A DNA stretch of 64,000 nt from a virus, in the IMG/VR virus record IMGVR_UViG_3300010413_000013, positions 1-64,000 of that record, one strand, 5' to 3'. The notes under the pieces were generated by a model. The model had not been told where the DNA came from. It saw only the letters and a program-made list of their open reading frames with translations, and did no database searches. Of this stretch, positions 1 to 64,000 are shown one piece after another. How positions within the stretch are numbered: the first letter of the stretch is position 1; each line of letters begins with the position of its first letter. The position numbers and the translations under genes are program-made.

Positions 1-541
1 GATCTGAAAGTTTTACATAAATAGAAGTATTTCCAGATGCCCCATAGCCATTACTATAACAATTTAATATCTCGAAGTAATTAGCCCCATCTTCTACTCT
101 AACATTATGATATACACCATTAAGCAAATAAAAACCATCAACAGTAATATAATCTTTTCCATCTATATGAATAAGTCCTTCCCAAAGACCTTCTGTAATA
201 TAAGCACTGTCCAACCTTGGCATATATGAATCACCGGAGTATGCTTGAAAAGTGATTCTATTAACATCAGATGTACCACTATTCGCTGGTTTTAATTCAG
301 TAGAATAGTGATAAGAAGGACTATGTTCCTGCTCCATTCTAAAATTCACAACATCACCAGCAGAAGCATTTGCATTTGCTGCGGATACAGAACAACAAGA
401 AGTACCGGAAAGAGGAGAAGCACTTTGACAATTACTCCAACTTGCAGTACCAGTAGGAGAAATCCAATAGGTCCCTGCAAATGCAGTACCAGTAAGCAGT
501 AGGAGAGAAGAGATTAAGCCTAATATTAATTTTTTTACCAT
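1..541 (-). CDS. Exported beta-helix-type protein, C-terminus beyond window
   Basis: The frame is open from an ATG at 541 to base 1, so only the first 180 residues are visible. Residues 1-23 form a signal peptide (MVKK, a leucine-rich core, then an AFA cleavage site). After it, YWISPTGTASW and SAGDVVNF resemble the first coils of right-handed parallel beta-helix (pectate-lyase-like or tailspike) proteins, and VLNG/ILNCYSNG-like repeats follow around residues 135-170. The start overlaps the end of the LamG-like gene by 7 bases. Polysaccharide binding or depolymerisation is an inference from the fold; no catalytic residues can be assigned. It is the last visible gene of the exported-protein run downstream of the portal. 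Confidence 0.75.
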   Translation of the reverse strand, partial: MVKKLILGLISSLLLLTGTAFAGTYWISPTGTASWSNCQSASPLSGTSCCSVSAANANASAGDVVNFRMEQEHSPSYHYSTELKPANSGTSDVNRITFQAYSGDSYMPRLDSAYITEGLWEGLIHIDGKDYITVDGFYLLNGVYHNVRVEDGANYFEILNCYSNGYGASGNTSIYVKLSD

Positions 542-1230
542 GATGGAGGAGCCTCCGTCCCCTCATAAATTTTAAAGGAGTCATAATAAAGTACATCACT
601 TCCGGGGGAATACCATGTTCCAATATTCAAATTACTTGCATTTGTAGGAACAATAGTTGCAGATGTTGTACTATAATCCCAAGCATCAAAGGTAGAAGTA
701 GTAATACAAATTTGCACTGTCTCCGAGCCACCAGTAGTATAAATAAGATGCACGAAAACGTGATACCAAGTATCATCAACTATTTCTACTCCAGAACTCC
801 AAGTAGTAGTTCCATCTATAAGTTCATATATATCTGTGGGATCATTTATTTTACCGTCTATATAATTAGTACCACCACTATCTTTAATTCTGAAAACATC
901 AGTATCCCCAGTGAGAGTATCAGTGTAAATCCAATAATCAAACCATACTTCGGTGTAATCGGAGATATCCTTTACCATAAACCTAGCAGTAGCACTACAC
1001 TCCATAGAAACAGAACCAACTGCAACAATAGATCCTTCACTTACAGGAGATCCATAAAAAGAATCCCAATTACCAGCATTCGATGTTGGACTCCAAGGAG
1101 ATTCAAAACCATCTCCATCACTGAAAATAACAGAAGAATCTACTACTTCCCCCCTCCTTATCATAATAGTAGAAAAAGCCGTAGATACAGTAAGGAAAAG
1201 TATAAATAATGCGAAGAGTAATCTTTTCAT
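535..1230 (-). CDS. Exported LamG/concanavalin-like protein
   Basis: This encodes 231 residues. I start at the ATG at 1230 because it opens a clear signal peptide (MKRLLFALFILFLTVSTAFS) and overlaps the upstream TAA as TAATG; the frame runs 18 codons further upstream without such features. The rest looks like a jelly-roll lectin domain of the LamG/concanavalin A-like type: YTEVWFDYWIYTD, then DDTWYHVFVHLIYTT, and near the end VLYYDSFKIYEG. Such domains bind glycans and are common in phage fibres, but a cleavable signal peptide is not usual there. It is translationally coupled to genes on both sides. The fold assignment is by pattern only. Confidence 0.7.
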   Translation of the reverse strand: MKRLLFALFILFLTVSTAFSTIMIRRGEVVDSSVIFSDGDGFESPWSPTSNAGNWDSFYGSPVSEGSIVAVGSVSMECSATARFMVKDISDYTEVWFDYWIYTDTLTGDTDVFRIKDSGGTNYIDGKINDPTDIYELIDGTTTWSSGVEIVDDTWYHVFVHLIYTTGGSETVQICITTSTFDAWDYSTTSATIVPTNASNLNIGTWYSPGSDVLYYDSFKIYEGTEAPPSW

Positions 1231-2462
1231 TATTGTACCTCTAATGTCCAGCAAATGCTTACCCATGTAGGAGTACCGGAACACGTTCCTATATTTAAAT
1301 CCAATTCCTCTCCAGCAGCTAAAGTATCATCCCCACCCATAGATGTATCAAGTACTTCACTTGAAGTAGCAGTAATTTCCGAACCATTAACCGGAGACCC
1401 ATTTATAGAAAAATCAAAAGGAACAGTTTGATCTGTTTCTGCCCAAATTGCAGTAATAGTTTGTGTAACACTCCCCATATTTCTCCAGACAGAAAGAAAA
1501 TCTTCATCTGATACTGGATCTTCTATATAGATGCATTGGGAGAGGTTCGCAGCAGCAGCAGTATCAACATCTCCACCAGTAATGGTTAAAACACCAGCAG
1601 CACTGATCGTCCCATCTCCACTCATTGCCTTGGATTCATACCTATCATCAGTAGTATTATCATAAATAAGAATCATTCCATCTGTAGCAGGGGTATCATT
1701 ATCTTCTATAGCTACAGAATCCATAACCTTTTGTGCAGGAAGTGCCGCAAGCCATTTTGCTCCATTATAGATAAATAAAATTATATCACCAACAGTAGCA
1801 GTATAGTCTATTCCATACTGACCATAAATATCACTACCATCAAAATTTATAGTAACGGCATGATCGCATTCTAATTCAAACCAATCACCATTGGAAAATT
1901 CTGATTGGTCATCCCCAACACCATCATCAAAATCTGTAATAGTTACTACTCCTCCTGTTGCCCAATAATGGTGTATTTCACTCCCACCATCAGAAACATC
2001 TGGAGTAGCATCAGCAGCACTAAATGTACTTTGTGATATATCAGAAGTAAATCTTTCTGTCTCTGTTCCACCTCCACCAGCTTCAACCTCAGACCAAGAA
2101 GGATTTGCTCCTGCTCCATTTGTTTCCAAGTAGTATCCATTAGTACCGGGAGCAAGTTCTGCCCAATCTGTACCATCAAAATATAAAACTGTACCTTGTG
2201 CTACAGAAGACATATCTGCAATATCTTGTAAGTATGGATCTTGCGCTTGTACATTTGTTCCTATTGCTAAACCTAAATTACTTCTTGCATTGGAAGCAGT
2301 AGTAGCATTTGTTCCTCCCAAATCCACATCTATAGCACCATTACTATCATCATCTAATTCTACTGCTGTAGTTCCAGCAGCAGTGTCCATTAGACTATGA
2401 GTAGCACAACCACTGAATACCATAAGAAGTAGAACTAGAAGTATAGATAAATATTTATACAT
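1230..2462 (-). CDS. Tail-fibre-like protein with lipoprotein signal
   Basis: This encodes 410 residues. The N-terminus (MYKYLSILLVLLLMVFSGC) is a lipoprotein-type signal with a lipobox-like FSGC, so Cys19 could be lipidated. Residues 45-125 carry patterns seen in phage tail fibres: NATTASNARSNLGLAIGTN, DPYLQDIADMSS, LYFDGTDW and GYYLETNGAGANPSW. The C-terminal part (about 330-410) looks like a small beta-sandwich. It has its own start after a 17-base gap and ends in a TAATG overlap with the LamG-like gene. It may be a fibre module displayed on the cell surface rather than on the virion. That role is inferred; the signal and the fibre motifs are seen. Confidence 0.7.
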   Translation of the reverse strand: MYKYLSILLVLLLMVFSGCATHSLMDTAAGTTAVELDDDSNGAIDVDLGGTNATTASNARSNLGLAIGTNVQAQDPYLQDIADMSSVAQGTVLYFDGTDWAELAPGTNGYYLETNGAGANPSWSEVEAGGGGTETERFTSDISQSTFSAADATPDVSDGGSEIHHYWATGGVVTITDFDDGVGDDQSEFSNGDWFELECDHAVTINFDGSDIYGQYGIDYTATVGDIILFIYNGAKWLAALPAQKVMDSVAIEDNDTPATDGMILIYDNTTDDRYESKAMSGDGTISAAGVLTITGGDVDTAAAANLSQCIYIEDPVSDEDFLSVWRNMGSVTQTITAIWAETDQTVPFDFSINGSPVNGSEITATSSEVLDTSMGGDDTLAAGEELDLNIGTCSGTPTWVSICWTLEVQ

Positions 2463-2479
2463 AAATTATAAAGTCTCCT

Positions 2480-2950
2480 CTACATCATAGTAAAATAGAC
2501 AAAATCACCATCTTTCGCTTTTTTAGAATAGGAGGGAATAATTATCTTATCCGATTGTGGATCTATCAAAATTATTCCCTCCTTCGTTCTACATATATTT
2601 AAAGCATGTGAACCATTATTAAATAGTAGATGTTTAAAGTTCAATCCCATAGCAAAGCCCAATGCCCAAGTATATTTGTACTTATCAGGAACAGTAATAG
2701 ACATATTGTAATAAAGTTCTGCTTCTATTACTAATGCCTTTTTAATATTTGCCCACAGAAACAATGCATAGTTTTCACATTCATTAGTAGTATTTCTATA
2801 ATGCATATCAGCTACAGAATGCTGCTGTACCATATGTGCTACTTCTACTGTTAAAGGAATATAATACTCCTTCTGCCCAAACCACGTTGACTTCAATCTA
2901 GGCCATTTCTTCTTCAAATCTTTACTAAGGTTCGTATAGCTTAAAATCAC
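2480..2950 (-). CDS. Putative transglutaminase-like cysteine peptidase
   Basis: This encodes 156 residues with no signal peptide. A Cys in NECENYALFLWANI, a His in NNGSHALNI and an Asp in IILIDPQSD occur in the order and spacing of the papain-like/transglutaminase-like Cys-His-Asp triad. Aromatic-rich segments lie between them. The function is unknown. Cell-wall peptide cleavage or processing of neighbouring surface proteins would fit the fold, but neither is shown. It sits between two exported-protein genes downstream of the portal. The family call is tentative. Confidence 0.5.
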   Translation of the reverse strand: MILSYTNLSKDLKKKWPRLKSTWFGQKEYYIPLTVEVAHMVQQHSVADMHYRNTTNECENYALFLWANIKKALVIEAELYYNMSITVPDKYKYTWALGFAMGLNFKHLLFNNGSHALNICRTKEGIILIDPQSDKIIIPSYSKKAKDGDFVYFTMM

Positions 2951-3016
2951 GATATAACCTCTGTAAATAATCGTCTAAATATTTTCTATACCATCCCTTT
3001 TCTTTCCCTGCTGGAT

Positions 3017-3436
3017 TTATTGGCTCAGTGTGAAATTCATAGGTGCAGTCGGAGGGTTTTCATTAAAGCATACTGCTACCTCCGTACTATAACCACTTTC
3101 TAGCCCACAATCATCAAAAGCAGTGAGGACAAAATAAGTTTTTTCGTTTTCTACTCCATTATAGGCAGTAAATACATATAGTGGATTTACTGGATCTGCT
3201 AACTTATCTAATGTAATATCCATATCAGAAGCATTATTGCCCACCTGTACATACGGACCCCCTGCCGTAGTAGAAGAGTAAAGCCGATAACCCATAAGAT
3301 TTGCTTCTGTATTAGCATCCCAAGCAAATGTCAACTCTCCTGCATCTGCTCTCTGAATACCAGCACCTACTGTTAGGGAAAGACTAAACACTACTGCCAG
3401 TACTAAAATTAATGCTATACCTATTTTTTTAATCAT
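3017..3436 (-). CDS. Exported fibronectin type III protein
   Basis: This encodes 139 residues. The start at 3436 is chosen because AAAGGAG lies 8 bases upstream and the ATG opens a signal peptide (MIKKIGIALILVLAVVFSLS to about ADA). It overlaps the portal end by 8 bases. Residues 38-125 fit one fibronectin type III sandwich: LTFAWDANTEANLMGYRLYSS, then YVFTAYNGVENEKTYFVLTAFD and SGYSTEVAV. The C-terminus is proline-rich (NENPPTAPMNF). FN3 domains in phages usually mediate weak surface adhesion. Export would put it on or outside the host cell, which is unusual for a gene directly after a portal. Confidence 0.75.
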   Translation of the reverse strand: MIKKIGIALILVLAVVFSLSLTVGAGIQRADAGELTFAWDANTEANLMGYRLYSSTTAGGPYVQVGNNASDMDITLDKLADPVNPLYVFTAYNGVENEKTYFVLTAFDDCGLESGYSTEVAVCFNENPPTAPMNFTLSQ

Positions 3437-4970
3437 TGTCTTTTTCTCCTTTGTTATTATTACTATTATCATTGTTATTACCACCATCACTGATTTTCTT
3501 CTTCATTAGTTCCCTTTGTAATTCTTTATCTTCCTCTATCTCTTCGTTTTCCTCCTCTACCTTCTCATAATATTCCTTACTCATTTCCTCTGCTTCTTTC
3601 TTAGTATATCCAAAAAATCTCATTAAAAACTCTACCAATGGCATTACTAGTTCTATGCCCGGTGTCATAGCATACTGTGCTATTGCCTTAGTAGCTAATT
3701 CAGCATTCTTTACTATAGATTCTTCTCCGGGGGTTTCAAACTCGGGCCATTCTAATATATATTCTTCTTCTTTAGGTGAAGGAAGTATTTCTAATTCAAT
3801 GAGTCTATCGAAGAAGGGTCTTATAATTATTGGTTCTATGTGGTCTTCCCTTCTACTTTCCATTCGTTCATTCCAGTTATTTTTATCTTGACTACTTGCC
3901 AATTCCCCCCTTTCACTACCCATCAAAATTCTCTTTGGTATATTCTTAGCTGCTGCTATCAAGTCTATTTGTGCTTCTAGGAACTTAGTAGGATCTAGTG
4001 CCTGTACTTTCAAATCCTTTACCTCTAATCCTTGTAGCTTTATAAATCTTCTTAGTTCATGTTCATATTCATCTAGTTCATCTGCTAATGCTGCTTTAGC
4101 AGCATCATCAAAAGTATAGTCTTCTTGTGCTGATAGAACATATCCCGGTCTAGCTCCTTTCCAAAACATTTCAGCAGATCCAGCAGAAATAGTTTCTAGA
4201 TCTTGAAGTCTATTATAGACTACTTCTAAAGAAGGAATACCGTAAACATCTGATTCTAATGCTTCTGGTACTATATGAATTACTCTTGAATAATGAACAG
4301 GGATTCCTCTTTGGGAAGAAACACCATCCCCCATAGAGGTAGTAAGCTTGTAGATAACAGGAAGGGAATATCTTTCATTCTTGGGATCTGTTTCCCATTT
4401 TGTTATTTCGGTAGATCCTTCAGAGAAGACAGATAAGTAGACTAACTTTAAGTTGCTGTTTTTCTTAACAGGCTTTGATAAATCTCCTCCATCATTGAAT
4501 CCAAGTAGAACTATTGAGAATCTACCTAAACAGGATAATGTATCTGCTCGTTTAAGATAAGAGTAGACTTTTTGCTCTTTTACTATTGTTTCTACTTCAT
4601 CTTCAAATACAGATTCTTCATCTTCTTCTGAATCCTGTATTTTAGGCTTTTTACGCCAACTAGAATTTATTGGCCTGTCTACTATAGCTTTTGATAGATC
4701 ATGCCTATCATATCTAGCTTTGTAGTCTTTGAAATCTAAGTAGAGGGGATAACCGCAAATAGTATATAAATTACGATCACCAGAGAAAGATTTACCTAGG
4801 TAGGAGAAGAGTTTAGACCTAGAAGTAATAGCAGAACTTAGTCTATTTACTAAGTCCTTTATAACACCTTTGTTTTTATTGATTGCTTCTAAGTGCTGTT
4901 TTTCTGGTACTGCTCTATCACCATTCGATAGCATATATAGTTTATCGGGTTTTTGACTACTACTTGGCAT
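3429..4970 (-). CDS. Portal protein, DUF1073 type
   Basis: This encodes 513 residues. The portal forms the ring at the capsid vertex through which DNA is packaged and ejected. The sequence matches the DUF1073 family (also called Acb1-like N-terminal): YKARYDRHDLSKAIVDRPI near the N-terminus, CLGRFSIVLLGFNDG, HYSRVIHIVPEAL, YGIPSLEVVYNRL, and KNIPKRILMGSERGELASSQD around residues 350-370. The tail (residues 460-513) is a charged coiled coil ending in an Asn/Asp/Lys-rich stretch. The start has GGGAGG upstream. It has its own strong promoter with a palindromic operator, so it can be expressed apart from the terminase genes. MuF, the usual next gene, appears only at the other end of the window. 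Confidence 0.92.
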   Translation of the reverse strand: MPSSSQKPDKLYMLSNGDRAVPEKQHLEAINKNKGVIKDLVNRLSSAITSRSKLFSYLGKSFSGDRNLYTICGYPLYLDFKDYKARYDRHDLSKAIVDRPINSSWRKKPKIQDSEEDEESVFEDEVETIVKEQKVYSYLKRADTLSCLGRFSIVLLGFNDGGDLSKPVKKNSNLKLVYLSVFSEGSTEITKWETDPKNERYSLPVIYKLTTSMGDGVSSQRGIPVHYSRVIHIVPEALESDVYGIPSLEVVYNRLQDLETISAGSAEMFWKGARPGYVLSAQEDYTFDDAAKAALADELDEYEHELRRFIKLQGLEVKDLKVQALDPTKFLEAQIDLIAAAKNIPKRILMGSERGELASSQDKNNWNERMESRREDHIEPIIIRPFFDRLIELEILPSPKEEEYILEWPEFETPGEESIVKNAELATKAIAQYAMTPGIELVMPLVEFLMRFFGYTKKEAEEMSKEYYEKVEEENEEIEEDKELQRELMKKKISDGGNNNDNSNNNKGEKDND

Positions 4971-4987
4971 TCATATCCCGCCTCCCA

Positions 4988-5048
4988 TTTATAAATTGGT
5001 TGAAAACAAATTCAACCAATTTATAAACTAATTTGGGAAAAATGTCAA
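4988..5048 (-). promoter_or_regulatory. Portal promoter with overlapping palindromic operator
   Basis: On the minus strand TTGACA (5048-5043) is followed by exactly 17 bases and TATAAA (5025-5020), close to a perfect housekeeping-sigma promoter. A perfect inverted repeat with 17-bp arms (4988-5004 and 5011-5027) and a 6-base spacer covers the -10 box and the expected transcription start near 5013. The arrangement reads as promoter plus repressor operator. No U-tract follows the hairpin, so it is not a simple terminator. The portal start codon lies 18 bases beyond the palindrome. Confidence 0.75.
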
Positions 5049-5086
5049 GTACTTTTTCTTTTAATTATAAAACCTTGTTATTATTA

Positions 5087-5311
5087 TTAAAGCTGTTCAT
5101 GTAACTTCATGAACCAATCAAATGCTTTATCTTCCGGAACCTTGCAAGCACCACATGAAGTACCATCTATATCTATTACTATAGGATGATGGTAGTAGTA
5201 GTCAGTAAACTTGTCCCTTAACTGTAGTCTATATACATGCTTCTTAGCTGCTTCTTCTGTTTCAAATTCACTATTACCTACCTTGTAGACATTTTTTATT
5301 TCATATGCCAT
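5087..5311 (-). CDS. Small protein of unknown function
   Basis: This encodes 74 residues with AAGGAG upstream. MAYEIKNVYKVGNSEFETEEAAKKHV resembles small phage proteins in which an EEA-type helix follows a short beta strand. It has two cysteines in TSCGACK and a C-terminal amphipathic helix (DKAFDWFMKLHEQL). It starts 1 base after the glycosyltransferase-like gene and is the last gene before the portal promoter. I do not recognise the family. Confidence 0.7.
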   Translation of the reverse strand: MAYEIKNVYKVGNSEFETEEAAKKHVYRLQLRDKFTDYYYHHPIVIDIDGTSCGACKVPEDKAFDWFMKLHEQL

Positions 5312-5312
5312 T

Positions 5313-6014
5313 TTATACTCCTTTTCTATCTGTTACACACACTCCCACTCTACTAGTATCTAACACATCTACTAAAAAATCTTCTTCTTGCGCTCTATAC
5401 ACCTGTATCTGTTTTTCCAAACAACTCCAAGTAAACACACCACTTCCCAAGTAGAGAAGCATTTTAGTAGATCCTATTGATCTTTCATTAGTACTTCTAC
5501 AAAACCCCTTACACTCTAGGTTTCTATGCTTTAAAAAGCGTGTATTGTGAAAGGTAGTACCCCTATCTACTTTTACTTTCAATAATGCTGGATCTAATAA
5601 ATCTTCCTCTGTTACCAACTCTGCGGAGCATGTAATAGCAGCATCTAATTCAGTAGTAGCATTTAACAAATAGAAGATCGTTTCATCTATAGAATGTCTA
5701 CCAAACACATCGTTATCTATTACTGCTATTACATCCGATGGTCTTAGTCTTCTATGTACCATTACCTTTGCTGCTCTGTTAAAAGGAGACAACCATAAAT
5801 CTTCTATTGCAATAGCTTCTAAGTTTTCTGGATGCATTGTTAATTGTAATGAGCAGCAAATATCTACTACTTCTTTTGTTATTGCTGCTGTTAGTGGTTT
5901 AGGATAGGCTACTGTAATATCCTGCACTAGAGAAGATTGCTGCATCTCCTGTATAGTATCCTTTAAACCCAATAACTCATTTGATACTGATACTACTGCT
6001 AAAATCTTTTTCAT
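5313..6014 (-). CDS. Putative GT-A-type glycosyltransferase
   Basis: This encodes 233 residues, start supported by AAGGAG 7 bases upstream. The layout suggests a nucleotide-sugar transferase: a beta strand and loop at the N-terminus (MKKILAVVSVSNELLGL), a strand (DITVAYPKP), and a metal-binding-like acidic motif in DVIAVIDNDVFG (about residues 93-104), comparable to the DxD of GT-A enzymes. The C-terminal third has several cysteines and a segment EEDFLVDVLD like an acceptor-side loop. The next gene upstream encodes a serine hydrolase, so the two may act on the same carbohydrate. The substrate is unknown and a different Rossmann-like role is possible. Confidence 0.45.
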   Translation of the reverse strand: MKKILAVVSVSNELLGLKDTIQEMQQSSLVQDITVAYPKPLTAAITKEVVDICCSLQLTMHPENLEAIAIEDLWLSPFNRAAKVMVHRRLRPSDVIAVIDNDVFGRHSIDETIFYLLNATTELDAAITCSAELVTEEDLLDPALLKVKVDRGTTFHNTRFLKHRNLECKGFCRSTNERSIGSTKMLLYLGSGVFTWSCLEKQIQVYRAQEEDFLVDVLDTSRVGVCVTDRKGV

Positions 6015-6016
6015 GA

Positions 6017-6652
6017 TTATACTCCTTTTTTTGATAGAAGCTTTTGCAAAATACCACCACGTTTTAATGTTTGTGCAACATTATGATTATTACAATCATA
6101 GTAATATACATTTACTTCTTCTATATCTACTAAGTGAGAAGCATGAATTACATCTATTTCATTTTTATCACAAGCATAGATATTATAAGTTGTCGTTCCA
6201 TTGGAGCGCACTAGTAGATTTTTCAAATCGTAGAACCAACTACTTCTTCGCTCTTTGGAATACAATTTTTCCTGCTCTACTTTAAACCTATTATCTCCTA
6301 CTCGTTCCATATTAGGTTTATCAACAAATGTCTGTGGAGAGAAAGCATGTACTACATCTACTCCAACAGTGTACCCAAACATAATAGCAGCATATCCACC
6401 GGCAGATACACCTACTGCACAAGTTGTTTTTGGTGCTAGTTCTTTTATTCTACTCCAAAGCACTACACTTCTATCATACACATCACCATGATACCAAATT
6501 CTTTCATCATCCCTAAGTAATATTCTACTATAATCTGTTGCAGCAGTAGACTTAAAGAAGTTAAATGGTTTACCTTTAGGACCAAACATACCAGTAAAAG
6601 CCATTATTAAATGAGAAGGATCTGCTCCCTTCTGTACAATCATTTCTTTCAT
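6017..6652 (-). CDS. Alpha/beta-hydrolase-like protein
   Basis: This encodes 211 residues. The start at 6652 (MKEMIVQKG) is chosen because GGGAGG lies just upstream and it overlaps the preceding stop as TGATG. The nucleophile elbow GVSAGGYAA (about residues 85-93) is the GxSxG motif of alpha/beta hydrolases, followed by GVDVVHAFSPQTFV as in hydrolases found near capsule and surface-glycan genes. A late HASHLVD could supply the catalytic histidine. It could deacylate a surface glycan or lipid. It lies 3 bases from the glycosyltransferase-like gene and probably forms one unit with it. Confidence 0.6.
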   Translation of the reverse strand: MKEMIVQKGADPSHLIMAFTGMFGPKGKPFNFFKSTAATDYSRILLRDDERIWYHGDVYDRSVVLWSRIKELAPKTTCAVGVSAGGYAAIMFGYTVGVDVVHAFSPQTFVDKPNMERVGDNRFKVEQEKLYSKERRSSWFYDLKNLLVRSNGTTTYNIYACDKNEIDVIHASHLVDIEEVNVYYYDCNNHNVAQTLKRGGILQKLLSKKGV

Positions 6653-6903
6653 CAATCCTCCCAATCTTCTAAACTTACTCCTCTATCATTACATAGAGAA
6701 CGAATTGATTGCCGAACTTCCCATAATGCTTCTTCTACTTCCTTTGGTAGTTCTGGATAAGAGTGTTTCATCTTGTTTCTTATTTCCATATCTAATTCAT
6801 ATAGAACACCAAGATATTTCTCTCCATTAGCTGTTATCTTCCACTCTCTCCAAACACCCAATGTCCATATATGTACAGCTTTTACTATTGCTTTTAATTT
6901 CAT
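6652..6903 (-). CDS. Small protein of unknown function
   Basis: This encodes 83 residues with a strong ribosome site (AAAGGAGG) placed just after a terminator, so it is the first gene of a new message or of a read-through message. The sequence is mostly helical, with a Trp-rich start (HIWTLGVWREWKI) and an acidic end (SLEDWED). Its stop overlaps the hydrolase start as TGATG. No family is recognised. Confidence 0.7.
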   Translation of the reverse strand: MKLKAIVKAVHIWTLGVWREWKITANGEKYLGVLYELDMEIRNKMKHSYPELPKEVEEALWEVRQSIRSLCNDRGVSLEDWED

Positions 6904-6916
6904 AGTATTCCTCCTT

Positions 6917-6978
6917 TAAAAAGAAAAAGAGGAGGATAATAGAACGGTATATCATTCCAAGGCTACTATCCTCCTCTT
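6917..6978 (-). terminator. Rho-independent terminator
   Basis: Two 16-base arms (6978-6963 and 6942-6927) pair at 15 of 16 positions around a 20-base loop. On the minus strand they are followed by TTTCTTTTT. The arms are the purine/pyrimidine sequence AAGAGGAGGATA and its complement, so the loop also hides a Shine-Dalgarno-like GGAGG. It ends the small-gene unit coming from 8.2 kb. Confidence 0.8.
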
Positions 6979-7032
6979 CCGAGACAGGTGGCAGTAAATA
7001 ACCCACTCATGACCCCCGACACGAATGGACAT
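6952..7032 (-). CDS. Possible 26-residue leader peptide
   Basis: An ATG at 7032 opens a 26-codon frame (MSIRVGGHEWVIYCHLSRKR and on) that runs through the first arm of the terminator and stops in its loop. Translation would therefore compete with the terminator hairpin, as in attenuation leaders. The ribosome site is weak (GATAGG close to the start, GGAG farther away). The stretch 6980-7030 is also richer in G+C than its surroundings, so it could instead be a structured RNA. Confidence 0.3.
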   Translation of the reverse strand: MSIRVGGHEWVIYCHLSRKRRIVALE

Positions 7033-7055
7033 AACCTATCTCTACTCCGGTGCTA

Positions 7056-7247
7056 CTATTGAGTAGTAAACCACTCTAGGAGAGTTTTCTTTACTTCTGC
7101 TTTATTCCTACACTCTACTTCTTTTTCACAAAAGAAACACATTCTGAAAGTAGGTACATTACAACAAGGATACTGGTGTGCTATCTCTGCATACCTAGCT
7201 TCATTCGTTTGCCACATTTCTACTGCTTCATCTTTTCGATAAAACAT
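7056..7247 (-). CDS. Small cysteine-rich protein
   Basis: This encodes 63 residues with five cysteines: CC in HQYPCCNVP, then CFFC and a later EC. The CxxC pair with CC could bind zinc. The start overlaps the end of the gene before it by 20 bases. The C-terminus is a short helix (EVKKTLLEWFTTQ). No family is recognised. Confidence 0.6.
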   Translation of the reverse strand: MFYRKDEAVEMWQTNEARYAEIAHQYPCCNVPTFRMCFFCEKEVECRNKAEVKKTLLEWFTTQ

Positions 7248-7467
7248 CCTTAATCCTTTCTTTTACTACTTCATCCAAAATGTTATCACCAAACACCAAC
7301 ATAGGATCTAGTAATTCTCTTCTTTGCCTTACAAGATATCTAGGTAATTCATATATAACCCAAGGATGTAGACCACAAAATTGATGTACCTGTTGAAACA
7401 TCTTCTGTCTTATAGATCTCTCATAGGATCTATCATATACTTCTTTCTCTACCGTTTTGTTTCCCAT
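7228..7467 (-). CDS. Small protein of unknown function
   Basis: This encodes 79 residues. The ATG overlaps the preceding TAA (TAATG). The protein is helical and basic in its first half (YERSIRQKMFQQVHQF) with a Trp-Pro-containing middle and a charged C-terminal helix. It is part of the tightly packed small-gene string from 8156 to 7056. Function unknown. Confidence 0.6.
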   Translation of the reverse strand: MGNKTVEKEVYDRSYERSIRQKMFQQVHQFCGLHPWVIYELPRYLVRQRRELLDPMLVFGDNILDEVVKERIKDVLSKR

Positions 7468-7640
7468 TAGCTATAATCCTCCAACATACTATCTTTACAC
7501 TTATCACAAATTAATAATACTATTGATTGAGTACTACCTACTATGTATGCTGAATCTGCTGGATCTGCTGCTACAGTAATTCTATTGATGTTTTTAGGTA
7601 AATGCTTCTTCTTACATATATCACATTTCTTCTTTTCCAT
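7467..7640 (-). CDS. Small zinc-ribbon-like protein
   Basis: This encodes 57 residues, starting at 7640 (MEKKKCDICKKKHLP) because AGGGGTAGAG precedes that ATG; a longer frame to 7685 has no ribosome site. Two CxxC knuckles (CDIC at residues 6-9 and CDKC near residues 47-50) separated by about 37 residues form a typical zinc ribbon. Small proteins of this kind often bind nucleic acid or a polymerase. Here the role is unknown. Confidence 0.6.
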   Translation of the reverse strand: MEKKKCDICKKKHLPKNINRITVAADPADSAYIVGSTQSIVLLICDKCKDSMLEDYS

Positions 7641-7648
7641 CTCTACCC

Positions 7649-7849
7649 CTAGTTCAAAAACTGTGAAGTTAATTCTACTCCACAAACACCATGAAACACT
7701 ACTGTAGATTGCCCTAGGTTAAACTGCATTACTACATCTTCCCCATAAACATTCATAGCAGTAAGCTGCTGTCCTTTTATTATTTCCCTAATAGCAAAAA
7801 AACCTTCTAGATCGGGATCTTCTTTAGTCTTCTTCGTTTGTTTTCCCAT
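7649..7849 (-). CDS. Small protein of unknown function
   Basis: This encodes 66 residues that overlap the end of the preceding gene by 26 bases, with AAAGAAAAATGGG at the start. After a lysine-rich N-terminus it looks like a small beta domain (QQLTAMNVYGEDVVMQFNL, then STVVFHGVCGVEL). No family is recognised. Confidence 0.55.
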   Translation of the reverse strand: MGKQTKKTKEDPDLEGFFAIREIIKGQQLTAMNVYGEDVVMQFNLGQSTVVFHGVCGVELTSQFLN

Positions 7850-8156
7850 TTTTCTTTAAGACTCCTCCTACTATATTATTCAGTTCTTCTGCCGTTTGCA
7901 TTTGTTGTTTAAGAACAACTAACTTTGCTTTCATAATAGTAGCAAACTCAGATCTCTTTCCACATTCTTCTAACACCGCAGGAAATGTCCTTGCTGCTTT
8001 CAACATGAATTTATCCTGCTCTTCTCTGTCTTCTATCCGTGTTGCTTTTCTAGCTATTTCCAAATGATGATCTAGAATAGGAGACAACGCCCAAGCATTC
8101 ATTGCATCTAATAAAGTAGCAATATCTTTTGCTGTTAGTTGTAGAAAGTCTTCCAT
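7824..8156 (-). CDS. Helical protein of unknown function
   Basis: This encodes 110 residues, first gene after an extended -10 promoter at 8205-8213 and with AAAGGAG upstream. It is predicted all-helical (LTAKDIATLLDAMNAWAL, then EEQDKFMLKAARTF and TIMKAKLVVLKQQMQTAEEL) with a polar C-terminus. It begins the small-gene string that ends at the 6.9-kb terminator. Function unknown. Confidence 0.65.
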   Translation of the reverse strand: MEDFLQLTAKDIATLLDAMNAWALSPILDHHLEIARKATRIEDREEQDKFMLKAARTFPAVLEECGKRSEFATIMKAKLVVLKQQMQTAEELNNIVGGVLKKNGKTNEED

Positions 8157-8183
8157 GTCTACTCTCCTTTAATTAGGGGTTTT

Positions 8184-8534
8184 TTATTTCTTCTTTCTAA
8201 TTTTATTATAACACATTTTTATCCGATCTAGCATAGATTTTTTTGGCATTAGCTTTTTTGTGTCTAATATCGGGCGTATATTGATTAACATTTTTTTAAT
8301 CTCTCCCCACCAAGGACCACCTAGCCACTGTTGGTCCCTCTGGTCTACTTCCTTGCAAGCTACTGCTAGTAGTCTACTACAACATCCAGATATTATAAAA
8401 CCATGTCTATTAACAATCTTTTCTGCTTCTATTCTAGTAGTTGCTACTACTATTACTGTTTTATGCTTACTACCATGCAGATCTATTTGCCTTGCTGTTA
8501 TCCTAAATAATTTTCTCTTCTTTGGCTTTTCCAT
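8184..8534 (-). CDS. Small basic protein, paralogue-like to its neighbour
   Basis: This encodes 116 residues. The N-terminal half (FRITARQIDLHGSKHKTVIVVATTRIEAEKIV) has the same strand-strand-helix plan as the gene just upstream, suggesting an old duplication. The C-terminal half is basic and ends in KIRKKK. The next promoter lies inside its last codons. It overlaps its upstream neighbour by 32 bases. Function unknown. Confidence 0.6.
   Translation of the reverse strand: MEKPKKRKLFRITARQIDLHGSKHKTVIVVATTRIEAEKIVNRHGFIISGCCSRLLAVACKEVDQRDQQWLGGPWWGEIKKMLINIRPILDTKKLMPKKSMLDRIKMCYNKIRKKK
8205..8213 (-). promoter_or_regulatory. Extended -10 promoter
   Basis: On the minus strand AAAAATGTGTTATAAT contains TATAAT at 8210-8205 with TG one base upstream. 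It matches the shared promoter core of this phage in 15 of 16 bases and lies inside the end of the preceding gene, about 50 bases before the start at 8156. Confidence 0.65.
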
Positions 8535-8862
8535 TATCTCTGTCCTTATTCATTTCTATTACTTTATCTCTAAAAGCTTTTTCTATCTTCCTTTTACTAT
8601 CTTTTAATTTCTTCTCCTTCAATGGTCCCTTTCCCTCTACATCCTCTTCCACTAATTCATACCACTTCCCCGGTTCCTGTAAAGCTTCTAATGGAGACAT
8701 TTCTACTACTTTATGTATTATAAATTTTCTATCAGATTTAGTATAGAGTCTCACCAAATCAGCAGCCTCTTTTTCTTCCTCTGCTATTATCTTACAGCTT
8801 TTGACAAAAGGAAAACCGTCATCTACAAACTTCACTGTTACCTTAAATATTTTTTTCTTCAT
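8503..8862 (-). CDS. Small protein of unknown function
   Basis: This encodes 119 residues starting after AAGGAAGTAATT. The first half (FKVTVKFVDDGFPFVKSCKIIAEEEKEAADLV) is a small alpha/beta unit related in plan to the next gene. The second half is a long, highly charged helix. It follows the metallophosphoesterase gene by 2 bases. Function unknown. Confidence 0.6.
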   Translation of the reverse strand: MKKKIFKVTVKFVDDGFPFVKSCKIIAEEEKEAADLVRLYTKSDRKFIIHKVVEMSPLEALQEPGKWYELVEEDVEGKGPLKEKKLKDSKRKIEKAFRDKVIEMNKDRDNGKAKEEKII

Positions 8863-8864
8863 AA

Positions 8865-9926
8865 TTACTTCCTTAGTAAAAAGTCTACTGTATTAAACTC
8901 TCCATGAACAGGATGTACCAACCAACCACATTGAATAGGTTTAGCTCTTCTTCCCTTCTGGTGATCGTATGCATCTGTACCACAAGCTGCCCCACCTATC
9001 CAGTAGTAGGGATGCTTCAATGGAGAATGCCAATGCCCCATTACTACTTTGTGAAATCTATTATAATCTGGCTCATTCAATCTTATTAATGCTTGTGAAG
9101 CAGTTAATCGTTCAATACCATAATAGGGGAATCCTGCCCATCCCATTACTCCATGTCCATGTGTAATCAAATATCTTCTTGTAGATACTTCTACACTCTT
9201 AGTATGTGAATAGTAAATATTAAAAAGCACATTATCAAGATCGGATACCATTGTCTTTGCTATATGCCCTACTGTATAATTATGAGTATTCAATCCTGCT
9301 TCTCTAGCTGGTGGTTTCTTTGTAAGTCTACCATGATTATCAGGAGTAATATAATTTACTATAATATTCTTAAAATAAGGAGACAGAGCAGCAATAGTTC
9401 TAGCTTTCAATATACCACATCTCAAAGCTTGCACTGGTGCAGGAAAGGCATTAGTTACTGATAGTTCTTTATGAATATCTCCACTGATATTATCTCCAGT
9501 ATCCAATATGTACAAATCCTGTATGGTATATCCAGTTCTTTGTACTTCTATCCATTTGATAAAGTCTACTAATAAATTATCTATGTACACCTCTAGTATC
9601 TCTGGAGAGTATTCATCAAAGCCTTCTATTTCATCTGCCGGTTGTACCTTACCTAAATGCCAATCTGTCAAATGGAGTACTGCTACACATTTACTTCTAC
9701 CTCTTTTGGCTCGTTCAGTAAATATTCTTCTAATAGGTGGGAACTTGTAATCATTCAATTGCAGTGATAATTCTCTAAAGTAGCCTTTTAAATCTCCATA
9801 ATCCTTCTCCAGTGTTTTAATCTCATTCTTTAATCCATCCACTCTTCGACGTAATGCAAGAATTTCTACTTCTTCCCTTGAACATTCTTTTACTTCATCT
9901 AGTGTTTTTATAATTCCATCCATCAT
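8865..9926 (-). CDS. Calcineurin-like metallophosphoesterase
   Basis: This encodes 353 residues. All five phosphoesterase blocks are visible in order after an N-terminal coiled coil (residues 15-60): LHLTDWHLGK, DTGDNISGD, TPDNHGR, THGHG and GHWHSP. These supply the Asp, His and Asn ligands of a two-metal site, so hydrolysis of a phosphodiester or phosphomonoester is expected. The substrate is not known; nucleic acid or a nucleotide is most likely. It overlaps the stop of the upstream helix-turn-helix gene as ATGA, so the two proteins are probably made together and may act together. It is distinct from the Mre11-like enzyme at 40.2 kb. Confidence 0.8.
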   Translation of the reverse strand: MMDGIIKTLDEVKECSREEVEILALRRRVDGLKNEIKTLEKDYGDLKGYFRELSLQLNDYKFPPIRRIFTERAKRGRSKCVAVLHLTDWHLGKVQPADEIEGFDEYSPEILEVYIDNLLVDFIKWIEVQRTGYTIQDLYILDTGDNISGDIHKELSVTNAFPAPVQALRCGILKARTIAALSPYFKNIIVNYITPDNHGRLTKKPPAREAGLNTHNYTVGHIAKTMVSDLDNVLFNIYYSHTKSVEVSTRRYLITHGHGVMGWAGFPYYGIERLTASQALIRLNEPDYNRFHKVVMGHWHSPLKHPYYWIGGAACGTDAYDHQKGRRAKPIQCGWLVHPVHGEFNTVDFLLRK

Positions 9927-10381
9927 AACACCTCATATCTTGAAAGTGATATATGCTTCTTCAGAGTTTTAATACCTTCTAAGCTACTCCAAAGAATAAC
10001 TCTTCTTCCTTTTTGTTCCACCGATATTCTTCTCTCCCTAAATACAGGTAGCATCTTTACCTTATCCCATTTGTTATTACTGATACCTAGGTTTCTTTTT
10101 AATACAACTTCTTCTATGTAATTATCTCCTACCTCTTTCCTCAAATAATCTTCTACCTGAGTTACATAGTCTACTCTCTTCAACATTTCTTCAGCAGGGA
10201 TAACACCATTAGTAGCAGTAGGTAAAGCATCTTTATCCGGTGGATAGATTTTATGGTAGTTCATTTTGTTATAGACTGTTGGCCTAGATACGTTTAATTC
10301 CTGTACACAAGCATCTACTAGTTCTGCTTTAGTAGAATACTTCTCTATATTTGCCATTAACCATTCTTTTATAGTAGTCAT
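9923..10381 (-). CDS. Helix-turn-helix protein
   Basis: This encodes 152 residues with AAAGGAG upstream and an extended -10 promoter at 10405-10413. A helix-turn-helix is visible in the first 45 residues (KAELVDACVQELNVSRPTVY). The rest has two charged segments and a basic C-terminal strand. It is coupled by ATGA to the metallophosphoesterase, which suggests that it places the enzyme on DNA or regulates the pair. Which of these is true cannot be told from the sequence. Confidence 0.6.
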   Translation of the reverse strand: MTTIKEWLMANIEKYSTKAELVDACVQELNVSRPTVYNKMNYHKIYPPDKDALPTATNGVIPAEEMLKRVDYVTQVEDYLRKEVGDNYIEEVVLKRNLGISNNKWDKVKMLPVFRERRISVEQKGRRVILWSSLEGIKTLKKHISLSRYEVL

Positions 10382-10404
10382 AGGTTTTTCTCCTTTCTAA
10401 CTAC

Positions 10405-10413
10405 ATTATACCA
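10405..10413 (-). promoter_or_regulatory. Extended -10 promoter
   Basis: The minus strand reads TATGGTATAATG with TATAAT at 10410-10405 and TG one base upstream. It lies between the terminase stop (10419) and the start at 10381. It lacks the A-run seen in the other copies. Confidence 0.6.
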
Positions 10414-10418
10414 TATAT

Positions 10419-11768
10419 TTAACGAATTGCCCCGGCAATCTTTTTTGTTCCTGCAATTTCTGGAAACAAATCAGTTATCGCCCACACCATAGCATCTGCC
10501 CTATTTGGTGATCCTTCCCCCATAAAACCCCGATCCGTAAAGGAACATTGTTCTTCTTCCAGTTCTGGAAAGTAACCAATATGATGTATCAGACCATTCT
10601 CGTATAATGCTGAAACTGGTTCTGCTCGTACCGCTTTACCCCTAGAGGCTGTTACTCCTACATACTTGACATTCTTCTTCTGTGTCTTCACTACATACTC
10701 TACCATAGCACCACCATAATTCTTCTCTCCTACTATTCTATCAGCAAAATGTCTATCGTATGCATTAGTAGCTACTCTTCCCCAAGTTGCAGGACCAGCT
10801 TTAATAGTAACATCTTCTATTATGTATCCATGATTATTGTCTCCTAGACCAGCTACTACAATTCCTATTTCATCATTATGTGCATTCTCTTCATCATCTG
10901 CACCACTTGGATCTATTGCTACTACTACTTTCTTGAATGCTGGTACATGCCCTCCCGGTTTAATTCTATACTTATCTATTATATCATCTGTCCACAATGC
11001 ATTATCTAGTTCTTCAGTAAATTTACCTTCTAGGAAACGTAGACGTTTAGGACCACTAAGAGTAGACAAAATATCTTCTATGTAATCAGGTGGGAGGTTT
11101 GCTTCATTGTCTTTGGGATTCATGTAGAGAAATTCGTAATCTCTCCCCTTCTTTGGTAGTGGGGATCTACTGATAGGATCTTCTTTCTTGACAAACATCT
11201 TATAGCACCAGTGCGCTTTTGATGGGGGATTACAATCAAAGTAAAATCTATTAATTAAAGCTTCTGCTACTGTTTGTCCATCATCATTTACTACTTCTTG
11301 TACTGCTACTTGTGCAAGCCTTGTCTTCACTATTTCAAATCCAGAAAAAGGTATTTGTGATATCTCGTTCAAGTAGATAGTACAATACTCTAAACCCAAT
11401 ATCTTCTCTGTACGTTCTTTATTATCAAGTCCTCCAAACCATATTTCACTACCATTAGGAAAACGTACTACCCAATCCTGTTTGCTTACTCTCCAATCTC
11501 TACCTTCTTTTAATTCGGGGAAGCATAAGCGCATCATCTTTGGAAAGGTATCAAAAGCTATTGCTTTCTTAACATCGTTGAAAACAGATCGCAGGATACA
11601 ATGTCTACTATTGGGTGCTTTTAGTGCTCGTAGTGCTACACACCTACATAAAAGAAAAGTCTTCCCTGACCTACTCCCTCCTACAAACATTATATATTTA
11701 CTTCTGGAGGAAAGTAGCTGAAGACCTACTAGCTGTTTGGGTGTCCAGATAAAATTAGCTTCTGTCAT
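10419..11768 (-). CDS. terL: Terminase large subunit
   Basis: This encodes 449 residues. The protein is the packaging ATPase and nuclease that pumps DNA through the portal. The Walker A motif GGSRSGKT is at residues 30-37 and a Walker B-like YCTIYLNEIS follows near residue 130. The nuclease half has VVVAIDPSGADD (first metal-binding Asp), EKNYGGAMVEYVV, and a final DAMVWAITDL whose Asp is expected to be a metal ligand. The length is normal for this family. It overlaps the small gene before it by 14 bases, and it is separated from the small subunit by about 3 kb of tiny genes, a larger distance than usual. Confidence 0.93.
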   Translation of the reverse strand: MTEANFIWTPKQLVGLQLLSSRSKYIMFVGGSRSGKTFLLCRCVALRALKAPNSRHCILRSVFNDVKKAIAFDTFPKMMRLCFPELKEGRDWRVSKQDWVVRFPNGSEIWFGGLDNKERTEKILGLEYCTIYLNEISQIPFSGFEIVKTRLAQVAVQEVVNDDGQTVAEALINRFYFDCNPPSKAHWCYKMFVKKEDPISRSPLPKKGRDYEFLYMNPKDNEANLPPDYIEDILSTLSGPKRLRFLEGKFTEELDNALWTDDIIDKYRIKPGGHVPAFKKVVVAIDPSGADDEENAHNDEIGIVVAGLGDNNHGYIIEDVTIKAGPATWGRVATNAYDRHFADRIVGEKNYGGAMVEYVVKTQKKNVKYVGVTASRGKAVRAEPVSALYENGLIHHIGYFPELEEEQCSFTDRGFMGEGSPNRADAMVWAITDLFPEIAGTKKIAGAIR

Positions 11769-11955
11769 CTATTGGAACTTGCCTCCCTCTTATGTTAGTC
11801 CAATCCTTAGTAGGATAGAAGTAGGGACAATCATCCCCATCTACTGGATCAAAGCATGGTCTTTGCTTCTTACACTCTCCAGCAAATTCACAATAGAAAG
11901 TCTTCTTGTATTTTCTCCTTTTGTTCTTCTTCTCTAATTCATCATCATTCTTCAT
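11755..11955 (-). CDS. Small cysteine-rich protein
   Basis: This encodes 66 residues with GAGGAAGAAG before the ATG. The N-terminus is strongly basic (KKNKRRKYKK), then four cysteines in FYCEFAGECKKQRPCFDPVDGDDC could hold a zinc. It overlaps the previous small gene by 11 bases and the large terminase by 14, so all three are probably co-translated. Function unknown. Confidence 0.6.
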   Translation of the reverse strand: MKNDDELEKKNKRRKYKKTFYCEFAGECKKQRPCFDPVDGDDCPYFYPTKDWTNIRGRQVPIDDRS

Positions 11956-12091
11956 CTTCTTCCTCTGAATCCTTATCAGTAGTGGGTTTAGGAGTAGTAA
12001 TATTATGACAACTACTACTATCCTTATTTCTACATTGGTTTGTCCCTCTATTCGGGCAATTATTGTTTTTATTCTTACAGTCTTTATCCAT
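11945..12091 (-). CDS. Tiny cysteine-rich acidic-tail protein
   Basis: This 48-residue frame has an excellent ribosome site (AGGAGG, 6 bases before the ATG) and overlaps both neighbours (8 bases with the sulfotransferase, 11 with the next gene). The cysteines (MDKDCKNKNNNCPNRGTNQC, then SSSCHN) are regularly spaced, and the C-terminus is DSEEEDEE. It is too short to place in a family, but the packing and ribosome site support a real gene. Confidence 0.6.
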   Translation of the reverse strand: MDKDCKNKNNNCPNRGTNQCRNKDSSSCHNITTPKPTTDKDSEEEDEE

Positions 12092-12839
12092 AATTTCCTC
12101 CTAATAATTTATCACCTCTTTTTAATACAGTCCACTGATAGTAGTCCTGTTTAGTTTCACATAATCTATATCCCATCTTACCAAGTAAGTAGTGTTTTAA
12201 CTCTTTATTGATTGCTGCTACTCTTTCCCAAGAAAAAAGCTTTTTGTATTCTACTCCTACTTGCTGATATCTTTTTCTATCACAATTGGTAAACGGTGCT
12301 GATTGTTTTACTTCTTCCGGTATTATGATATCTCCCCACCTAGATTTTTCTACTTCTAAATCATGTTGAATCTGTTGCAGAAACATCTTGGTATAAGCAG
12401 GATTTCTTATTAGTTCTTCATAAGGCACTTGGTAATCACATAGAGGCAACCACCAGTAGTAGAATCTTTGGTAGAGATTGGCAAGCTTTGCTGGATCTAT
12501 TCTTTTATCAATCCTCACTTCTGGATAGACTTTACAGATATTTACTTTCTTTCTATAAATAGAATCAATCCAAGAGTAGGGATGTTTATAGATCAGGAGT
12601 ATGTATATTTTCTTCTCTACTATTGCTCGTAATACTTCTCTACCGTAAATGTGTTTGTGAAAGCCTGTCTTTGGTGTGTTTACAATTACTACTTCTTCAG
12701 TATTCTGCAATAGTAGCTGTTCTAAGAAGGTAGTGCCGCTTCTCTGTAAACCTACTACTACTACATTTTTCTTTTTCATTCCAAGTAGTCTTTCTCTTCT
12801 AGTTTTAACTTCATAGGTATCATAGAATCTAAGGCACAT
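12084..12839 (-). CDS. Sulfotransferase-like protein
   Basis: This encodes 251 residues from the ATG at 12839, which has GGGAG upstream and overlaps the preceding gene by 11 bases. NVVVVGLQRSGTTFLEQLLL is the 5'-phosphosulfate (PAPS) binding loop, and ILLIYKHPYSWIDSIYRKKV is the 3'-phosphate binding segment of the sulfotransferase fold. Members move a sulfuryl group from PAPS to a hydroxyl or amine, usually on a glycan. The acceptor is unknown. It is one of two sulfotransferase-like genes in the window (the other at 55.5-56.2 kb), which is rare for a phage. A GTPase-like P-loop protein of other function is less likely. Confidence 0.72.
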   Translation of the reverse strand: MCLRFYDTYEVKTRRERLLGMKKKNVVVVGLQRSGTTFLEQLLLQNTEEVVIVNTPKTGFHKHIYGREVLRAIVEKKIYILLIYKHPYSWIDSIYRKKVNICKVYPEVRIDKRIDPAKLANLYQRFYYWWLPLCDYQVPYEELIRNPAYTKMFLQQIQHDLEVEKSRWGDIIIPEEVKQSAPFTNCDRKRYQQVGVEYKKLFSWERVAAINKELKHYLLGKMGYRLCETKQDYYQWTVLKRGDKLLGGNYG

Positions 12840-13077
12840 AATGTTCACACTCCCTGCAAAGATCACTGCCCGGTGTATTATCACATTCAGTATTTCTGCA
12901 TAAACATCGAGTAGAAATTAATCTTTCTCTTCTACTAAACATACTATAAACTACCAAATATCTTCTTAGTGCTCTTAGCATATGCCACTTAGTAGATCTC
13001 CCTGTGCTTCTTGCCAGTTCATACATCTTTGCTTTTAATATTTCACTCTCTATAGTAAAATCGTTATTATTCGGCAT
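12829..13077 (-). CDS. Small zinc-finger-like protein
   Basis: This encodes 82 residues. I prefer the ATG at 13077 over an upstream in-frame GTG at 13086 because the AAAGG ribosome site sits directly against the GTG. The C-terminus has five cysteines and a His (CLCRNTECDNTPGSDLCREC, then EHY), a likely zinc site. The middle is helical and basic (KWHMLRALRRYLVVY). Function unknown. Confidence 0.6.
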   Translation of the reverse strand: MPNNNDFTIESEILKAKMYELARSTGRSTKWHMLRALRRYLVVYSMFSRRERLISTRCLCRNTECDNTPGSDLCRECEHYVP

Positions 13078-13093
13078 AGTCTTCACACCTTTC

Positions 13094-13264
13094 TTACCAT
13101 GCTACCCCCCATGACCAAGCAAGCAATAAAGCATTAATAAATATACAAGCATTATTAGTAATATTATCAAAATCAGAATCATGCCCATGCACCATTCCCT
13201 TTATTACTAATACCACCACTACTACTATGTACATCCAAAAATGGAACTTAACAAATAATTCCAT
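13094..13264 (-). CDS. Small membrane protein
   Basis: This encodes 56 residues with AAGGAG 7 bases before the ATG and a promoter about 50 bases upstream. One transmembrane helix spans residues 8-21 (FHFWMYIVVVVVLVI) and a second hydrophobic segment lies near the C-terminus (ACIFINALLLAWSWG). It could be a holin-like, superinfection-exclusion or membrane-anchoring protein; nothing decides between these. Confidence 0.6.
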   Translation of the reverse strand: MELFVKFHFWMYIVVVVVLVIKGMVHGHDSDFDNITNNACIFINALLLAWSWGVAW

Positions 13265-13275
13265 ATTACTACTCC

Positions 13276-13560
13276 TTAAAAGATTAATAGACGTTTTTTA
13301 TTCTCTATATTTATTATATCACGTTTTTCTTGAAGTTCGCTGGTTTTTTTATAAGTCTTTGTTTTCTTTCGTTGATTTACTGTGCCATCCCATCCTTTTA
13401 TGTATCTATCTGCTCTAGCACTTGCTTCTACTCTTCTTGGCAGTGTATCCTCCCTAGACATATCAGGCATTGCAAACTGCTTACTCCAGTTATTATAAAA
13501 AGCGTCTAATATAAGATCTTCTTCATTTGTTTGATTTATTTTATCATCCCAAATAGTCAT
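13276..13560 (-). CDS. Small protein of unknown function
   Basis: This encodes 94 residues. The N-terminus is acidic and aromatic (MTIWDDKINQTNEEDLILDA) and the C-terminus is long, basic and helical (RKKTKTYKKTSELQEKRDI). The tiny membrane ORF upstream ends directly before its ATG (TAAATG). The promoter for the next gene lies inside its last 15 codons. Function unknown. Confidence 0.6.
   Translation of the reverse strand: MTIWDDKINQTNEEDLILDAFYNNWSKQFAMPDMSREDTLPRRVEASARADRYIKGWDGTVNQRKKTKTYKKTSELQEKRDIINIENKKRLLIF
13313..13321 (-). promoter_or_regulatory. Extended -10 promoter
   Basis: On the minus strand AAAAACGTGATATAAT has TATAAT at 13318-13313 and TG one base upstream. It matches the shared core in 14 of 16 bases and precedes the small membrane protein at 13264. 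Confidence 0.6.
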
Positions 13561-13626
13561 TTACCACTCCAAATACTCACAAACTAATATTATGATTAAT
13601 ACTCCTATAATAATTAATGCTTCCAT
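13561..13626 (-). CDS. 21-residue single-helix membrane miniprotein
   Basis: The frame encodes MEALIIIGVLIIILVCEYLE plus a final Trp. It is almost entirely one transmembrane helix. The ATG overlaps the upstream TAA (TAATG) and the stop is followed directly by the next ATG, so it is fully embedded in a coupled string. Length alone gives no statistical support; the coupling and the clean hydrophobic segment are the evidence. Confidence 0.45.
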   Translation of the reverse strand: MEALIIIGVLIIILVCEYLEW

Positions 13627-13826
13627 TATTCTTCTTCCTCTCCTTCATATGTGTCATTAAATAATTCATCATCGGGAATAAGTTTAAGTCTCTTTATAAA
13701 CTTGTATCTTGCAGTATGAGTAGCACTAGTTTTATCGTCTACTGAATTTCTCCATAATCCAAACGGTAGTTGAAACGACTCACTCCCAAATATCTCTACT
13801 AAGTCTTTTCTTCTTCTACTAGGCAT
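13626..13826 (-). CDS. Small protein of unknown function
   Basis: This encodes 66 residues, with TAATG overlaps at both ends. A basic N-terminus (MPSRRRKDLVEIF) and an acidic C-terminus (DDELFNDTYEGEEEE) flank a central KFIKRLKLI helix. No family is recognised. Confidence 0.6.
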   Translation of the reverse strand: MPSRRRKDLVEIFGSESFQLPFGLWRNSVDDKTSATHTARYKFIKRLKLIPDDELFNDTYEGEEEE

Positions 13827-14185
13827 TAGAACACCAAATCCCTTTTAGTTTTTATACCTAGCTCTTCTTCTACTTGCTCTGTTATCTTTTCTACTGCTTC
13901 TTCTGCATTAGCATACGTTGGAATAAATCTTCTATAAGGATCAGCAATACTAGTTACTTCTATAAAATCAGGAGCAGATACATAAGGGAAACTTACTGCA
14001 CTACAACTACTACTAACTATATTACTTCTACCTATATTCCTTTGTGCTGCTTGCTGTATAGGTACTATTTCTACTGGTCTATTTTCCGTTTTCTTCTTGG
14101 TTTCACCTCTTGTCTTTATTATCTCCAATGGTGGAACATATGGAGCATCTATTAAACCCATTTTCAATAGTAGCTTTTTAATCAT
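13826..14185 (-). CDS. Small protein of unknown function
   Basis: This encodes 119 residues with GAGAGG upstream. It begins with a short basic helix (MIKKLLLKMGLIDAPYVPP), has a low-complexity middle, and ends in an acidic helix (EEAVEKITEQVEEELG) and KRDLVF. A disordered linker protein is likely. Function unknown. Confidence 0.6.
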   Translation of the reverse strand: MIKKLLLKMGLIDAPYVPPLEIIKTRGETKKKTENRPVEIVPIQQAAQRNIGRSNIVSSSCSAVSFPYVSAPDFIEVTSIADPYRRFIPTYANAEEAVEKITEQVEEELGIKTKRDLVF

Positions 14186-14187
14186 GC

Positions 14188-14640
14188 TTACCTCTCATTA
14201 ACTCCTTTTACTACTCCTGCTAGCATCTCAATAATATTGCCTGTAACCATTGCAACAGACTTTTGTCCATTATATGTATTTACAAAAAGTAAATCTACAG
14301 TAGCTTTCTTTCCGACTGTTCCTCTAGGCACTACTATACATTCATCTAATTCTGCTGCTAAAAATTCAGGTGCTTCATATTTAGGAGCATCTTCTATACT
14401 TTCTGCTATTTTTATTTTTATACTATTTGTAGACATTTTACTACTCCTTATCTCTTCTTTCACTTCAAAAGCATAATTTACTACTATCCAATCTTCTATA
14501 CAATTTTCTCTACTAATAAGATGGTTTTTGTTCGCTGCTTTCATTTTCATTTTCCAATATGGATAGTAATCCTTAATAATGTCTCCTTCTGTTACTGTAT
14601 GCTCTCCTGCTAGATCTATATACTTAAACCTTCTAATCAT
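14188..14640 (-). CDS. Two-part protein with possible internal start
   Basis: This encodes 150 residues from the ATG at 14640, which has TGGAGAAG upstream. The first half contains EGDIIKDYYPYWKMK and CIEDWIVVNYAFEV, a pattern seen in short phage proteins. The second half (from residue 69) is a separate small beta domain with PKYEAPEFLAAEL and KKATVDLLFVNTYNG. An AAGGAGTAGTAAA ribosome site lies directly before an in-frame ATG at 14436, so the second half may also be made alone as an 82-residue protein. Function unknown. Confidence 0.6.
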   Translation of the reverse strand: MIRRFKYIDLAGEHTVTEGDIIKDYYPYWKMKMKAANKNHLISRENCIEDWIVVNYAFEVKEEIRSSKMSTNSIKIKIAESIEDAPKYEAPEFLAAELDECIVVPRGTVGKKATVDLLFVNTYNGQKSVAMVTGNIIEMLAGVVKGVNER

Positions 14641-14641
14641 T

Positions 14642-14710
14642 TTACTTCTCCATATCATAGAGTAATAGTAGAACTAAAAAGATTATAATCATTACTATTA
14701 AACTACTCAT
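14642..14710 (-). CDS. 22-residue single-helix membrane miniprotein
   Basis: The frame encodes MSSLIVMIIIFLVLLLLYDM plus Glu-Lys. It overlaps the upstream stop as ATGA and its last codons contain the ribosome site of the next gene. Like the ORF at 13561-13626 it is one hydrophobic helix in a translationally coupled position. Confidence 0.45.
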   Translation of the reverse strand: MSSLIVMIIIFLVLLLLYDMEK

Positions 14711-14862
14711 TCTATAAATCCTCTCTGATCTTCATATATACAATCTAGTAATGCCTTCTGTACTTCTTCCGGTAGACTACAAAACCAAGCAAAAAGAACA
14801 GCCTTTGTGTAGTCATTTAATAATATATCATTTGGCTCCGTTGTTACATGCAGTAGAAACAT
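14707..14862 (-). CDS. Small protein of unknown function
   Basis: This encodes 51 residues with GAAAGGATATAAATT before the ATG. It is amphipathic and acidic (FLLHVTTEPNDILLNDYTKA, then SLPEEVQKALLDCIYEDQ). It follows the small terminase by 3 bases. No family is recognised. Confidence 0.55.
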   Translation of the reverse strand: MFLLHVTTEPNDILLNDYTKAVLFAWFCSLPEEVQKALLDCIYEDQRGFIE

Positions 14863-14865
14863 AAT

Positions 14866-15468
14866 TTATATCCTTTCATCAGTTTTATCTACTCTAATGC
14901 TTATAGGAACAGATTCAGTACTACCACCTAGTTCTGTTATCTGCTTTTGATGCCACCGTTCATAATTATTACATAGATTAAAAATAGGACCAGCAGCATG
15001 ACCTTGAAATAGACGTTCTTCTCCATATATTTGACAAACTGCTTTCAGCCTTTTTACTGTGCTACAGAAAGTAGACGGTCTACTAAGTTCACCAGTAGAG
15101 TAGACATATTCTCCTACTTCCCTTTTTTCAAGTAGTTGATCCTCTGTTAAATGTTTTGTGTTTCTTAAATTCTTTTCATAGTCAAGTAGTGTTACTCTAT
15201 CCATTCCTAATGCAAAAGCTAATCCACTTATAGTATATGGTGTAACTTGTTTCCAATAGCTTTCTACTACTTTCTTTTTATCTCCTTTCCCTTTTGTTAT
15301 TTTTACTTTTCTCCAACAGCTTCTAAAGTAGGCTACTCCTGCTTCTTCCATTTGTTCTGGAGTAGAAAACCTTGGTGGTCTACCAAGTCTAGGTAATCCG
15401 GTAATAGGATCTGTCCAAGAAAAACGGTGCAGCCTTTCTACTATTATCCTTTCTCTCTTCTTCCTCAT
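14866..15468 (-). CDS. terS: Terminase small subunit, gp3-like
   Basis: This encodes 200 residues. Small terminase binds the packaging start site and passes DNA to the large subunit. The sequence follows the gp3-like plan: GRPPRFSTPEQMEEAGVAYF at residues 29-48, a helix-turn-helix region YTISGLAFALGMDRVTLLDYE at about 78-98, and AGPIFNLCNNYERWHQKQI near the C-terminus, where related proteins have an alanine-phenylalanine-leucine-lysine motif. The length is normal. Two short genes precede it in the first operon of the leftward unit. Confidence 0.82.
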   Translation of the reverse strand: MRKKRERIIVERLHRFSWTDPITGLPRLGRPPRFSTPEQMEEAGVAYFRSCWRKVKITKGKGDKKKVVESYWKQVTPYTISGLAFALGMDRVTLLDYEKNLRNTKHLTEDQLLEKREVGEYVYSTGELSRPSTFCSTVKRLKAVCQIYGEERLFQGHAAGPIFNLCNNYERWHQKQITELGGSTESVPISIRVDKTDERI

Positions 15469-15478
15469 TATTATTTAT

Positions 15479-15649
15479 TTAGTCTCCTTCATCTCTTATT
15501 TCTTTTAATTCTTCTGTTAATACCTCTGCAATTTTATCTCCTAATATACTACTATCCATTTCTACTACTACTTCACTTTTATTCATTAACTCTCGAATGC
15601 CTTGCAATTCAGCAAGGATGTCTTCTAACAATCTTGTTATTTTCCACAT
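15479..15649 (-). CDS. Small coiled-coil protein
   Basis: This encodes 56 residues with AAAGGAGAAATAATA before the ATG. The N-terminal half (KITRLLEDILAELQGIRELM) is a coiled coil and the remainder is acidic and helical. Small coiled-coil proteins next to small terminase genes are common, but no role can be assigned. Confidence 0.6.
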   Translation of the reverse strand: MWKITRLLEDILAELQGIRELMNKSEVVVEMDSSILGDKIAEVLTEELKEIRDEGD

Positions 15650-15651
15650 TA

Positions 15652-15999
15652 TTATTTCTCCTTTATTTCTACTCCCTCTTTTAGTTCAATGATTATATTT
15701 TCCAGACATAGATAATCCTTATAAGCAGTAATCATCAAACCCGGTTCTTCTCTTTCCATTATGGTAGATAACACCTTCTTATTCTCTTTATGTAGTTCTA
15801 TAGTAAATGGATATTCAAAGAAGCCTAGCTTTAGTGGACGTAACTGTACGGTTATTACTACTCGATTATTTTTTTCATCCAAAAATAAATCATCTGGAAT
15901 TAAAGTCTTCTCTGCTATTAAATTATTCTCTGCTGTTCTCAATTGCATAACACTATCGTTTAACATAATAGCAATATGTAATAATTTTTCCAGTGACAT
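15652..15999 (-). CDS. Protein of unknown function
   Basis: This encodes 115 residues with AAAGGAG upstream. A helical N-terminus (LEKLLHIAIMLNDSVMQLR) leads to a beta-rich domain (NRVVITVQLRPLKLGFFEYP, then GLMITAYKDYLCLE). No family is recognised. Confidence 0.65.
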   Translation of the reverse strand: MSLEKLLHIAIMLNDSVMQLRTAENNLIAEKTLIPDDLFLDEKNNRVVITVQLRPLKLGFFEYPFTIELHKENKKVLSTIMEREEPGLMITAYKDYLCLENIIIELKEGVEIKEK

Positions 16000-16010
16000 A
16001 ATTTTCTCCT

Positions 16011-16283
16011 TTAAAGCGTAATCTCTACTATTACTCTACCTACTTCTCTCCTAGTCATACCTGTTGAGGTATGTTCCTCCATGCCTATCTGTATCCAAGT
16101 AGGAAAAACGCCTGTTTCTTTTTTAAACTGCTCTACTAAAGTATTTACAGAAGAACGAATATCTATTTCTAGTTGTCTCTTCCTTGTTTTCACACTCCTG
16201 ATAGTAGGTTCTTGATAAAGTTCCTGCTTTACTCCTCCTTCTCCTTGTTGCTTTCGTGGTCTACCTCTAGTAGGTGCTACCAT
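16011..16283 (-). CDS. Small basic AT-hook-like protein
   Basis: This encodes 90 residues and is the first gene of the leftward unit, with AAAAAGGAG before the ATG and a promoter about 50 bases upstream. TRGRPRK near residues 5-11 resembles an AT-hook, so binding to AT-rich DNA is plausible. A C-terminal domain (residues 45-90) has MTRREVGRVIVEITL. The position fits a regulator or an early DNA-binding protein, but this is inferred. Confidence 0.6.
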   Translation of the reverse strand: MVAPTRGRPRKQQGEGGVKQELYQEPTIRSVKTRKRQLEIDIRSSVNTLVEQFKKETGVFPTWIQIGMEEHTSTGMTRREVGRVIVEITL

Positions 16284-16331
16284 AGTACTACTCCTTTTTA
16301 TTGGTTAAAAAAATCCTCATCTTTCAATTTC

Positions 16332-16340
16332 ATTATACCA
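16332..16340 (-). promoter_or_regulatory. Extended -10 promoter, leftward
   Basis: On the minus strand TTGAAAAATGTGGTATAAT ends in TATAAT (16337-16332) with TG one base upstream. The 16-base core AAAAATGTGGTATAAT is identical to the rightward promoter 60 bases away. It starts the leftward unit. Confidence 0.75.
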
Positions 16341-16395
16341 CATTTTTCAACAATCACGCAGGTTTGATAAAAAAATAAAAAAAATTTCGGTAAGA

Positions 16396-16418
16396 TTGAA
16401 CAAAAATGTGGTATAATA
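16396..16418 (+). promoter_or_regulatory. Extended -10 promoter, rightward
   Basis: TTGAACAAAAATGTGGTATA ends in a TATAAT at 16412-16417 with TG one base upstream. The whole 23-base block is repeated exactly at 28752-28774. TTGAAC is only 10 bases from the -10, too near for a -35, so the conserved part may bind a regulator. It starts the rightward early unit. Confidence 0.8.
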
Positions 16419-16454
16419 CAAACGTATGATTAGAAATTCTTTCAAGGAGGAAAT

Positions 16455-16721
16455 TTGACAAATATGCAGATCGGCAGGAAGAAAATCAGATTCCAGAAAA
16501 TTTATCCCGAAAGGGACCGTTCTACTGATTGGAGTAGATGGTTTCTAGACATTGGTAGAGGCTTCTTTATTTGGGATGAACCAGAACGAAAAGGAAAATT
16601 TATTTGTGGTGCAGGAAGTTTCTCATTTGGAGAAGAAAGAGTAAAACTTATTGAAAGGATCAAGAAAGATGGTAGTACTGTCTTCGGAAATAAGATCAGA
16701 GAGAAAATACTACTTCAGTAA
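16455..16721 (+). CDS. First gene of the rightward unit, unknown function
   Basis: This encodes 88 residues if it starts at TTG 16455, which has AGGAGG 4 bases upstream; an ATG at 16464 is the alternative and is 13 bases from the same site. The protein is basic with a Trp/Phe-rich centre (WSRWFLDIGRGFFIWDEPE) and a basic C-terminus. As the first product after the early promoter it may act on the host at once. No family is recognised. Confidence 0.6.
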   Translation: MTNMQIGRKKIRFQKIYPERDRSTDWSRWFLDIGRGFFIWDEPERKGKFICGAGSFSFGEERVKLIERIKKDGSTVFGNKIREKILLQ

Positions 16722-16819
16722 AATGAGTAGAAATGTGGTTGTAGACTATGGATACTTGTCTACTTTGTGTAAAATCAAACACTTAAAAAGCCGCTTTATA
16801 TATAATATATTAAATAGAG

Positions 16820-16905
16820 TAATTACTCGTAAGAGTAATTATCGTAAGTACTTCGTACTTACTCAAATTATCTTACTCGTAATTACCGTGTTTCTGCGAA
16901 ACACG
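16820..16905 (+). ncRNA. Cluster of three hairpins, candidate structured RNA
   Basis: Three perfect stem-loops follow each other in a 215-base intergenic stretch: 16820-16841 (9-bp arms, GTAA loop), 16844-16862 (8-bp arms, TTC loop) and 16887-16905 (7-bp arms, CTGCG loop). The second arm of the first hairpin (GAGTAA) can also pair with TTACTC at 16873-16878, which allows an alternative fold. No U-tract follows any hairpin, so these are not plain terminators. It may be a leader that controls the next gene or a stable RNA. Confidence 0.5.
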
Positions 16906-16936
16906 TTCTACTTCTTCTTACTGCTTGGAGCAAACG

Positions 16937-17698
16937 GTGAGAAGAAAAATTAGAAAAAAGATTCTTGTAGAGAGTTTTGAATATGGTAGAAGTCTATCTT
17001 CTGAAAACGAAACAGAGATAGAAATGTCTACTGCTACAAAAACAATAATAGATCATTGGTACAATATGCCAAACTTAATCAAATCAAAATTTAATACTAA
17101 AGCTTTTGAGAGAGCAATTATGTTTCTCAATAATAGGAAAATACTATCAGATGTAAAATCTACACATTTCTACTCTATAGAAAAATATCTATCAGCAATA
17201 CAAACCTACAATAATATTCTGCCAAGTGGAAATGTGAAGAAAGTAAATATAGCAGATTTTTTCATCCCACCAGATAGAAGATATTCAAAACAACCCACCT
17301 ACTATCAATTAATTACTTCTGGAAAAATGGAAGAACATATCAAAATAGATGGAACTATAAAACAAAGAAAATATGTTGCTAGTAGAATCCAATGGCATTA
17401 CTGCAAGCATGTACTAGGTGCAGATCCTAATAAACATAGTATCTCACAGAAGCAGGGAAGAGATTTTGCAATAGCAGCTAGAAAATTACTTCGCTATATG
17501 TACAAAAATAATAAATTGGATATAATAGACTATGAAGAAGGAGCAAAGCTGGATGATTTTATTAGAACATTAATAGCAGCAATTCGCTGGAACTACAGAA
17601 TGAAGTTCTTCCATATAGGATGCCTTTGTAGTGAACACACATTTACAGAAGTTTTACCAAAGTATGTACATTTACAAATTAGAAAGGGAAAAAAATGA
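16937..17698 (+). CDS. Putative replication initiation/helicase-loader-like protein
   Basis: This encodes 253 residues from GTG 16937, chosen because GGAG lies 6 bases upstream; a TTG at 16925 has no such site. Residues 30-95 (IIDHWYNMPNLIKSKFNTKA, then YLSAIQTYNNIL and ADFF) follow the W-N-x-L...AI-x-NY pattern seen in phage replication proteins next to helicase genes. It is two genes upstream of the DnaB-like helicase. A role in origin recognition or helicase loading is inferred from the pattern and position. It overlaps the next gene as ATGA. Confidence 0.45.
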   Translation: MRRKIRKKILVESFEYGRSLSSENETEIEMSTATKTIIDHWYNMPNLIKSKFNTKAFERAIMFLNNRKILSDVKSTHFYSIEKYLSAIQTYNNILPSGNVKKVNIADFFIPPDRRYSKQPTYYQLITSGKMEEHIKIDGTIKQRKYVASRIQWHYCKHVLGADPNKHSISQKQGRDFAIAARKLLRYMYKNNKLDIIDYEEGAKLDDFIRTLIAAIRWNYRMKFFHIGCLCSEHTFTEVLPKYVHLQIRKGKK

Positions 17699-17874
17699 AA
17701 TTTAGTGGAAAGAGATTTACAGTTGCAATAGTATTAGCTACTATGCTTCTAATGGTTTTTTTATTTTCGGCAAGTGTTATTGCATATATAGTAGCTAATC
17801 CTTGTTTAAGGGTAATAGCATTAGGAGTAGCATTTATGTGTATGGTAGTAATTCTCTACAATGGATTGGAATAG
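17695..17874 (+). CDS. Small two-helix membrane protein
   Basis: This encodes 59 residues. Two transmembrane helices are clear: residues 9-33 (VAIVLATMLLMVFLFSASVI) and 38-56 (LRVIALGVAFMCMVVILY). It is coupled by ATGA to the preceding gene and lies 3 bases before the helicase. A membrane protein inside a replication operon could anchor replication to the membrane or act against the host. Neither is proven. Confidence 0.65.
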   Translation: MKFSGKRFTVAIVLATMLLMVFLFSASVIAYIVANPCLRVIALGVAFMCMVVILYNGLE

Positions 17875-17877
17875 TGT

Positions 17878-19290
17878 ATGAAAAAAGTAAAATTAAAAGC
17901 TGGTATAGAAAGACAAATTCTGATAGGACTTATTACTTCTGATTCATTCACCAGAAAAGTTCTACCAATAATGGAGATTAATTTACTAGAAATGCCAGCA
18001 GCTAGAATAGTAGCTGCTTGGGCATTCGAGTATTTTGGGAAGTATAAAAGCAGCCCAAAAAAGCATATTAAGGATATTTTTACTGATAAGAGCAGGAAGA
18101 TAAAAAAAGAAGAAACAAAAGAATGGATAGATGACTTTCTACAATCTATTAATAAAGAATATGAAAGCAGTGATTTTAATGAAGAATTATTATTTGATAG
18201 GACATTACGTTATTTAAAAAGACAAAAACTTAGAAGTAATATAAATCAAATAGAAGATCTTCTAGATTTAGATAAAGTAGAAGAGGCCGATCAACTTTGG
18301 ATAGAAAGTAGAAAAATAGCTAGTTCATTAGATCTTGGTTTTGATCCACTCTCTATTACTACTACCAAAGAACTACTGAAAAAAGAGAAAGATCGAATTA
18401 CTGTCTATACTGGTATCCCAAAATTAGACAAACTAACAGGACCATTAAAATCAGGATGGTTAGCAGTATTTATGGGACCACAAAAAAGAGGGAAAACATG
18501 GACACTTCTTTGCCTTGCTGTCAATGCTTGCTTGCAAGGTTTTAATGTAGTATTTATTTCTCTCGAAAGTTTGGATGTAGATTTAGCTTTACGCCTTTGG
18601 TCTATGATAGGTAGTTTGGTAGTAAAGATGGATGATAGAGACACAAGAAAAACAGTAATGCTGGATTTTCCTTATTATACTGACAATGATGAAGTTCTGT
18701 ATAAAAAAAGAAAAAAGAAAATAATGACTGATAAGAATGTACTTGATGCTGTAAGAAGGTTTAATATGCATTCTACCGGCAAGCTTATTATGAAAGTCTT
18801 CCCAATGCATACAGCAGGACCAACAGAAATAGATGCTTATTTGGATAGCTTAGAAGCATTTGAAGATTTTACTCCAGATGTTGCAGTAATAGACTACTTA
18901 GGGATTATGAAAGGTGTAGCAGAACCAAGAGAAAGATACAATCTAAATGCTGCTTACCTTAAAAGTATGGCACAAGAAAGAAAAATGTTAGTAGCAGCAG
19001 GACATCAAGGTAGAAGAGAAACAATAGAAGCATTCAATATTAATTCAGAAGATATGCCAGAAGACATTCGGATACTAGGACATTTAGATCTTCTGTATGG
19101 TTTGAACCAAACACATGAAGAGAGAGTAAGTGGGATATTTAGGATCAGTAATTTAATTCATAGACATGCTAGATACGTTCCTACCAAACAGGTACAATTA
19201 CTACAACAATTAGAAGCAGGACAATTTGCACTAGATGGTAAACTAATAGATGCAAAGGAAATAGAAGAAGAAATTCTTGAAAGGGAGTAA
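17878..19290 (+). CDS. DnaB-like replicative helicase
   Basis: This encodes 470 residues. The N-terminal domain (1-150) is helical. The RecA-like motor follows with Walker A GPQKRGKT at about residues 200-207, VVFISLESLD as motif 1a, Walker B VAVIDYLGIM near residue 337, and AAGHQGR as the H4-like region. Helicases of this type unwind the fork as hexamers ahead of the polymerase. The motor lysine is present. Length matches phage DnaB-like proteins. Its neighbours (putative loader, primase, SF2 helicase) form the replication operon. Confidence 0.85.
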   Translation: MKKVKLKAGIERQILIGLITSDSFTRKVLPIMEINLLEMPAARIVAAWAFEYFGKYKSSPKKHIKDIFTDKSRKIKKEETKEWIDDFLQSINKEYESSDFNEELLFDRTLRYLKRQKLRSNINQIEDLLDLDKVEEADQLWIESRKIASSLDLGFDPLSITTTKELLKKEKDRITVYTGIPKLDKLTGPLKSGWLAVFMGPQKRGKTWTLLCLAVNACLQGFNVVFISLESLDVDLALRLWSMIGSLVVKMDDRDTRKTVMLDFPYYTDNDEVLYKKRKKKIMTDKNVLDAVRRFNMHSTGKLIMKVFPMHTAGPTEIDAYLDSLEAFEDFTPDVAVIDYLGIMKGVAEPRERYNLNAAYLKSMAQERKMLVAAGHQGRRETIEAFNINSEDMPEDIRILGHLDLLYGLNQTHEERVSGIFRISNLIHRHARYVPTKQVQLLQQLEAGQFALDGKLIDAKEIEEEILERE

Positions 19291-19292
19291 AA

Positions 19293-19859
19293 ATGAAAAA
19301 ATATTCATCTTATATTACTACATACTCCGGTATAAAATTTGGATTTGTAGATATTGACAAATCATTAATATACATAGGAGACATAGCACATGCATTAAGT
19401 AATATTTGCAGATTTGGTGGACATACAAAAGAGTTTTATTCAGTAGCAGAACATTCAGTGCTAGTAAGTAGGAATGTATCTAAAGAAGCTGCTATCTATG
19501 GATTGATGCATGATGCTGGAGAAGCATATTTAATGGATATTCCTAGACCTATAAAACAATTTGCACCAAAATTAGAAAGACTTGAACAAAAATTACTTAA
19601 TGCTATAGTAGAGAAATACAATATTCCCATTAATAAAAAGATAATAGAAGAAGTAAAAGATGCAGATAATAGAATACTAGAAGCAGAAGGAGCAGTAGTA
19701 TTTCAACAAACACCGACATGGTGGAATAGTGAAGGAATAGATCCTAGGAATGCAAACGGAGAATTAGTACTTTCTGTAAAATGCTTACCACCAAAGGATG
19801 CTAAAGAACTTTTCTTAATAAGATTTTTTGGGATTGTACCAAGATGGCAAACAAAATAA
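19293..19859 (+). CDS. HD-domain phosphohydrolase (YfbR-like)
   Basis: This encodes 188 residues. The HD metal site is visible: GGHTKEFYSVAEHSVLVSR (His), LMHDAGEAYLMD (His-Asp) and VKDADNRILEAE (last Asp). YfbR-type enzymes remove phosphate from 5'-deoxynucleotides, which would shape the nucleotide pool during replication. It lies between two helicase genes with a 2-base gap upstream and a 16-base overlap downstream. The substrate is inferred from the family. Confidence 0.75.
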   Translation: MKKYSSYITTYSGIKFGFVDIDKSLIYIGDIAHALSNICRFGGHTKEFYSVAEHSVLVSRNVSKEAAIYGLMHDAGEAYLMDIPRPIKQFAPKLERLEQKLLNAIVEKYNIPINKKIIEEVKDADNRILEAEGAVVFQQTPTWWNSEGIDPRNANGELVLSVKCLPPKDAKELFLIRFFGIVPRWQTK

Positions 19860-21181
19860 TAGAATTAAATCCGATCTACTCTAGGTACACAGGGAAGAAA
19901 TCTGATATTTCTGCTTTACTTTCTTATGAAGAAGAAGCGTGGTATCAGGGACCGTTTAGTAAAGAAAGATATACTAAAAAAACATCTTTGCTAGATTCAA
20001 CTCATACTTTTCTTTCTGGTTATACAAAAAGGATTACAGATGTATATCCAAAAGTAGAAGTACAACCAATAGATTACAAAATAAAAACCAACAAACATCC
20101 TAAAGTAGCAAAATTTAAATTTAGACAATACCAGAAAAATGCTATAGCAGAACTACTCCAATATAATAGAGGTGTACTAACAGCAAAAACTGGAGCAGGG
20201 AAGACATTGATAATGGGTGGAATTATCAGTATGGTACAAACGAAAGTTTTGGTAATAGTTCCTACTAAAGATCTACTCCATCAAACAGCAGAAAAACTAT
20301 CAGATTATTTTCCTGATTATGCAATTGGTAAAGTGGGAGATAAAGAAGAAGTAATTACAGATATTACTGTTGGATTGATTAATAGTATCTACAAAAATAA
20401 AAAAGTATTAGAAGAAGGATGGGGGATGTTATTGATAGATGAAGCACATAGGGTATCTACATTCGATGGAATGTATGCTAAATTTTTACTATCTTGTAAT
20501 GCTCCTATCCGATATGGTTTTACAGCTACTATAGATCCAAAGGAACACAAAGCAGTAGTAATGGAAGGACTCATAGGACCACACGTTGTAGAAGCAAAAA
20601 AAGAAGAAGTAGATAAATATTTAGCCAAACCAAAAGTAGTATTAATAATGGACAGAACAGGTAGACAATATAAAACACTGAGAGGGAAGTATGTAGATAT
20701 CTATTTTGTTGGTATTGTACATAATAGATACAGAAATTCTTTAATAATAAAAGAAGCAAAGAGGTGGATAGATAAAGGATTGACAGTATTGATACTAGTA
20801 GATAAAATAGAACATGGAGAGAATCTACTAAAAATGGCAAATATCTTGATGCCTAATAAGTTTGTCTTCTTGCAAGGTACTACAAAATCTGAGATTAGGA
20901 GAGAAGAAAAAGAATATTTCTTAAAAAAGAAACGCAAGGGTGTAATAGCTACTAGAATTTGGGGGGAAGGTACTGATATCAAGACAATAGGAGTAGTAAT
21001 TAATGGAGTAGGTGGAGAGAGTGAGAAAGCAGCTATACAAAAATTTGGTAGAGGTATGAGAAAAGCTAAAGGAAAGGAAGAAGTAATATTAGTAGATATC
21101 ATAGATGCAGAGAGTCATAAATATTTTATGGAACACTCACTAAAAAGAGTATGCTACTACTCGGACCAAGGATGGATATAA
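19844..21181 (+). CDS. Superfamily 2 DNA helicase
   Basis: This encodes 445 residues. FRQYQKNAIAELL is the Q-like motif, GVLTAKTGAGKT the Walker A loop, LLIDEAHR the DEAH box, YGFTATI motif III, VFLQGTTKSE motif IV-like, and QKFGRGMRKA motif VI. The full set shows an active SF2 motor of the UvsW/RadD-like class, which remodels forks and recombination intermediates. An 11-codon frame (21181-21216) joins its TAA to the primase ATG, forming TAATG and ATGA links. Confidence 0.85.
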   Translation: MANKIIELNPIYSRYTGKKSDISALLSYEEEAWYQGPFSKERYTKKTSLLDSTHTFLSGYTKRITDVYPKVEVQPIDYKIKTNKHPKVAKFKFRQYQKNAIAELLQYNRGVLTAKTGAGKTLIMGGIISMVQTKVLVIVPTKDLLHQTAEKLSDYFPDYAIGKVGDKEEVITDITVGLINSIYKNKKVLEEGWGMLLIDEAHRVSTFDGMYAKFLLSCNAPIRYGFTATIDPKEHKAVVMEGLIGPHVVEAKKEEVDKYLAKPKVVLIMDRTGRQYKTLRGKYVDIYFVGIVHNRYRNSLIIKEAKRWIDKGLTVLILVDKIEHGENLLKMANILMPNKFVFLQGTTKSEIRREEKEYFLKKKRKGVIATRIWGEGTDIKTIGVVINGVGGESEKAAIQKFGRGMRKAKGKEEVILVDIIDAESHKYFMEHSLKRVCYYSDQGWI

Positions 21182-21212
21182 TGGCTAAAGAAGTAATTAT
21201 GGATGATGAAGA

Positions 21213-22142
21213 ATGAGTAATTTTGATATTAAAGAATATCTAGAGAATACTGGCATAGAATATTCTTCTGGAGGTAAAAATGTTTCTACTGGATGGATTG
21301 GTATTACTTGCCCATTTTGTGGTGATGTTAGCAATCACTGTGGTATTAATCTCTCCAATAATATTTTTAGTTGTTGGATTTGTGGAGAGTCAGGAGATGA
21401 AGTAAAACTTATAGCAGAGATAGAACAAATAACAGAATACGAAGTTAAGAAGAAAATTATACCACTGTACATAGATCCTTTTAAAACACCACCAAAGAAG
21501 AAGAGAAAAAGAATTGCTTTTGATGTTAAATTACCAGAGTACACTATTAAAGTAGATATAGATAATTTACCTAAAGCAATTATAGCTTGGTTGAAAAGAA
21601 GAAAATTTAGTAAGGATATACTAAAGAAGTATAATGCCTACTACTGTTTGCCCTATTCAAAACATCCTATGTGTCTTTTATTTCCTATTTATGAACATAA
21701 AGTAGTAGTTTCATACATTTTAGTAAACGTAGTTAAAAAGCAATATACTTTATGTCCTGATAGTAATTCTCTAATAAGCAGAAATAGTATCTTATATGGA
21801 ATAGATAAAGCAAAGAAATATACAAAAATTTATATAGTAGAAGGATTGACAGATAAATGGAGAATAGGAGATAAAGCAATCGCTATTTTAGGAAAACGTC
21901 TGTATAACAACCAAGCAAAAAAAATAGCTAAATTTGCAGTAGATAATAAAATAGAAGAAATAGTAATTTTCCTAGATAAAGATGCAAAAAGAGAAGCAGT
22001 AAGATCTTTGAAGAGAAATGCTGGAGCAGTATTACTACAATACCTACCACAACAAATAGAAGTATCTGCTATTTTGCTAGAAAATCAAGACTTAGAAGAC
22101 GATCCAGACCAAGTAGATCCAAAACTACTAACAAAACTATAA
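21213..22142 (+). CDS. DnaG-type primase
   Basis: This encodes 309 residues. A CHC2-type zinc site is at the N-terminus (CPFCGDVSNHC, then CWICG, residues 24-50). The Toprim catalytic part follows: YIVEGLTDKWRIGDKAIAIL with the conserved Glu, and IVIFLDKDAKREAV with the metal-binding acidic residues. It is shorter than cellular DnaG and lacks a helicase-binding C-terminal domain, as is usual in phages. It is the last gene before the 585-base gap. Confidence 0.82.
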   Translation: MSNFDIKEYLENTGIEYSSGGKNVSTGWIGITCPFCGDVSNHCGINLSNNIFSCWICGESGDEVKLIAEIEQITEYEVKKKIIPLYIDPFKTPPKKKRKRIAFDVKLPEYTIKVDIDNLPKAIIAWLKRRKFSKDILKKYNAYYCLPYSKHPMCLLFPIYEHKVVVSYILVNVVKKQYTLCPDSNSLISRNSILYGIDKAKKYTKIYIVEGLTDKWRIGDKAIAILGKRLYNNQAKKIAKFAVDNKIEEIVIFLDKDAKREAVRSLKRNAGAVLLQYLPQQIEVSAILLENQDLEDDPDQVDPKLLTKL

Positions 22143-22727
22143 TTTATATTTATTAGTAGACGTTAGTTTTAGGCCGTTTAATAGACATATAATTACATAT
22201 AATAGACACAAAATAAAACTATTAAATAAATCTACTAATAATTTCAGCTACTTAAAAAACCACTTTAAAGCGGTATTCCAACAAAAAAAATACAAAAAAA
22301 GATCATAAAAAATTTAACTATTATCTATAATAATATCAGCTATTTAGACAAGAAGGTGTTTGACAAGCAGATCTACCTATATTACATAACAGTTGCCCGG
22401 TAAGGGTATAGGTTCTCTACATAAGCTTTCCGGAAAGCTAAAACACTTTCGCAGGTTTAATGGTAAATCCGGTATTACCCTCCTGCTGATATCTTTAAAA
22501 ATTTGGAATGATCTTGAAACAAGCAAGCTCCCTTTGCTGATAAAAGCTTGCCTGTTTTTCCTCTGGTAGACTTCTCCTAGTCTGCTATGTAAGTCTTCCT
22601 AAGTGGGGAAGCAATTCCGACTATATAACTCCAGAAGGTAGAAATATAGTAATTATTCTTTTCTGATAAATTGTACAAGGTGGAGACATAAGCGTGAACT
22701 TCATTCTTTGAGGTAGACAGTAAATTG
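22143..22727 (+). other. 585-base gene-free, hairpin-rich region; candidate origin
   Basis: No convincing gene is present. The region holds two imperfect direct repeats ending in TCAGCTA (22217-22254 and 22316-22346), a duplicated AATAGACA near 22180 and 22200, a palindrome AGCTTTCCGGAAAGCT near 22425, a nested hairpin GCAGG...GGTAA...TTACC...CCTGC at about 22453-22487, a terminator (22517-22559) and a GTAGACT/AGTCTGC hairpin after it. Position after the primase, AT-rich repeats and hairpins fit a replication origin, but a structured RNA is also possible. Confidence 0.5.
22517..22559 (+). terminator. Terminator-like hairpin with U-tract
   Basis: AAACAAGCAAGCT (22517-22529) pairs with AGCTTGCCTGTTT (22545-22557) with one mismatch, followed by a run of T to 22559. 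It would end the replication operon message. Confidence 0.6.
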
Positions 22728-22892
22728 ATGGTAGAAGAAAAGAATAATGGTAAATGGTCCCACTTCCTATCATCAGTATGGGAAGTAAAGAAATGCTATG
22801 ATGTAATAATAGGTAGTAGTATTTCGGGACCAAATAAGAGATATTTTATCTTCTTATTTAAGGATAGTAGAGAAAGGTTAGGTTTATTATGA
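22728..22892 (+). CDS. Small protein of unknown function
   Basis: This encodes 54 residues (MVEEKNNGKWSHFLSSVWEV and on) and ends in an ATGA overlap with the next gene. The ribosome site is GAGG at unusually long distance (14 bases), so the start is not certain. Its last third also carries the left arm of the first inverted repeat. Coding is supported mainly by the coupling. Confidence 0.5.
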   Translation: MVEEKNNGKWSHFLSSVWEVKKCYDVIIGSSISGPNKRYFIFLFKDSRERLGLL

Positions 22893-23338
22893 GAATCACT
22901 AATACTACATACGATCAATTGCAAGAAGCATTAGCAACAGTAAATGAAATGTTTGATAATAACATTACATTTAAAAACTGTACTGCTGCTAATACAAAAG
23001 AAACAATTTGGAATGTTTCACTTAGGGCTGTTGATAGTAGAAAAGCTGGTGCTAGAAGAAGTCCGGGTAGACTTGGTAGAAATGATAGAAGAAGTATTGC
23101 TGCTTGCTGGCATGTTCATGGATACTTCCATGATGCATTGCCAAAAAATGCTACTATTACTACTGGATACTATAATCACAGAACAAAGAAGCATCCCGGT
23201 GATCCTTGGGTAGAACAAAATATGCAAATAGGCTGGGGAACAATACGCCCAATGAGTGATTTGTGTGATTGTGAATAATTTTTATTTTTACTTCTACTAT
23301 CCTTAAACAAGAAGATAAGATAGATTTATTCTCTTATT
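22833..23338. repeat. Inverted repeat 1, arms bracket the gene at 22889-23278
   Basis: Arms at 22833-22876 and 23294-23338. The strongest part is 24 bases with one mismatch (TATCTTCTT-A/G-TTTAAGGATAGTAG), plus AATAAGAGA at the outer end; the middle differs by an insertion. The gene 22889-23278 lies in the loop. Confidence 0.75.
22889..23278 (+). CDS. Conserved-looking phage protein of unknown function
   Basis: This encodes 129 residues. The central part (RSIAACWHVHGYFHDALPKN) with a late WVEQNMQIGWGTIRPMSDLC resembles a family of short phage proteins with a CWHxHG motif, whose role is not known to me. Cys and His residues could bind a metal. It is bracketed by inverted repeat 1, and it couples by ATGA to the upstream 54-residue ORF. 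Confidence 0.65.
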   Translation: MRITNTTYDQLQEALATVNEMFDNNITFKNCTAANTKETIWNVSLRAVDSRKAGARRSPGRLGRNDRRSIAACWHVHGYFHDALPKNATITTGYYNHRTKKHPGDPWVEQNMQIGWGTIRPMSDLCDCE

Positions 23339-23610
23339 AGTGGGGAAGAGAAAGAGTAGGTGTATTATGACAAACTTTGAAAAATATCCTTTCAAGGTAG
23401 GACAAGCAGTAATCTACAATTCTTCTTCCGATAATGAAGACCATTGTGCTTTAATCAAGAAGGTTATAGAAGAGAATCTTCTTGTAGAGGATTGTAAGCC
23501 AAGAGCATATTGGGAAAAAGAAGAAGATCTTCTTTTTTGGATTCATGTTTCTTCTGTTACCGCAGTAGCATGATAAACATTTTTTGCTTCCCCACTAATA
23601 AGAGAATAAA
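23325..23610. repeat. Inverted repeat 2, perfect 24-bp arms bracket the gene at 23367-23573
   Basis: Arms at 23325-23348 and 23587-23610 are perfectly complementary over 24 bases (arm begins TTTATTCTCTTATTAGTGGG). The left arm overlaps the right arm of inverted repeat 1 by 14 bases, so the two stems cannot both form on one strand. TAAGTGGGGAAGCAA near 22600 is a further partial copy. Confidence 0.85.
23367..23573 (+). CDS. Small protein of unknown function
   Basis: This encodes 68 residues from ATG 23367 (AGTAGGTG upstream); a longer frame from 23340 begins inside the repeat arm and has no ribosome site. It looks like a small SH3-like beta barrel: PFKVGQAVIYNSSSDNEDHC, then KKVIEENLLVEDC and LLFWIHVSSVTAV. 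It lies in the loop of inverted repeat 2. Confidence 0.65.
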   Translation: MTNFEKYPFKVGQAVIYNSSSDNEDHCALIKKVIEENLLVEDCKPRAYWEKEEDLLFWIHVSSVTAVA

Positions 23611-23632
23611 ATATAACCAAAGGAGGTATGTT

Positions 23633-23827
23633 ATGAAACGTATTACAGTAGTATTTTTTAATAATGATAGAAAGTATGTGGGTTGGAAGTATATGCATAA
23701 TACTACCTATAGAGAAGTTAGAAATTGGTGCTTATCAGGAAACTTTGTAACTGTAGAAAAGAGAGTTTTTAATTTCGCTAACCATACAAAACTTCTAACA
23801 GGTATCTATAGAAGAATACTACAATAA
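23633..23827 (+). CDS. Small basic protein of unknown function
   Basis: This encodes 64 residues starting after AAAGGAGGTATGTT. It is basic and aromatic (MKRITVVFFNNDRKYVGWKY, then KLLTGIYRRILQ) and probably a small beta domain. It is the first gene after inverted repeat 2. No family is recognised. Confidence 0.65.
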   Translation: MKRITVVFFNNDRKYVGWKYMHNTTYREVRNWCLSGNFVTVEKRVFNFANHTKLLTGIYRRILQ

Positions 23828-23839
23828 AGGGAGGTAAAA

Positions 23840-24037
23840 ATGCTTTGCAGTGATTATGATAAGAAAGAAGTAAATGAGGTTAGAAGAGAAGATAGCTATC
23901 ATCCTATGTATCATGCTCCACTAGCAAGGAAAATGCCTAGATTTTCAAGTAGAAAAGAAAGAAATGGTAGAGTACATATCTTCTCAAAAACAGAGATTAA
24001 ACAATATATAAAGGAGAAAAACAATGCCGAATTTTAA
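23840..24037 (+). CDS. Small protein of unknown function
   Basis: This encodes 65 residues with GGGAGG before the ATG. It is highly charged, with SYHPMYHAPLARKMPRFSSR in the centre and a basic helix at the end. It overlaps the next gene by 14 bases, and the ribosome site of that gene is within it. Confidence 0.6.
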   Translation: MLCSDYDKKEVNEVRREDSYHPMYHAPLARKMPRFSSRKERNGRVHIFSKTEIKQYIKEKNNAEF

Positions 24038-24197
24038 AATTGATTTTGATGTAACGATGGTAGTAAAAGCTGCTACCAAATTTGATGCTTATCAAAAAGC
24101 ATTTAAGATTCATTTAGGAGAATTAGAAAAAGAACTACATAAGGGAAATATAGAAGAGTGGGAAGCAACATTAGTTAAAACAATAAAGGAGGTATAA
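24024..24197 (+). CDS. Small helical protein of unknown function
   Basis: This encodes 57 residues with AAGGAGAAAAACA upstream. It starts with MPNFKIDFDVTMVVKAATKF and ends in an acidic helix (LGELEKELHKGNIEEWEATL). Its final codons (AAG GAG GTA TAA) are the ribosome site of the DUF1257-like gene, a direct translational link. Confidence 0.6.
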   Translation: MPNFKIDFDVTMVVKAATKFDAYQKAFKIHLGELEKELHKGNIEEWEATLVKTIKEV

Positions 24198-24198
24198 A

Positions 24199-24495
24199 AT
24201 GCCATGCTACCAAGTAAATTTAGTATCAGTAGAATTTAAGGTAGGTAATAGTCAAATTCTACTTGATATGCTGGAAAGAAAGCAAATGTCATATGTGAAA
24301 GATGGTAATACTATTTATATTACTGGTGGAATTAGAGTAAATCTGGAAAAACAAACAATAGTAGCAGGAAGTAATTACCAAGCTAATACTATTAAGAGAG
24401 GTTATGCAGAACAGGTATTGATGACAGTAGCAAAAAAGAAGAGGTGGGCATTTAAGAAAAAGAATGATGGTAAATACCAGATTAGGAGGTTTTAA
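24199..24495 (+). CDS. DUF1257/Ycf35-like protein
   Basis: This encodes 98 residues. The layout (a short strand VNLVSVEFKVG, then ILLDMLERKQMSYV, and a final IKRGYAEQVLMTVAKKKRW) is close to the DUF1257/Ycf35 plan, in which a YS-like motif and AxKxGW end the protein. In bacteria and plastids such genes occur near DUF2997 and a Ycf46-type ATPase, and here both follow within 1 kb. The biochemical role of the family is unknown. The assignment relies on this context as well as on the sequence. Confidence 0.5.
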   Translation: MPCYQVNLVSVEFKVGNSQILLDMLERKQMSYVKDGNTIYITGGIRVNLEKQTIVAGSNYQANTIKRGYAEQVLMTVAKKKRWAFKKKNDGKYQIRRF

Positions 24496-24496
24496 A

Positions 24497-24712
24497 ATGG
24501 CTAATACATTTGAAGTAGAAATATTAGAAGATGGAATGTTAAAAATAGATTCAGAAGCATTTTCAGAAAGTATGCATAAAAATGCTGACGATCTGCTAGA
24601 AGCAATAATAGAAGCAATGGGAGGTAGTGTTACCACTACAAAAAAAGAACACAATTTCTGGAAAAATAAAAATGTATTGAAGGGTGGAAAGATAGTAGAG
24701 GTGAAAAAATGA
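24497..24712 (+). CDS. DUF2997-like small protein
   Basis: This encodes 71 residues from ATG 24497, with AGGAGG 6 bases upstream. FEVEILEDGMLKIDSEAFSE followed by ADDLLEAIIEAMGGSV and KKEHNFW matches the DUF2997 plan (a beta hairpin with DG, then a helix ending in LG, then KxE). It lies directly after the DUF1257-like gene, which is the usual pairing. Function unknown. Confidence 0.5.
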   Translation: MANTFEVEILEDGMLKIDSEAFSESMHKNADDLLEAIIEAMGGSVTTTKKEHNFWKNKNVLKGGKIVEVKK

Positions 24713-24945
24713 GAAAAATGCAACAGAAAAAGTATTTTAATAGAGGCTACAAGCCTACAGAAAACCGTGAAAGACACGAAGCAAAGCTGTTAGCTAATGA
24801 ATTGTATATGGCTCCATTTTATAGATACCTAAAAGCAGAGAAGAAAAACAATACTTTTAAAAGCAAGTTTCATAGAAAAGCCTATAACCATTTAACGAAG
24901 TCTATCCAAAGGTTGAATGAAATAGCAATGGAAGACTTTAGGTAG
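24709..24945 (+). CDS. Small basic protein of unknown function
   Basis: This encodes 78 residues and overlaps the DUF2997-like stop as ATGA. It is basic, helical and aromatic (MAPFYRYLKAEKKNNTFKSK). It lies inside the Ycf35/Ycf46-like module, so it may belong to it. No family is recognised. Confidence 0.6.
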   Translation: MRKMQQKKYFNRGYKPTENRERHEAKLLANELYMAPFYRYLKAEKKNNTFKSKFHRKAYNHLTKSIQRLNEIAMEDFR

Positions 24946-24956
24946 GAAGGTGTGTT

Positions 24957-25169
24957 ATGTGTACTATTTTAAATGCTACCAATTGGGTATTGAGAGCAGA
25001 TCTCGAAAAGAGAAATGCCAGAAGAAATGGTACTTTTCAATTTTATTCAAAGAGATTTGTAGATAGAGAAATTTGGCAAGGTTCGGAAGGTGTCTTCCTT
25101 GCTAATAAGGTTATGACTTTCTCTAGGGTAATTATGCAAATGAAGAAATCATGTATTTATAGCAATTAA
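24957..25169 (+). CDS. Small protein of unknown function
   Basis: This encodes 70 residues with GGAAGGTGTGTT before the ATG. It begins MCTILNATNWVLRADLEKRN and has a basic central part. It immediately precedes the AAA ATPase. No family is recognised. Confidence 0.6.
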   Translation: MCTILNATNWVLRADLEKRNARRNGTFQFYSKRFVDREIWQGSEGVFLANKVMTFSRVIMQMKKSCIYSN

Positions 25170-25184
25170 AGGAGGGTAGAGAAA

Positions 25185-26645
25185 ATGAAAGAACTTGTAC
25201 TAGGTATAAAAGCAGGATTTAGTTTATTCTATTTAAATACCTATGAACCAAATGCTGCTATAGATGATGTAAAGAAAGAATTAGAAGAGTTAAAAGAAAA
25301 TGGCACAATATCAAATATCAAAGAGTGGGATTTTACAGAAAGTGGTGATCCTTCAGAAGTAATAGAAATGCTTTCTGGTGAAAATGCAGAAAATAGAATG
25401 GTGGTAATAGCAAAGAATCTGAATTGGTTTATGCAGGAAGAGGTGGAAGGTAGTAGAACTATTAATCAGTTTCTATTAAATAATATTGAGAAGTTTTCCA
25501 CTGCTGGTAATAGGAGATCATTAGTAGTAGTATCGGCAGATCCTATAGAGAAAGCTATTCCAGCTTGTCTAGTCCAGCATTTCAGATATATAGAATTTAA
25601 GCTACCTGATAGAGAAGAAATAAAAGAGTTATGGGAAGCATTTAAAGAAGATTATAAAGAAAATCCAAATTGGAAATTACCGGATGATGAAAAACTGGTA
25701 ATAGAGTATGCTAGAGGGTTGACTAGAACTGGAGTAGTAAATGCTTTCTCCCTTGCTACTATTAAAGGGAAGGGAAAGATAGATCCTTTAGAGATAGCTT
25801 ATTTAAGAGCAGAAGAAATTGAAAAAACACCGGGTGTGAAATTGGGGAAATTCGGAAAAAACTTCTCTTCTCTAAAAGGTTATGATGTAATCAAGAGATT
25901 TGTTAAAACTACTGGTAAATCTAAACTAGCTAAAGGTGTATTACTTCTTGGACCTCCGGGGGTAGGAAAGACACACTTTGCAGAATGTGTAGCTAATGAA
26001 CTTGGTTTACTTTGTATTATTGGTGAACTTGCGGAACTAATGGGAGAAGGTTTAGTAGGACAAGCAGAAGCAGCATATAAGAAATTTATTCAAGTAGTAG
26101 TTGCTAATGCTCCTTGTGTTCTGGTATTGGATGAAGTAGAAAAAGGACTTTCTGGAGTTAATAATAAAGGTACTAGTGGAGATTCTACTACTAAGAAATC
26201 TGCTTCTCAATTGTTGAAACTTATGTCTAATGAGGTGGAAAGAGAAGGTTTATACATTATGGGAACTTGCAATGAAAAAGATTCTCTACCTCCAGAATGG
26301 TTAAGAGCAGAAAGGTGGGATGGAGTATTTTATATTCCATTACCAAATAGTGCAGAACAGAAAGCTATTCTAGATCACTATATGAAAGAATATGATGTAA
26401 AAGGGAAAGCACCAAATATGAAAGGTTGGAGTGGAGCAGAAATCAAAACCTGTTGTAGACTTGCCAAAATGATGAATACTACTCTAGATGATGCTTCAAA
26501 GTTTGTTATTCCTATTAGTAAAACAAAGAAAGAAGAAATAGAAGCATTAGAAAAGTGGGCATTTGCTGGTAATTGTTTAATAGCAAGTACGCCAGAAGAT
26601 AAGAAAGAAATAAAAACAAGCAATAAAAGAGCAGTAGACTTTTAA
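25185..26645 (+). CDS. Ycf46-like AAA ATPase
   Basis: This encodes 486 residues. The N-terminal 190 residues (VKKELEELKENGTISNIKEW, RMVVIAKNLNWFM) form the inactive AAA-like half seen in Ycf46 proteins. The active half has GVLLLGPPGVGKTHFAECVA (Walker A, about residues 252-271), LMGEGLVGQAEAAYKKFIQV, VLVLDEVEKGLSG (Walker B), GTCNEKDSLPPEWLRAERWD (sensor 1 and arginine finger region) and WSGAEIKTCCRLA (sensor 2). The motor should be active. The family is found in cyanobacteria, plastids and some phages with an uncertain role. Its DUF1257- and DUF2997-like companions lie just upstream. Confidence 0.82.
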   Translation: MKELVLGIKAGFSLFYLNTYEPNAAIDDVKKELEELKENGTISNIKEWDFTESGDPSEVIEMLSGENAENRMVVIAKNLNWFMQEEVEGSRTINQFLLNNIEKFSTAGNRRSLVVVSADPIEKAIPACLVQHFRYIEFKLPDREEIKELWEAFKEDYKENPNWKLPDDEKLVIEYARGLTRTGVVNAFSLATIKGKGKIDPLEIAYLRAEEIEKTPGVKLGKFGKNFSSLKGYDVIKRFVKTTGKSKLAKGVLLLGPPGVGKTHFAECVANELGLLCIIGELAELMGEGLVGQAEAAYKKFIQVVVANAPCVLVLDEVEKGLSGVNNKGTSGDSTTKKSASQLLKLMSNEVEREGLYIMGTCNEKDSLPPEWLRAERWDGVFYIPLPNSAEQKAILDHYMKEYDVKGKAPNMKGWSGAEIKTCCRLAKMMNTTLDDASKFVIPISKTKKEEIEALEKWAFAGNCLIASTPEDKKEIKTSNKRAVDF

Positions 26646-26660
26646 TCAAAGGAGAAAAAA

Positions 26661-27038
26661 ATGAATGAACAGGAATTTAAAGAAAATTACAAATGTATGC
26701 AAATGAAAATATCGTATCCTAAACTTCAAGGTGATATTGATATTGAATTGCCTCTGTTTAGAAGAAGAGTAGAAAACACATTAGAAAAAGCTAATAAGAT
26801 GTTTGGAGAATTACAGCATGTTCTATTGATAGATATAACAGAGAATAATACTAATGTAGCAGTTGTGGTAATGAAACACATTGAAGATGAAAATGTAGAA
26901 CATTTTATGAAAATATTAGGTGGAGAAGTAATGGTTGAAGCTGCTAGATCTAATGGTAGAGATGAACTATCAACAACAGAACTAATACAAATTATGTCAG
27001 CAATGCAAAATGCTGAAGAAGAAAAGGAGCAAAAATGA
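26661..27038 (+). CDS. Protein of unknown function
   Basis: This encodes 125 residues with AAAGGAG upstream. It contains an alpha/beta core (QHVLLIDITENNTNVAVVVM) and a long acidic C-terminal helix. It lies between the AAA ATPase and the DUF3150-like gene and overlaps the latter by 4 bases (ATGA), so it is probably part of the same module. Confidence 0.65.
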   Translation: MNEQEFKENYKCMQMKISYPKLQGDIDIELPLFRRRVENTLEKANKMFGELQHVLLIDITENNTNVAVVVMKHIEDENVEHFMKILGGEVMVEAARSNGRDELSTTELIQIMSAMQNAEEEKEQK

Positions 27039-27907
27039 AAGTACAAAAAGTAAATACAGAAGGAATTTTTCTAAATGTCAAGATAAGAATGTGGGGAGCG
27101 AGTAGTAAAGTAGAGAAAGACAAGCTTGGCTCCCTTCCTTCCGATATCGTAAAAGCTACACAAGCACTAATTTTGGAAGAAGATAAAGAAAAGCTTGAAC
27201 AATTGGGAAAGATTAAAACAAAAGTCACTGTTACCTACCTTAATAGTGTTTCTTTTCCATTTCCTGTACTTGGATTTGTAATGGTTCCTAGAGAAAGAGT
27301 AATGGAAATTGATAGGTACTTGGAAGAAGTAAAAAAGGAATTTTTTGAAGTAGTAGATGGAATGGATATTGAAAAATACAAAGAAAACTTTAAAGCTAAA
27401 CACCCTAAGTATTATAAACCAAACAAGTATCCATCGCAAAAATATTTTAGATCCCATTTCGCTTTCGAGTGGAGTTTTAAAGATTTATCTCCTAGTGATT
27501 CTCTGAAGTCAATAGATCCAAAGCTGTACAAAGAAGAGCAGGATAAATTCAAAGAAGATATTAAACAAATGGAAGAAGATACAATAAATCTTATTTCTAA
27601 TGACATTCTAATGAGAGTAAACAATCTAAAAGATATGTGTTCTGGAAAGAAGAGAATAAGCCAACGAACCATTAATGGTCTGGAAAGTCTTCTTGAAAAG
27701 TGGGATATGTTATGGAAAGGTTTTATTAGTAATGATGCTTTAAAAGAAGCAATTGCAAAAATTAAAGAAAACATAGTAGACCTAAATGCAGATGATTTGA
27801 GGTTCGATAGAGCAGCAAAAAGACAAGTTAAAAAAGCAGTAACAGAAATTATTGATACTGTACAAACTGAAGTAGAGAATATTGGAAAACGTGATCTGGT
27901 ATTCTAA
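27035..27907 (+). CDS. DUF3150-like protein
   Basis: This encodes 290 residues. GIFLNVKIRMWGASSKVEKD matches the start of DUF3150 proteins (strand, then W-x-G, then a lysine-rich helix). The following long helix and FPFPVLGFVMVPRERVMEID correspond to their conserved middle, and the rest is helical. DUF3150 genes are often beside AAA ATPase genes, as here. The function is unknown; a partner or substrate adaptor of the ATPase is inferred. It ends with GKRDLVF. Confidence 0.55.
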   Translation: MKVQKVNTEGIFLNVKIRMWGASSKVEKDKLGSLPSDIVKATQALILEEDKEKLEQLGKIKTKVTVTYLNSVSFPFPVLGFVMVPRERVMEIDRYLEEVKKEFFEVVDGMDIEKYKENFKAKHPKYYKPNKYPSQKYFRSHFAFEWSFKDLSPSDSLKSIDPKLYKEEQDKFKEDIKQMEEDTINLISNDILMRVNNLKDMCSGKKRISQRTINGLESLLEKWDMLWKGFISNDALKEAIAKIKENIVDLNADDLRFDRAAKRQVKKAVTEIIDTVQTEVENIGKRDLVF

Positions 27908-27911
27908 ACAA

Positions 27912-27949
27912 AATACTCCCCATAGTGAGAAATTGCTATGGGGAGTATT
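27912..27949 (+). terminator. Hairpin after the AAA module
   Basis: Perfect 14-bp arms (AATACTCCCCATAG and its complement) with a 10-base loop start 5 bases after the DUF3150-like stop. The U-tract is poor (GTTGTATGG), so it may protect the message end or act as a weak terminator. Confidence 0.6.
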
Positions 27950-28040
27950 GTTGTATGGAGAGAAGCATTTTTAATTATTAGTACGTTTAGCAAATCCGTC
28001 GTAGTAATTTCCCAAAATTTTTTAAATAGGAGATAGAAAA

Positions 28041-28220
28041 ATGAAACCAAGAAATTTTCCAGCTAGAATCTATCAGAGAAGAGTAGAAGCAATAGAAAGA
28101 TTAGAGAAAGAGGATTATAAACAAGGAAATGAAAAAGCTATTACCAATACAAAAGCAAAGATTAAACACCAAACACTTTCAGAACAAAGATCTGTAAGAA
28201 CAAAAAAAGACAGAAGCTAG
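28041..28220 (+). CDS. Small basic protein of unknown function
   Basis: This encodes 59 residues with AGGAGATAGAAAA before the ATG. It is basic and helical throughout (MKPRNFPARIYQRRVEAIER and on) and ends KKDRS. It may bind nucleic acid. It is followed by the radical SAM gene 13 bases later, whose ribosome site overlaps its stop. Confidence 0.6.
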   Translation: MKPRNFPARIYQRRVEAIERLEKEDYKQGNEKAITNTKAKIKHQTLSEQRSVRTKKDRS

Positions 28221-28233
28221 GAGGTAATTAAAT

Positions 28234-28755
28234 ATGGAAGCACCAATAACAAAAATGCGGTTATTACTGTTTGAAGACTGTAATAGAGGCTGTCCCGGTT
28301 GCTGTAACAAAGATTGGAATTTAAACACATTGCCAAAAGTAGAAGATGAAGACTTTAAACACTTTAAAGAATTTCTACTAACAGGAGGTGAACCATTATT
28401 AAAACCAGAAGTAGTAGTAGACACAATTTACAGAATAAGAAGAAATAATAAAGATGCAAAAATCTATGTCTACACTGCACAACTAGACATGCTTACTCCC
28501 TTCTACTATATTTGTAGAGTAGGAGTAGAAGGGTACACAGTGACCTTACACAACCAAAAAGATGTTGAACATTTCAATAATTTTCAACTTTGGTTTAATT
28601 TATGGTACAATGCAGAACGATACAGCATGAGAGTAAATGTGTTTAAAGGCATAGAATTACCGGAAATTATCTTCCCTTGGTGGAAAATAAAAAGAAATAT
28701 GGTATGGAGAAAAAACTGTCCATTACCAAATGGTGAAATTTTTATGCGACTTTGA
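28234..28755 (+). CDS. Minimal radical SAM protein
   Basis: This encodes 173 residues. CNRGCPGC (residues 16-23) is a CX3CX2C site for the [4Fe-4S] cluster that activates S-adenosylmethionine, and LTGGEPLL (49-56) is the SAM-binding GGE motif. Only the first half to two thirds of a radical SAM barrel fits into this length. The closest well-known small relatives are activases and QueE-like enzymes, but no queuosine-pathway gene is visible here. The substrate is unknown. The phage promoter repeat starts at its stop codon. Confidence 0.75.
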   Translation: MEAPITKMRLLLFEDCNRGCPGCCNKDWNLNTLPKVEDEDFKHFKEFLLTGGEPLLKPEVVVDTIYRIRRNNKDAKIYVYTAQLDMLTPFYYICRVGVEGYTVTLHNQKDVEHFNNFQLWFNLWYNAERYSMRVNVFKGIELPEIIFPWWKIKRNMVWRKNCPLPNGEIFMRL

Positions 28756-28774
28756 ACAAAAATGTGGTATAATA
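28752..28774 (+). promoter_or_regulatory. Extended -10 promoter, second copy of the 23-base repeat
   Basis: TTGAACAAAAATGTGGTATA with TATAAT at 28768-28773 is identical over 23 bases to 16396-16418. It overlaps the radical SAM stop codon and drives the unit from 28838. Confidence 0.8.
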
Positions 28775-28797
28775 TAAACATAGGGTTAGAAAGGATA

Positions 28798-28817
28798 GAT
28801 AGTAGAAGTCTACTATC
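28798..28817 (+). promoter_or_regulatory. 5' leader hairpin
   Basis: GATAGTAGA and TCTACTATC form perfect 9-bp arms with a 2-base loop about 20 bases after the promoter and 9 bases before the AAAGGAGG of the next gene. It may stabilise the 5' end of the message or control ribosome access. Confidence 0.5.
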
Positions 28818-28837
28818 CATTTATTAAAGGAGGCAAA

Positions 28838-29641
28838 ATGGCAAAAAAACGAACAGAGAAGATACCAATAGAAATTGGTACTACTACTAAAGAAGAAATA
28901 TTTAAATATATCTACAACCAATACAAAACTGCACCAGATCAAGAAGCATTTATAGTAGCTTTAAAAGATGATAACTATTCTATGGAAAGACATATGATAG
29001 TAGCTACTATGAAATACCTCTATCCAAATCAGAAAAACATAGAAGAAACAATAGAAGAATGGATAGTTAATATTGAAAAACATCTTAGTAAGAAAGTTTA
29101 TTCGGATGCTATTAATAGAAAAGTAGAAACCTGTCAAGAAGAACTTGGGGAACTGTTGAAATGTTCTACTGGAGATGATATAAGAAATCGTTTAAAAGAT
29201 ATTGTAGTAGAGATAATGAGTATAGACAGAGCAGTAATAGAAATTGATAAAGGACCAATGATAGAAAGAATACCAGAAAAAATATACTATCCAACTACAT
29301 TTCTCAATGTTAGAGTAATACTAGCAAGTCCCTCAAAATTTTCTACTGTAATGCTTTTTAATGGAGAACAATGGTTAGCTACTCTTGAATTTAATGAAGA
29401 GTATAACAAACCTTGGCATTTAAAAATGGTAGATGCTCTCCATAATACTGAAGAACGGTTTTATTCTACTAAAGAAAGTGGTATCAAAACAATGGTAGCT
29501 GAAGTAGTATTAAATAGATTTATGAATGCTGTACCTTTCAACTTCATAGAAGACATACAGGAAAAGGTGTCTAATGAAAAAAAGAAGACAGAGAATACCA
29601 CTCCCACCAAAGAGAAAGAAACTAAGATTAAAGAAAATTAA
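28838..29641 (+). CDS. Protein of unknown function
   Basis: This encodes 267 residues with AAAGGAGGCAAA before the ATG and its own promoter. The first half is helical (FKYIYNQYKTAPDQEAFIVA). The second half has an alpha/beta part (FSTVMLFNGEQWLATLEFNE). The C-terminus is lysine/threonine-rich and probably disordered. It overlaps the next gene by 68 bases. No family is recognised. Confidence 0.65.
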   Translation: MAKKRTEKIPIEIGTTTKEEIFKYIYNQYKTAPDQEAFIVALKDDNYSMERHMIVATMKYLYPNQKNIEETIEEWIVNIEKHLSKKVYSDAINRKVETCQEELGELLKCSTGDDIRNRLKDIVVEIMSIDRAVIEIDKGPMIERIPEKIYYPTTFLNVRVILASPSKFSTVMLFNGEQWLATLEFNEEYNKPWHLKMVDALHNTEERFYSTKESGIKTMVAEVVLNRFMNAVPFNFIEDIQEKVSNEKKKTENTTPTKEKETKIKEN

Positions 29642-29921
29642 GTATAGAATAGTAGGTAGATTATACTTCCCTGATTTTTACATACCATGTAAGATAAGAA
29701 GAGGTAGAAAGCTTTATGAAAGTAGACAGAGTATTAAATCCTGTATTAGTAAATACTTTCTACCGAATGATGAAACAACAAAGCTTTTTCCTGATTGTGC
29801 AGGATGTGAAAGATGGATAGAATACCTACCAGAAACTTATTATGGTGAAGTATTTGGGAAAGATTCTACCTATTCAGATGAACCAATTATACTTAAAACA
29901 AACAAAAGAAAAAGGAAGTGA
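29574..29921 (+). CDS. Basic protein of unknown function
   Basis: This encodes 115 residues. The ATG 68 bases inside the previous gene has AAAAGGTGTCTA upstream, supporting a true overlap. The first 25 residues are extremely basic (KKRRQRIPLPPKRKKLRLKK). A later FPDCAGCERW could bind metal. A nucleic-acid-binding role is possible. Confidence 0.6.
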   Translation: MKKRRQRIPLPPKRKKLRLKKIKYRIVGRLYFPDFYIPCKIRRGRKLYESRQSIKSCISKYFLPNDETTKLFPDCAGCERWIEYLPETYYGEVFGKDSTYSDEPIILKTNKRKRK

Positions 29922-29924
29922 ACT

Positions 29925-30275
29925 ATGGAAACACTTCCAGCAAGAAATGAAAGAATTGGATATGACAAATGTGTAGAAGATAATGTTTTAAAAGATGCTT
30001 TAATGGATCTAGCTTTGTTTAGCATAAATACTAAGAAAGGAGAAAGCATATTACAAAGATGGTTGAAAGAGTACAATAGTAGTCGATTATTTAGAGGTTA
30101 TATTAATGAAGTTTCAAGAGAAAAAAGAAGCAAAAGGAAACAAAAGGCTTTATCAATGGTAATTAAAGAAAATAGAAAAGGAGGTGATAAAAGACTAGAT
30201 AGTGATATCTATTGTCTATCAGTATTTAATAAGAAACGAAGGACTAAAAAAATAAGAAGGAGGATTATATTATAG
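29925..30275 (+). CDS. Basic protein of unknown function
   Basis: This encodes 116 residues, beginning 3 bases after the previous stop. The N-terminal half is helical (VEDNVLKDALMDLALFSINT) and the C-terminal half is strongly basic (KKRRTKKIRRRIIL). No family is recognised. Confidence 0.6.
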   Translation: METLPARNERIGYDKCVEDNVLKDALMDLALFSINTKKGESILQRWLKEYNSSRLFRGYINEVSREKRSKRKQKALSMVIKENRKGGDKRLDSDIYCLSVFNKKRRTKKIRRRIIL

Positions 30276-30286
30276 GGGAGTAGTAA

Positions 30287-31693
30287 ATGTCTTCTGAAGA
30301 AAAAAACTATAGTCCAGAAGAAAGAATAGAGGGTTTGGATAGTGTATCAGACTCCGGTGTAGAAGAAGAAGTAAAAGGGATGCTAAAAAACAGTTTTGTA
30401 GATCACAATGCAGAGAGGTCTACCATTCTATCAAACATCCTAAACAAATTATCTTCTTCCTCAAAACAAATTATTAATCTTGTATTAGATCCCCCAAAAG
30501 ACTTAGAAGAAATCACTCTAAGTAAGGAGAAAGAGAAGTATATTACACTCATAGAGTTAGAAAGATATTTAGCATCATATGGTTGGAGTAGATATAAGAT
30601 AGTAAAAGGAATTAAAGAAGTTCGTAAAGCATTAAACTATGTTTTTTATGATGTACAGAAAAAGGAGAAATTAAAAATGGCAAAAAAGACTACCACCAAA
30701 AAAACCAACAAGAAAAGCACTGCACCAAAAGATGGACGGTTAGCAAAATTAAAGAAATTTGCAAAGTTGTTGGAGATTCCAAAATATACAAAAATGAATA
30801 AAGATACACTTGAAGAAAAAGTTTTAGATGTAATAGAAGAGAAAGCAAGAGGTAGCAGGAAGTTCAGAAACTCAAAGGAAAATGAAGAAATGCTGCTTTT
30901 CTATAATTCTGTTGTAGATGAACAAATGGAAGATGATGAAGATGAAGTAGAGGAAGAAGAAACTGAAGATGAAGAAACCGAAACTGAAGACGAAGATGAA
31001 GACGAAGATGAAGAAGAAACCGAAACTGAAGACGAGGACGAAGAAGAAACCGAAACCGAAACTGAAGACGAAGAGGAAGATGAAGAGGAAGAGGAAGAGG
31101 AGGAAGAGGAAGATGAAGAGGAGGAAGAGGAAGACGAAGAGGAAGATGAAGAGGAAGAGGAGGAAGAGGAAGAGGAAGATGATGGTCTGGATGAAATGGA
31201 TCGAAAGGAATTGAAAGCACACATTAAGGAAAATGATCTTGAAGTAAAAGTATTCAAGAAAATGTCAGACGATGATATTAGAGAAGCTATTAGAGCATTG
31301 GATGAAGAGGATGAAGAGGAAGAAGAGGAAGAAGAGGAAGAAGAAGAGGAAGTAGTAGAAACCAAAAAGAAACGTACTAAACTTGATGCAAAAAAAGGGA
31401 AAACAACCACTACTAAAAAAGACAAAGGAAAGAAAGCACCACCTAAGAGAGTACAAAATGGGCCGGGAGTAATTGATTCTATGGTGGAATTTTTGGAGAA
31501 AAAACCACTTACCAAGAAAGCATTGGTAGACAAACTTGCAAAGAGATTCGCTGATAGAAGCGCAGAAGGTATGGCAAAATCTGTTTCTGTCTATCTTGGT
31601 GGGAAGGCTCCAAAGATCATGGGAAGAGGATACACTGTTAAAGTAGTAGATGGTAAGTATATCCTCAAAAAAGGCAAAGGCAAAAAGAAGTAG
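30287..31693 (+). CDS. Acidic-repeat protein with basic ends
   Basis: This encodes 468 residues. Residues 1-129 form an acidic/helical domain. A ribosome site (AAAGGAG) and an in-frame ATG at 30677 suggest that the rest can also be made alone. It then has a lysine-rich stretch, a Rho-N/SAP-like helix pair (GRLAKLKKFAKLLEIPKY), a run of about 95 mostly Asp/Glu/Thr residues, a second short helix domain (DRKELKAHIKENDLEV, DDDIREAIR), a second acidic run, and a basic alanine/lysine C-terminal domain (KKALVDKLAKRFADRS). The acidic DNA shares a 41-base or longer stretch with the SSB gene. A DNA-mimic or chromatin-like role is inferred. Confidence 0.65.
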   Translation: MSSEEKNYSPEERIEGLDSVSDSGVEEEVKGMLKNSFVDHNAERSTILSNILNKLSSSSKQIINLVLDPPKDLEEITLSKEKEKYITLIELERYLASYGWSRYKIVKGIKEVRKALNYVFYDVQKKEKLKMAKKTTTKKTNKKSTAPKDGRLAKLKKFAKLLEIPKYTKMNKDTLEEKVLDVIEEKARGSRKFRNSKENEEMLLFYNSVVDEQMEDDEDEVEEEETEDEETETEDEDEDEDEEETETEDEDEEETETETEDEEEDEEEEEEEEEEDEEEEEEDEEEDEEEEEEEEEEDDGLDEMDRKELKAHIKENDLEVKVFKKMSDDDIREAIRALDEEDEEEEEEEEEEEEEVVETKKKRTKLDAKKGKTTTTKKDKGKKAPPKRVQNGPGVIDSMVEFLEKKPLTKKALVDKLAKRFADRSAEGMAKSVSVYLGGKAPKIMGRGYTVKVVDGKYILKKGKGKKK

Positions 31694-31722
31694 TAGAATT
31701 GGTTTAAGGAAGTAATATGAAT

Positions 31723-31779
31723 AAAAAGCCTCAATAGATTGTGCCTCTAGTATAGGTGCGTCTATTGAGGCTTTTTTTT
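31723..31779 (+). terminator. Rho-independent terminator
   Basis: AAAAAGCCTCAATAGA (31723-31738) and its exact complement (31761-31776) form a 16-bp stem with a 22-base loop, followed by T residues to 31779. With A-rich and T-rich ends it can act in both directions. It separates the acidic-protein unit from the polymerase gene. Confidence 0.88.
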
Positions 31780-31804
31780 ATGCCTAAAAATTGAGGATAC
31801 TACT

Positions 31805-34435
31805 ATGGCAAAGGAAGGTTTTTATACAGAAGAGAAAATGGCAAAAAAGAAAAAACCTATTAAGAGATCAGTACTACTACCAAACGAAAAAGATGGTTGT
31901 GAAAAGTGTGGATTATACAAACAAACAATGTTGCATAATCCAAAATTAAAACCTTATGGTAGTTTCAGAAAAGAAGTACTTGTTATAGGAGAAGCAGTAA
32001 CAGCAAAAGATGATTATAATGGAAAACCTTTTAGTATTAAGGATGATGCATGGAAAGTATTACATAAAGCCTTTCAAAATTGTGGATGGAGTTTATATAG
32101 AGATTGTAAAATAGTAAATTGCATAGACTGTAGATCAGTAAAAATAGTAGGAGAAGGACATGATTCTTTCATTACTGATAAAACACCTACTAAAACAGAA
32201 ATACGATGTTGTTGGAATAGAAAGCTATCAGCTATTGAGAAGTATAAACCAAAAGCTGTTTTACTAGTAGGTGAAAAAGCTATATCTTCTTGGTATAGCT
32301 TTGATGAAGACAGAAACGCCTTTTCAGAAGTATCCTTGTCTAGTTGGAGAGGAAAAATAATAAAAGATAGAAAACTGAATATATGGGTAGGACATATATA
32401 CGATCCTTCATACATAATTAGAGGAAAGGATAAATATTTTAATATTTATTGCAAAGAACTTAGGAACTTTCTAAAGAAAGTAGATGAACCACTTGAATTA
32501 GAACCAATGCCCAAAATCCACAACTTGAAAAAATTTGAAGAAGTAAAGAAGTTATTAAGCAGGATACTAAGAGAGAAAGGAGAGATCTGCTTTGACTATG
32601 AAACCAGTTCTTTTAGATACTTTGAAAATCAGCATGAATTATATTTAGTATCCATATGCTATAAAGGGAAGACATTTGTTTTTCCCTACGACTTTCCACA
32701 TAAGTATAAGAATAATAGTAGAGTAGCATGGTGGAGTAGGTGGGAAAGAAGAGAAATAAAAAATCTACTAAAACGAATCCTTGAAGATCCTACAATTACT
32801 AAAGTAGCACAAAACATAAAGCATGAAATAATTGCTTCTGAATATTTGGTAGAAGATGCAAAAGTTAGAGGTGCAGCATTCGACACAATGATTGCACACC
32901 ACGTATTAGATGAAACTGCTAAGACTACAGGATTAAAATTTCAAACCTTCTACCATTTTGGAGTATATGATTATAGTAGAGAAATGAAAAGATATATGGT
33001 AGCTGAAAGAGGAGAGAAAAATAATTTTATACTTGCTCCTACTAAAGAAGCTTTTAATTATTGTGGTTATGATAGTGCATTTACTAATAGAATAAAAAAG
33101 ATCCAAAGGAGACAATTAAAAGAACAGAAACTAACCAAAGCATATGATTTATTGCATACAGGAGTAATAGCCTATGCCGACATAGAACAAAATGGAATTA
33201 AAATAGATGTAACATTAGCAAAGAAACTAAAGAACCAGTGGGATAATAGAATAGTAGAACTCAAAGACAGTATATTGAATAGTAAAGAAGCAAGGAGGTT
33301 TGAAAAGCTGAAGGGTAGACCTATGGCTTATAATAAAGAATTATCAGCAGCAGATTTGAGAGTACTACTATTTGATATACTGAAGATCAAACCAATAAAA
33401 CACACCAAAACAACTTGGTCTGTTGATAAAGAAGTATTAACTAAAATTGCTGCTAGGAATAAACTAGAGATACTAGACCACGAATTGGAAATAAGAATAC
33501 TACAAAAACTTTCTGGTACATACCTATCACAAATATTAGATAATGAAGTAAATGGGTTTATCTACCCAAATTTCAATCTACATATACCAGCAAGCTACAG
33601 ATCTAGTTCTAATGATCCTAATTTACAGAATCAACCAAAGAGATATGAAGCAGGGAAGGAGATAAGAAGACTTTTTACTACTAGGTTTGGGCAGTTCGGA
33701 CAGTTAGCAAATCCAGACTATAAAGCAATGGAAGTTAGAATTATAGCTTGTGTAACAAAAGATCCTGTACTAATAGACTTCATTGTTAGTGGTAACGATC
33801 CTCATGCCTATTGGTCAGAAAAGATATTTAGTAGAATCTTTAGTAGTAAAGAAAGAACAAAAGAATTAAGACAGGAAACAAAAAATAAACTTGTTTTTCC
33901 TTGCTTCTATGGATCTTTCTATAAGAAAACCGCACCCGATTTATGGGAAGTATTGACAGATGAAGAAAGAAGAGAATGGAAAAACTATAACAAATTCGAG
34001 CAACACATAGAAGATGTAGAAGACGACTTTTGGACTATGTTTAAAGTTACTAGAGAATGGCAGAATAATTATGTTAATAGTTATTATAAAAAAGGCTATA
34101 TAAGAGATTACGCTTGGGGATTTATTAGAAGAGGTTATTTAGATAGAACGAAAATATTTAACTTCCCAATTCAAGGACCAGCCTTTCATTGTTTACAATG
34201 GAGTATTAATGAGATCTGGAAACAAAACTTCTTTAACATGAAGAGTCTACTATGTGGAGAGATCCATGATGAACTTTTTTGGGATAACTGGAGAAGAGAA
34301 TTTCCAGTATTGAAAAAGAAAGTAGACTATATCATGACAGAAAAAATCAGAGAAGATAATCCTTGGATTATAGTACCACTAGAGACAGAATGGGAAATAG
34401 GTCCAAATTGGGCAGAGATGAAAGAAGTAAAATGA
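31805..34435 (+). CDS. UDG-domain/family A DNA polymerase fusion
   Basis: This encodes 876 residues, with GAGG 8 bases before the ATG. Residues about 25-235 match the uracil-DNA glycosylase superfamily of the Fe-S type: CEKCGLYKQ, VIGEAVTAKDDYNGKPF, VNCIDCRS, CCWNRKLSAIEKYKPKAVLL, with four cysteines placed as cluster ligands. From about 255 the 3'-5' exonuclease follows (EICFDYETSSF). The polymerase has motif A NPDYKAMEVR (about 636), motif B KLVFPCFYGSFYK (about 697) and motif C EIHDELFW (about 819). It is the replicative polymerase; the glycosylase part may check for uracil or be only structural. The 5'-3' exonuclease is a separate gene. Confidence 0.85.
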   Translation: MAKEGFYTEEKMAKKKKPIKRSVLLPNEKDGCEKCGLYKQTMLHNPKLKPYGSFRKEVLVIGEAVTAKDDYNGKPFSIKDDAWKVLHKAFQNCGWSLYRDCKIVNCIDCRSVKIVGEGHDSFITDKTPTKTEIRCCWNRKLSAIEKYKPKAVLLVGEKAISSWYSFDEDRNAFSEVSLSSWRGKIIKDRKLNIWVGHIYDPSYIIRGKDKYFNIYCKELRNFLKKVDEPLELEPMPKIHNLKKFEEVKKLLSRILREKGEICFDYETSSFRYFENQHELYLVSICYKGKTFVFPYDFPHKYKNNSRVAWWSRWERREIKNLLKRILEDPTITKVAQNIKHEIIASEYLVEDAKVRGAAFDTMIAHHVLDETAKTTGLKFQTFYHFGVYDYSREMKRYMVAERGEKNNFILAPTKEAFNYCGYDSAFTNRIKKIQRRQLKEQKLTKAYDLLHTGVIAYADIEQNGIKIDVTLAKKLKNQWDNRIVELKDSILNSKEARRFEKLKGRPMAYNKELSAADLRVLLFDILKIKPIKHTKTTWSVDKEVLTKIAARNKLEILDHELEIRILQKLSGTYLSQILDNEVNGFIYPNFNLHIPASYRSSSNDPNLQNQPKRYEAGKEIRRLFTTRFGQFGQLANPDYKAMEVRIIACVTKDPVLIDFIVSGNDPHAYWSEKIFSRIFSSKERTKELRQETKNKLVFPCFYGSFYKKTAPDLWEVLTDEERREWKNYNKFEQHIEDVEDDFWTMFKVTREWQNNYVNSYYKKGYIRDYAWGFIRRGYLDRTKIFNFPIQGPAFHCLQWSINEIWKQNFFNMKSLLCGEIHDELFWDNWRREFPVLKKKVDYIMTEKIREDNPWIIVPLETEWEIGPNWAEMKEVK

Positions 34436-34695
34436 AAAAGAGAGAGAAGATAGTAATAGAAAGACTCCATTATAATCCAGTAGACCACATACCGAAAAAA
34501 TGGTTAAGTGTAAGAAACAAAATACTATGGAAGATAAAACATAAGAAAGAATATGATGGAGCAGTGCGGTGTCCTATTTGTGGAAATGCTGTTGTCTATT
34601 CTATGGAAACTTTTAACTACTCCTTTCATGTTATGTGTAAAACCAAAGGATGTATAAATTTCTTTGAACACGGCACTGAATTTATGGGGAGATAA
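34432..34695 (+). CDS. Small zinc-finger protein
   Basis: This encodes 87 residues from the ATG that overlaps the polymerase stop (ATGA); a longer frame from 34363 runs inside the polymerase gene. CPICGNAV and later CKTKGC form a four-cysteine zinc site. The N-terminus is basic. A small accessory protein of the polymerase is possible, by position only. Confidence 0.65.
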   Translation: MKKREKIVIERLHYNPVDHIPKKWLSVRNKILWKIKHKKEYDGAVRCPICGNAVVYSMETFNYSFHVMCKTKGCINFFEHGTEFMGR

Positions 34696-34698
34696 ATT

Positions 34699-34896
34699 AT
34701 GGTTTGGAAAAATGAAACAGGAAGTAAAATGCCTTTTGGTAAATACAAAGGGACATATATAGAAGATCTACCGTATTCTTATTTAACTTGGTTACTTGAA
34801 CAAAGTTGGTTTGAAAAGCAATATAAGTTTTTAATGATAGAATGCAATGAAGAATGGTTAGAAAGAAGAGAAAACCAAGAAAGAATGGATGAATAA
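34699..34896 (+). CDS. DUF3820-like small protein
   Basis: This encodes 65 residues. KMPFGKYKGTYIEDLPYSYL followed by TWLLEQSWFEKQ matches the DUF3820 pattern (FGKYKG, then LPxxYLxWL). Such proteins occur in many phages and bacteria and may be linked to exonuclease-type enzymes; no activity is known for the short form. It starts 3 bases after the zinc-finger gene. Confidence 0.7.
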   Translation: MVWKNETGSKMPFGKYKGTYIEDLPYSYLTWLLEQSWFEKQYKFLMIECNEEWLERRENQERMDE

Positions 34897-34897
34897 A

Positions 34898-35371
34898 ATG
34901 AAACGAAAAGAATTAGTAAGACTTAGTAGAAATAATCTAGACGATGCAGCAGAAGAACAAGCGGAAAGATATTTAGATGCAGCAGATACACAAGCTGAAG
35001 TAGGAAGAAGAAAAGAAAAATTAGAGAAAAGAATAAAAGATTTTGAAGCAGATCTAGCAGGGAAATACAGAAAACAACCTATGAAATATTTAGGTACTGA
35101 TAAGATAAGTGTACAAGATAAAGCAATACAAGAAAGAATTAGTAGACATAAAACTATTAGAAGACTTAGAGATGAGCTAATAGACATTCGACATGAATTT
35201 AATATGGCAGCTAATTTAGTAAATGCTTTAGACCAAAGAAGATCGGGTATAAAGTATTTACAAGAACTATGGAAAGGAGAATATTGGGGATTAGAACACA
35301 ATGCAGATCCATTAGAAGAAGCAGATTTACGACTTAGAAAACAAAAAAGGAGAAATAAAAACAATGAGTAA
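34898..35371 (+). CDS. Coiled-coil protein of unknown function
   Basis: This encodes 157 residues from ATG 34898 (GGATGAATAAA upstream); an ATG three codons earlier is possible. It is helical and charged throughout, with DAAEEQAERYLDAADTQAEV and RRKEKLEKRIKDFEADLAGK as likely coiled coils. It overlaps the SSB start by 8 bases. A recombination or SSB partner is suggested only by position. Confidence 0.6.
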   Translation: MKRKELVRLSRNNLDDAAEEQAERYLDAADTQAEVGRRKEKLEKRIKDFEADLAGKYRKQPMKYLGTDKISVQDKAIQERISRHKTIRRLRDELIDIRHEFNMAANLVNALDQRRSGIKYLQELWKGEYWGLEHNADPLEEADLRLRKQKRRNKNNE

Positions 35372-36512
35372 AAAGAAAAAAACTACTAAAAGAAGCACTC
35401 CCGATTACAGTGGTATGAGAGAAGATGTAGACCATGTTGTAAAAAACAGAGGTAATACAGGGAAGTTTGGTAATTATTTTGTTGGAGATGTAGAATTATG
35501 GAAAGTTTCAGAAGATGAACACGAAATTGCTATTATGCCTTCTAAAATAGAAGATCCAGAAAACAGTATTTTCAGAAGTAATAATGCTTTAAACAAACCA
35601 TTTAGAGAAGAAGACATTGAAAATGATAATTGTAGAATCTGGAGATTAACATTACTAATACATAGTAACGTCGGACCAAACCGTGATAGGATCGTTTGTC
35701 CGGGTACTGTTAAAAAACCATGTCCCATTTGTAATTTCATAGATACACTAGATCCAGAAGAAGATGAAAAACTTATTAATGATCTTAGAGCAACAAAGAA
35801 AGGGATTATGGCTATTTACTGTTTCGATTCAAAAAAGGATAGAAAAAAAGGTATCCAAATTTGGGAAGCACCACATAAAAAGATAATAGATGTTGTAGGT
35901 AGTATTGCTTCTAAAAATAAAAAGAAAGGTGGGTATAAAGATTTTTTTATTCCAGAAGAAAATTGGAATATCCTTTTTGAAAGAACCGGCAGCCGATTGA
36001 ATACGGATTATCTAGATGTGAGAATAGAAGAAAGAGATGAGGAAGACCGATTTTCACCAAAAGAACTTAAAAAACTTTTAGCACAAGTACCAGATCTGGA
36101 ACAAATAGTAGAAATTAAAAGTGAAGAAGAAATAGAAGAAATGTTTCCTATAGATGAACTAATGGAAAAACCAACAAAGAAAAACAAAAAGAAAAAACGA
36201 CAGCGTTTTGACGAAGATGAAGAAACCGAAACTGAAGACGAAGATGAAGACGAAGATGAAGAGGAAGACGAAGATGAAGAAGAAACCGAAACTGAAGACG
36301 AAGATGAAGACGAAGATGAAGAGGAAGACGAAGATGAAGAGGAAGACGAAGATGAAGACGAAGATGAAGATGAAGAAAAACCTGATTGCTTTGGTTTAAA
36401 ATGTAATAAGATAAGCAAATGTAAGAAGTGTGATGAAGATATTTGGGATGAGTGTTTTGAACTTACTGAAAAGAGGGATAGAAAGAAAAAAGGTAAGAAA
36501 GGCAAAAAATAA
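35364..36512 (+). CDS. gp32-like single-stranded DNA-binding protein
   Basis: This encodes 382 residues with AAAAGGAGAAATAAAAACA upstream. The core (residues about 30-245) has the gp32 plan, including the zinc-binding-like CPGTVKKPCPICNF and the later IWEAPHKKI and GYKDFFIP segments. Then come a lysine-rich linker, about 50 residues of Asp/Glu with ETETED units, and a cysteine-rich end (CFGLKCNKISKCKKCDEDIW) not usual in gp32. Acidic tails of SSBs recruit replication and repair partners. It overlaps the next gene by one base (TAATG). Confidence 0.78.
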   Translation: MSKKKKTTKRSTPDYSGMREDVDHVVKNRGNTGKFGNYFVGDVELWKVSEDEHEIAIMPSKIEDPENSIFRSNNALNKPFREEDIENDNCRIWRLTLLIHSNVGPNRDRIVCPGTVKKPCPICNFIDTLDPEEDEKLINDLRATKKGIMAIYCFDSKKDRKKGIQIWEAPHKKIIDVVGSIASKNKKKGGYKDFFIPEENWNILFERTGSRLNTDYLDVRIEERDEEDRFSPKELKKLLAQVPDLEQIVEIKSEEEIEEMFPIDELMEKPTKKNKKKKRQRFDEDEETETEDEDEDEDEEEDEDEEETETEDEDEDEDEEEDEDEEEDEDEDEDEDEEKPDCFGLKCNKISKCKKCDEDIWDECFELTEKRDRKKKGKKGKK

Positions 36513-37534
36513 TGAAGAAAAGAAAAAGAATAAAACTTGAAGATTCTCTTCCTAGAGTAGATCCAAGCATGTTTATTGGCAGTGGTTCTACTCTACACAA
36601 CCTAAGACTAACAGGACATCCCGATTGTGCATATAAAAAAGGAACCTTTGTAAATATAATAGGAGATTCTTTTGCAGGGAAAACAGTACTAGCATGGACA
36701 ATACTAGCACTTGCTTGTAGTGATAAGAGAGTAAAAGATTACGATAAATTTTATAATGAATCTGAAAACGGAGTAGGTTTTGATATAGAAGATCTATTTG
36801 GTAAAGTTGCAGCTAAGAAGGTTATAAGAGAAGTAGAAGGAGGTAGTTTTAAAAATTCTATTTATATAGAGAATTGGGCAAAAGACCTACCTAAGAGAAT
36901 GTCAAAAAGACCAATTATAGAAGTACAGGATAGCTTTGATAATTTAAAATGCAAAGAAGAAGAAAAAAAGAAGGTGGAAGATAGAAACTATCCATCAAAA
37001 CCAAGGATACTAACAGAAATCCTTAGAAGAAATGAAGGTACAGTAAAGAAAACAGGTAGTATTATTTTTATTGTTTCCCAAGTTAGGGATAATCTGGATG
37101 CTGTTATGTTTGGATCAAAAAAGCGTAGAACTGGTGGTAGAGCATTAAAGCATTACTGTGAAGTAGAAGAGTGGTTAGCAGCAGGAAAACCAATAACTAA
37201 AACATTTAGGGAAAGGAAAGAAGAAATAGGAAACTTTGTAGCTGTAAAGGTAACAAAGAATAGATCCACTGGTAGGAAAGGTAGAATAGAGTTTCCACTG
37301 ATAGTAGATTATGGGATTGATGATATTCTATCACAAATATTATTTCTAATACAATATAAAGAATGGAAGAAAACTGATAGTAAAATAAAATCTCCTTGGG
37401 GTAATTATACACAACAAGCATTAATAAAATTGATAGAAGATGAAGGACTAGAAGAAGAGCTAAAAGCAGAAACCACTAAACTTTGGAGTGAGATGCTTAA
37501 AGCTATCAAAGTAGAAAGGAAAAGGAAGTTTTAA
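36512..37534 (+). CDS. RecA/Sak4-like recombinase
   Basis: This encodes 340 residues. IIGDSFAGKTVLAWTILALA is the Walker A loop (about residues 50-60). IIFIVSQVRDNLDAV and GRALKHYCEVEEWL are RecA-core segments (loop L2 side and the following helix), as in UvsX/Sak4-like phage recombinases. It would form filaments on single-stranded DNA and promote strand exchange. The clear ADP-binding residues and its place between SSB and exonuclease support this. Start and stop overlap both neighbours (TAATG). Confidence 0.75.
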   Translation: MKKRKRIKLEDSLPRVDPSMFIGSGSTLHNLRLTGHPDCAYKKGTFVNIIGDSFAGKTVLAWTILALACSDKRVKDYDKFYNESENGVGFDIEDLFGKVAAKKVIREVEGGSFKNSIYIENWAKDLPKRMSKRPIIEVQDSFDNLKCKEEEKKKVEDRNYPSKPRILTEILRRNEGTVKKTGSIIFIVSQVRDNLDAVMFGSKKRRTGGRALKHYCEVEEWLAAGKPITKTFRERKEEIGNFVAVKVTKNRSTGRKGRIEFPLIVDYGIDDILSQILFLIQYKEWKKTDSKIKSPWGNYTQQALIKLIEDEGLEEELKAETTKLWSEMLKAIKVERKRKF

Positions 37535-38373
37535 TGATTATAGTAGACTGTAACTCATTATGTTACAAAGCTTTCTTCTCCTATGGTGCTCTAACTACTG
37601 CCGATGAAAAGACAGGAATTGTCTATGGATTTTTTAGAGATATTTATAATCTTAAAAAGAAGTATAATAATTTATCTCCATTTCTTTTTACTTGGGATAG
37701 CAAGGAAAGTAAGAGAAGAGAAATCTATCCTTTGTATAAAGCAAACAGGACCAAAACCAAGTCTATGCTTTCTGAAGAAGACTTTGCACAATTTGATTTA
37801 TTAAGAACACAAGTACTACAAGAACTTGGATTTACAAATATCTACTATAGAAATGGATATGAAGCAGACGATTTAATAGCTTTAATTTGTCATAAATTTA
37901 AAAACAGTAGAAAGGTAATAGTATCATCAGATCAGGATCTATATCAATTATTATCTTCTACTACTATGATGTACAAACCAAAGAAGGATCAGGAATATAC
38001 TCTAAAAGATTTTAAACGGCAGTATAAGATAACTCCTGTACAGTGGGCAGAAGTAAAAGCTATTGCTGGTTGTTCTACTGATAATGTAAAAGGAATTAGA
38101 GGAGTGGGAGAAGCTACTGCTATAAAGATTATCAAAGGTACACATAGCCAGAAAGGAATGGTGAAAATAAAACAACAACAAAGCATAATAGATAGAAATA
38201 GAGAATTAGTGAAACTCCCATTTGAAGATTTTCCTATTAGAATACCAATAGAAGATAGTTTCAATTGGAAAGCATTTAAAATTTACTGCTATAGATTTGG
38301 TTTTAATTCTATAATAACAGAACTACCAAAATGGAAACAATTATTTTTAGATGGTACTGTAGAGTACTTTTAA
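37534..38373 (+). CDS. 5'-3' exonuclease (FEN/PolA-N type)
   Basis: This encodes 279 residues. The acidic residues of the two-metal site are visible: MIIVDCNSLCYKAFF, FTWDSKESKRREIYPLYKANR, NGYEADDLIA, VSSDQDLYQLL and GCSTDNVKGIRGVGEATAIK (helix-hairpin-helix). It removes 5' flaps and RNA primers, the task that cellular PolA has as its N-terminal domain and that is missing from the polymerase here. It overlaps the recombinase gene by one base. Confidence 0.88.
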   Translation: MIIVDCNSLCYKAFFSYGALTTADEKTGIVYGFFRDIYNLKKKYNNLSPFLFTWDSKESKRREIYPLYKANRTKTKSMLSEEDFAQFDLLRTQVLQELGFTNIYYRNGYEADDLIALICHKFKNSRKVIVSSDQDLYQLLSSTTMMYKPKKDQEYTLKDFKRQYKITPVQWAEVKAIAGCSTDNVKGIRGVGEATAIKIIKGTHSQKGMVKIKQQQSIIDRNRELVKLPFEDFPIRIPIEDSFNWKAFKIYCYRFGFNSIITELPKWKQLFLDGTVEYF

Positions 38374-38391
38374 ACAGAAAGGAGAATAACA

Positions 38392-38625
38392 TTGAAAGAT
38401 AAGAAAAAAAAGAAGGTAGATCCTATTAGTAGAAACTTTAAAGAAATGATAGCAGCATTAGAAAAAGGATATGAAGAATATAAAAGATTTAAAGTAGACA
38501 AGGTTATGGTAGCTGCTAAAAATTCCAGAGATTGTTTAATGGTAGTACACAAAAGGACAAAAGAAAGTAGACAGCTTATACAGGACAAAAAAAATAAACG
38601 AATGGCAATGAAGAAGAGTGGTTAA
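38392..38625 (+). CDS. Small basic histone H1-like protein
   Basis: This encodes 77 residues from a TTG start with AGGAG 7 bases upstream. It is strongly basic (KDKKKKKVDPISRNFKEMIA). The helix pair KVMVAAKNSRDCLMVVHKRT with KESRQLIQDKK resembles small histone H1-like proteins of bacteria and phages, which compact DNA. The match is by composition and layout only. Confidence 0.5.
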   Translation: MKDKKKKKVDPISRNFKEMIAALEKGYEEYKRFKVDKVMVAAKNSRDCLMVVHKRTKESRQLIQDKKNKRMAMKKSG

Positions 38626-38636
38626 ATAATATTAAT

Positions 38637-38740
38637 ACTGCTTGCCGGGGGAAGAGTGGCTTGTTTCACTTGCCGTTCCGTTCGATTCGGAACTTTAAAA
38701 AGTCGGGTTGACGAGTTGGTTCGAGTCCAACTAAGCAGTA
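38637..38740 (+). tRNA. tRNA-like element, type undetermined
   Basis: ACTGCTT (38637-38643) pairs with AAGCAGT (38733-38739) as a 7-bp acceptor stem, and GTTGG-TTCGAGT-CCAAC (38715-38731) is a canonical T arm. However 71 bases lie between the acceptor strand and the T arm, more than even a class II tRNA needs. A second hairpin GTTCCG-TTCGATT-CGGAAC (38675-38693) could be an anticodon arm (CGA, serine) or a second T-like arm. No 3' CCA is encoded. It may be a degenerate, insertion-bearing or atypical tRNA. Confidence 0.45.
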
Positions 38741-38758
38741 AATAAAAAGGAGTAAACA

Positions 38759-38959
38759 ATGTTTAATAAACTTGCTTTCTGTTTTTATGTTTTATTTGCA
38801 GCACCTCTTTCTGCTCTTATGTATTATTTAATAGGAGAGCATAAAGTATTTTCACTAGTGAAAGCAGATATAAAAGCAGGATGGGGGAGACTTAATGAAG
38901 AAGAGAAAAAAAATAAACGTAGAAAGGATAGTAGCAAACAAAAACAAAAGAAGAGGTAG
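38759..38959 (+). CDS. Small membrane protein
   Basis: This encodes 66 residues with AAGGAG 7 bases before the ATG. One hydrophobic helix spans residues 5-25 (LAFCFYVLFAAPLSALMYYL), and the C-terminus is very basic (KKNKRRKDSSKQKQKKR). It overlaps the nuclease gene by 65 bases. A membrane anchor for DNA-processing proteins is one possibility. Confidence 0.55.
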   Translation: MFNKLAFCFYVLFAAPLSALMYYLIGEHKVFSLVKADIKAGWGRLNEEEKKNKRRKDSSKQKQKKR

Positions 38960-39263
38960 AAGTGTAGAAAAGAGAGTAGCCGACTATCTAGGCTTTGATG
39001 CTAAAGGTTTGTATGGTGGAGAAGACGCAAAATTAGGAATTTTCAGTGCAGAAGTAAAAGACAGGAAGAAGTATGCAGGTGCTACTATGTTCAAACAAGC
39101 CGAAACAAATTGCAAAAAGGCGAAAAGGAAAATACCAATATTAGTAGTGCATACAACCAATGGTAGAATAGAAGATTCACTAGTACATATGAAAGCAAAG
39201 GATTGGATGGATCTATTTACCTTTGCTATGGAAAAGGGATATGTTAAAAAGAATAGAAGCTAA
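38895..39263 (+). CDS. PD-(D/E)XK nuclease, Holliday-junction-resolvase-like
   Basis: This encodes 122 residues. RRGRSVEKRVADYL supplies the first Glu, GGEDAKLGIFSAEVKDR the Asp and the E-x-K, and KQAETNCKKAKRKIPILVV the usual helix and strand after them. This order fits Hjc/VRR-type nucleases that cut branched DNA. It lies just before the Rad50/Mre11 genes and overlaps the first of them by 23 bases. The exact DNA substrate is inferred. Confidence 0.7.
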   Translation: MKKRKKINVERIVANKNKRRGRSVEKRVADYLGFDAKGLYGGEDAKLGIFSAEVKDRKKYAGATMFKQAETNCKKAKRKIPILVVHTTNGRIEDSLVHMKAKDWMDLFTFAMEKGYVKKNRS

Positions 39264-40158
39264 AAACTTTCAATGCCATAAATCTACTAATATTGAATTA
39301 GCTGAAGGAGTAAACTACATAATAGGAGACTCAGGAACCGGAAAGACTTCTATATTTCAACGTCTACCCAAGTGGTTGTTTTTTAATATTTCTCCTAAAA
39401 ATCTAATTAGACATGGACAGAAAGAAGTACAAGGAAAAGCTGTTTTCAGTAATGGAACTATAGTAGAGAAGACAAAAGGAACCAAAGGAATACAGATGAA
39501 GCTGAATGGTGAAAAGTTTGAAGCAGTGGGTAGATATGTTCCAGATGAAATAAAAGAAGTAATAAATCTAACAGAAAATAATTTTAATAATAATGGTAGA
39601 CTCCTATTGAATATTAGACCGGGAGATAGAGCAAAGTTTATTAACAAACTTATTAATTTAGAAATAATAGATAAAGCAAGCAAAGAAGCGAATAAAGATA
39701 TTATTAAAATCAAAACACGACTCAAACACAAAGAAGAAGAAATAAAGAAAACAAAAGAAGAATTAAAAAAAATAGCATGGATACATTATGCAGAAGGAAC
39801 TTTAGCTGTTCTGACAGAGATAGTGAATAAGACCAGAGAGGTAGACAGGAAGATAAGAAAAACAGAGGAGATCCTAAAAGAAAGAGAAGAAATACTATCT
39901 GATATTAGAACACTTGAAAAAAATTATCCACCTATAGAGCAGATAGAAAACATGGTTGGTTTGGCTGAAAAGATAGAAGATATAGAACAGGCTATAAATG
40001 CAATAGAAAATCTATTAGCTGAAGAAGTATCTATAACAGAAGAGATGAAAAATATTGAACGAATGTACAAAATGTATAAAAAGCAATTGATAGAAGAGTT
40101 TCCAGATATTTGTCCTTTATGTAATCAAGAAGTAAAGAATAAAAAAGGTGTACTATGA
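39241..40158 (+). CDS. Rad50/SbcC/gp46-like, N-terminal half
   Basis: This encodes 305 residues from ATG 39241 (AAGGG upstream). Residues 1-175 are the first ATPase lobe: MLKRIEAKNFQCHKSTNIEL, Walker A GDSGTGKT (29-36), LLLNIRPGDRAKFINKLINL. Residues 150-285 are a coiled coil. CPLC at 291-294 is the zinc-hook motif, and the protein stops 11 residues later. Signature and Walker B motifs are absent and occur in a separate protein at 41282-41917. The Mre11-like nuclease gene overlaps its end by 4 bases. So the protein is split at the hook and needs its partner for ATP hydrolysis. Confidence 0.82.
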   Translation: MLKRIEAKNFQCHKSTNIELAEGVNYIIGDSGTGKTSIFQRLPKWLFFNISPKNLIRHGQKEVQGKAVFSNGTIVEKTKGTKGIQMKLNGEKFEAVGRYVPDEIKEVINLTENNFNNNGRLLLNIRPGDRAKFINKLINLEIIDKASKEANKDIIKIKTRLKHKEEEIKKTKEELKKIAWIHYAEGTLAVLTEIVNKTREVDRKIRKTEEILKEREEILSDIRTLEKNYPPIEQIENMVGLAEKIEDIEQAINAIENLLAEEVSITEEMKNIERMYKMYKKQLIEEFPDICPLCNQEVKNKKGVL

Positions 40159-41069
40159 AACCCACTGCTTTGTTTTGTGCTGATTTACATATTAGACTAC
40201 TTGCTCCAAAATGTAGAGAACAAGAAGAATTTGAAGAATCTATGTTTTCTAAACTAGGCCAATTAAATATATGGCAACATAGGTATAAAGTTCCTTTGGT
40301 AGTAGTAGGAGATGTGGGGAATATTCCTGAGTGGCCTAATATTCTTCTTACCAAAATGCTTCCTTACTGGTATCAAAGTGGTTGTAGAAGAATAGTAATA
40401 CCGGGGCAGCATGATCTACCAGAACATAGATTAAATCAGTGGATGTTTGGAGCATTAGGATTATTACATGGAATAGGTGCTATAGAAGTAGTAATAGATA
40501 GAGAAGAGCATGTAGTAAAATGGGGAGGAATCACTTTAACTTTCTCTGCTTGTCCTTATGGGGAAGATCCATTACACATTATGAAAGAGGGAATGCCAAA
40601 TATTCTACTGATACACAAATTAATAATAGACGATCTGGAAGAGAAATATTTAGGTAGTACTACTACTACTGCTAGATCCATGCTAAATAAATTTACTGAA
40701 TATGATTTAATAGTATCTGGTGATAACCACAAACCTTTTGTAATGAAGAAGGGAAGAAGATTATTAGTAAATTGTGGTAGTATGATGCGAACTAGAATAG
40801 ATCAAGTAGATCACAAACCTAGAGCATACCTATGGTATGCAGAAACAAACACAATAGAGCCTCTATTCTTCAAAATAAAAAGAGATGTAATAAAAAAGGT
40901 ATCAATCAGTGGAGGTAATTCAAAAGAAAGGATGAATACCTATGTCAAATATTTATCAAAGAAAGTAGACCTAAGTCTATCATATGAACACAACTTAAAA
41001 CAAATACTACTAAAAAACAAAACAGACAGAAAAGTAGAAAAAAAGATTTGGAGGTATGTAAATGGATAG
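40155..41069 (+). CDS. Mre11/SbcD/gp47-like nuclease
   Basis: This encodes 304 residues. The phosphoesterase blocks are in order: FCADLHIR (7-14), VVVGDVGNIPEW (about 49-60), IPGQHDLPEH (about 83-92), ILLIHK and SGDNHKPF (about 195). GDNH replaces the more usual GHxH, keeping the last His. With Rad50-type proteins it processes DNA ends and supplies single-stranded DNA for recombination and recombination-primed replication. It lies between the two halves of the Rad50-like protein, with short overlaps on both sides. Confidence 0.82.
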   Translation: MKPTALFCADLHIRLLAPKCREQEEFEESMFSKLGQLNIWQHRYKVPLVVVGDVGNIPEWPNILLTKMLPYWYQSGCRRIVIPGQHDLPEHRLNQWMFGALGLLHGIGAIEVVIDREEHVVKWGGITLTFSACPYGEDPLHIMKEGMPNILLIHKLIIDDLEEKYLGSTTTTARSMLNKFTEYDLIVSGDNHKPFVMKKGRRLLVNCGSMMRTRIDQVDHKPRAYLWYAETNTIEPLFFKIKRDVIKKVSISGGNSKERMNTYVKYLSKKVDLSLSYEHNLKQILLKNKTDRKVEKKIWRYVNG

Positions 41070-41298
41070 GACTGAAAAGCTACTACATCTTAAAGAAAAA
41101 ATTACTTCTATTGAAAAAAGAAAAGATAGACTAAAAGGTAGACTAGATTCCAATAACAAAGAACTATCAAAGATAGGATATAGAAATAACAAACATGCTA
41201 GAAAAGAACTGAAGAAGCTAAAAGTATTGAGGGATGAATATATGAGGCTACTAAGAAAAGAAGAAGAAAAGATAGAAGAATATGACGATATCAATTGA
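41062..41298 (+). CDS. Short coiled-coil protein of the Rad50 locus
   Basis: This encodes 78 residues, nearly all charged helix with heptad character (KLLHLKEKITSIEKRKDRLK, then LRDEYMRLLRKEEEKIEEYD). It overlaps the nuclease gene by 8 bases and the next gene by 17. It may extend or bridge the coiled coil between the two Rad50 halves. That role is inferred from position and sequence type. Confidence 0.6.
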   Translation: MDRTEKLLHLKEKITSIEKRKDRLKGRLDSNNKELSKIGYRNNKHARKELKKLKVLRDEYMRLLRKEEEKIEEYDDIN

Positions 41299-41917
41299 AC
41301 ACTACAAAGAGAGAATACAATTTCTAAAAGGAAAAGCAGCACAACTGCAAGAAGATTTGTTTTTACAAAATATAGAAAAAAGAAAGCTGAAGAAAGAATT
41401 AGACACGGCAAAAAAAGCACAAGCTATTATACAATATGCAGCACAAGCTACTCAAAAGAAAATAGAATATTCTATTAGTGAAATTACTTCTCTTTCTCTT
41501 TCTGCTGTATTTGATAGACCATATAAATTCATCTGTAGGTTTAAAAAATTTGGAAGTAAAAGTACCCATTGTGATTTTCTATTTAGTGTAGATGGAGAAG
41601 AAATAGATCCTACATCTTCTGATTCTGGAGGTGCTTGCAACATTGCTGCTTTAGGTCTACTATGTACTATATACACTTTAACACAACCAAAGACTAGACC
41701 TATTTTATTTATAGAAGAACCATTCTTAGAATTAAAAGGAAGGAGGGCAAATATTAGAGGACTGAAATTGATAAACTTATTGAGTAGAAAACTCGGTATT
41801 CAATTCATTATTATCAGTGATGAAAGAGTAGATATAAAATATATAAAGAAGTATTCAGATAAAGTGTTTAAAGCAACAATGGAAAAAGGAATATCTATCA
41901 TAAAGGAAATAAAATGA
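41282..41917 (+). CDS. Rad50/SbcC/gp46-like, C-terminal half
   Basis: This encodes 211 residues. Residues 5-65 are a descending coiled coil. DPTSSDSGGACNIAALGL (109-126) is the ABC signature region and PILFIEEPF (140-148) the Walker B motif, followed by IQFIIISDERVD as the D-loop/H-loop region. No Walker A is present, so it complements the protein at 39241-40158. There is no frameshift-like sign between them: each has its own start and the nuclease gene is between. It overlaps the MaoC-like gene by ATGA. Confidence 0.8.
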   Translation: MTISIEHYKERIQFLKGKAAQLQEDLFLQNIEKRKLKKELDTAKKAQAIIQYAAQATQKKIEYSISEITSLSLSAVFDRPYKFICRFKKFGSKSTHCDFLFSVDGEEIDPTSSDSGGACNIAALGLLCTIYTLTQPKTRPILFIEEPFLELKGRRANIRGLKLINLLSRKLGIQFIIISDERVDIKYIKKYSDKVFKATMEKGISIIKEIK

Positions 41918-42378
41918 ACGATAAGTTTAAATATTCTGGATTTGTAGGAATGGAGTTTTCTACTATTAATAGAGTAGAAAAAGAACATTTGGAAAACTAC
42001 ATAAAAATGAGTACAGATAATAATCCAATACATTATAGTGATAGTGTAGCACAAAGAACAATCTTCAAAACGTGTATAGTACCGGGAGTAGTACTACTAG
42101 GATTTGTTGCTGGTTGTATCGAAAATAGTGCAAGATTGTTATTGAAAAACCACATTCCTATTATAAAAAACTTTGAAGCAAAGTTTATTAATCCTGCCCA
42201 TTTTGGAGATGTAATAAAAACAGATTTGCTTATTTCAAGCACAAAATATAATACGATAGGAGCATATATTTATTGTGGTTTATTAAAAACAAACAGGACA
42301 ATATTAACAGTAGAAACTAATTTTAAACTAATAGAAGTAAAGGAGGAAAAAACAGAATGCCAATGCCAGATTTTATAG
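41914..42378 (+). CDS. MaoC-like hotdog-fold hydratase
   Basis: This encodes 154 residues. DNNPIHYSD (about residues 35-43) contains the Asp-x4-His catalytic pair of (R)-specific enoyl-CoA hydratases, followed by FKTCIVPGVVLLGFVAGCIE, the conserved central helix with its PG. The C-terminus gives the hotdog strands (NFEAKFINPAHFGDVIKTDL). Family members hydrate enoyl-CoA or enoyl-ACP. Such an enzyme is uncommon in phages, and its coupling (ATGA) to a recombination gene is unexpected. The substrate is unknown. Confidence 0.75.
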   Translation: MNDKFKYSGFVGMEFSTINRVEKEHLENYIKMSTDNNPIHYSDSVAQRTIFKTCIVPGVVLLGFVAGCIENSARLLLKNHIPIIKNFEAKFINPAHFGDVIKTDLLISSTKYNTIGAYIYCGLLKTNRTILTVETNFKLIEVKEEKTECQCQIL

Positions 42379-42836
42379 AATGTTCTTGTGCAGTATGTGC
42401 TAAACAATGTAATTTTAGACCGGGATATTTTAAACCAGAAGAGATAGATAAGGTAGCAAAATATCTTAACATGGATGTAGAAACGGTTTTCTACTCCTTC
42501 CTTGCTGTAGATTGGGATGACAGAGAGGAACACAATGGAGAAGTAATATTTATTATTGCTCCAGCATTAAAAGATTCTCATACTGGAGTAGAGTATCCAG
42601 AGTATCCTTCTGGTGAATGTTCCTTCTATATGAATAAGACATGCACCATTTATCCTGTTAGACCTTTTGAATGTAGACTTTTCGATCACAGACTTTCACA
42701 AGATTACTATAGAGAGAAGAGATTGGAAGTAGTTCAAAGCTGGAAGGGTAAAACAGAGATGATAGAAAAACTTCTTGGTAGACCTCCACAAGCAAAGACA
42801 TTACATCTCCAAGATATAGTTAATCACTGGTGGTAG
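42357..42836 (+). CDS. YkgJ-type cysteine-cluster protein
   Basis: This encodes 159 residues with AAAGGAGGAAAAAACAGA as the ribosome site inside the preceding gene. CSCAVCAKQC at the N-terminus, SGECSFY and NKTCTIYPVRPFECRLFDHR match the YkgJ/UPF0153 family with its CxxxC...C...YPxRPxxCR pattern, which binds zinc or iron. The role of the family is uncertain. It is the last gene of the rightward unit. Confidence 0.8.
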   Translation: MPMPDFIECSCAVCAKQCNFRPGYFKPEEIDKVAKYLNMDVETVFYSFLAVDWDDREEHNGEVIFIIAPALKDSHTGVEYPEYPSGECSFYMNKTCTIYPVRPFECRLFDHRLSQDYYREKRLEVVQSWKGKTEMIEKLLGRPPQAKTLHLQDIVNHWW

Positions 42837-42845
42837 TCAACATAA

Positions 42846-42879
42846 ATCCCCTATGGTAAAAACATCTACCATAGGGGAT
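42846..42879. terminator. Bidirectional hairpin between converging units
   Basis: ATCCCCTATGGTA and its exact complement form 13-bp arms with an 8-base loop. It lies 10 bases after the last plus-strand stop and 37 bases after the last minus-strand stop. U-tracts are weak on both sides. Confidence 0.65.
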
Positions 42880-42915
42880 AGACCAGTAGAGAAAACGGCA
42901 AAAAACTCCACTGGA

Positions 42916-43077
42916 TTATTTAAGCTTGTTTAGTAATGTATCCGTTTTATCACTTTCTGCTTTAATTGCTTCTATTACTTCTGCTTCTGATTTACCACTA
43001 ATCTGCTGGAGAAGTAAAATACCTAACAGCACTAGATCGGATGCTGTATTAATCATTTTTAATTTTTCATTATCCAT
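42916..43077 (-). CDS. Small helical protein, last gene of the late unit
   Basis: This encodes 53 residues with GGAGGTGAACG before the ATG and an 8-base overlap with the lipoprotein gene. It has a hydrophobic stretch (TASDLVLLGILLLQQISG) followed by an acidic helix (EAEVIEAIKAESDKTDTL). It may be part of the lysis block. Confidence 0.6.
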   Translation of the reverse strand: MDNEKLKMINTASDLVLLGILLLQQISGKSEAEVIEAIKAESDKTDTLLNKLK

Positions 43078-43405
43078 CGTTCACCTCCATCAGTATTTCT
43101 ATAATAGCATTTTTAATCTTGATCCAAGTCATAAGATCATTACCAAAATCATAATCTTCTCCTAACATTACTTCCCAACCATCCAACAAAGCATCTGCAC
43201 TAGTGAATAGTTCCTTTGCTTTTATGTGTGTTTCCATTGGTATCTGATCTTGTACTATTAAATACTGCTCAATGAGTAGATTAAGTTCTGTTCTAGCTGC
43301 TAGATATTTCTTATCAGAAGTATTTAAAGCTGTTGTAGCACAACCTATCCCAAATAGTAGGAGGGCTGCTATAATAGCACTCTTATAAATCCAATTTCTT
43401 TTCAT
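43070..43405 (-). CDS. Small lipoprotein, possible outer spanin
   Basis: This encodes 111 residues. The N-terminus (MKRNWIYKSAIIAALLLFGI, then GCATT) is a lipoprotein-type signal with Cys at 22, although the lipobox is not perfect. The mature part is helical. With the membrane coiled-coil protein two genes upstream it could form a two-component spanin, which fuses inner and outer membranes at lysis. The proteins are not nested as many spanins are. A different envelope role is possible. Confidence 0.55.
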   Translation of the reverse strand: MKRNWIYKSAIIAALLLFGIGCATTALNTSDKKYLAARTELNLLIEQYLIVQDQIPMETHIKAKELFTSADALLDGWEVMLGEDYDFGNDLMTWIKIKNAIIEILMEVNDG

Positions 43406-43415
43406 AGTTTCCCTC

Positions 43416-43622
43416 CTACATAGTAATTTTCTTACTAGCTGTTACTCTTCCAATAATGGTTAAAACTACTCCAACAGCACCACCGATAGCAGTAGCAATA
43501 TCTGCTAGGGTAATCTGGTCGTCTGCATTTAGAGTATATCCAAAACCAGAAAGAATAAGAGCTACCAACATAAAAATAGATCCCCAAATAGTTTTACTTG
43601 CATACCATTTTTTTGTATCCAT
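43416..43622 (-). CDS. Holin
   Basis: This encodes 68 residues. KKWYASKTIWGSIFMLVALI begins a first membrane helix, and DIATAIGGAVGVVLTIIGRV is the second, followed by a basic end. The WYxSKTIWG start is typical of small phage holins found beside M15 endolysins. It would form the pores that release the endolysin. Start and stop are spaced 3-10 bases from its neighbours. Confidence 0.75.
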   Translation of the reverse strand: MDTKKWYASKTIWGSIFMLVALILSGFGYTLNADDQITLADIATAIGGAVGVVLTIIGRVTASKKITM

Positions 43623-43625
43623 GAT

Positions 43626-43964
43626 TTAATCTCCTTTTTCTTTTTTGTCTTTGATAAGTACTTTAAGCATTCCTTCTATGTTTGCTGTTTTTTCTCTCAT
43701 ATCAGCTACATCGTCTTTAATATCTTTTATATCGCCTTTCATTTCTTCTACACAATTATCTACATCTTGTTTTCTTTGGTGTATTGTTTCTTCGTTTTTT
43801 TGTACATCCTTCTTTAGTAGTTTTACTTGTTCATCAGCATCTACTGCTTTATTAAATACAAAAGCTGCCATAAATCCTAAAACAGTAAGCAAAGATCCCA
43901 AAGCTAGCTTTCTTATGAGAGGACCATAACCATTTACTACTTGTTTTATTCTGTTTTTTACCAC
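43626..43964 (-). CDS. Membrane-anchored coiled-coil protein, possible inner spanin
   Basis: This encodes 112 residues. A transmembrane helix (LALGSLLTVLGFMAAFVF, about residues 20-37) is followed by a long charged coiled coil (EQVKLLKKDVQKNEETIHQR and MKGDIKDIKDDVADMREKTA). This is the plan of inner spanins, but also of some tail or holin-associated proteins. Position between endolysin and holin supports a lysis role. Confidence 0.6.
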   Translation of the reverse strand: MVKNRIKQVVNGYGPLIRKLALGSLLTVLGFMAAFVFNKAVDADEQVKLLKKDVQKNEETIHQRKQDVDNCVEEMKGDIKDIKDDVADMREKTANIEGMLKVLIKDKKEKGD

Positions 43965-43984
43965 TTTACATTTTAGCCTCCTTT

Positions 43985-44425
43985 CTACTCTCTTAATTCA
44001 AAATGTGGTAGGTCATCAAAAGTTTGGTCATTTACTCTTCTATTCATGTTCCAATCAGCACCGTGTCTAATTTTTATTCCCATCTGTGCAGCTACTCCTA
44101 AGACAAAACCACTGAAGTAATACCATTCTGCTAAATCTTTACTATATGTCTTCGTTCTATAATCAGGCCAAACTACATTTGGTCTATCTAGTCCCCAACA
44201 TCTCCAAGGTACTACATCTACTGCTATAGAAGGTAGTTTGTTATGTGCGCTATTAGGCCAACGTACTTTACTTACTTCTCTTGGTAAAGCATTTTGCTCC
44301 TCCATAGTTCTATGTCCACATAAGACAGCACAATCCCAATGTTGTACTACTGTTTCAAATAGTAGTATCAGTGGTTGTCTACAAGTATAAAGTCTTTGTT
44401 TGCTTATTTTCCCAAAGTATGGCAT
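43985..44425 (-). CDS. M15-family peptidase endolysin
   Basis: This encodes 146 residues. CGHRTMEEQNAL, then SAHNKLPSIAVDVVPW (first His and Asp zinc ligands) and GADWN...DLPHFEL (last His with preceding acid) match the VanY/M15C L-alanyl-D-glutamate or D-Ala-D-Ala peptidases used as endolysins. It cuts the peptide cross-bridges of the cell wall. There is no signal peptide, so holin is required for release. It ends just before the spanin-like gene and overlaps the upstream gene by one base. Confidence 0.85.
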   Translation of the reverse strand: MPYFGKISKQRLYTCRQPLILLFETVVQHWDCAVLCGHRTMEEQNALPREVSKVRWPNSAHNKLPSIAVDVVPWRCWGLDRPNVVWPDYRTKTYSKDLAEWYYFSGFVLGVAAQMGIKIRHGADWNMNRRVNDQTFDDLPHFELRE

Positions 44426-44853
44426 TAGTCATCATCTTTTAATATAAGTATAGGTTTTATAAAATTTAATTCTATACCACTAATAGCAATTGGTAAGTCA
44501 TCTAACGTTGCTTCTATTCTATTCACTGGTATTTCTACTTCTTCTTTAAGAAAAGAATCTAAATCTTCTGTATAAGCTCTTAAATCTTCTATACTGTACT
44601 GGTTCCCATTTCTCAAAACTATTTCACCTTTATCATCCTTCTTGGCATGTCTTTTACTTAATTCATCTTTCAAAGTAGCAAACTTTTTATACTCCTCTTT
44701 CAAATATTCACAAACTCTAAGTACTCTATTCAGTACTTTGGTATTTCTAAACTCTCTCTTTAGTAGAGATTGATAGACACCATGATTAATTAATTCTAAA
44801 TGCTCATATGTAACTTTTACTCTTTCTTCTTTAGCCGTTTGTTTTTTTGCCAT
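44425..44853 (-). CDS. Protein of unknown function between tail and lysis genes
   Basis: This encodes 142 residues with AAGGAGATTTTAAA upstream. It is helical in the first two thirds (HLELINHGVYQSLLKREFRN, VLRVCEYLKEEYKKF) and ends in a small beta part (GIELNFIKPILILKDDD). It is similar in plan to small phage proteins found between tail fibre and endolysin genes. Function unknown. Confidence 0.65.
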   Translation of the reverse strand: MAKKQTAKEERVKVTYEHLELINHGVYQSLLKREFRNTKVLNRVLRVCEYLKEEYKKFATLKDELSKRHAKKDDKGEIVLRNGNQYSIEDLRAYTEDLDSFLKEEVEIPVNRIEATLDDLPIAISGIELNFIKPILILKDDD

Positions 44854-44865
44854 TTTAAAATCTCC

Positions 44866-47800
44866 TTATGCTGCTTTTAATAATTCTATCTCCTCTCTTA
44901 GTTCTTTTATTTCATCGTGTAATTCCTGTACATATTTCACTGTATAGGCTATCTCTACTCCACTGTTTGTACAATATTCTGATTTTCCGTTTGGGTGTAT
45001 TACTTCTCTTACTGCTTTATCTAATCCAACCTTCAACCATTCTTGTGCTGTTATACTTGCTATCACTTTATCAGGTAGTAGATCCATTGTATGATATTTA
45101 GGAGTTATACTTCTCATTTTGTCTTTAATAGAATCTTGCATAGGTATAATATTTGCTTTTCTTCTTTCATCAGAGGTATCCCAATCTTGATAGACATAAG
45201 TATAACCATCTCCTCTTACATACATTAATCCCGATTCACTTGAATTTTCTACTATAAGTGGATAATATGAAGAAGTAGCTCCTCTTGCTGTCGCTCTAAG
45301 AGTAACATAATCATTATCACTACCTCCCCCGAAAACACAATTAAGAGCATAAACTCTATCCCAAGGATAACTACTAGTTCCTAAATATACAGCATCATCA
45401 CTGTCTGGATAAATACCACCATAACTACCACTTGGAGTATAGAAAAAATAAATATCCAAATCATTATCATGTAGAGCAACTAAAAACTGCGAAGTACTAC
45501 CGGTCCAAGGATGTAAATATAAAAGAGAAGAGGTAGTAATTTCATCACTATAAAATGCCTGTATATAAAACTCTGCATTTAAATATGAAAACATATTTAA
45601 AGCACTATCAGTATTTGGATCATTCCAAACTATAACTGCTGGATCTGAAGCATCAGCAAGCATGGTAATGTCGCTTCCTGCTGTTAATGCCAAAGAAGAA
45701 ACACCGTTTGATCCAATAGAAAGATATTCACTATTACCAATTTTAAAATATAAATTACCATCACCATCTATTAAACAATGTGCATAACTTTCATTTCCTA
45801 TTGTTACTTCTTCTGTGGTTAAATCCAGATTGAAGTATAAAATTGCAGCAGTAGTATATCCTTGAATACCATTATTATTAATAATCATTCCACCGGGATC
45901 TGTATCAGAATCTTGTCCAGAAGGATCTGCACTTGTTTTAATTACTCCACTAGTATAAACTTGTATCTCACACTCTTTAACATATCCATGAAAAATAGTA
46001 GCAGTACTTCCATCAATGGGAATATCCAGTGTAATACCATACAAATGATGTATCATTCTGATACCCATTGTTGGATCTAGTAAAATGTAATCCTGCCCAC
46101 TACCCACTCTAAGGATACCGGGAAGTACTGCTGGAATACTACCAGAAGAAACGGTAGATTGACTACCAACTATCAAAGGTTGCCAAACTACCATTGTTCC
46201 ATTTTGAGAAAGAGTAAGTCCTTGTGGTGCTAGATCTTCAAAATTATCTAAAGTCCATTTATAAATAGTAGCTTCTATCTTTAAAGAACAATCTTTATTT
46301 ACTTCTATACTATCTATTAATGCTTCGTATAAACCACCATACTTGGTATCATTGATAGTAACAAGTTCACCGGGTAGTAATCCTGTTCTATGTGGACCTA
46401 ATACAAAGGTTATTTCTGCTTTTCTACCATACTTCCACTGATAGTAGAGCATCCCTAGCTTTTGAGCATTTACTGAATCATTAACAAAAGGAACTTCAAA
46501 CAGATCACCAGAATATTCATTTGTATTTATTTTAGCAGGAACAGTAAATCTAGTTAGCTGATCTATTGGTTCATCTGTTTGTTGATAGGCAATGTCTCCA
46601 CAATCATAAAAAACATCCTTGGTAAATAAAGAGTAGTCAAAAGTAGTATGCTTTTGTTCATTGCATTTTATATCTGCATCTGTTAAAGTAGCTTGTGAAG
46701 TAGTATCTAATACTCTTAGTGTTATGTGTCCTTGGCAATAATCAAAAGCACAATGACATTGTGAAAGAAGATTTGCTATTAATTCTTTTCTATCTATTCT
46801 CTTCCAGAAACCGTGATTCCATTCTAGATTCCATGCAGAACTATCAAATGTAGTAGCAGCATCAGAGAAATCTAATAGATGTCTAGGAATACCCATATCT
46901 ACTAAGATATACTCTAATACATCAGCAGGATTTGTTATAGATACAGTATCACTTCGACTAAACTTTACTAGTGCATCTTCTAACCAAGCACCATCACCTT
47001 TCCATAAACCATTAGTAACAGGAGAAGCAGGAGGACTACTACTATCGCCAGTGGTAGGAACAAATTGGAAACATCTATAAGTTCCACCAGTATTCCCTGT
47101 TTCCGTAGTTTGATTAAATTCATATGTACCATTTTCCCATACTGAGTTTCCATACTTCCTAGGTGCTCTTACTTTGGTAACAGTATAGGTGGGACCAGAA
47201 GGACCGAGTAGATATCTTCTATCATTGCTGACAAAAACAGCACGAAGTGGAATATAAGCAGTACCAAATACTACTGGTACTATAGCACCATCATCTCTAT
47301 TACCGTAGTCATTATCTTCTTCTGGAAATTCATTGGAAGTCAAAGGACTATTAGGCCACGTTCCTTTTAAGAACTTGTAAATATAATCTACACAATCAAA
47401 TTTTAAAGTTTCTTCTACTGTCTGTGGAGTTACTTTTGCAGTAAGTAGAAATTCATAGAAGACATCTTCATTTGTTCCATCACTTAGGACTTGCCGAATC
47501 ATTACTTTACAAGCATCAAAGTCTTCTGGAGTTAGAGCATTATTTGGATTTACTACTGTAAAAGTACATCTAGAAGGTGCTTGTAAATCAAACTCACTCT
47601 TTGCTCTAGTCATTTTTGAGAAGTTAAAATCTTTAATCTTGGCAGTATAATTATGCCCATCATAAGCACAATTAGTAGTACTCCATCTATAAGTAGGTGT
47701 AGCAGGATATCCAGAGGAGTCATCTGTCATAATCGCACCACCACCCACACCAAAGGTAACATCTGAATCACCTTGAAAAGCTACAGCTTGCCCACCAGCA

Positions 47801-47886
47801 TATAAAGTAAATTCAAAAAGCCACTTTACTTCTAGATTTGGTTCAGTTAAAATAACTTCCTGTATGGAATCTAAATCAATAGTCAT
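44866..47886 (-). CDS. Tail hub/receptor-binding protein with S74 chaperone
   Basis: This encodes 1006 residues. The N-terminal half (about 1-560) looks like a baseplate hub/Tal-type protein (FNFSKMTRAKSEFDLQAPSR, ELIANLLSQCHCAFDYCQGH, EVNKDCSLKIEATIYKWTLD). The middle is beta-rich fibre. The C-terminus is an intramolecular chaperone of the S74/endosialidase type: YPWDRVYALNCVFGG, SDERRKANIIPM, and a terminal coiled coil ELHDEIKELREEIELLKAA. The conserved Ser-Asp in SDERRK is where self-cleavage occurs in this family. The hub and the fibre tip in one protein suggest a compact tail tip. Confidence 0.78.
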   Translation of the reverse strand: MTIDLDSIQEVILTEPNLEVKWLFEFTLYAGGQAVAFQGDSDVTFGVGGGAIMTDDSSGYPATPTYRWSTTNCAYDGHNYTAKIKDFNFSKMTRAKSEFDLQAPSRCTFTVVNPNNALTPEDFDACKVMIRQVLSDGTNEDVFYEFLLTAKVTPQTVEETLKFDCVDYIYKFLKGTWPNSPLTSNEFPEEDNDYGNRDDGAIVPVVFGTAYIPLRAVFVSNDRRYLLGPSGPTYTVTKVRAPRKYGNSVWENGTYEFNQTTETGNTGGTYRCFQFVPTTGDSSSPPASPVTNGLWKGDGAWLEDALVKFSRSDTVSITNPADVLEYILVDMGIPRHLLDFSDAATTFDSSAWNLEWNHGFWKRIDRKELIANLLSQCHCAFDYCQGHITLRVLDTTSQATLTDADIKCNEQKHTTFDYSLFTKDVFYDCGDIAYQQTDEPIDQLTRFTVPAKINTNEYSGDLFEVPFVNDSVNAQKLGMLYYQWKYGRKAEITFVLGPHRTGLLPGELVTINDTKYGGLYEALIDSIEVNKDCSLKIEATIYKWTLDNFEDLAPQGLTLSQNGTMVVWQPLIVGSQSTVSSGSIPAVLPGILRVGSGQDYILLDPTMGIRMIHHLYGITLDIPIDGSTATIFHGYVKECEIQVYTSGVIKTSADPSGQDSDTDPGGMIINNNGIQGYTTAAILYFNLDLTTEEVTIGNESYAHCLIDGDGNLYFKIGNSEYLSIGSNGVSSLALTAGSDITMLADASDPAVIVWNDPNTDSALNMFSYLNAEFYIQAFYSDEITTSSLLYLHPWTGSTSQFLVALHDNDLDIYFFYTPSGSYGGIYPDSDDAVYLGTSSYPWDRVYALNCVFGGGSDNDYVTLRATARGATSSYYPLIVENSSESGLMYVRGDGYTYVYQDWDTSDERRKANIIPMQDSIKDKMRSITPKYHTMDLLPDKVIASITAQEWLKVGLDKAVREVIHPNGKSEYCTNSGVEIAYTVKYVQELHDEIKELREEIELLKAA

Positions 47887-48287
47887 TATGATACATAGCC
47901 TAACACTTTAAATTTGATAGAAACAGAATGGGCATATCTACCAAAACTCCTTGGGAGTCTTCCAACAAACTTTACTACATATGTATTTCCATCATAATGT
48001 GTCCACTGAATACTTCTTGCTGTCCCATTAGCTTTACTGCTATTATGATAGAACTCCATTATAGTACCAGCATCAGCAGCCGACATATGATCCCACCGCA
48101 AAGTAGCAAAAAATATAGAAGCATTAGACAAGGCTATACTACTTTCAGATCCATCATCATATTCATGGGTAATTATATTTTTATAACCTTCTTCTTCTAT
48201 TACTTCTTGTGGTTGTAGAGTTAGAGTATCACCAGTATAATCTGCCGTATCAGCAGATAAATAATCTTTCATAGTCTTTGCTGCCAT
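47886..48287 (-). CDS. Minor tail protein, distal-tail-like
   Basis: This encodes 133 residues. A beta-rich small domain (STLR-like SIFFATLRWDHMSAADAGTI, then SIQWTHYDGNTYVVKFVGRL and SVSIKFKVLGYV) fits short tail-tip proteins found between the tape measure and hub. Start and stop overlap neighbours closely (TAATG with the hub gene). The exact role in the tail tip is not certain. Confidence 0.65.
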   Translation of the reverse strand: MAAKTMKDYLSADTADYTGDTLTLQPQEVIEEEGYKNIITHEYDDGSESSIALSNASIFFATLRWDHMSAADAGTIMEFYHNSSKANGTARSIQWTHYDGNTYVVKFVGRLPRSFGRYAHSVSIKFKVLGYVS

Positions 48288-48298
48288 ACTTTCGCCTC

Positions 48299-51200
48299 TT
48301 ATAGATTAGGGTTTGTTTCTTTTTGACTTGCTATTGCATCAGCAATTACTTTACTATCAAGTTGGACTATTACTCTATACTCTCCGTCTACCATTTGTAC
48401 AGGTATTCCATCTCTTCTCATTTCTGCTACAATTCTTTCTGCTAAATCCTGATTATCATCAATGGAGCCTACTTCTACTTGTACTTGTTTAATAGCATCC
48501 AAACCAGCTTGATAGATATCCTTATATTGTGCTTCATCAGCAGCAAATTGTTTCATAAAAGGTAGATAACTATTTTCAAAGTAGGAGTAGAGTTTATCCA
48601 ATCCTTCAGCATTCTGAGTAGTAGACAACATCCTTTCAAAAATACCTCTAATGTTTTGGGTAGTCTGTACTGGTGCTAAATCAGAAGTACTAAGTCTATC
48701 TTTAAAATCTTGGAAACCTTTTCCAATATCTGCCATAGTATCAAGGAAACCTTCAGACAGTGTATCAGAATATGCTTCTATTACTCTCCTAATTGCTTCC
48801 GGTTCTCTTGCTCTAATGTTATTTAGTTCTTGTGTGCTTCCTCCTAGTTCTTTCATTGTTTCTATAAAACTATCAAACTGATTTTCTACACCTTCTATAG
48901 CAGATTCTAAAGCAGTAGAATCTCCAAGTAGGGACTTCATGTAATAAACAACATCAGTAAACACATTTCTTCTCTTTTGTGCATACAATGCTGTTAATTT
49001 GTTAGCTGCTGTAGTTCTTTGTAAGTCTACAGTTGCTATCAAAGAAGAAGCAGCACCAAGTTCTTTCAATCTCTCTATTGCATTATCAAAAGTATCTGTC
49101 ATACTTGAAAAAGCTGCTTCTTCTTCATTTTGTACTCTTCCTAAATTTCTAGTGTATTTAGTAATATCTTCGTAAGTACTTTGAATATTTTTAAAATTTA
49201 TTCTAGCTGCTTCTGCTGCTCTGGCTGCTTCTGCTTGTGCTAGTTCTGCTGCTCTCCTTGCTTGTTCTGCTCTAAGTTGTGCTTCTCTTGCTCTAGCTTC
49301 TGCTTCTGCTTTCCTTGCTGCTTCTTGCTGTTCTATATATCCATAGTAAGAATCTAACGAAGATATCATTCCCAATAAAGAAGTATAAGTTTGTCTACCA
49401 GCATTACTTGTAAGATCCAACGTCTTTATAAGTTTAACAAACTCTTCTCTAGTTCTTGGCAATGCTAGACCAAGATCGTTAAAAGCATGATGTATTTCTG
49501 TAGACTGTAAGCTAAATCTTTGTGTATCAGTTAAAAAGACATTTACAAAGTTATCTACTGAAGCAGCTAATTCATCAAAACCTCCAGCAGCAGCAATTAG
49601 GTTAGAAGCATCTACATAGCCTAGACTTCTTCCCTTTATTCCTGTACTTCTTACCATCTCATTTACATTAGTAGTAACAAATACTCTTCTTACTTGTTCA
49701 TAGGCACTATTAAATACTGCTATCATATCCTTCTGCACCATCTCTGCCCATTGGGTAGCTTGTGCATCCAGATCACCTTGTAGATCTAGCTTCATCCCCT
49801 TAGTACTAAATTCTATATTACTACCAGCTAACTTATCTTTTAACATATCTCCAAATTCATCTGGCAATGCAGCTATAGTTTGATCTGCAAGCTGGTAGAC
49901 TTCCTCTGCTGCTGCATTTACTATATCATGTAATGCTTCTGCTCCCTGTACTTGCCAAGAATCTTCTGCCCACCTATCCTTATGCCACTGTACAGTACCG
50001 GATAGTAAATCACTACCCCACTTCTCTGTTCTGTTCTCTGTAAATGGACCTATAGTAGTATTTGGTTTTCCTCCACCACCAAACAAAGAACCAAGAAGAC
50101 CACCTCCTAAAGATCCTAAAAAGCTACCAATGCCGGGAAGTATTGCTGATCCTATAGCACCACCGATAGAAGCACCAAGATCAGCAAAGCTGTCTTCTTT
50201 GAAGATTCCTAATGCTTGTCCTATTTTTCCTACTCCAAAACCCATTCCCAAACCAGTAAAACCGTCTAGTATTTTTCCACTCAAACCTAGTAGATCACCT
50301 AGACCATTCAACATATTCTTTCCAGTACTCCACAGATTCCCACCAAAAGAAATTATATCAGTCCAAAGTCCTTTAAGTCCACCTCCTATTGCTCCTAATA
50401 ATCCACCACTAGCCCATCCACCAGTGATACCACCAGTAAGACCACCAAGCAAACCTTGGAAGATATTCATTTGACTACTAGCTGCTGCCATTTCTGCAAG
50501 TGTTCTAATGAAGTAATCCAACATCCTATCAGCAAAATCTTCAAATGTGTTTAACTGCCCTCTAAAAATATCATAGTAGACATCTGCTGTAGCATTCTGC
50601 ACTCTTTCTAAAAATATTTTATTCGCTATATCACAGTTTTCTAGAGTTTCCTCATACTTCATTCCTACATTTACTTCTATATCTTCACTCATTGCCTCTG
50701 TAGTTCTTTCAAAAGATGCTTCTACATCTTTAAATCCTGCTTCTGGAAAGAATGCTTCTTGAACACTCTTCTGTAAATCTGTACTAAATTTAATATCACT
50801 AAGAGTAGGAATTTTTAATTCAAAACTATCAAGATCTTTAATGATGTTACTAATCTCCTTACCTGCAACTTCTGCTTCTTCTCCTACACCTTTTAAAGAG
50901 TCTTCCAAATCATCTAAGGAAGAAGAAAAACGATCTGTTTGTAGAGATGCTTCTTTAAAGAAACCACCAAGTAATATTCCCTTTGCTTCATCACCAAACT
51001 TGATATCGGCTAGTGTTTGCGTTTGTACTGCAACATTTTCTAAACCATCTGCAACAGCATTAAAAGTATTTGCTACTTCTTCTGCACTTTCAGCCATAGT
51101 CTTTACTGGCTTTGCTTCTTTTAGTTGTTCTCTCAATACTGATAATTTCTTTTGTAATTCCCCTATTCTTTTTTCATCTTCTTCAATAGGAACACCAAAT

Positions 51201-52498
51201 ACCCACCTCCAAAAACCACTATCAGTTCTAGCTTTCAGTTTGTCTAATTCAGTTACTACTTTTGATATTTCTTTTTCAATAGTAATTTTTCGTATGTTTT
51301 TTTCATAGTCTTCCATTGCTTTAGCTAACTCTTCAGTAGACATAGTAGCAGCTTCAAGCATGGTTAATTGTCCTTCATCTATTAGAAAGAGCACATCCCT
51401 ATCAGTAATTTTATACAAAGTTTCTATTGCTTTTAGAAATTGGTTTACATATCCCATTCTATCTAATACAGACTGTATAAAAGTTTCGCCTTTTTCTTCT
51501 GCATCTTCTTCAGCTTTACTTAAACCAAAAAGTCTAGTAATTATATTATCAAAAGCACCTACTACTCTTGCTGATATGGATACTATTCTAGTTAAGCCTA
51601 CATATAATTCTCCAAAGGATTCTGCTATATTTGAAATCATACTTCTTAATGCAGTTCCTTTTACCATATCAGTAAGATCTTTTAATGCTTCTGTTGTACC
51701 CATAACAGCTTTAGAAAATCCTGCTAAAAAAGCTTTTCCAAATTCAGTTTTAAGATTTTCTATATACCTACGCATGGAAAGTAATTGCTTCCCTGCTTTA
51801 GTCATTGCTGCTTCATATGATCCTTGTATAGCTACTGCTTGTTCATATACAGCATTTAATTTTGCTTGCATCCTTTCATTATCATTTAATTCATCAGTAG
51901 TTTTATTCATACTATCTGCTAGCTTTTGATATGACTGCTCAAAGCTAACATTTAAACCCATTGTCCGTAGTACTCTAATCTGTCCAGTTTGTAGACCATA
52001 AATTAATTGTTCATAAGCAGCAGAAGAATCCATGTTAGCAATTACTGCTGCATCTTGTGCTATCCTTGCAAGCTTGGTAGCATCAGTAAAATCTATTTGC
52101 GCTTGCATTGCTCTAATAGTATTTTGCCTTGCTTGCGTAGAAGTAATACCTAGCTTTTCTAGAGATTCTACTACTTCATACAATTCCTTTGAAGTGTGTC
52201 CTGCTGTTTGCCCCATTCGTTCCAGAACTACATCTAGCACCTCCTCCCTAGCAGCTAATAGAGTAGACTCCTTTATAAGATCAATTGCTTTTCTAAATGT
52301 GTGTATAGCAGTAGTAACCGCTGCTAATGCCAGTAGCCAATGTGACTTTAGCTTTGTAACCCATCCCATAGAAGACTTTGCGGTAGCACCAGTAGTAGCT
52401 TCTAGTTGATTAACTGATCCTACAGCTTGTTTCATCCCTTTGACAAATTGGGTATTATCTACTCCTAATTTAGCTATCAGGTTTCCTATAGTAGCCAC
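48299..52498 (-). CDS. Tape measure protein
   Basis: This encodes 1399 residues. It begins with ATIGNLIAKLGVDNTQFVKG, a typical opening, then long helices, a glycine-rich hydrophobic centre (LLGGLTGGITGGWASGGLLG, IGQALGIF, ILPGIGSFLGSLGGGLLG) that may cross a membrane at infection, and an alanine/arginine/glutamate coiled coil (KAEAEARAREAQLRAEQARR). Tape measure length sets tail length; at about 1.5 angstrom per residue this predicts a tail near 210 nm. It lies right after the tail chaperone pair. Confidence 0.9.
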   Translation of the reverse strand: MATIGNLIAKLGVDNTQFVKGMKQAVGSVNQLEATTGATAKSSMGWVTKLKSHWLLALAAVTTAIHTFRKAIDLIKESTLLAAREEVLDVVLERMGQTAGHTSKELYEVVESLEKLGITSTQARQNTIRAMQAQIDFTDATKLARIAQDAAVIANMDSSAAYEQLIYGLQTGQIRVLRTMGLNVSFEQSYQKLADSMNKTTDELNDNERMQAKLNAVYEQAVAIQGSYEAAMTKAGKQLLSMRRYIENLKTEFGKAFLAGFSKAVMGTTEALKDLTDMVKGTALRSMISNIAESFGELYVGLTRIVSISARVVGAFDNIITRLFGLSKAEEDAEEKGETFIQSVLDRMGYVNQFLKAIETLYKITDRDVLFLIDEGQLTMLEAATMSTEELAKAMEDYEKNIRKITIEKEISKVVTELDKLKARTDSGFWRWVFGVPIEEDEKRIGELQKKLSVLREQLKEAKPVKTMAESAEEVANTFNAVADGLENVAVQTQTLADIKFGDEAKGILLGGFFKEASLQTDRFSSSLDDLEDSLKGVGEEAEVAGKEISNIIKDLDSFELKIPTLSDIKFSTDLQKSVQEAFFPEAGFKDVEASFERTTEAMSEDIEVNVGMKYEETLENCDIANKIFLERVQNATADVYYDIFRGQLNTFEDFADRMLDYFIRTLAEMAAASSQMNIFQGLLGGLTGGITGGWASGGLLGAIGGGLKGLWTDIISFGGNLWSTGKNMLNGLGDLLGLSGKILDGFTGLGMGFGVGKIGQALGIFKEDSFADLGASIGGAIGSAILPGIGSFLGSLGGGLLGSLFGGGGKPNTTIGPFTENRTEKWGSDLLSGTVQWHKDRWAEDSWQVQGAEALHDIVNAAAEEVYQLADQTIAALPDEFGDMLKDKLAGSNIEFSTKGMKLDLQGDLDAQATQWAEMVQKDMIAVFNSAYEQVRRVFVTTNVNEMVRSTGIKGRSLGYVDASNLIAAAGGFDELAASVDNFVNVFLTDTQRFSLQSTEIHHAFNDLGLALPRTREEFVKLIKTLDLTSNAGRQTYTSLLGMISSLDSYYGYIEQQEAARKAEAEARAREAQLRAEQARRAAELAQAEAARAAEAARINFKNIQSTYEDITKYTRNLGRVQNEEEAAFSSMTDTFDNAIERLKELGAASSLIATVDLQRTTAANKLTALYAQKRRNVFTDVVYYMKSLLGDSTALESAIEGVENQFDSFIETMKELGGSTQELNNIRAREPEAIRRVIEAYSDTLSEGFLDTMADIGKGFQDFKDRLSTSDLAPVQTTQNIRGIFERMLSTTQNAEGLDKLYSYFENSYLPFMKQFAADEAQYKDIYQAGLDAIKQVQVEVGSIDDNQDLAERIVAEMRRDGIPVQMVDGEYRVIVQLDSKVIADAIASQKETNPNL

Positions 52499-52500
52499 TG

Positions 52501-52839
52501 CTATTTACGCCTCACTCTTTTTATTCTCTTCTGTTTATTCTTATGGCTTTCATTTACATCCTTGGCAAATGCTTTAAGTGCTTCTCTAGCTTTTGCCATG
52601 CTCTCTTCCGGTACTTCAAAAAATTGTTTTTCTAATTCTTCTAAGTCCGGTAAATAATCTTCTACCTTATATACTTTGTTTGATCCTTTCTTTTGTGGAG
52701 TAGTATTAAGAATTGTACACACTATCATAATTGTTCTTCTTAATTCTTCTCTAGGACCAAAAGGTTCGAGTAGATGAAATGCTTTCCAATACTTTAATTC
52801 TTTAGCAGACATTCTAGAAAGCATTTCATCTACTGTCAT
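52501..52839 (-). CDS. Tail assembly chaperone, T-like part (frameshift product)
   Basis: This frame contains 112 residues from an ATG at 52839, but the frame is open further upstream to the slippery site at 52893-52899. The -1 frame joins at CTG ATA CTC and gives a natural bridge (RIFYHRLAGHLGMTVDEMLS). MTVDEMLSRMSAKELKYWKA and LLEPFGPREELRR match gpT-like tail assembly proteins. It is most likely made only as the C-terminal part of a G-T fusion of about 266 residues. Confidence 0.8.
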   Translation of the reverse strand: MTVDEMLSRMSAKELKYWKAFHLLEPFGPREELRRTIMIVCTILNTTPQKKGSNKVYKVEDYLPDLEELEKQFFEVPEESMAKAREALKAFAKDVNESHKNKQKRIKRVRRK

Positions 52840-52889
52840 CCCTAAATGCCCGGCCAGTCGATGGTAGAATATTCGTTCTGGTCGGAGTA

Positions 52890-53300
52890 TCAGTTTCCCA
52901 CTAGTTCTTCTACATCATCATCAGTCATACCAGAAAGTCTTTGTGCTACCTCAAATACTCTATTGATAGCTTTACCAGACTTCTCTCCTAGTTTCTCTAT
53001 ATCTTCTCCTTTAAAAATCCTTTTCCCATTTTCATTTCTAATACACCTTGCACAAAGCCTAGCTCTTAGATTTGCGAGATTCCTTTTAGTATTTCTACCT
53101 TTACCAGTAGTAATCATAGTTTCCTCAAAGGCATCACGTTCCTTTGCTGTTAAACCATATACCCAAACACTTCCTCCCCACTCTGGAACTTCTACTAATT
53201 CACTCACTACATCTTGTACATTAAATATTTCATCTTTGGTTAAAATCTTAACCTTTGCTTCTACTATTTCTACTTCTTCCGTTTTTTTCTCGTCTTCCAT
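52890..53300 (-). CDS. Tail assembly chaperone, G-like
   Basis: This encodes 136 residues. The zero-frame product has the plan of lambda gpG-like chaperones (ILTKDEIFNVQDVVSELVEV, VYGLTAKERDAFEETM, RLCARCIRNENGKRIFKGED). It binds the tape measure before tail tube assembly. It ends GTG GGA AAC TGA, in which GGGAAAC is a -1 slippery sequence in correct phase. Confidence 0.82.
   Translation of the reverse strand: MEDEKKTEEVEIVEAKVKILTKDEIFNVQDVVSELVEVPEWGGSVWVYGLTAKERDAFEETMITTGKGRNTKRNLANLRARLCARCIRNENGKRIFKGEDIEKLGEKSGKAINRVFEVAQRLSGMTDDDVEELVGN
52893..52899 (-). other. Programmed -1 frameshift site
   Basis: On the minus strand the heptamer G GGA AAC stands directly before the UGA stop of the G-like frame (52892-52890). 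It has the X XXY YYZ form in the zero frame. Slipping back one base opens the T-like frame with no stop up to 52501. Confidence 0.82.
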
Positions 53301-53347
53301 GTTTTTCTCCTTTTTAAGAAATGCCGTTTGTTTTCATTAAATTGTTA

Positions 53348-53770
53348 TTATGAACTTACACTGATTGCACCGGAAACTTTTAACGTAACATTAATAGTAA
53401 TCTTATCATCCAAAGGAACATCCAACGGTAGATCAGTAACATAAGCAGCAAATTCCAAAGTAGTAGCAGCAGAATCAGGTAAGACAATTTGATAATTTAC
53501 AGAAGTATCTGTATCAAAATCATCCTTCATGTCTTCATAACCTTGGTGTGTAAAGTTCATTACTAGTGATACTTCACCGGGATCTCTGAAAGCACTGATA
53601 AATTCCCGATAACCTCCAGCAGAATCTAGGGAAGTAACATCAATGAAAGCTCTTGACATACTAGGACCAGAAATACTATTTACTTCTGCTACTGCCGTAA
53701 AGCTTTCATTACTTGTTCCATCACCTCTTTTAAATGATGCACCGACACCACTAATTGCATTTGTAGTCAT
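53348..53770 (-). CDS. Major tail tube protein
   Basis: This encodes 140 residues. GVGASFKRGDGTSNESFTAV, then SISGPSMSRAFIDVTSLDSA, GGYREFISAFRDPGEVSLVM and a final TINVTLKVSGAISV follow the lambda gpV-like tail tube fold. It polymerises into the tail tube on the tape measure. The ribosome site AAGGAGGC is 14 bases from the ATG, unusually far. Composition is richer in G+C than the small genes. Confidence 0.88.
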   Translation of the reverse strand: MTTNAISGVGASFKRGDGTSNESFTAVAEVNSISGPSMSRAFIDVTSLDSAGGYREFISAFRDPGEVSLVMNFTHQGYEDMKDDFDTDTSVNYQIVLPDSAATTLEFAAYVTDLPLDVPLDDKITINVTLKVSGAISVSS

Positions 53771-53792
53771 AACTTAAAAACAAGCCTCCTTT

Positions 53793-54185
53793 TTACTCTG
53801 TTCTATTTATCTCAAAATTAATACTCCACTTATATCTACCTCTATCATCCTGACCTAGATTGATAGGTTCAGAAACTTGAAAAACAGATATATATCTAGT
53901 ACCTCCTATAGTTACATTATGCTTTCCATGTAGAGCAGTAGTAATACTTCTACATAGTGCATAAGATTCTTCATATTGGTTAATCTTCCCTCTAACTTCT
54001 ATCATCACTCTAGGAAATTCATCTACTCTACTTGCATCTGGAAATGGTCTACCTCCACCAGAATCATATATGCATATACATTCATCCGGCACATCTGGCA
54101 TAGATCCTATAAATAGATCTGTACCAAAAGTAAATAAACCAGAAGTATCTAACCAATTCAATAAATCTTTTGATGCTGGATTCAT
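53793..54185 (-). CDS. Tail terminator-like protein
   Basis: This encodes 130 residues. IGSMPDVPDECICIYDSGGG, then RVMIEVRGKINQYEESYALC and HNVTIGGTRYISVFQVSEPI, ending in WSINFEINRTE, match phage minor capsid/tail terminator proteins, which cap the tail tube. It overlaps the previous gene by 4 bases. Position (after the tail-completion gene, before the tail tube) fits. Confidence 0.75.
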   Translation of the reverse strand: MNPASKDLLNWLDTSGLFTFGTDLFIGSMPDVPDECICIYDSGGGRPFPDASRVDEFPRVMIEVRGKINQYEESYALCRSITTALHGKHNVTIGGTRYISVFQVSEPINLGQDDRGRYKWSINFEINRTE

Positions 54186-54766
54186 TTTATTTCAGCTTTC
54201 TTTTTTATAGTGTCTAGTATCTTTTTCTTATGCTTCACTAAAGGTTCTTCTAAAAACTTCCACCTACCGGCTTTTCTTGTACTATAAACCTTTCTTTTAC
54301 TTCCCTTCTCGGGTTTATATATCTTTCCTGTAGGACTTTGCCCTCCTGTCTTACCAGCTCTAGGATTCTCATGTACAAAAGCAGCATAAGAAGCAGAAAA
54401 ACCTATTACAGACATTAGTATAGAAGAATTTCCAACAATTTGTTTTGACTCTTGTACAGCAGCATTATGATCTACTCTAGCTTTTTCTGCTTGTTGGCTT
54501 GTACCATGAAAATTATTTGGTATTCCTCCTTCTGCTACTATTGCTTTTTCCATCCAACCACTAGGAGCAGGACCAATAACATATGCACTATTCTGCAAAT
54601 TACCAGTTACTACTGGACAAATCTGCACTGCTTCTCCTTTAATATAAAGAGCAGCACTAATTAAACCAGAAGCCGTTCTATTATTGATCTTCTTAATCTC
54701 ACTATTAATATTCTTAATAGTTTCTTCTATTCCCTTCCACTCTATTATTTTTGTTTGCTGTACCAT
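54182..54766 (-). CDS. HK97 gp10-like tail completion protein
   Basis: This encodes 194 residues. ASGLISAALYIKGEAVQICP followed by VVTGNLQNSAYV is the HK97-gp10 signature (helix, then P-V-x-T-G-x-L-x-x-S), and SASYAAFVHENPR is the conserved YAxxVExG-like segment. A basic C-terminal extension follows. The protein helps complete the head-tail joint. It lies between the connector and terminator genes. Confidence 0.82.
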   Translation of the reverse strand: MVQQTKIIEWKGIEETIKNINSEIKKINNRTASGLISAALYIKGEAVQICPVVTGNLQNSAYVIGPAPSGWMEKAIVAEGGIPNNFHGTSQQAEKARVDHNAAVQESKQIVGNSSILMSVIGFSASYAAFVHENPRAGKTGGQSPTGKIYKPEKGSKRKVYSTRKAGRWKFLEEPLVKHKKKILDTIKKKAEIK

Positions 54767-54770
54767 TCTA

Positions 54771-55130
54771 CTACTCCAAATAATAGAACTTTATAAAATC
54801 AGATCCTAATAGATCTGGTATCTTTCCTGTTCCTATTATCTTTCTAGATGCTGCTACATCTCTAGGACCAGCAGTAGAAGATGATAAATCATCTAAATCT
54901 CCTAAGAACAGGAAACCATCTATTGCCAAGGTAGAGTTAGTAAAAACTTTAGCAGTAGACATTTTCTCTTCTCCATCTAAACCTATCAACAACTTTTCTT
55001 TATCTTCCCATCTACAATCAATCTCTACTGGTGCATCATATGTTTCACCATACCCACTATTAGTAGAAGTCGCCCAATAGACCGCTGTCTGTTTATACTT
55101 CCTCTTCATCCTATTAATTAAAGCACTCAA
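54771..55130 (-). CDS. Head closure/stopper-like protein
   Basis: This encodes 119 residues. KRKYKQTAVYWATSTNSGYG followed by DAPVEIDCRWEDKEKLLI and KVFTNSTLAIDGFLFLGDLD follow the head-closure fold seen in small connector proteins of siphoviruses. It overlaps the upstream connector by 4 bases and is 4 bases from the next gene. Role inferred from position and pattern. Confidence 0.72.
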   Translation of the reverse strand: MSALINRMKRKYKQTAVYWATSTNSGYGETYDAPVEIDCRWEDKEKLLIGLDGEEKMSTAKVFTNSTLAIDGFLFLGDLDDLSSSTAGPRDVAASRKIIGTGKIPDLLGSDFIKFYYLE

Positions 55131-55489
55131 TTTATCACCTCAAAGGAACAAGTCTTCTTTCCTGTTTGTGCTAATATACCAGAAGTATCTAGTAGTAATA
55201 CTTGCTGCCCATACATAGTACCCTCCAAACCTTTCCACGTTTGCCCACTATAGGTAGCTTGTGCATCTCCTATCTTCTCTGATACTGCTTCCCTTGCCAA
55301 TGGAGTACATGATACTAGATGTGCTGCATACCATCTAGCAATATTCTTCAATCTTTCGGCAGCATGTATTCCAGTTAGTTTCTCTGTTACTATTGAATTT
55401 GCTACTTCACAAAATGGATCTAATTGTGCAGAAGTCAAATCTGTATCCATTATCTCCAATACATCAGCACCAGTTACATAATTTGTCAT
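55127..55489 (-). CDS. Head-tail connector protein
   Basis: This encodes 120 residues. TGADVLEIMDTDLTSAQLDP and ANSIVTEKLTG, then IARWYAAHLVSCT are helical features of gp6/gp15-like adaptor proteins that sit under the portal. It ends in a short beta part. It follows the sulfotransferase gene by a 4-base overlap, so the glycan cassette is inserted directly before the connector block. Confidence 0.75.
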   Translation of the reverse strand: MTNYVTGADVLEIMDTDLTSAQLDPFCEVANSIVTEKLTGIHAAERLKNIARWYAAHLVSCTPLAREAVSEKIGDAQATYSGQTWKGLEGTMYGQQVLLLDTSGILAQTGKKTCSFEVIN

Positions 55490-56190
55490 TTTACTCCTCC
55501 TTCTTCTTTATAATGCCAGAGTTTAGGAGATACAAAATCTTCTATTTCTTCTTTGTGGTATTCCAAGTCTAAATGTTTTATCATTTCTTCTGTTCCAGTA
55601 AAGTCACCATTGATAGCTTTAAATGGCCAATACTCTATTAGATCTATACTTAACATCTTCATTTCTGCAAATCTCTTCTTGTGTTCATTTATCCAAACCA
55701 TCCAACCATTTCTTTTATTGAATGCTCTCATAAAAGAAGTCTTTAAACAAGAAGAACAAATATCATAGTCATCTCTTCTAACCAAAACCCATTTTGCTTC
55801 TGGAAACATTCTAACCCATATAGGATAGATCAAACAAAGCTTTGCTCCTTTAAAGAACCACACCGATTTACCATCATACCCTTGTCTATATAAAATATCC
55901 ATTACTTCTTTCTTGTGTCTATTACATATCTCCATACTACCATTTGCATCCCAAGTAACTCTATCAATAGGAGGTAATGGATTCTGCCCCATTGGATCTA
56001 CTGCTATACTTTTTAAATATGGTTTAATTACTTTATTTCGGATAGCAGTATTTTCATATTGTCCTTTCTGATTATTGGGAGTGCTACCAACTACTTCTCC
56101 TCCCCATGCTCCGCATCTACTTATTATCCCTGCGGTAAGAGAAGTTCCACTTCTAGCACATCCAGTTATTAGTATAGGTTTATCTTTCAT
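55486..56190 (-). CDS. Sulfotransferase-like protein in the late operon
   Basis: This encodes 234 residues. ILITGCARSGTSLTAGIISR is the PAPS-binding loop and WVLVRRDDYDICSSCLKTSF the 3'-phosphate binding segment of the sulfotransferase fold, with about 110 residues between them as expected. The acceptor is probably a glycan, in line with the four glycan-type genes before it. It joins them by TAATG and the connector gene by ATGA, so it is part of the late message. Not closely similar to the one at 12.1 kb outside the binding motifs. Confidence 0.72.
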   Translation of the reverse strand: MKDKPILITGCARSGTSLTAGIISRCGAWGGEVVGSTPNNQKGQYENTAIRNKVIKPYLKSIAVDPMGQNPLPPIDRVTWDANGSMEICNRHKKEVMDILYRQGYDGKSVWFFKGAKLCLIYPIWVRMFPEAKWVLVRRDDYDICSSCLKTSFMRAFNKRNGWMVWINEHKKRFAEMKMLSIDLIEYWPFKAINGDFTGTEEMIKHLDLEYHKEEIEDFVSPKLWHYKEEGGVK

Positions 56191-56921
56191 TAGAAGTCAC
56201 CATTCCATTCTTTTCTAAATACTGCTGGATTCCCTGCATAAACGCCCGGTTCATCTATATTCTTAACTACTACAGATCCCATACCTATAAATACTTTACT
56301 ACAGATATGAATACCATTTCTAATAGTAGAATTTAATCCTATAAAACAATCATTTCCTATTAATGCAGATCCACCTATTACTGTTCCATCAGTAATAATA
56401 TTTCTGTTTCCTATTCTTACATTATGTCCTATATGCACACCACAACCTATTTTAGTTTGACTTCCTATTACTGTATAATCCAAAGTAGCCCTAGCAATAG
56501 TAGAGTTTGCTCCTACTACTACTCCCTTTTTCAAAACAACACTTCCCATGTGTTTTAAACCCACTAATTCATTTTTACTGCTCTTTGGTTTATACACTGC
56601 ATATCGCATTCCTTCATTACCAATAGATGCTGTAGGATGGATATATTCTGCATCAATCATATCTGCTCTATGATCCTTGTCTCTATTTACTTCATTGTGA
56701 TAACGAATAAAATCTGCTATATAGTTTTCTCTAGGAAGTAGTAGACAAGCTTCTTCCTGTACCTCCTCCTTCCTAAGAGTTAATGGAATAAGAATTGCTA
56801 CTTCACAACAGTAGGCTTTTGCAATATTGATTTGTGCTTCAGTTTTAGCATAAGTCATAGCATAGTCTACTAACAAATTAACAGAACAGGTTCTATAGTA
56901 TTTCTTCATCAGATCTAACAT
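56190..56921 (-). CDS. LpxD-like hexapeptide acyltransferase
   Basis: This encodes 243 residues, start supported by AAGGAG. The first 90 residues are alpha/beta, then SIGNEGMRYA and a left-handed beta helix of hexapeptide repeats (VVVGANSTIARATLDYTVIG, TKIGCGVHIGHNVRIGNRNI) ending in EPGVYAGNPAVFRKEW. This is the architecture of N-acyl or N-acetyltransferases acting on amino sugars. A catalytic His is likely in GVHIGHN. The sugar and acyl donor are unknown. Confidence 0.78.
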   Translation of the reverse strand: MLDLMKKYYRTCSVNLLVDYAMTYAKTEAQINIAKAYCCEVAILIPLTLRKEEVQEEACLLLPRENYIADFIRYHNEVNRDKDHRADMIDAEYIHPTASIGNEGMRYAVYKPKSSKNELVGLKHMGSVVLKKGVVVGANSTIARATLDYTVIGSQTKIGCGVHIGHNVRIGNRNIITDGTVIGGSALIGNDCFIGLNSTIRNGIHICSKVFIGMGSVVVKNIDEPGVYAGNPAVFRKEWNGDF

Positions 56922-57630
56922 CTTCCTGCTCCTTTGCCATTATCTCAAAAGGATGTGGTGGTTCTTCTGTTTCTCTGTAGATCTTCTGTACCCAACCTAC
57001 TCCACATTCTTTAATTCTAGGTTTACCATGAAACAGTATTACTCTAGCATCTTTTGGTTTTCTTCCAAACTTGCAATGATGTTTAAAACTATAGTACCCA
57101 TCAAAAACACTTTGTACTGTTTTTATTTTAAATCGTCTTTCTTCTAGTTTATTATAAGTATATCTCTGCTCCATCTTATATTTAAAATCTTCTTCTTTAA
57201 ACATCTTGAATAACCAAGTCCAATTACCATTCCAAATCTGTAAACCAGAACAAAACTTCTCTCCTCTATTCTTTGCTAGTGCTTGTGGTTCAGCCATATA
57301 GAAAACATCTTCTGGACAAGTTAAAGCAATCTCTCCCAATCTATCTATATTATCTACTACCAACATATCAAGACCAGAAGCAATTGTTGGTCCCTTTGTT
57401 CGGAACATTTCTATCATGCTCCACCAGCCGGGAAGATTTTTCTGTAATTTAATTGTTTCCATGTATGGGTAGTCAATTTCTAAATCAGTATAACAAATAA
57501 ATCTATGTGGTATTAATAAATGCTTCTTCACTTGTCTACAAAGTGTAATAGCATCAAACTCTTCAAAATCTCCACCAGATTTAAGTGTTACTACAAAGTT
57601 TACTATTTGTTTTTCAGCTAGATTTGCCAT
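56893..57630 (-). CDS. Glycosyltransferase-like protein
   Basis: This encodes 245 residues. PHRFICYTDLEIDY, then LPGWWSMIEMFRTKG and IASGLDMLVVDNIDRLGEI follow the pattern of small GT-A transferases in which the donor site acid-x-x-x-V-D follows a WWSKxxxF helix. A late CGVGWVQKIYRE is also typical. It overlaps both acyltransferase genes. The sugar is unknown. Confidence 0.7.
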   Translation of the reverse strand: MANLAEKQIVNFVVTLKSGGDFEEFDAITLCRQVKKHLLIPHRFICYTDLEIDYPYMETIKLQKNLPGWWSMIEMFRTKGPTIASGLDMLVVDNIDRLGEIALTCPEDVFYMAEPQALAKNRGEKFCSGLQIWNGNWTWLFKMFKEEDFKYKMEQRYTYNKLEERRFKIKTVQSVFDGYYSFKHHCKFGRKPKDARVILFHGKPRIKECGVGWVQKIYRETEEPPHPFEIMAKEQEDVRSDEEIL

Positions 57631-58153
57631 TTTTGTCTAACCTTTCGTTTGATGGAATTTCTTCCATAAATTTAGCTGGATTACCAACATATACTCCATA
57701 GTCATTACACTTGCCTACTACTACTGCTCCTGCTCCTATAAATGTTTCTCTGCCAACAACACATCCCGGTAGTAGTAAAGCACCCATTCCAATTCTTGCT
57801 CCATACATTACTGTAGGAGGAGTAGGATTAAATGGTGCGGTTTCTCTTCTCAAATGTACCATTCGTTTATCATTACCAGAAACTACCATCTGTCCTATAA
57901 ATACTTTATCTCCTATATTCATTCCCTTTGTTATGTTGCATTGTGCTTGAATGAAACAATCTTCTCCTATTGTCAACCATCCTTCTATTACTGTATTATG
58001 CCCTATCTTCGTTCTCTTCCCTACTATTGTTTCTGGTCTAAGTACACAATTATGACCTATAAAAACACCATCCCCAATAATACAACCATCCTCTATTACT
58101 GTATTATGTCCTATTACTACATTCATTCCTATCTTTACATTTTTACCTATCAT
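57614..58153 (-). CDS. Hexapeptide-repeat N-acetyltransferase
   Basis: This encodes 179 residues. Almost the whole chain is a left-handed beta helix (MIGKNVKIGMNVVIGHNTVI, CIIGDGVFIGHNCVLRPETI, TKIGHNTVIEGWLTIG) with the end GVYVGNPAKFMEEI. It resembles WbpD/WlbB-like enzymes that N-acetylate amino sugars of surface polysaccharides. Its start overlaps the preceding stop by 4 bases. Confidence 0.8.
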   Translation of the reverse strand: MIGKNVKIGMNVVIGHNTVIEDGCIIGDGVFIGHNCVLRPETIVGKRTKIGHNTVIEGWLTIGEDCFIQAQCNITKGMNIGDKVFIGQMVVSGNDKRMVHLRRETAPFNPTPPTVMYGARIGMGALLLPGCVVGRETFIGAGAVVVGKCNDYGVYVGNPAKFMEEIPSNERLDKNGKSS

Positions 58154-58788
58154 AACGTATCTTCCAATCTAACCCTAGGAACTATTAATGGATCTATTGC
58201 TGTTTCTTCTGAAGCATTTACAATCTCTACTTTCAATGCTTTCAAATCTTCTACTATTGTATGCATACATGGTAAATATCTACTTTTATATGCGTGTGGA
58301 ACAGGAGGACTTTTATGATAGTTATGCCAGTTAAAAGTTACTACTCCTTTATGATCTTTCTTCCCCTGCATATCAAAACCTAGTAGTACTATCTTCTTTG
58401 CTCCAAAGTGGTAGGCAACATTTATTGCTGACATTCCACTATTCCCATTCCATGATATAAAACCCGGTTTTGTTTCTACTCCTTTTGGTTTCCCCCTCTT
58501 CCATATCTTTACTACATATAAATGATATAGACGTTGGCAAGAAGTCATCCGTAATCCGGGATATTTTAAAAACTCTTCTCTATTCCATCCCCACCATTTA
58601 CAATCTCCAAAGTAACAAGCATCTACCCAAGTACCAAGTTTAAATGCATCATTTACACCTAATACTCTTCTATCATGTATTAGGTGTAGTGGAGATTGTT
58701 TTAAGCTAGGTCCACCACCTATTACATAGACTGTTTCTCCCTCCCATATTTTAGGAGGGAGAAATCTCCTTTTCTTATCGACATTCAT
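58150..58788 (-). CDS. DUF115/MptE-like protein, possible glycosyltransferase
   Basis: This encodes 212 residues. VYVIGGGPSLKQSPLHLI is the nucleotide-binding start of DUF115-type proteins, followed by VLGVNDAFKLGTWVDACYFG and FGAKKIVLLGFDMQGKKDHK. Such proteins include phage and bacterial glycosyltransferases of flagellin or glycans as well as pterin kinases. Context with acetyltransferases supports a sugar role. It is the first gene of the glycan cassette and overlaps the head gene before it by one base. Confidence 0.65.
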   Translation of the reverse strand: MNVDKKRRFLPPKIWEGETVYVIGGGPSLKQSPLHLIHDRRVLGVNDAFKLGTWVDACYFGDCKWWGWNREEFLKYPGLRMTSCQRLYHLYVVKIWKRGKPKGVETKPGFISWNGNSGMSAINVAYHFGAKKIVLLGFDMQGKKDHKGVVTFNWHNYHKSPPVPHAYKSRYLPCMHTIVEDLKALKVEIVNASEETAIDPLIVPRVRLEDTL

Positions 58789-59276
58789 TATTCTATCTTT
58801 TGCCTACGTTTTTTACTCTCAGCACCGCTTGCAATTTTTTCTTCTTGTTCTTCCTCTTCTTTTTCTTCTTCATCCTTGCCCCCTACTTCTACTGTTGGTT
58901 TTTCTGGTGCTCCCATATTTATAAGTTCATCAGCTTCTTTACTACTAAGAAGCCGATTATTTAATTTTTCTCCTGTATCCTCATTAACTACATCAAATCT
59001 ATTAGAACCCCTACTTATCTTCCTTAATGCAGCAGCATCTTTTGTTTCTTCTACTTCTACTTCTTGTCTTACTATCTCATGGTCAACCAACACACCACCA
59101 GAAATTACTTCTAATTTAAACTCCCAACCCTGTACATTCCTACTATCTGGAAAATCATTGAATGTTTCACCGGGGTAGATCTTTGCTCTTACTGCTTTTG
59201 ATGTACCTTCACCAGCTATTATAATCTGGTGTGGTCCATATCCCTTCTTTACTCTATAAGTTCTTTTGTTAGCCAT
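58788..59276 (-). CDS. Head-associated protein of unknown function
   Basis: This encodes 162 residues from ATG 59276 (AAGGAG upstream). The N-terminal half is a small beta domain (YRVKKGYGPHQIIIAGEGTS, KIYPGETFNDFPD) and the C-terminus is a lysine/glutamate-rich tail. It lies between the capsid gene and the glycan cassette, separated from the capsid gene by a hairpin. A head accessory protein is inferred. Confidence 0.6.
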   Translation of the reverse strand: MANKRTYRVKKGYGPHQIIIAGEGTSKAVRAKIYPGETFNDFPDSRNVQGWEFKLEVISGGVLVDHEIVRQEVEVEETKDAAALRKISRGSNRFDVVNEDTGEKLNNRLLSSKEADELINMGAPEKPTVEVGGKDEEEKEEEEQEEKIASGAESKKRRQKIE

Positions 59277-59292
59277 TTTTTTCTCCTTTTTA

Positions 59293-59320
59293 AAGTACTC
59301 CCCCAATTGGGGGAGTACTT
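59293..59320 (-). terminator. Hairpin after the capsid gene
   Basis: A perfect palindrome (AAGTACTCCCCC-AATT-GGGGGAGTACTT type, 12-bp arms) lies 10 bases after the capsid stop. Only three T residues follow on the minus strand, so partial termination or protection of the capsid message is more likely than complete termination. This would raise capsid output relative to downstream genes. Confidence 0.7.
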
Positions 59321-59330
59321 AGTTTAAACA

Positions 59331-60365
59331 TTAGTGATATACAACAATACCACATCTAGCATTCTGATCTGCTCTCGGCTGCGGAAGCATAATAGTCATT
59401 ACCATAAAATGCTGGCTCAAACCACCTCTGCTCTCCCACTGAAGAGTAGTCATAGGAAGACCAACTACCATTCTCATAACATCCTGCGTCAACTGCAACA
59501 TAACAACATAATCGGCAGTAAGTTTATCTGCTACCGTAATAAACTGAATACCATCTACTTCCATAAGTCTCTGCCGAATAGTCTTATCAGAAGCAGCTTT
59601 AAAATCAGCATCAATAGCAGTTTCATAGTTAGTAGGAATGAAGATACCATACGGTCCATAATGGTAGGCATCTATCAAAGCCTGTTTCATAGCCAGTACA
59701 TCAGCAAGCATTGTTTCACCAGTAGCAGCAGAATCATCCCAATCAGCAGTAAGAGATCCAGTATTGGCATTCGTAAAATCCTTAATACCATAAAGTACTC
59801 CACCACCAAAAGTAAAGTTAGAAGAACCATTACAAGTAAGTTCTTCCACCATCTCTGCTACTTTTCTTCCTGCCATTTCAGCACTGGTAGTATCCAACGG
59901 TTCACCCAATGTTCTAGACGCTTCCAACTGCCGAATATTTACTCTAAACTCCTTGTAAATAATCGGGAGAGGCATATACTTCGTGCTCCAGACCGGACGA
60001 TCTTCTACCGCAGTGGGCAGTGGGTCCATTCCAAGAGAAGCATCATTAAATTCATTGAGATCTTCATACTGCAATACGGTCTTTCCTAGGCCATTGGGAA
60101 TACTGTACACCAGACCTTTAGAAATAAAAGTATTTGCACACACTAGCCTATTCCTAGCAGCTTTCAAAACGGCATCGTCAAACTGCTTCCATTCATCTCT
60201 ACGAAGAGTAGCATTTGCTACAGGAACAACTACTCCATTCTGATTCATCATGTAGCATCTACCATCATTTTCTCTCCATGTACGCAATGCACCAATATTG
60301 AAATTAGTAGCCATAAGCCGTTCTGCTACTGATCCTGTGGCTTGTCCATTAAGAATATAATCCAT
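59331..60365 (-). CDS. Major capsid protein
   Basis: This encodes 344 residues. An encapsulin-like HK97-fold layout is visible: WKQFDDAVLKAARNRLVCAN (spine helix side), IYKEFRVNIRQLEASRTLGE (E-loop/P-domain), YGPYGIFIPTNYETAIDADF and QWESRGGLSQHFMVMTIMLP (A-domain end). Codon use is richer in G+C than in most neighbours, as expected for high expression. It has AAAGGAGGC 11 bases before the ATG. It follows the decoration-like gene and precedes a stabilising hairpin. Confidence 0.88.
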   Translation of the reverse strand: MDYILNGQATGSVAERLMATNFNIGALRTWRENDGRCYMMNQNGVVVPVANATLRRDEWKQFDDAVLKAARNRLVCANTFISKGLVYSIPNGLGKTVLQYEDLNEFNDASLGMDPLPTAVEDRPVWSTKYMPLPIIYKEFRVNIRQLEASRTLGEPLDTTSAEMAGRKVAEMVEELTCNGSSNFTFGGGVLYGIKDFTNANTGSLTADWDDSAATGETMLADVLAMKQALIDAYHYGPYGIFIPTNYETAIDADFKAASDKTIRQRLMEVDGIQFITVADKLTADYVVMLQLTQDVMRMVVGLPMTTLQWESRGGLSQHFMVMTIMLPQPRADQNARCGIVVYH

Positions 60366-60397
60366 TATCCAAATTGCCTCCTTTAATTTTTATTTAA

Positions 60398-60862
60398 TTA
60401 TTTAAACATGCACAGACAAAACCCATAGGGATGTGCAGCAGCACCAGCAGAAGAAGAAGAAAGATCAATTGCTTCTAGAGCAATAGCAACAACGTCTTCT
60501 TCCATAACAACAGCAGAAGAATCACCGTGTGCTTCTCTCACTTCTCCATTACCAGCAGATACCAACTTATCTCCAATGGCAATATTTTCTCCGATCTTAA
60601 CCTTCAAGTAGCATTTCGCACCGGGAGCAGGAATTACTGCTCTTGCCCTATCAGTAGTAGCATAAGCATCAGTCACTCCTTCACCTTCCAGATCATTCTC
60701 AATTGCTACCATAACAGGAATACATGATCCACCATCAGTAGAATGTTTCTGGAGTGTATTTGAAGAAGTAAGTTCAAGCAAATGCCCCGGATAGAAAGCT
60801 GCTGCCGGAACTCTTTCAATATACTCTACGTTTCCACCAGCAATAATAGTAGTAACTGTCAT
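60398..60862 (-). CDS. Head decoration-like protein
   Basis: This encodes 154 residues. Beta-rich with EYIERVPAAAFYPGHLLELT and an alanine-rich end (VVAIALEAIDLSSSSAGAAA). Short proteins of this plan (DUF2190-like) lie before HK97-type capsid genes and cap the capsid surface. AAAGGAGGC is 12 bases from the ATG. Composition is G+C-richer than average, like the capsid gene. Confidence 0.72.
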   Translation of the reverse strand: MTVTTIIAGGNVEYIERVPAAAFYPGHLLELTSSNTLQKHSTDGGSCIPVMVAIENDLEGEGVTDAYATTDRARAVIPAPGAKCYLKVKIGENIAIGDKLVSAGNGEVREAHGDSSAVVMEEDVVAIALEAIDLSSSSAGAAAHPYGFCLCMFK

Positions 60863-60892
60863 AATATAATTATGCCTCCTTTAAATCTTAAA

Positions 60893-62470
60893 TTATTCTT
60901 TGTTCATATCTGCAAGAGTAGGTACAGCCATTGGTTCTACTCCTTCAGTATTAAAGACACCACCAGACCTACCACTATAGTCTGCTTCTCCACCTTCCGG
61001 TACAGGAGCTTCTACCAAAGCAGCAATTGCTTCCAGTTCTTCAATGTCTTTTGCTTTAAGCTGATCCTCTGTAAATTTGTTCTTCTCACTTCCGGTAATA
61101 AGAGTAATCAGCTTTGTCTTCTTTGCATCATACTCTTTCAAACCAATCCTAACAGTTTTCTGAACATCTTCTGGAAGATCTTCCATTGTCACTTTTTTCT
61201 CTTCATTATTCACCTGTTTCCCTCCTTCTTCTCCACCTTCTGCCGGGGGAGTTTCCGGTACATCTGGTTGTTTATAAGCGGTTTCCTCAATCTTGGCAAA
61301 TGCTTCTTCATTCAAGCCAAGAAGCCATTCCTTGTCAGTTTCCCCATAGGGAGTATCCTCGTTTGCGATTAATGCATTCACTCTGTCTTCACAACACATA
61401 TTATTAATTGCCTCCTTCTTCATTTTGTTTTTTACTTCTACATATTCTTTTTTAACTTTCACCTCAATAGGTGCTTCGTTAAATTCTACTTCACCGTTTT
61501 GAGTAGTAGAGTATTTTACTTTATATAGTTTACTCTCTTCACCTTCCTTATATCTCTCATAAACTATATAATCCTTATATGCATCTACAAGCCAAAAGCT
61601 CGTTCCTAGTGGTGCTTGTGACCTTACTGCATTAGCTAACTTCTCCAACTTCTCGAACATTCCATCTTCGGTCTTTGCATAGTCTAGCAAACCACTTAAA
61701 AAATGTTTTATCATTCCTTTTATTATATTATCATCTTCTTTTGCTGCTTGATTCCTTAGTAGTCCACACCCATCTGAAGTAGAACATGCTCCTTTATCAT
61801 TTGGCAGCAAAGCTAGATGGTCCCCTCTAATTTCTGTAACAGTTCCTTCATAATCTTCTCCATTCCATGTACCACCTTCCATATCTACAACTGCTACTAC
61901 TCCTGTACTTATTTCGCCTTTGTTTTTATAGCTTAGTACATCATTGATAAAGTTTGGTGCTTGTTCTTCTATCTTAGCAGTATTTATATATAGATCTGCT
62001 TTAATCTTATTATCAGCATATCTACTATTAAATACATTTCCTACCGTACATCTTTCATAAACTTCTGGAGTATCACAAGGTACATACTGTCCATCATCGT
62101 CTTTAGGATGCCCTACTGTTATTGGTGCTTTGTTCCAAACATTGGCATATTTCTCCAGTACATCACTAGAGTAGTAAAGCGGTCCTGCTCCTACTCCACT
62201 ATGCACACCCTCTACTAGTAGTACAGCAGGAATTACTGTAGTAGGAGCATTATTAAATGTTATGTTCTTAGTTTCATTTACCAACAAAGTCACTTTGACT
62301 TGCAAATTATTATTCATTTGGTTGTTTGTCCTTTTCTTTTTAAATTGACTGTAACAAATAGCTGCTCTCTGTTTAGAATCTGAATATTCTTTTTTCATTA
62401 CTTCACTTCCCATACATCTAGAAACGAAGTCTGATTGTTTCTCTCCCTTGCTTGGAGTAGGTATTGGCAT
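60893..62470 (-). CDS. DUF2213 prohead protein (protease/scaffold-like)
   Basis: This encodes 525 residues. The N-terminus (PSKGEKQSDFVSRCMGSEVM, QRAAICYSQFKK) is a motif seen in head proteins of many phages. From about residue 75 the DUF2213 domain starts (PAVLLVEGVHSGVGAGPLYY, NKAPITVGHPKDD, STGVVAVVDMEGG, GDHLALLPNDKGACS), which resembles prohead proteases, with His in GHP and Ser in STG. The C-terminal third is a Glu-rich scaffold-like stretch. It probably shapes and matures the prohead. Confidence 0.8.
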   Translation of the reverse strand: MPIPTPSKGEKQSDFVSRCMGSEVMKKEYSDSKQRAAICYSQFKKKRTNNQMNNNLQVKVTLLVNETKNITFNNAPTTVIPAVLLVEGVHSGVGAGPLYYSSDVLEKYANVWNKAPITVGHPKDDDGQYVPCDTPEVYERCTVGNVFNSRYADNKIKADLYINTAKIEEQAPNFINDVLSYKNKGEISTGVVAVVDMEGGTWNGEDYEGTVTEIRGDHLALLPNDKGACSTSDGCGLLRNQAAKEDDNIIKGMIKHFLSGLLDYAKTEDGMFEKLEKLANAVRSQAPLGTSFWLVDAYKDYIVYERYKEGEESKLYKVKYSTTQNGEVEFNEAPIEVKVKKEYVEVKNKMKKEAINNMCCEDRVNALIANEDTPYGETDKEWLLGLNEEAFAKIEETAYKQPDVPETPPAEGGEEGGKQVNNEEKKVTMEDLPEDVQKTVRIGLKEYDAKKTKLITLITGSEKNKFTEDQLKAKDIEELEAIAALVEAPVPEGGEADYSGRSGGVFNTEGVEPMAVPTLADMNKE

Positions 62471-62472
62471 TA

Positions 62473-62643
62473 TTAGTCTGTCTCCATCTCTATCATTTTT
62501 GTATTCTCTTTTAAATCTAATAATTCTTGTGCTACCTTATCACCTTTCTTTGCTTTTTTCTTCAACCTAGCAGAATTAAACCAATCGTCGTTCAAAGACT
62601 CTTCTACTAAGTCTACTACAAATGGTGCTACCTTCTTTCCCAT
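62473..62643 (-). CDS. Small protein after MuF
   Basis: This encodes 56 residues from ATG 62643, with AAGGGGATGTAAA upstream; it follows the MuF stop directly. It is helical and highly charged (VVDLVEESLNDDWFNSARLK). Its position right after a toxin-like fusion makes it a possible inhibitor of that domain, but it could equally be a head protein. Confidence 0.55.
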   Translation of the reverse strand: MGKKVAPFVVDLVEESLNDDWFNSARLKKKAKKGDKVAQELLDLKENTKMIEMETD

Positions 62644-62644
62644 T

Positions 62645-64000
62645 TTACATCCCCTTCCAAAATAAGTCATTTATAGGTACTTGTTTATTTCCACCTAATA
62701 CTATAAACTCTCTTTCAGACATAAACTTATTCTTCCACCAAAGCTCATGTGGTAGTACTACATCTTTGGTACTCATTTCTATCCTAGCTGTAACCCCACC
62801 AGCGTTTTTTCCAAACCCATCTGCTATTGACACTTCATCTGTATATCCAGACAAAGCATTTTCTCTAATTGGAACCAAACCATAGCCTTCTTTTTGTGCT
62901 TCTAAACACCTTGCTTTAAAGGCTGGTCCTGTTTTACTTCCGTCAGTTCCACGATATAGAGTAATTTTCTTTTGTCCTACTGCTCTATAATATTCTTGGG
63001 TAGCTGCTCTCACTCTTATATACTCGTCTATTACTCTGTCTTCCATACCACTTGCCAAATATTTCTTTACTTCTTTCTCTATAGACTCACTGGATACAAA
63101 AGCTTTTATTTCTCTGTTCTCTACTTTTGCTGCTACAAACTTTAAAGAAGCAGGATACGAACCTTGTGTAGACCCTTGCCAAATAGAAAGGAGGTTCATC
63201 ACATTGGGGCATTCTTCGCTTATCTTCTTTCTGATAACACTCTGCATTGATCCTTCTGTCTTATCTTCTAATCCTTCAATAAACTTTCTGTACTCCTTCC
63301 TGTAAAGCTTGTATACATTCTCGTATTCCCCTCTCAGTGTTCCTACTTCTTCCGCTTCATACTTTTTACCTATCGGATACCTTTTAATCTTTACTGGTTC
63401 TTTCTTCTTTTTAGCATAGTCTAATTTTGCTTTAGCTTTTTCTATAGCCTTTTTCTTTATAGCTATCTGCTTCTCCAGTGCTGCTAATGCTTGTTGTTTA
63501 GCAAGCAGTTCTTGTTTAACCTTTACTGCTTTTATGGCTTTTACTCCTAATGCTTTTTCCCTCTTAGCAGCAGCTTTAGTATTGCTGCCATGAATACTTT
63601 TCATATAAGGTAGTAAAGCACATCTGCAATTTGGTTCACCTATTAACTCTTCTGCTTCTTGCCTAGTATATATTCTACCATGCCTTTCTATATGTGTATC
63701 TCTAACCCTTTCATCTAGTGCTGTCCACCACTGTACTAATATTTCTTCATTTACTATAGGTTCAAAATTCTCGTATTCGGTTAATGCTCCTAAATTATGT
63801 GTTCTTACTATTTCAGTTCGAGTAATCAATCTTGCTCTATTGATTGCTCTCATATTCTTTCCACCTACTGTTACCATACCAGTTTTATCTTTGTCAATAG
63901 TATCCAACATATTCCTAGCAATTTGATATGGTCCCTTACCTTCTGCTAGTCCTAATGATAGTACTCTACTTATCTGCCGATCCATTACTTCTGTAATGCC
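62645..64000 (-). CDS. MuF-like head protein fused to an ADP-ribosyltransferase-like domain, N-terminus beyond window
   Basis: The frame is open to base 64000; 451 codons are visible, with an internal Met at 63985. The MuF part shows GLAEGKGPYQIARNMLDTI, INRARLITRTEIVRTHN, and WWTALDERVRDTHIERHGR with a later PNCRCALLPY. A long lysine/alanine coiled coil links to the C-terminal 110 residues, where KITLYRGTDG, ENALSGYTDEVSIADGFGKN and a final SEREFIVLGG fit the R-S-ExE pattern of arginine-type ADP-ribosyltransferases. MuF proteins sit inside the head, so the domain could enter the host with the DNA. Confidence 0.8.
   Translation of the reverse strand, partial: GITEVMDRQISRVLSLGLAEGKGPYQIARNMLDTIDKDKTGMVTVGGKNMRAINRARLITRTEIVRTHNLGALTEYENFEPIVNEEILVQWWTALDERVRDTHIERHGRIYTRQEAEELIGEPNCRCALLPYMKSIHGSNTKAAAKREKALGVKAIKAVKVKQELLAKQQALAALEKQIAIKKKAIEKAKAKLDYAKKKKEPVKIKRYPIGKKYEAEEVGTLRGEYENVYKLYRKEYRKFIEGLEDKTEGSMQSVIRKKISEECPNVMNLLSIWQGSTQGSYPASLKFVAAKVENREIKAFVSSESIEKEVKKYLASGMEDRVIDEYIRVRAATQEYYRAVGQKKITLYRGTDGSKTGPAFKARCLEAQKEGYGLVPIRENALSGYTDEVSIADGFGKNAGGVTARIEMSTKDVVLPHELWWKNKFMSEREFIVLGGNKQVPINDLFWKGM

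Follow-up and report, generated by a model that had tools for sequence, protein, structure and literature searches.

What would a tailed phage gain from export signals on a run of fibre-like proteins encoded among the genes that build its particle? The question was raised by one end of the 64,000-nt stretch of DNA analyzed here (the window), which covered positions 1 to 64,000, most but not all, of the 76,009-bp IMG/VR record IMGVR_UViG_3300010413_000013. The first and last 144 bp of the record were identical, forming a 144-bp direct terminal repeat. This suggested a genome of about 75,865 bp that is circular (or terminally repeated). Its genes for portal, MuF, capsid, tape measure, major tail protein and lysis marked the phage as a siphophage.

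Five open reading frames, all on the minus strand, were found downstream of the minus-strand portal gene (phrog_146; 3429..4970), where the original prediction had placed them. Counting away from the portal, they coded for a 139-aa FN3-like protein (3017..3436), a 156-aa possible papain/transglutaminase-like cysteine peptidase (2480..2950), a 410-aa lipoprotein with a tail-fibre shaft segment (1230..2462), a 231-aa LamG/ConA-like protein (535..1230) and the N-terminal part of a right-handed beta-helix protein (2..541). The last gene was cut by the window edge; it continues past the record ends as far as record position 74475 and codes for 643 aa in total. The portal gene overlapped the FN3-like gene, and the LamG-like gene overlapped both the lipoprotein and the beta-helix genes. 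Terminator-like sites on the minus strand between the portal and beta-helix genes were neither listed nor obvious. From the single strand, the overlaps and the absence of obvious terminators, co-expression of the cluster with the structural genes is expected.

Signals were predicted with our own signal-peptide heuristic, which recovered 10/10 known secreted or lipoproteins of E. coli, rejected 3/3 cytosolic proteins and passed 1.0% of shuffled N-termini. The FN3-like protein began with an SPI signal (codons at about 3341-3436) with predicted cleavage between MIKKIGIALILVLAVVFSLSLTVGAGIQRADA and GE. In the 410-aa lipoprotein an SPII signal (about 2409-2462) with a lipobox was predicted to be cleaved between MYKYLSILLVLLLMVFSG and CATHS, FSGC being residues 16-19 and the lipobox Cys19 lying at 2406-2408; residues 5-34 were also touched by an NCBIfam lipoprotein model, below the cut-off (E 0.0026). 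The SPI signal of the LamG-like protein (about 1171-1230) ended by eye between MKRLLFALFILFLTVSTAFS and T, and the heuristic placed the cleavage two residues earlier. That of the beta-helix protein, from 541 downwards to 476, was predicted to be cleaved between MVKKLILGLISSLLLLTGTAFA and GT. The peptidase-like protein had no signal.

Signals were thus predicted in 4/5 genes of the cluster vs 2/99 other genes (Fisher p = 1.6e-5, with related genes treated as independent). This upheld the claim, made originally, of a cluster of four N-terminal export signals, three of them SPI and the fibre-like one SPII. Both signal-bearing genes outside the cluster belonged to the lysis cassette. They coded for a 111-aa lipoprotein, a possible outer spanin (43070..43405, minus strand), and a holin-like protein (43416-43622). 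An Rz-like spanin gene (43626-43964) adjoined the lysis lipoprotein gene, and this pair suggested that the host is probably diderm. Portal relatives came from Bacteroidota, Firmicutes, Chloroflexota, archaea and others, too wide a spread to assign a host.

A ribosome-binding site preceded the signal-bearing start of the FN3-like, LamG-like and beta-helix genes, and AGAGGAG stood upstream of that of the lipoprotein gene at a long spacing. Internal starts in the four genes lacked such a site, except for a weak TTG at residue 35 of the FN3-like gene. This pattern indicated that the signal-coding starts are likely the true ones. Judged from the sequence, export of the four proteins is highly likely.

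Residues 35-132 of the lipoprotein matched tail-fibre proteins of Rhizobium, Sulfitobacter, Pelagibacter and Puniceispirillum phages, with 62.5% identity over 56 aa to the tail fibre of Rhizobium phage RHph_N3_19, and the protein matched the tail fiber family phrog_24210 (E 6.7e-7). As far as its sequence tells, the likeness is to a shaft/linker motif and does not include a receptor-binding tip. No N-terminal virion-attachment or adaptor domain was detected by Pfam or PHROG, residues 1-34 consisting of the signal and a short linker. Relatives were not found for the rest of the protein beyond residues 35-132, including its C-terminal part, and a pattern for the C-terminal domain, which we take to be widespread in phages, gave zero matches.

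The original prediction had read these proteins as adhesion modules displayed on the infected cell. Clustered signals, the 62.5% fibre segment and the diderm-type lysis genes spoke for display; as to adhesion, the segment was shaft/linker, and the proposed BLAST comparison of the cluster proteins with the fibre/receptor-binding-like protein at 44866-47886 (44.9-47.9 kb) showed no similarity.

The fold names given to the other proteins held to different degrees. The beta-helix protein matched Pfam Beta_helix over the cut-off, but the match of the LamG-like protein to Laminin_G_3 (E 0.002) was below it, and the FN3-like protein had a weak Fn3-like match in the PDB (E 0.017) and none to Pfam fn3. 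Single-sequence structure models were unreadable (mean pLDDT 39.6 for the lipoprotein and 38.1 for the LamG-like protein). For the fifth gene, said to be cysteine-peptidase-like, Cys (NECENYA), His (GSHALN) and Asp (LIDPQ) motifs were seen by eye, but no significant match appeared in Pfam, PHROGs, NCBIfam or PDB; from its motifs, a cysteine peptidase is plausible. Agglutinin_C was searched for in this gene and was absent. PADLOC returned zero matches.

Known relatives of the cluster proteins in the databases were distant, with a close homologue for none of the four exported proteins. No close relative of the lipoprotein or of the peptidase-like or beta-helix protein turned up in IMG/VR, in a search from which records near this genome may be excluded, and in INPHARED none was found for the LamG-like, FN3-like, peptidase-like and beta-helix proteins. 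The FN3-like protein had a relative with its own signal peptide in an unrelated phage, L070 (41% identity), where its gene neighbors were probable tRNA genes and further genes with signals; no structural gene was recognized nearby. Recurrence of this gene with its signal outside structural genes suggested an accessory exported protein and not a virion part. Near the L070 relative, four consecutive signal-bearing or lipoprotein genes were also seen (L070:2810-4131).

The location of the cluster was itself unusual. It opened an island between portal and MuF, bounded on the far side by the MuF head gene, of which the window held the C-terminal part (62645..64000, minus strand; gene to record position 64501). 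The gap between portal and MuF was 14,792 bp here; in 37 relatives it was at most 4,421 bp (median 212 bp). MuF directly follows portal in >60% of cases (PMC5576092). The order portal, MuF, protease and capsid was that of the module of SPP1 gp6-gp7 type, but in the latter MuF normally comes directly after portal (PMC5576092) and here 14.8 kb lay between. Other large proteins encoded in the island lacked signals. One, of 1009 aa, matched LamG and, weakly, CBM5/12; two paralogues of 833 and 799 aa, encoded at L004:2785-7685 (record 64784-69684), were made up of repeats of about 22 residues (66-nt period).

In the relatives, signals were predicted in 10/114 genes of the portal-protease interval vs 15/464 outside (p = 0.017, duplicates removed, related genes treated as independent). 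Six lineages had signal-bearing genes there, coding for different, unrelated proteins. This suggested that the slot takes up exported cargo repeatedly and does not house a conserved gene set. In one relative a papain-family peptidase with a signal was encoded directly after portal (L058:2206-3306).

We interpreted the cluster as envelope-targeted cargo in the late structural operon that likely hinders re-adsorption or superinfection, and we put the probability of this reading at roughly 0.4. The presence of export signals on four genes amid the particle-building genes suggested that the phage probably alters the surface of its host cell during infection. The accessory island, in a siphophage of a diderm host, would have its four proteins made late, together with the virion proteins. 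The beta-rich FN3-, LamG- and beta-helix-like proteins would be exported through Sec and then cleaved by signal peptidase I. The lipoprotein built on the tail-fibre shaft segment would be lipidated and go probably to the outer membrane, having Ala at +2; this sorting rule is an enterobacterial one. The envelope of the infected cell would be where all four act, either within it or at its surface, although a lipoprotein of the outer membrane may point inwards, to the periplasm, and not be exposed on the cell. The likeliest benefit would be that surface sites are occupied or masked, so that re-adsorption of progeny or superinfecting phages are hindered, as with small phage lipoproteins. The assignment of this function is tentative.

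Receptor-blocking phage lipoproteins exist (PMC9586334, PMC12685063), and some exclusion lipoproteins are encoded inside structural gene clusters (PMC11893012). Among possible functions of phage lipoproteins in the envelope, exclusion has the best precedent (PMC9586334, PMC12685063, PMC11893012). T5 Llp, Cor and Rtp45 are, like the window lipoprotein, phage-encoded, lipobox-bearing and of diderm hosts, and the SPII signal with lipobox was shared. They are, however, small and adjoin a receptor-binding gene (PMC9586334, PMC12685063). Against the size of about 10 kDa or less in the Llp/Cor family, the window lipoprotein had 410 aa, was fibre-like and was co-encoded with three SPI proteins. Its gene lay near the portal gene, about 29 kb around the circle from the receptor-binding gene, which counts against exclusion. 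From its size and position, it was not placed in the Llp/Cor family. The genes of the mEpimmI exclusion lipoproteins lie inside the structural cluster as here (PMC11893012); the part of that report available mentions no fibre-like segment, and exclusion was demonstrated by experiment there and is a prediction here.

A different role in the envelope is conceivable, if rather unlikely: the beta-helix and LamG-like proteins may bind or cut host polysaccharide (capsule or exopolysaccharide), while cells may be stuck to one another or to surfaces by the lipoprotein and the FN3-like protein, which would aid phage release or spread and not exclude other phages. Beta-helix and LamG folds are frequent in polysaccharide lyases and lectins, and the LamG and weak CBM5/12 matches of the 1009-aa island protein point the same way, but none of the four proteins matched a catalytic family.

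The four proteins may instead be virion fibres or decoration proteins whose Sec signal takes them to the periplasm during infection, for attachment to particles when the cell lyses or afterwards, or they may serve in both places. Their genes lay among structural genes, alongside signal-less fibre-like proteins, and the shaft/linker motifs of virion tail fibres were found in the lipoprotein. On the other hand, its lack of a detected virion adaptor and its lipid anchor, which would keep it in the membrane, argue against this. The particles of tailed phages, moreover, are assembled in the cytoplasm. We consider this explanation unlikely. The sequence does not discriminate among exclusion, polysaccharide-directed and virion roles.

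In other phages, signals on fibre-like proteins were infrequent but came up repeatedly, which bears on the virion explanation as well. Among the matches listed from IMG/VR contigs, 201 complete proteins carried either of two fibre motifs, and 10 of them were flagged with a signal. One of these, L281, looked like a site-specific recombinase and was discarded as a false match, leaving about 9/201 plausible cases among the matches listed (L138, L147, L189, L218, L220, L230, L263, L268 and L297). After gene calling and de-duplication, signals were commoner in the motif proteins listed, 7/170 vs 9/825 other large phage proteins, a modest and heuristic-based enrichment in which related genes were treated as independent (p = 0.011). 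The idea that signals are unique to the portal-MuF locus was dropped, since signal-bearing fibres were found in other phages.

In L263:970-2772 the signal directly preceded a tail-fibre adaptor domain (phrog_1640, E 6e-16). A strong ribosome-binding site stood upstream of the signal, and a later start before the adaptor was found only inside the signal. This suggested that a virion role for signal-bearing fibre proteins is possible. The earlier statement that virion fibres normally lack signals therefore stood as a rule, but not without exception. A neighboring L263 gene (1-201) also combined a signal with fibre-like sequence. In L220 a signal preceded a collar-type fibre, of which homologues in three phage records had no signal; the L220 start was less certain than that of L263.

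Like the window lipoprotein, the signal-bearing IMG/VR proteins combined a Sec signal with fibre motifs, several in structural neighborhoods. They differed in being called SPI and not SPII, and the window lipoprotein had no counterpart of the virion adaptor that L263 retains or of the collar-type domain of L220. The tail fibres with GGTxATxAxxARxNLGLAIGTNVQ (Rhizobium phage RHph_N3_19, Puniceispirillum phage HMO-2011 and Sulfitobacter phages) shared its shaft/linker at 45-62% identity and had no signal in six phage records, whereas in the window lipoprotein the segment came closely behind the lipobox. It is a doubtful proposal that some tailed phages export true tail fibres, or proteins derived from fibres, through Sec, to coat the infected cell with adhesion modules of their own or to be mounted on particles at lysis. 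The window lipoprotein would then be a lipid-anchored version and L263 the clearest case. The literature searched, which left most subscription journals outside, did not describe Sec signals on tail fibres.

It is improbable that the cluster consists of surface genes taken from a host, which through lysogenic conversion benefit the infected cell or lysogen and not the phage cycle. Its location is accessory, and exported FN3 and beta-helix proteins are frequent in bacteria; its composition was phage-like, however (36.8% GC vs 35.5% in late genes), it overlapped the portal gene tightly, and an integrase was not found among the genes tested in a non-exhaustive search. That the hydrophobic N-termini are chance or degenerate signals without function is very improbable even with calls from a home-made heuristic, given the textbook n-, h- and c-regions in four of five neighbors, their clustering and the 1% of shuffles that pass.

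Phage proteins acting in the envelope of infected cells have so far been known mainly as small single lipoproteins. On the favored reading, that of envelope-targeted cargo, four exported beta-rich proteins encoded together at a variable site in the head operon would widen the picture to larger, multi-protein sets, one member being built from a tail-fibre segment with a lipobox, and that site would be a place to seek more. The rare signal-bearing fibres raise the testable question of whether fibres can travel through Sec, at odds with the usual picture of cytoplasmic assembly.

Two further features were observed among the structural genes. The C-terminal domain of the MuF head protein (record 62645-64501) matched a DRAT ADP-ribosyltransferase (E 1.2e-6), a fusion of MuF with an effector such as PMC5576092 describes. 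In the head-tail module, at 55486-58788 of the window, some genes resembled by eye those of a sulfotransferase (CARSGTS), a hexapeptide acyltransferase and a GGGPSLK protein, and part of them were conserved in relatives.

What the first reader, a model, noticed from the sequence alone, without database searches (positions are those of the whole stretch)
39241..41917. Rad50-like protein naturally split at the zinc hook, with Mre11 and a coiled-coil gene between the halves
The first gene has Walker A, a rising coiled coil and the CxxC hook, then stops 11 residues later. The last gene has a falling coiled coil, ABC signature and Walker B but no Walker A. The Mre11-like gene and a 78-residue coiled-coil gene lie between. 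All four overlap, so they are co-translated and not a sequencing error. Known Rad50, SbcC and gp46 proteins are single chains. Two halves would have to find each other through the coiled coil, which gives a new way to control the complex.
Basis: partly seen in the sequence, partly recalled or inferred. Interest (0 to 1): 0.85.

Follow-up and report, generated by a model that had tools for sequence, protein, structure and literature searches.

The report
Phage Rad50 made from three genes
Many uncultured bacterial viruses build the DNA-break-repair motor Rad50, elsewhere a single long protein, from three separate genes cut exactly at its zinc-binding tip and encoded together with the Mre11 nuclease, an arrangement for which I found no earlier description.

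Summary
The window carries an N-half (Walker A, rising arm, CPLC hook, 11-residue tail), an Mre11-like gene, a 78-aa helical "mid" gene and a C-half (signature, Walker B). Overlaps are 4, 8 and 17 nt. Starting from C-halves only, I recovered the same module in hundreds of viral contigs. 187 loci hold all four genes, in 130 clusters at 80% identity; 129 of 130 N-halves end within 30 residues of a CxxC (control ORFs 8%). The order is almost always N>Mre11>mid>C, on one strand, with no fusions. Relatives include Microcystis phage Mvi-JY20 and Bacillus phage vB_BboS-125, annotated as unrelated pieces. The two lobes match the two separate chains of the solved Rad50 ATPase 1F2U. The mid subunit is a conserved third part and is absent beside four single-chain relatives checked. 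I infer a tripartite Rad50 plus Mre11 serving recombination-dependent phage replication; assembly and activity are untested. Unexplained: N-half arms grow in 47-residue steps while mid and C-half stay constant. This window's copy has deviant Q-loop, Walker B and H-loop residues, so its ATP hydrolysis is uncertain.

The parts
39241..40158 (+). Rad50 N-half: N-lobe with Walker A (residues 29-36), rising helical arm (141-286), hook CPLC (291-294) 11 residues before the stop
   Evidence: Pfam AAA_15 6e-10 and AAA_23 1e-6; phrog_16465 5e-22, phrog_77 SbcC 7e-15; PDB Rad50 5e-10; fold hits Rad50 3av0_B and 1f2u chains C/A
40155..41069 (+). Mre11/SbcD-like metallophosphoesterase subunit; metal-site variant GQHD and GDNH
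   Evidence: family alignment of 89 clusters; Q85/D190 coupling
41062..41298 (+). mid subunit, 78 aa, predicted helix-turn-helix, conserved third piece of the split Rad50; GGAGGT at 41050-41055
   Evidence: family HMM hits in nearly all loci; weak match to Rad50 547-617/878, E 0.007
41282..41917 (+). Rad50 C-half: falling helix (residues 5-76), SGG signature, Walker B IEEP, D in place of the H-loop His; no Walker A
   Evidence: phrog_15167 'ATPase' 1e-9; AF2 model pLDDT 92; best PDB folds are Rad50 C-terminal chains 1f2t_B and 1f2u_D
38895..39263 (+). RusA/Holliday-junction-resolvase-like gene that overlaps the N-half start by 23 nt (functional context)
   Evidence: phrog_244 9e-10
36512..37534 (+). 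RecA/UvsX-like recombinase (context)
   Evidence: Pfam RecA 2e-14; phrog_97 8e-25
37534..38373 (+). 5'-3' exonuclease (context)
   Evidence: Pfam 5_3_exonuc_N 5e-31
35364..36512 (+). gp32-like ssDNA-binding protein with acidic tail (context)
   Evidence: phrog_1192 2e-14

Best explanation
This is a Mre11-Rad50 (SbcCD, gp47/gp46) type DNA-end-processing complex in which Rad50 is made as three polypeptides from one overlapping operon. The N-half supplies the Walker A lobe, the rising arm and, at its very C-terminus, the CxxC that makes half of a zinc hook. The C-half supplies the falling helix and the signature/Walker B lobe. The 78-aa mid protein is a dedicated arm subunit, most simply the hook-proximal part of the falling arm. 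The N- and C-lobes join into one ABC head, two heads sandwich ATP as in ordinary Rad50, Mre11 docks at the heads, and two N-halves share a zinc at the tip. The complex resects DNA ends for UvsX-dependent recombination and replication in the phage. Shown: genes, motifs, split point, conservation of all four genes, lobe identity. Inferred: assembly, position and stoichiometry of mid, zinc bridge, nuclease and ATPase activity, role in replication.
For: N-half and C-half match opposite ends of Rad50: P0001 to 3-297 of PRK03918, family C-halves to 809-892 of 895 and 661-868 of 872. The C-half model (pLDDT 92) hits the C-terminal chains of two-chain Rad50 structures (1f2t_B, 1f2u_D, E about 3e-8), and the N-half model hits the matching N-terminal chains 1f2u_C/A. 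In single-chain relative L077 the N-half profile aligns end to end to residues 2-385 and stops at its internal hook GVCPEC, after which 344 residues follow. Scans seeded with C-halves only recover N-halves with a CxxC at the C-terminus in 72 of 73 and 65 of 66 cases. 187 complete loci, 130 clusters, near-constant order, no fusion. In the window arm class the rising arm is about 150 residues and C-half helix plus mid about 154. The Mre11 ligand positions D10, D53, H86, H154 and H192 are invariant and H12 is 88/89 in 89 clusters, so the nuclease is probably active. Neighbours are gp32-like, UvsX-like, 5'-3' exonuclease and HJ resolvase genes. Split phage enzymes are known to reassemble: Aeh1 NrdA and phage 25 gp43A/B (PMC2988022).
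Against: No complex was modelled or measured; only single-chain predictions could be run. The N-half model has pTM 0.39. In most of the family the rising arm is 197 or more residues in 47-residue steps while mid plus C-half stay at about 155, so the full-length antiparallel arm fits only the shortest class. The mid profile does not match single-chain arms significantly. This window's copy has Q-loop Gln replaced, Walker B Asp to Glu (1 of 88 clusters) and H-loop Asp, so its hydrolysis may be weak.
Confidence: 0.8

Rival explanations
1. The N-half, mid and C-half are joined after transcription or translation (intron, trans-splicing intein, frameshift) into one ordinary Rad50 chain.
For: Phage genes are often interrupted. 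In vB_BboS-125 an AP2-domain gene lies between N-half and mid.
Against: A complete Mre11 gene in other frames lies between the halves in most loci. Each piece has its own start, stop and overlap. No intein-sized extension exists: tails after CxxC are 2-30 aa.
Confidence: 0.03
2. The N-half and C-half are two different proteins that act apart: the N-half a zinc-dimerised DNA tether, the C-half and mid with another ATPase or as Mre11 regulators.
For: Arm lengths do not match in most of the family. The window's ATPase motifs are partly degenerate. In some loci the pieces are separated by up to 2-3 kb of other genes.
Against: The halves carry complementary motifs of one ABC site and match opposite ends of Rad50. 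They co-occur in essentially every complete locus. No other AAA_23-type Walker A protein was found in the record.
Confidence: 0.1
3. Sequencing error or decayed gene in this contig.
For: Metagenome assembly; the only near-identical second contig is probably the same virus.
Against: The same split in 130 diverged clusters, isolated phages included; overlapping intact frames.
Confidence: 0.01
4. The mid protein is a separate regulator or chaperone (an Nbs1-like role) and not part of the falling arm.
For: Its profile does not align significantly to single-chain arms; it has a helix-turn-helix pattern; its length does not vary with arm length (rho -0.02).
Against: It is found only next to the split halves in what was examined. 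Its length plus the C-half helix equals the rising arm in the window's class. It weakly matches Rad50 547-617, collinear between hook and C-half.
Confidence: 0.35

Closest known systems
Archaeal/eukaryotic Rad50-Mre11 and bacterial SbcCD
   Same: ABC lobes, CxxC hook between rising and falling arm segments, adjacent Mre11 phosphoesterase
   Different: Rad50 is one chain there; here three genes, the hook at a C-terminus, and an extra conserved 75-100 aa subunit
Phage T4 gp46/gp47 and phage SbcC (phrog_77), e.g. Achromobacter phage JWF gp43/gp44
   Same: phage-encoded end-processing pair beside recombination genes
   Different: gp46-type proteins and the single-chain relatives seen here (670 and 729 aa) are unsplit and have no mid gene beside them
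Engineered two-chain Rad50 catalytic domain (PDB 1F2T, 1F2U)
   Same: N- and C-lobes as separate polypeptides that form the ABC head
   Different: a laboratory construct without arm, hook or mid; here it is natural and full length
Split phage enzymes (Aeh1 NrdA, phage 25 gp43A/43B, T4 topoisomerase; PMC2988022)
   Same: one protein encoded in pieces that reassemble
   Different: sporadic cases linked to homing endonucleases; here fixed across a large diverged family with an added subunit
Mimivirus R555 Mre11/Rad50 fusions (PMC3175470)
   Same: rearranged Mre11-Rad50 gene architecture
   Different: the opposite direction: two proteins fused into one

Membership tests
Rad50/SbcC | N-lobe with Walker A | tested here: met
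   GDSGTGKT; AAA_23, AAA_15 and Rad50 NCBIfam hits; fold hits 1f2u_C/A
Rad50/SbcC | C-lobe with ABC signature, Walker B, D/H-loop | tested here: met
   family SGGG, LDEP, TH; folds 1f2t_B, 1f2u_D. In the window: SGG present, Walker B IEEP, H-loop D
Rad50/SbcC | CxxC zinc hook between rising and falling arm | tested here: met
   CxxC present and at the split point in 129 of 130 clusters; zinc binding not testable
Rad50/SbcC | single polypeptide | tested here: not met
   three genes; no fused form in 187 complete loci. Hence a variant, not an ordinary member
Rad50/SbcC | rising and falling arm segments of equal length | tested here: inconclusive
   equal (150 vs 154) in the window's class, unequal in the majority (197 vs 155)
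Mre11/SbcD | metal-ligand motif residues of the phosphoesterase site | tested here: met
   D10, D53, H86, H154, H192 invariant and H12 88/89; two other positions vary N/Q and H/D: QD 49, ND 17, NH 23, QH 0 of 89. H-to-D and N-to-Q are non-canonical ligands
Mre11-Rad50 complex | ATP-dependent assembly and nuclease activity | not testable with these tools
   needs protein work

The most novel reading that the evidence does not exclude
A tripartite, openable Rad50. Because the hook is at a free C-terminus and the falling arm is made of two non-covalent pieces, the arm can disassemble and reassemble, giving a DNA gate or an assembly checkpoint that single-chain Rad50 lacks. N-half arms that grow in 47-residue units beyond their partners would pair with each other near the hook.
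Probability: 0.3. Interest if true: 0.9.

Novelty: new variant of a known kind. Interest (0 to 1): 0.75.

Why it matters
Mre11-Rad50 is close to universal, and I know of no other natural Rad50 that is not one continuous chain. A natural three-piece version, kept across a large diverged phage family, shows that covalent continuity of hook and arm is dispensable. It gives a genetic handle on open questions about Rad50: what the arm and hook do, and how head opening reaches the tip. The pieces can be mixed, shortened and titrated independently. It also explains several phage genes annotated as unrelated 'exonuclease', 'ATPase' and 'hypothetical protein', and reveals a small conserved subunit with no name.

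Tried and rejected
tblastn of the window proteins against 50,697 phage records gave nothing useful; weak Enterococcus Saphexavirus hits were chance. A probe typed from a recalled C-lobe motif was used only as a lead. It led to vB_BboS-125; the ordinary ABC transporters and SMC among its hits (L010, L012, L013, L015) were discarded, and L014 was set aside unexamined. Mvi-JY20 and JWF came from searching with vB_BboS-125's own C-half. The mid profile does not significantly match single-chain arms, so I do not claim homology to that segment. The C-half tree could not place the single chains, so one origin of the split is suggested only by the shared mid gene. The genome scan returned 9 MAG contigs, six of them with the four-gene module, possibly mis-binned phage. 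Intein, intron and frameshift joining rejected on gene layout. Literature searches for a split Rad50/SbcC found none; the jumbo-phage survey describes SbcC as one ABC ATPase (PMC7824862). Subscription journals and preprints are not covered.

Full report
CHECK. The four frames are as described: N-half 39241-40158, Mre11-like 40155-41069, mid 41062-41298, C-half 41282-41917, overlapping by 4, 8 and 17 nt. A resolvase-like gene upstream (38895-39263) overlaps the N-half start by 23 nt, and a MaoC-like gene overlaps the C-half end by 4 nt. The N-half hits AAA_15/AAA_23, phrog_16465 'exonuclease' and phrog_77 SbcC, and its best solved relative is M. jannaschii Rad50. The C-half has no Pfam hit but matches phrog_15167 'ATPase' over its full length. 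No other AAA_23-type N-lobe is present in the 76-kb record.

THE SPLIT IS A FAMILY TRAIT. Bacillus phage vB_BboS-125 has a 471-aa N-half ending CPLC plus 9 residues, an AP2 gene, a 78-aa mid, a 211-aa C-half and an Mre11 gene left unannotated in the record. Microcystis phage Mvi-JY20 has the window's exact order, N-half, Mre11, mid, C-half, overlapping, all 'hypothetical protein'. A scan with N-halves gave 58 viral loci. Profiles built from them found all four genes in every locus with enough flank: 38 split clusters with tails of 2-17 aa after the CxxC, and two single-chain relatives. That scan used a CxxC pattern, so I repeated the search from C-halves alone. Of 437 pattern matches, 365 encode relatives. 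In the best 80, 73 have an N-half in range and 72 of those carry the CxxC 2-30 aa from the end. A second C-half seed gave 72 newly fetched loci, 65 of 66 N-halves with the terminal CxxC; the exception is a 142-aa truncated frame. Some of these contigs were already hit by the earlier scans, which the clustering removes. In total there are 187 complete loci in 130 clusters, 129 with the hook within 30 aa of the C-terminus, and no fusion. Control ORFs of at least 200 aa in the same loci: 32 of 402. Six MAG contigs in the species-genome collection carry the same four genes.

IDENTITY OF THE PIECES. Both halves match archaeal Rad50 models at opposite ends. AlphaFold2 of the window C-half (pLDDT 92; helix 5-76, then a beta/alpha lobe) has as best PDB folds the C-terminal chains of P. 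furiosus Rad50, 1f2t_B and 1f2u_D. The N-half model (pLDDT 79, pTM 0.39; helices 141-228 and 234-286) hits Rad50 3av0_B and the N-terminal chains 1f2u_C/A. Those crystals were made from two separately encoded lobes (separate chains; construct design from my own knowledge), so an unlinked Rad50 head can form. In single-chain relative L077 the N-half profile ends at the internal hook, which marks the hook as the split point.

MID. A conserved 75-100 aa protein, consensus LxxLKxxIxxAK...LxGxxxxLxxQLxxxFGxxSxxEA...LxxLexxI, predicted helix-turn-helix, lies before the C-half in essentially every locus and was not found beside four single-chain loci. In the short-arm class, which includes the window, the rising arm is about 150 residues and falling helix plus mid about 154, as expected if mid is the distal falling arm. 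But most members have 197-residue arms, others 244, 289-301 and 346-347. A 47-residue repeat is visible by autocorrelation, while mid (78) and the falling helix (75) stay nearly constant. The extra units therefore lack a partner in mid and C-half. I leave this open.

MRE11. Core ligands are conserved, but two positions vary together: Gln85/Asp190 49, Asn/Asp 17, Asn/His 23, Gln/His 0 of 89 clusters. The pattern suggests that the His-to-Asp change came before Asn-to-Gln.

THIS WINDOW'S COPY IS DEVIANT. It has Walker B Asp to Glu (1 of 88), Q-loop Gln lost, H-loop Asp (14 of 88), and a long branch. ATP hydrolysis is thus uncertain here even if the family is active.

FUNCTION AND NOVELTY. Neighbours are gp32-like, UvsX-like, 5'-3' exonuclease and resolvase genes and a family A polymerase, so recombination-dependent replication and end resection are the likely role, by analogy with T4 gp46/47. 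Reassembly of split phage enzymes has precedent (PMC2988022). Open-access literature searches found no split Rad50/SbcC. I rate it a new variant of a known kind.

Noticed in passing
window 40155-41069 and 89 family clusters: Mre11 metal site coupled substitution: GNHD to GQHD occurs only together with GHxH to GDxH (QD 49, ND 17, NH 23, QH 0).
   Followed up: partly
N-half arms across the family: Arm length is quantised in 47-residue steps with a 47-residue sequence repeat; the partner pieces do not change length.
   Followed up: partly
window 41282-41917 and 39241-40158: The window's copy has Walker B Glu for Asp, an H-loop Asp and a missing Q-loop Gln, unlike most relatives.
   Followed up: partly
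L007:5629-6609 (NC_048735 vB_BboS-125): An intact Mre11-like gene is left unannotated in the public record.
   Followed up: no
L011/L019 (LR745208) and L018/L008 (Microbacterium phage Magritte): Mid or C-half genes lie next to sliding-clamp-like and PD-(D/E)XK-like genes, with the module dispersed; the Magritte gene annotated 'ASCE ATPase' (gp247) looks clamp-like by eye.
   Followed up: no
window 31805-34435: Family A DNA polymerase with a 3'-5' exonuclease and an N-terminal uracil-DNA-glycosylase-like domain.
   Followed up: no
window 41914-42378 and 42357-42836: A MaoC-like dehydratase and a CxxCxxCC putative metal-binding protein directly follow the module; unusual cargo for a phage.
   Followed up: no
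window 62645-63985 (- strand): Mu F-like head morphogenesis protein with a C-terminal match to DRAT, dinitrogenase reductase ADP-ribosyltransferase (3e-6).
   Followed up: no

Follow-up and report, generated by a model that had tools for sequence, protein, structure and literature searches.

A fixed-site island of predicted glycan-modification genes beside the capsid gene in a lineage of tailed viruses

In the window, which is the whole 64,000-nt stretch of IMG/VR record IMGVR_UViG_3300010413_000013 that we analyzed, five uninterrupted open reading frames occupy positions 55486-58788 of the minus strand, between the gene that follows the capsid gene (the post-capsid gene) and that of a DUF4054 adaptor (Table 1). 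With the flanking genes counted, the reading frames overlap at all six junctions (by 1, 4, 17, 29, 1 and 4 nt). A sequence-only reading of this DNA had described five overlapping glycan-modification genes in a late, head-gene context, and the reading frames, profile matches and flanking genes agree with that description, with the capsid and post-capsid genes on one side of the cassette and the adaptor and connector genes on the other. The base composition of the cassette is that of its flanks, sites resembling promoters or terminators are no commoner at the cassette than in shuffled sequence, Rfam gave no matches within 44000-64000, and no tRNA was found in the 64-kb window. A second sulfotransferase gene lies at 12084-12884 of the window; it has no relative among the collected loci, so no link to the island could be drawn.

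Table 1. Predicted genes of the cassette and its neighbors in the window.
Feature	Position	Strand	Basis
Major capsid protein, DUF6260 / phrog_771 head	59331-60365	-	Pfam DUF6260 1e-23, phrog_771 3e-26
Post-capsid gene	58788-59306	-	Profile matches in about 50 contigs, following the capsid gene
DUF115/Maf-like glycosyltransferase, 212 aa, island gene 1	58150-58788	-	phrog_4603 8e-33
Hexapeptide (left-handed beta-helix) acyltransferase, QdtC/WxcM-like, 179 aa	57614-58153	-	Hexapep 2.6e-26
GT-A fold, GT8-like glycosyltransferase, 245 aa	56893-57630	-	phrog_1962 5e-22
Hexapeptide acyltransferase, LpxD/PglD-like domain in C-terminal half, 243 aa	56190-56921	-	Hexapep 3.7e-15
PAPS-type sulfotransferase, 234 aa, final island gene	55486-56190	-	Sulfotransfer_3 27.6 bits
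DUF4054 head-tail adaptor, downstream island border	55127-55489	-	PF13262 2.4e-5
Head-tail connector, phrog_3881, beyond the adaptor, downstream of the cassette	54771-55130

The first gene of the cassette encodes a protein that matches PF01973 at 3.8e-6 and 27.2 bits, under the curated cut-off of 34.6, and we therefore name it Maf-like rather than place it in that family. Its match to PHROG 4603 (7.9e-33) joins residues 23-212 to profile positions 1-173 of 178, which is nearly the full length. The AlphaFold2 model (pLDDT 94) has the fold of the Maf central domain, and its top match among solved structures is the flagellin O-glycosyltransferase Maf (5mu5, Z 15.6; 184 residues superposed, rmsd 3.1), with the sialyltransferase CstII below it at Z 12.2. 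Residues expected at the active site (G24-S28, N46, D62, D139 and H155) are kept in 52 DUF115 sequences. Maf adds an O-glycan to Ser/Thr of flagellin (PMC11339370), but CstII, which has the same fold, modifies lipooligosaccharide, and the acceptor is thus not fixed by the DUF115 fold.

Both acyltransferases exceed the Hexapep (PF00132) cut-off of 27, at 90.6 and 55.3 bits. The product of the second island gene resembles the PDB entries 4mzu (1.9e-17) and 7s43 (6.6e-15) as well as QdtC (4e-13), and is predicted to be an enzyme of the amino-sugar N-acetyltransferase type, like QdtC/WxcM. The other acyltransferase matches LpxD over residues 118-239 (7e-21) and PglD (4e-12). Between them, the glycosyltransferase model (pLDDT 93) has a GT-A fold, with matches to glycogenin (Z 17.4), LgtC (16.5) and a PBCV-1 capsid glycosyltransferase (14.1). 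Its DXD metal motif reads GLD, the first Asp being lost and the second (D88) retained; hence we call it GT8-like by fold and do not place it in GT8, and the enzyme in the window may be altered. The sulfotransferase passes the cut-off of PF13469 (Sulfotransfer_3) marginally, at 27.6 bits against 27, and the motifs for binding the 5'- and 3'-phosphates (GCARSGTS and VRR..DI..SC) are kept in 14 diverse sulfotransferases. APS kinase, an enzyme of sulfate-donor synthesis, is encoded near the sulfotransferase in six related contigs. The acylated and sulfated product proposed from the sequence thus gains support, the sulfation from these PAPS-type motifs and from the APS kinases in related islands. 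Nucleotide-sugar or PAPS synthesis by this phage is not supported: searches of the whole 76-kb record, which may be incomplete, with PF01583, PF16363 and PF00483 returned neither nucleotide-sugar nor APS kinase genes, and the donors would therefore be supplied by the host.

The order and place of the cassette are repeated in two other contigs (L006 and L112); identity to the window is 39-50% for cassette proteins and 32-48% for head proteins. A recent insertion is unsupported, since the window and L006 differ as much in their head proteins as in their cassette proteins, and the composition is like that of the flanks. We then surveyed viral contigs picked on capsid sequence alone. DUF115 lies one to four genes downstream of the capsid gene, mostly second, in 70 of the 70 contigs that reach past that gene, and the placement is the same in 52/52 non-redundant capsid clusters. 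The recurrence in L006 and L112, together with this survey, rules out a chance gene neighborhood. The DUF4054 adaptor is the border gene in 48 surveyed islands, with a variable number of genes (0-9) between it and DUF115. Of the 35 complete non-redundant islands, 25 have a sulfotransferase gene, and it comes last in 24 of those 25. The divergence of DUF115 tracks that of the adaptor gene, and the inner genes turn over, with other glycosyltransferases, methyltransferases, epimerases or an APS kinase of the virus's own taking their place in other members. The island is missing at the capsid site in more distant capsid relatives and is thus not universal. The cassette in the window belongs to a kind of island that a virus lineage conserves at a fixed site, and DUF115 appears to be a near-core gene of the head module.

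One alternative is that DUF115 is a head-morphogenesis factor that lacks glycosyltransferase activity, with the middle genes as passengers inserted at a permissive site. A DUF115 relative in phage D14Q is annotated as putative morphogenic function protein PmgO, and DUF115 stands alone in two closed non-redundant islands. We consider this very improbable, because the expected active-site residues are conserved across the 52 sequences, the genes neighboring DUF115 encode sugar-pathway enzymes for the most part, and in one relative (contig L028) DUF115 is fused to a hexapeptide acyltransferase domain.

The sequence-only reading had left open whether virion proteins or the host surface would be decorated. 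Phages alter host surface glycans through gtr clusters, and a late modification of the host envelope (LPS, capsule or S-layer glycan) could stop superinfection or the re-adsorption of freed virions. CstII, with its DUF115 fold, is active on lipooligosaccharide, and bacterial chromosomes carry homologous sulfotransferases singly, at sites apart from phage genes. Against this stand the nearest structural match of DUF115, which is the protein glycosyltransferase Maf, and the invariant pairing of DUF115 with the capsid gene, in a late-gene position, across hosts. A simple hydropathy scan of 580 island proteins found none with three or more hydrophobic segments, so that none is flippase-like or otherwise polytopic, and the five cassette proteins of the window have no hydrophobic segment. 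This counts against a flippase-based host-surface pathway, and serotype conversion of the gtr kind was rejected, as neither a membrane flippase nor a membrane glycosyltransferase was found. Host-envelope modification is thus improbable, and the same three lines of evidence clearly favor the virion.

Within the virion, a tail protein may be the acceptor, as some relatives of DUF115 are encoded in the tail operons of Caulobacter and Brevundimonas phages. A glycan on a non-capsid virion protein (tail or fiber) would chiefly tune receptor binding or stability; candidates include two repeat proteins rich in Ser/Thr (799 and 833 aa), and the record encodes large proteins with 18-22% Ser+Thr upstream of the MuF gene. 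This is the strongest of the alternatives, but we think it rather unlikely, since DUF115 stays next to the capsid gene throughout the testable contigs of the lineage. A check for the cassette at sites far from structural genes mostly did not count against the sequence-only reading: DUF115 of unrelated capsid lineages lies within head clusters, those of phages D3 and PAJU2 among them, although there are also the tail operons just mentioned and the lone bacterial sulfotransferases. The post-capsid protein is unsupported as an island-specific acceptor because two phages without the island, StAshley and Hardycor1, have weak relatives of it; judged from these matches, its gene is a conserved head-module gene that is not specific to the island. 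The head-fiber label of the equivalent gene in K1M/KpV2811 was also set aside, as there is no similarity to the post-capsid protein of the window.

From gene content and order, predicted folds, fixed position, middle-gene turnover and the absence of polytopic membrane proteins, we infer catalysis, donor, acceptor, timing and benefit, and put at roughly 0.7 the probability that a virion protein, probably the capsid protein, is glycosylated in the cytoplasm and the glycan capped with acyl groups and sulfate. Late in infection, the Maf-like DUF115 protein would take a host nucleotide sugar as its donor and, in the cytoplasm, place the first sugar straight onto Ser/Thr of a virion protein, most probably the major capsid protein, whose gene lies just upstream. 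The glycan would be lengthened by the GT8-like enzyme, the two hexapeptide enzymes would N- or O-acylate amino sugars, either at the nucleotide-sugar stage or once these are part of the glycan, and the sulfotransferase encoded by the last gene would add a terminal sulfate with host PAPS as its source. Because the middle genes are swapped among members, the surface glycan would be different in each virus. That the DUF6260-capsid lineage as a whole carries a virus-specified, often sulfated capsid glycan, which a near-core Maf-like transferase starts on the capsid protein and gene swapping at one site diversifies, we regard as an even bet.

The usual picture of phage capsids is one of bare protein. 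Kits at the same spot with swapped middle genes in dozens of relatives suggest that many tailed viruses have changeable sugar coats, and a DUF115 gene that stays with the capsid gene in all testable relatives, accompanied by interchangeable enzymes for sugar, acyl, methyl and sulfate groups, implies steady selection on virion surface chemistry in uncultured phages. If this is true, the glycan coats of virions would be exchangeable, much like the serotypes of bacteria, with some members making their own sulfate donor, and this may bear on the recognition of phages by antibodies, grazers and surfaces. Sulfated phage glycoproteins are predicted, with a gene marker by which to search for them, and cultured test systems are indicated in Pseudomonas phages D3 and PAJU2 (DUF115 gene orf7 / gp10) and in a putative prophage of Euryhalocaulis caribicus, which has DUF115 paired with a sulfotransferase. 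Our literature search, of incomplete coverage, found no paper that joins a phage sulfotransferase, a glycosyltransferase and the capsid or head-tail region.

Several known systems share parts of this arrangement. Chlorovirus PBCV-1 also encodes glycosyltransferases for its capsid, one of them the fold match noted above, but it is a eukaryotic virus with an unrelated capsid, and it is not known to have a sulfotransferase there. The DUF115 family of phrog_4603 is shared with D3 and PAJU2 (head/neck cluster) and with Caulobacter/Brevundimonas jumbo phages (tail operon), although their genes, at 27-32% identity, mostly lack hexapeptide, GT8-like and sulfotransferase neighbors. In mycobacteriophages Che8, Corndog and Myrna, capsid and tail-tube proteins are glycosylated (Freeman 2023, cited in PMC11256854 and PMC12363180), and there, as predicted here from genes alone, phage-encoded glycosyltransferases act on virion proteins; the enzymes are different, and the passages on them in the citing papers report no fixed capsid-adjacent island and mention no acyltransferase, sulfotransferase or APS kinase. 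Flagellin glycosylation islands likewise combine a Maf-like transferase that modifies protein within the cytoplasm with exchangeable sugar genes and an adjoining acceptor gene (PMC11339370, PMC4065374). Unlike flagellin Maf (5mu5, 632 aa), the phage protein consists of the central catalytic domain only (212 aa), and the phage island has no nonulosonic acid pathway and has capsid genes as its neighbors.

The five island genes are uninterrupted, overlapping open reading frames on the minus strand, flanked upstream by the capsid gene and one small gene and downstream by the DUF4054 adaptor gene, which confirms the position between head and connector genes noted from the sequence alone. The virus record comprises 76009 bases, and the 12 kb beyond the window (1-64000) were also examined. 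Head operons of relatives were compared, using viral contigs found by capsid sequence only (the 80 closest capsids). Of 78 surveyed contigs, 70 reach far enough beyond the capsid gene, the remaining 8 stopping within 1 kb, and all 70 carry DUF115, the first island gene, 1-4 genes downstream of the capsid gene (exactly second in 63). After clustering of capsids at 80% identity to remove redundancy, DUF115 is present in 52 of 52 testable clusters (45-57% identity to the window's capsid). The more distant isolates StAshley, Hardycor1, K1M, KpV2811 and 587AP2 have no such island at the site. Labelled with profiles built for this analysis and simple gene calling, 25 of 35 closed intervals contain a sulfotransferase (the last gene in 24), 22 a glycosyltransferase of the third gene's family, and two DUF115 alone.

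Contig L006 has the five genes in identical order at the same site and, in addition, one that is methyltransferase-like, an arrangement shared by L112. Its cassette proteins are 39-50% identical to those of the window, and its portal, MuF, protease, decoration, capsid and adaptor proteins 32-48%; this similar divergence indicates that the cassette has long been associated with the head genes. In a putative prophage (L004), whose sequence is found within Euryhalocaulis caribicus (L269), DUF115 and the sulfotransferase are the only two cassette genes, flanked by a MuF-like region and the DUF2213 gene. In the 78 islands with both borders present (-16 to 8037 nt), DUF115 identity drops in parallel with adaptor identity, while the inner genes turn over: nearly all of them are shared by pairs whose capsids are at least 80% identical, sharing is 0.3 or less in half of the pairs at 65-80%, and it averages 0.08 below 45%. 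The pattern is that of one fixed position whose contents can be exchanged. Among 83 unlabelled island proteins, Pfam recognized GT2 (12), several methyltransferase families (at most 9 each), APS kinase (5, best 6e-20), GDP-mannose dehydratase/epimerase (4), radical SAM (3) and additional sulfotransferases (2).

Location of features in the window and in compared contigs
Feature	Location	Strand	Remarks
DUF115 protein	58150-58788	-	phrog_4603, 8e-33
GT8-like protein	56893-57630	-	GXD type
Sulfotransferase-like protein, 266 aa	12084-12884	-	Sulfotransfer_3, 27.4 bits; GLQRSGTT, KHPYSWIDS
Family A DNA polymerase	31805-34435	+	N-terminal uracil-DNA-glycosylase-like domain (6e-11, residues 51-218)
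DUF115-hexapeptide acyltransferase fusion	L028 2920-4089	+	one protein
Large acidic Ser/Thr-rich proteins	L002 2784-7684 and 9440-13992 (record 64784-69684 and 71440-75992)		

The DUF115 protein scores 27.2 bits against PF01973, under the curated cut-off of 34.6. For its AlphaFold2 model (pLDDT 94, built from 52 relatives), Foldseek ranked M. jannaschii HPPK first; a second aligner placed the flagellin glycosyltransferase Maf of Magnetospirillum at the top (Z 15.6, rmsd 3.1, 184 residues), followed by the sialyltransferase CstII (Z 12.2) and HPPK (Z 11.4). Maf O-glycosylates flagellin at Ser/Thr, and its central domain is similar to CstII (PMC11339370). Across the 52 sequences, residues G24-S28, N46, D62, G137, D139 and H155 show no or almost no variation. 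The fusion in L028 links the first two island activities. The first acyltransferase is closest to amino-sugar N-acetyltransferases (WxcM-like, QdtC), and the second contains an LpxD/PglD-like domain. The third gene encodes a GT-A, GT8-like fold (pLDDT 93) matching glycogenin (Z 17.4), LgtC (16.5) and the PBCV-1 capsid glycosyltransferase (14.1). GXD replaces DXD in 25 of 26 glycosyltransferases from hexapeptide-bearing islands, this one among them, and in 1 of about 98 from loci without hexapeptide genes; the GXD type is a subfamily travelling with hexapeptide genes, its donor or metal site possibly altered.

The fifth gene product is a Sulfotransfer_3 protein of marginal score, whose family keeps both phosphate-binding motifs across 14 diverse members. 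APS kinase produces PAPS, the sulfate donor, and its genes in related islands independently support sulfation: they adjoin the sulfotransferase in L086, L095, L102, L163 and L168, with Walker A and DGD motifs, and a sixth lies on L267, which comes from a deltaproteobacterial MAG. Motifs and kinases together back the sulfated product of the sequence-only reading. A second sulfotransferase-like gene, distant from the island and directly upstream of the terminase gene, has no relative among the compared loci. Bacterial genome contigs L268, L270, L272, L276, L277, L279, L280 and L283 carry homologous sulfotransferases with no labelled phage gene in the vicinity; the family is thus cellular as well.

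Virion decoration and host-surface modification had both been proposed. Lipid-linked surface glycans require flippase, polymerase or oligosaccharyltransferase-type proteins. A simple hydropathy scan found no hydrophobic segment in 514 of 580 island proteins and at least three in none; none looks polytopic, and hence there is no sign of such proteins. This absence, the linkage to the capsid gene and the Maf-like fold favour direct cytoplasmic glycosylation of a virion protein. The same observations make modification of a host-surface glycan the less favoured reading, but CstII, which acts on lipooligosaccharide, does share the DUF115 fold. Four large, acidic proteins are encoded upstream of the MuF gene; Ser+Thr make up 18-22% of their residues, two contain degenerate repeats and one is a beta-helix. 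They may be surface proteins of the virion and alternative acceptors of the glycan.

DUF115 also follows shortly after the capsid gene in contigs with HK97-type phrog_10 capsids (L062, L066, L072, L096), and in Pseudomonas phages D3 and PAJU2 it lies within the cluster of head or neck genes. It is found in the tail operon of Caulobacter and Brevundimonas jumbo phages, adjoining other glycosyltransferases in CcrColossus. In T4-like contigs it is oriented opposite to the adjacent genes and lies within a few genes of capsid and portal. A literature search, largely outside subscription journals, returned no account of an exchangeable island that adjoins the capsid gene and ends in a sulfotransferase. 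Phage capsid glycosylation is itself known, from Che8, Corndog and Myrna (cited in PMC11256854 and PMC12363180).
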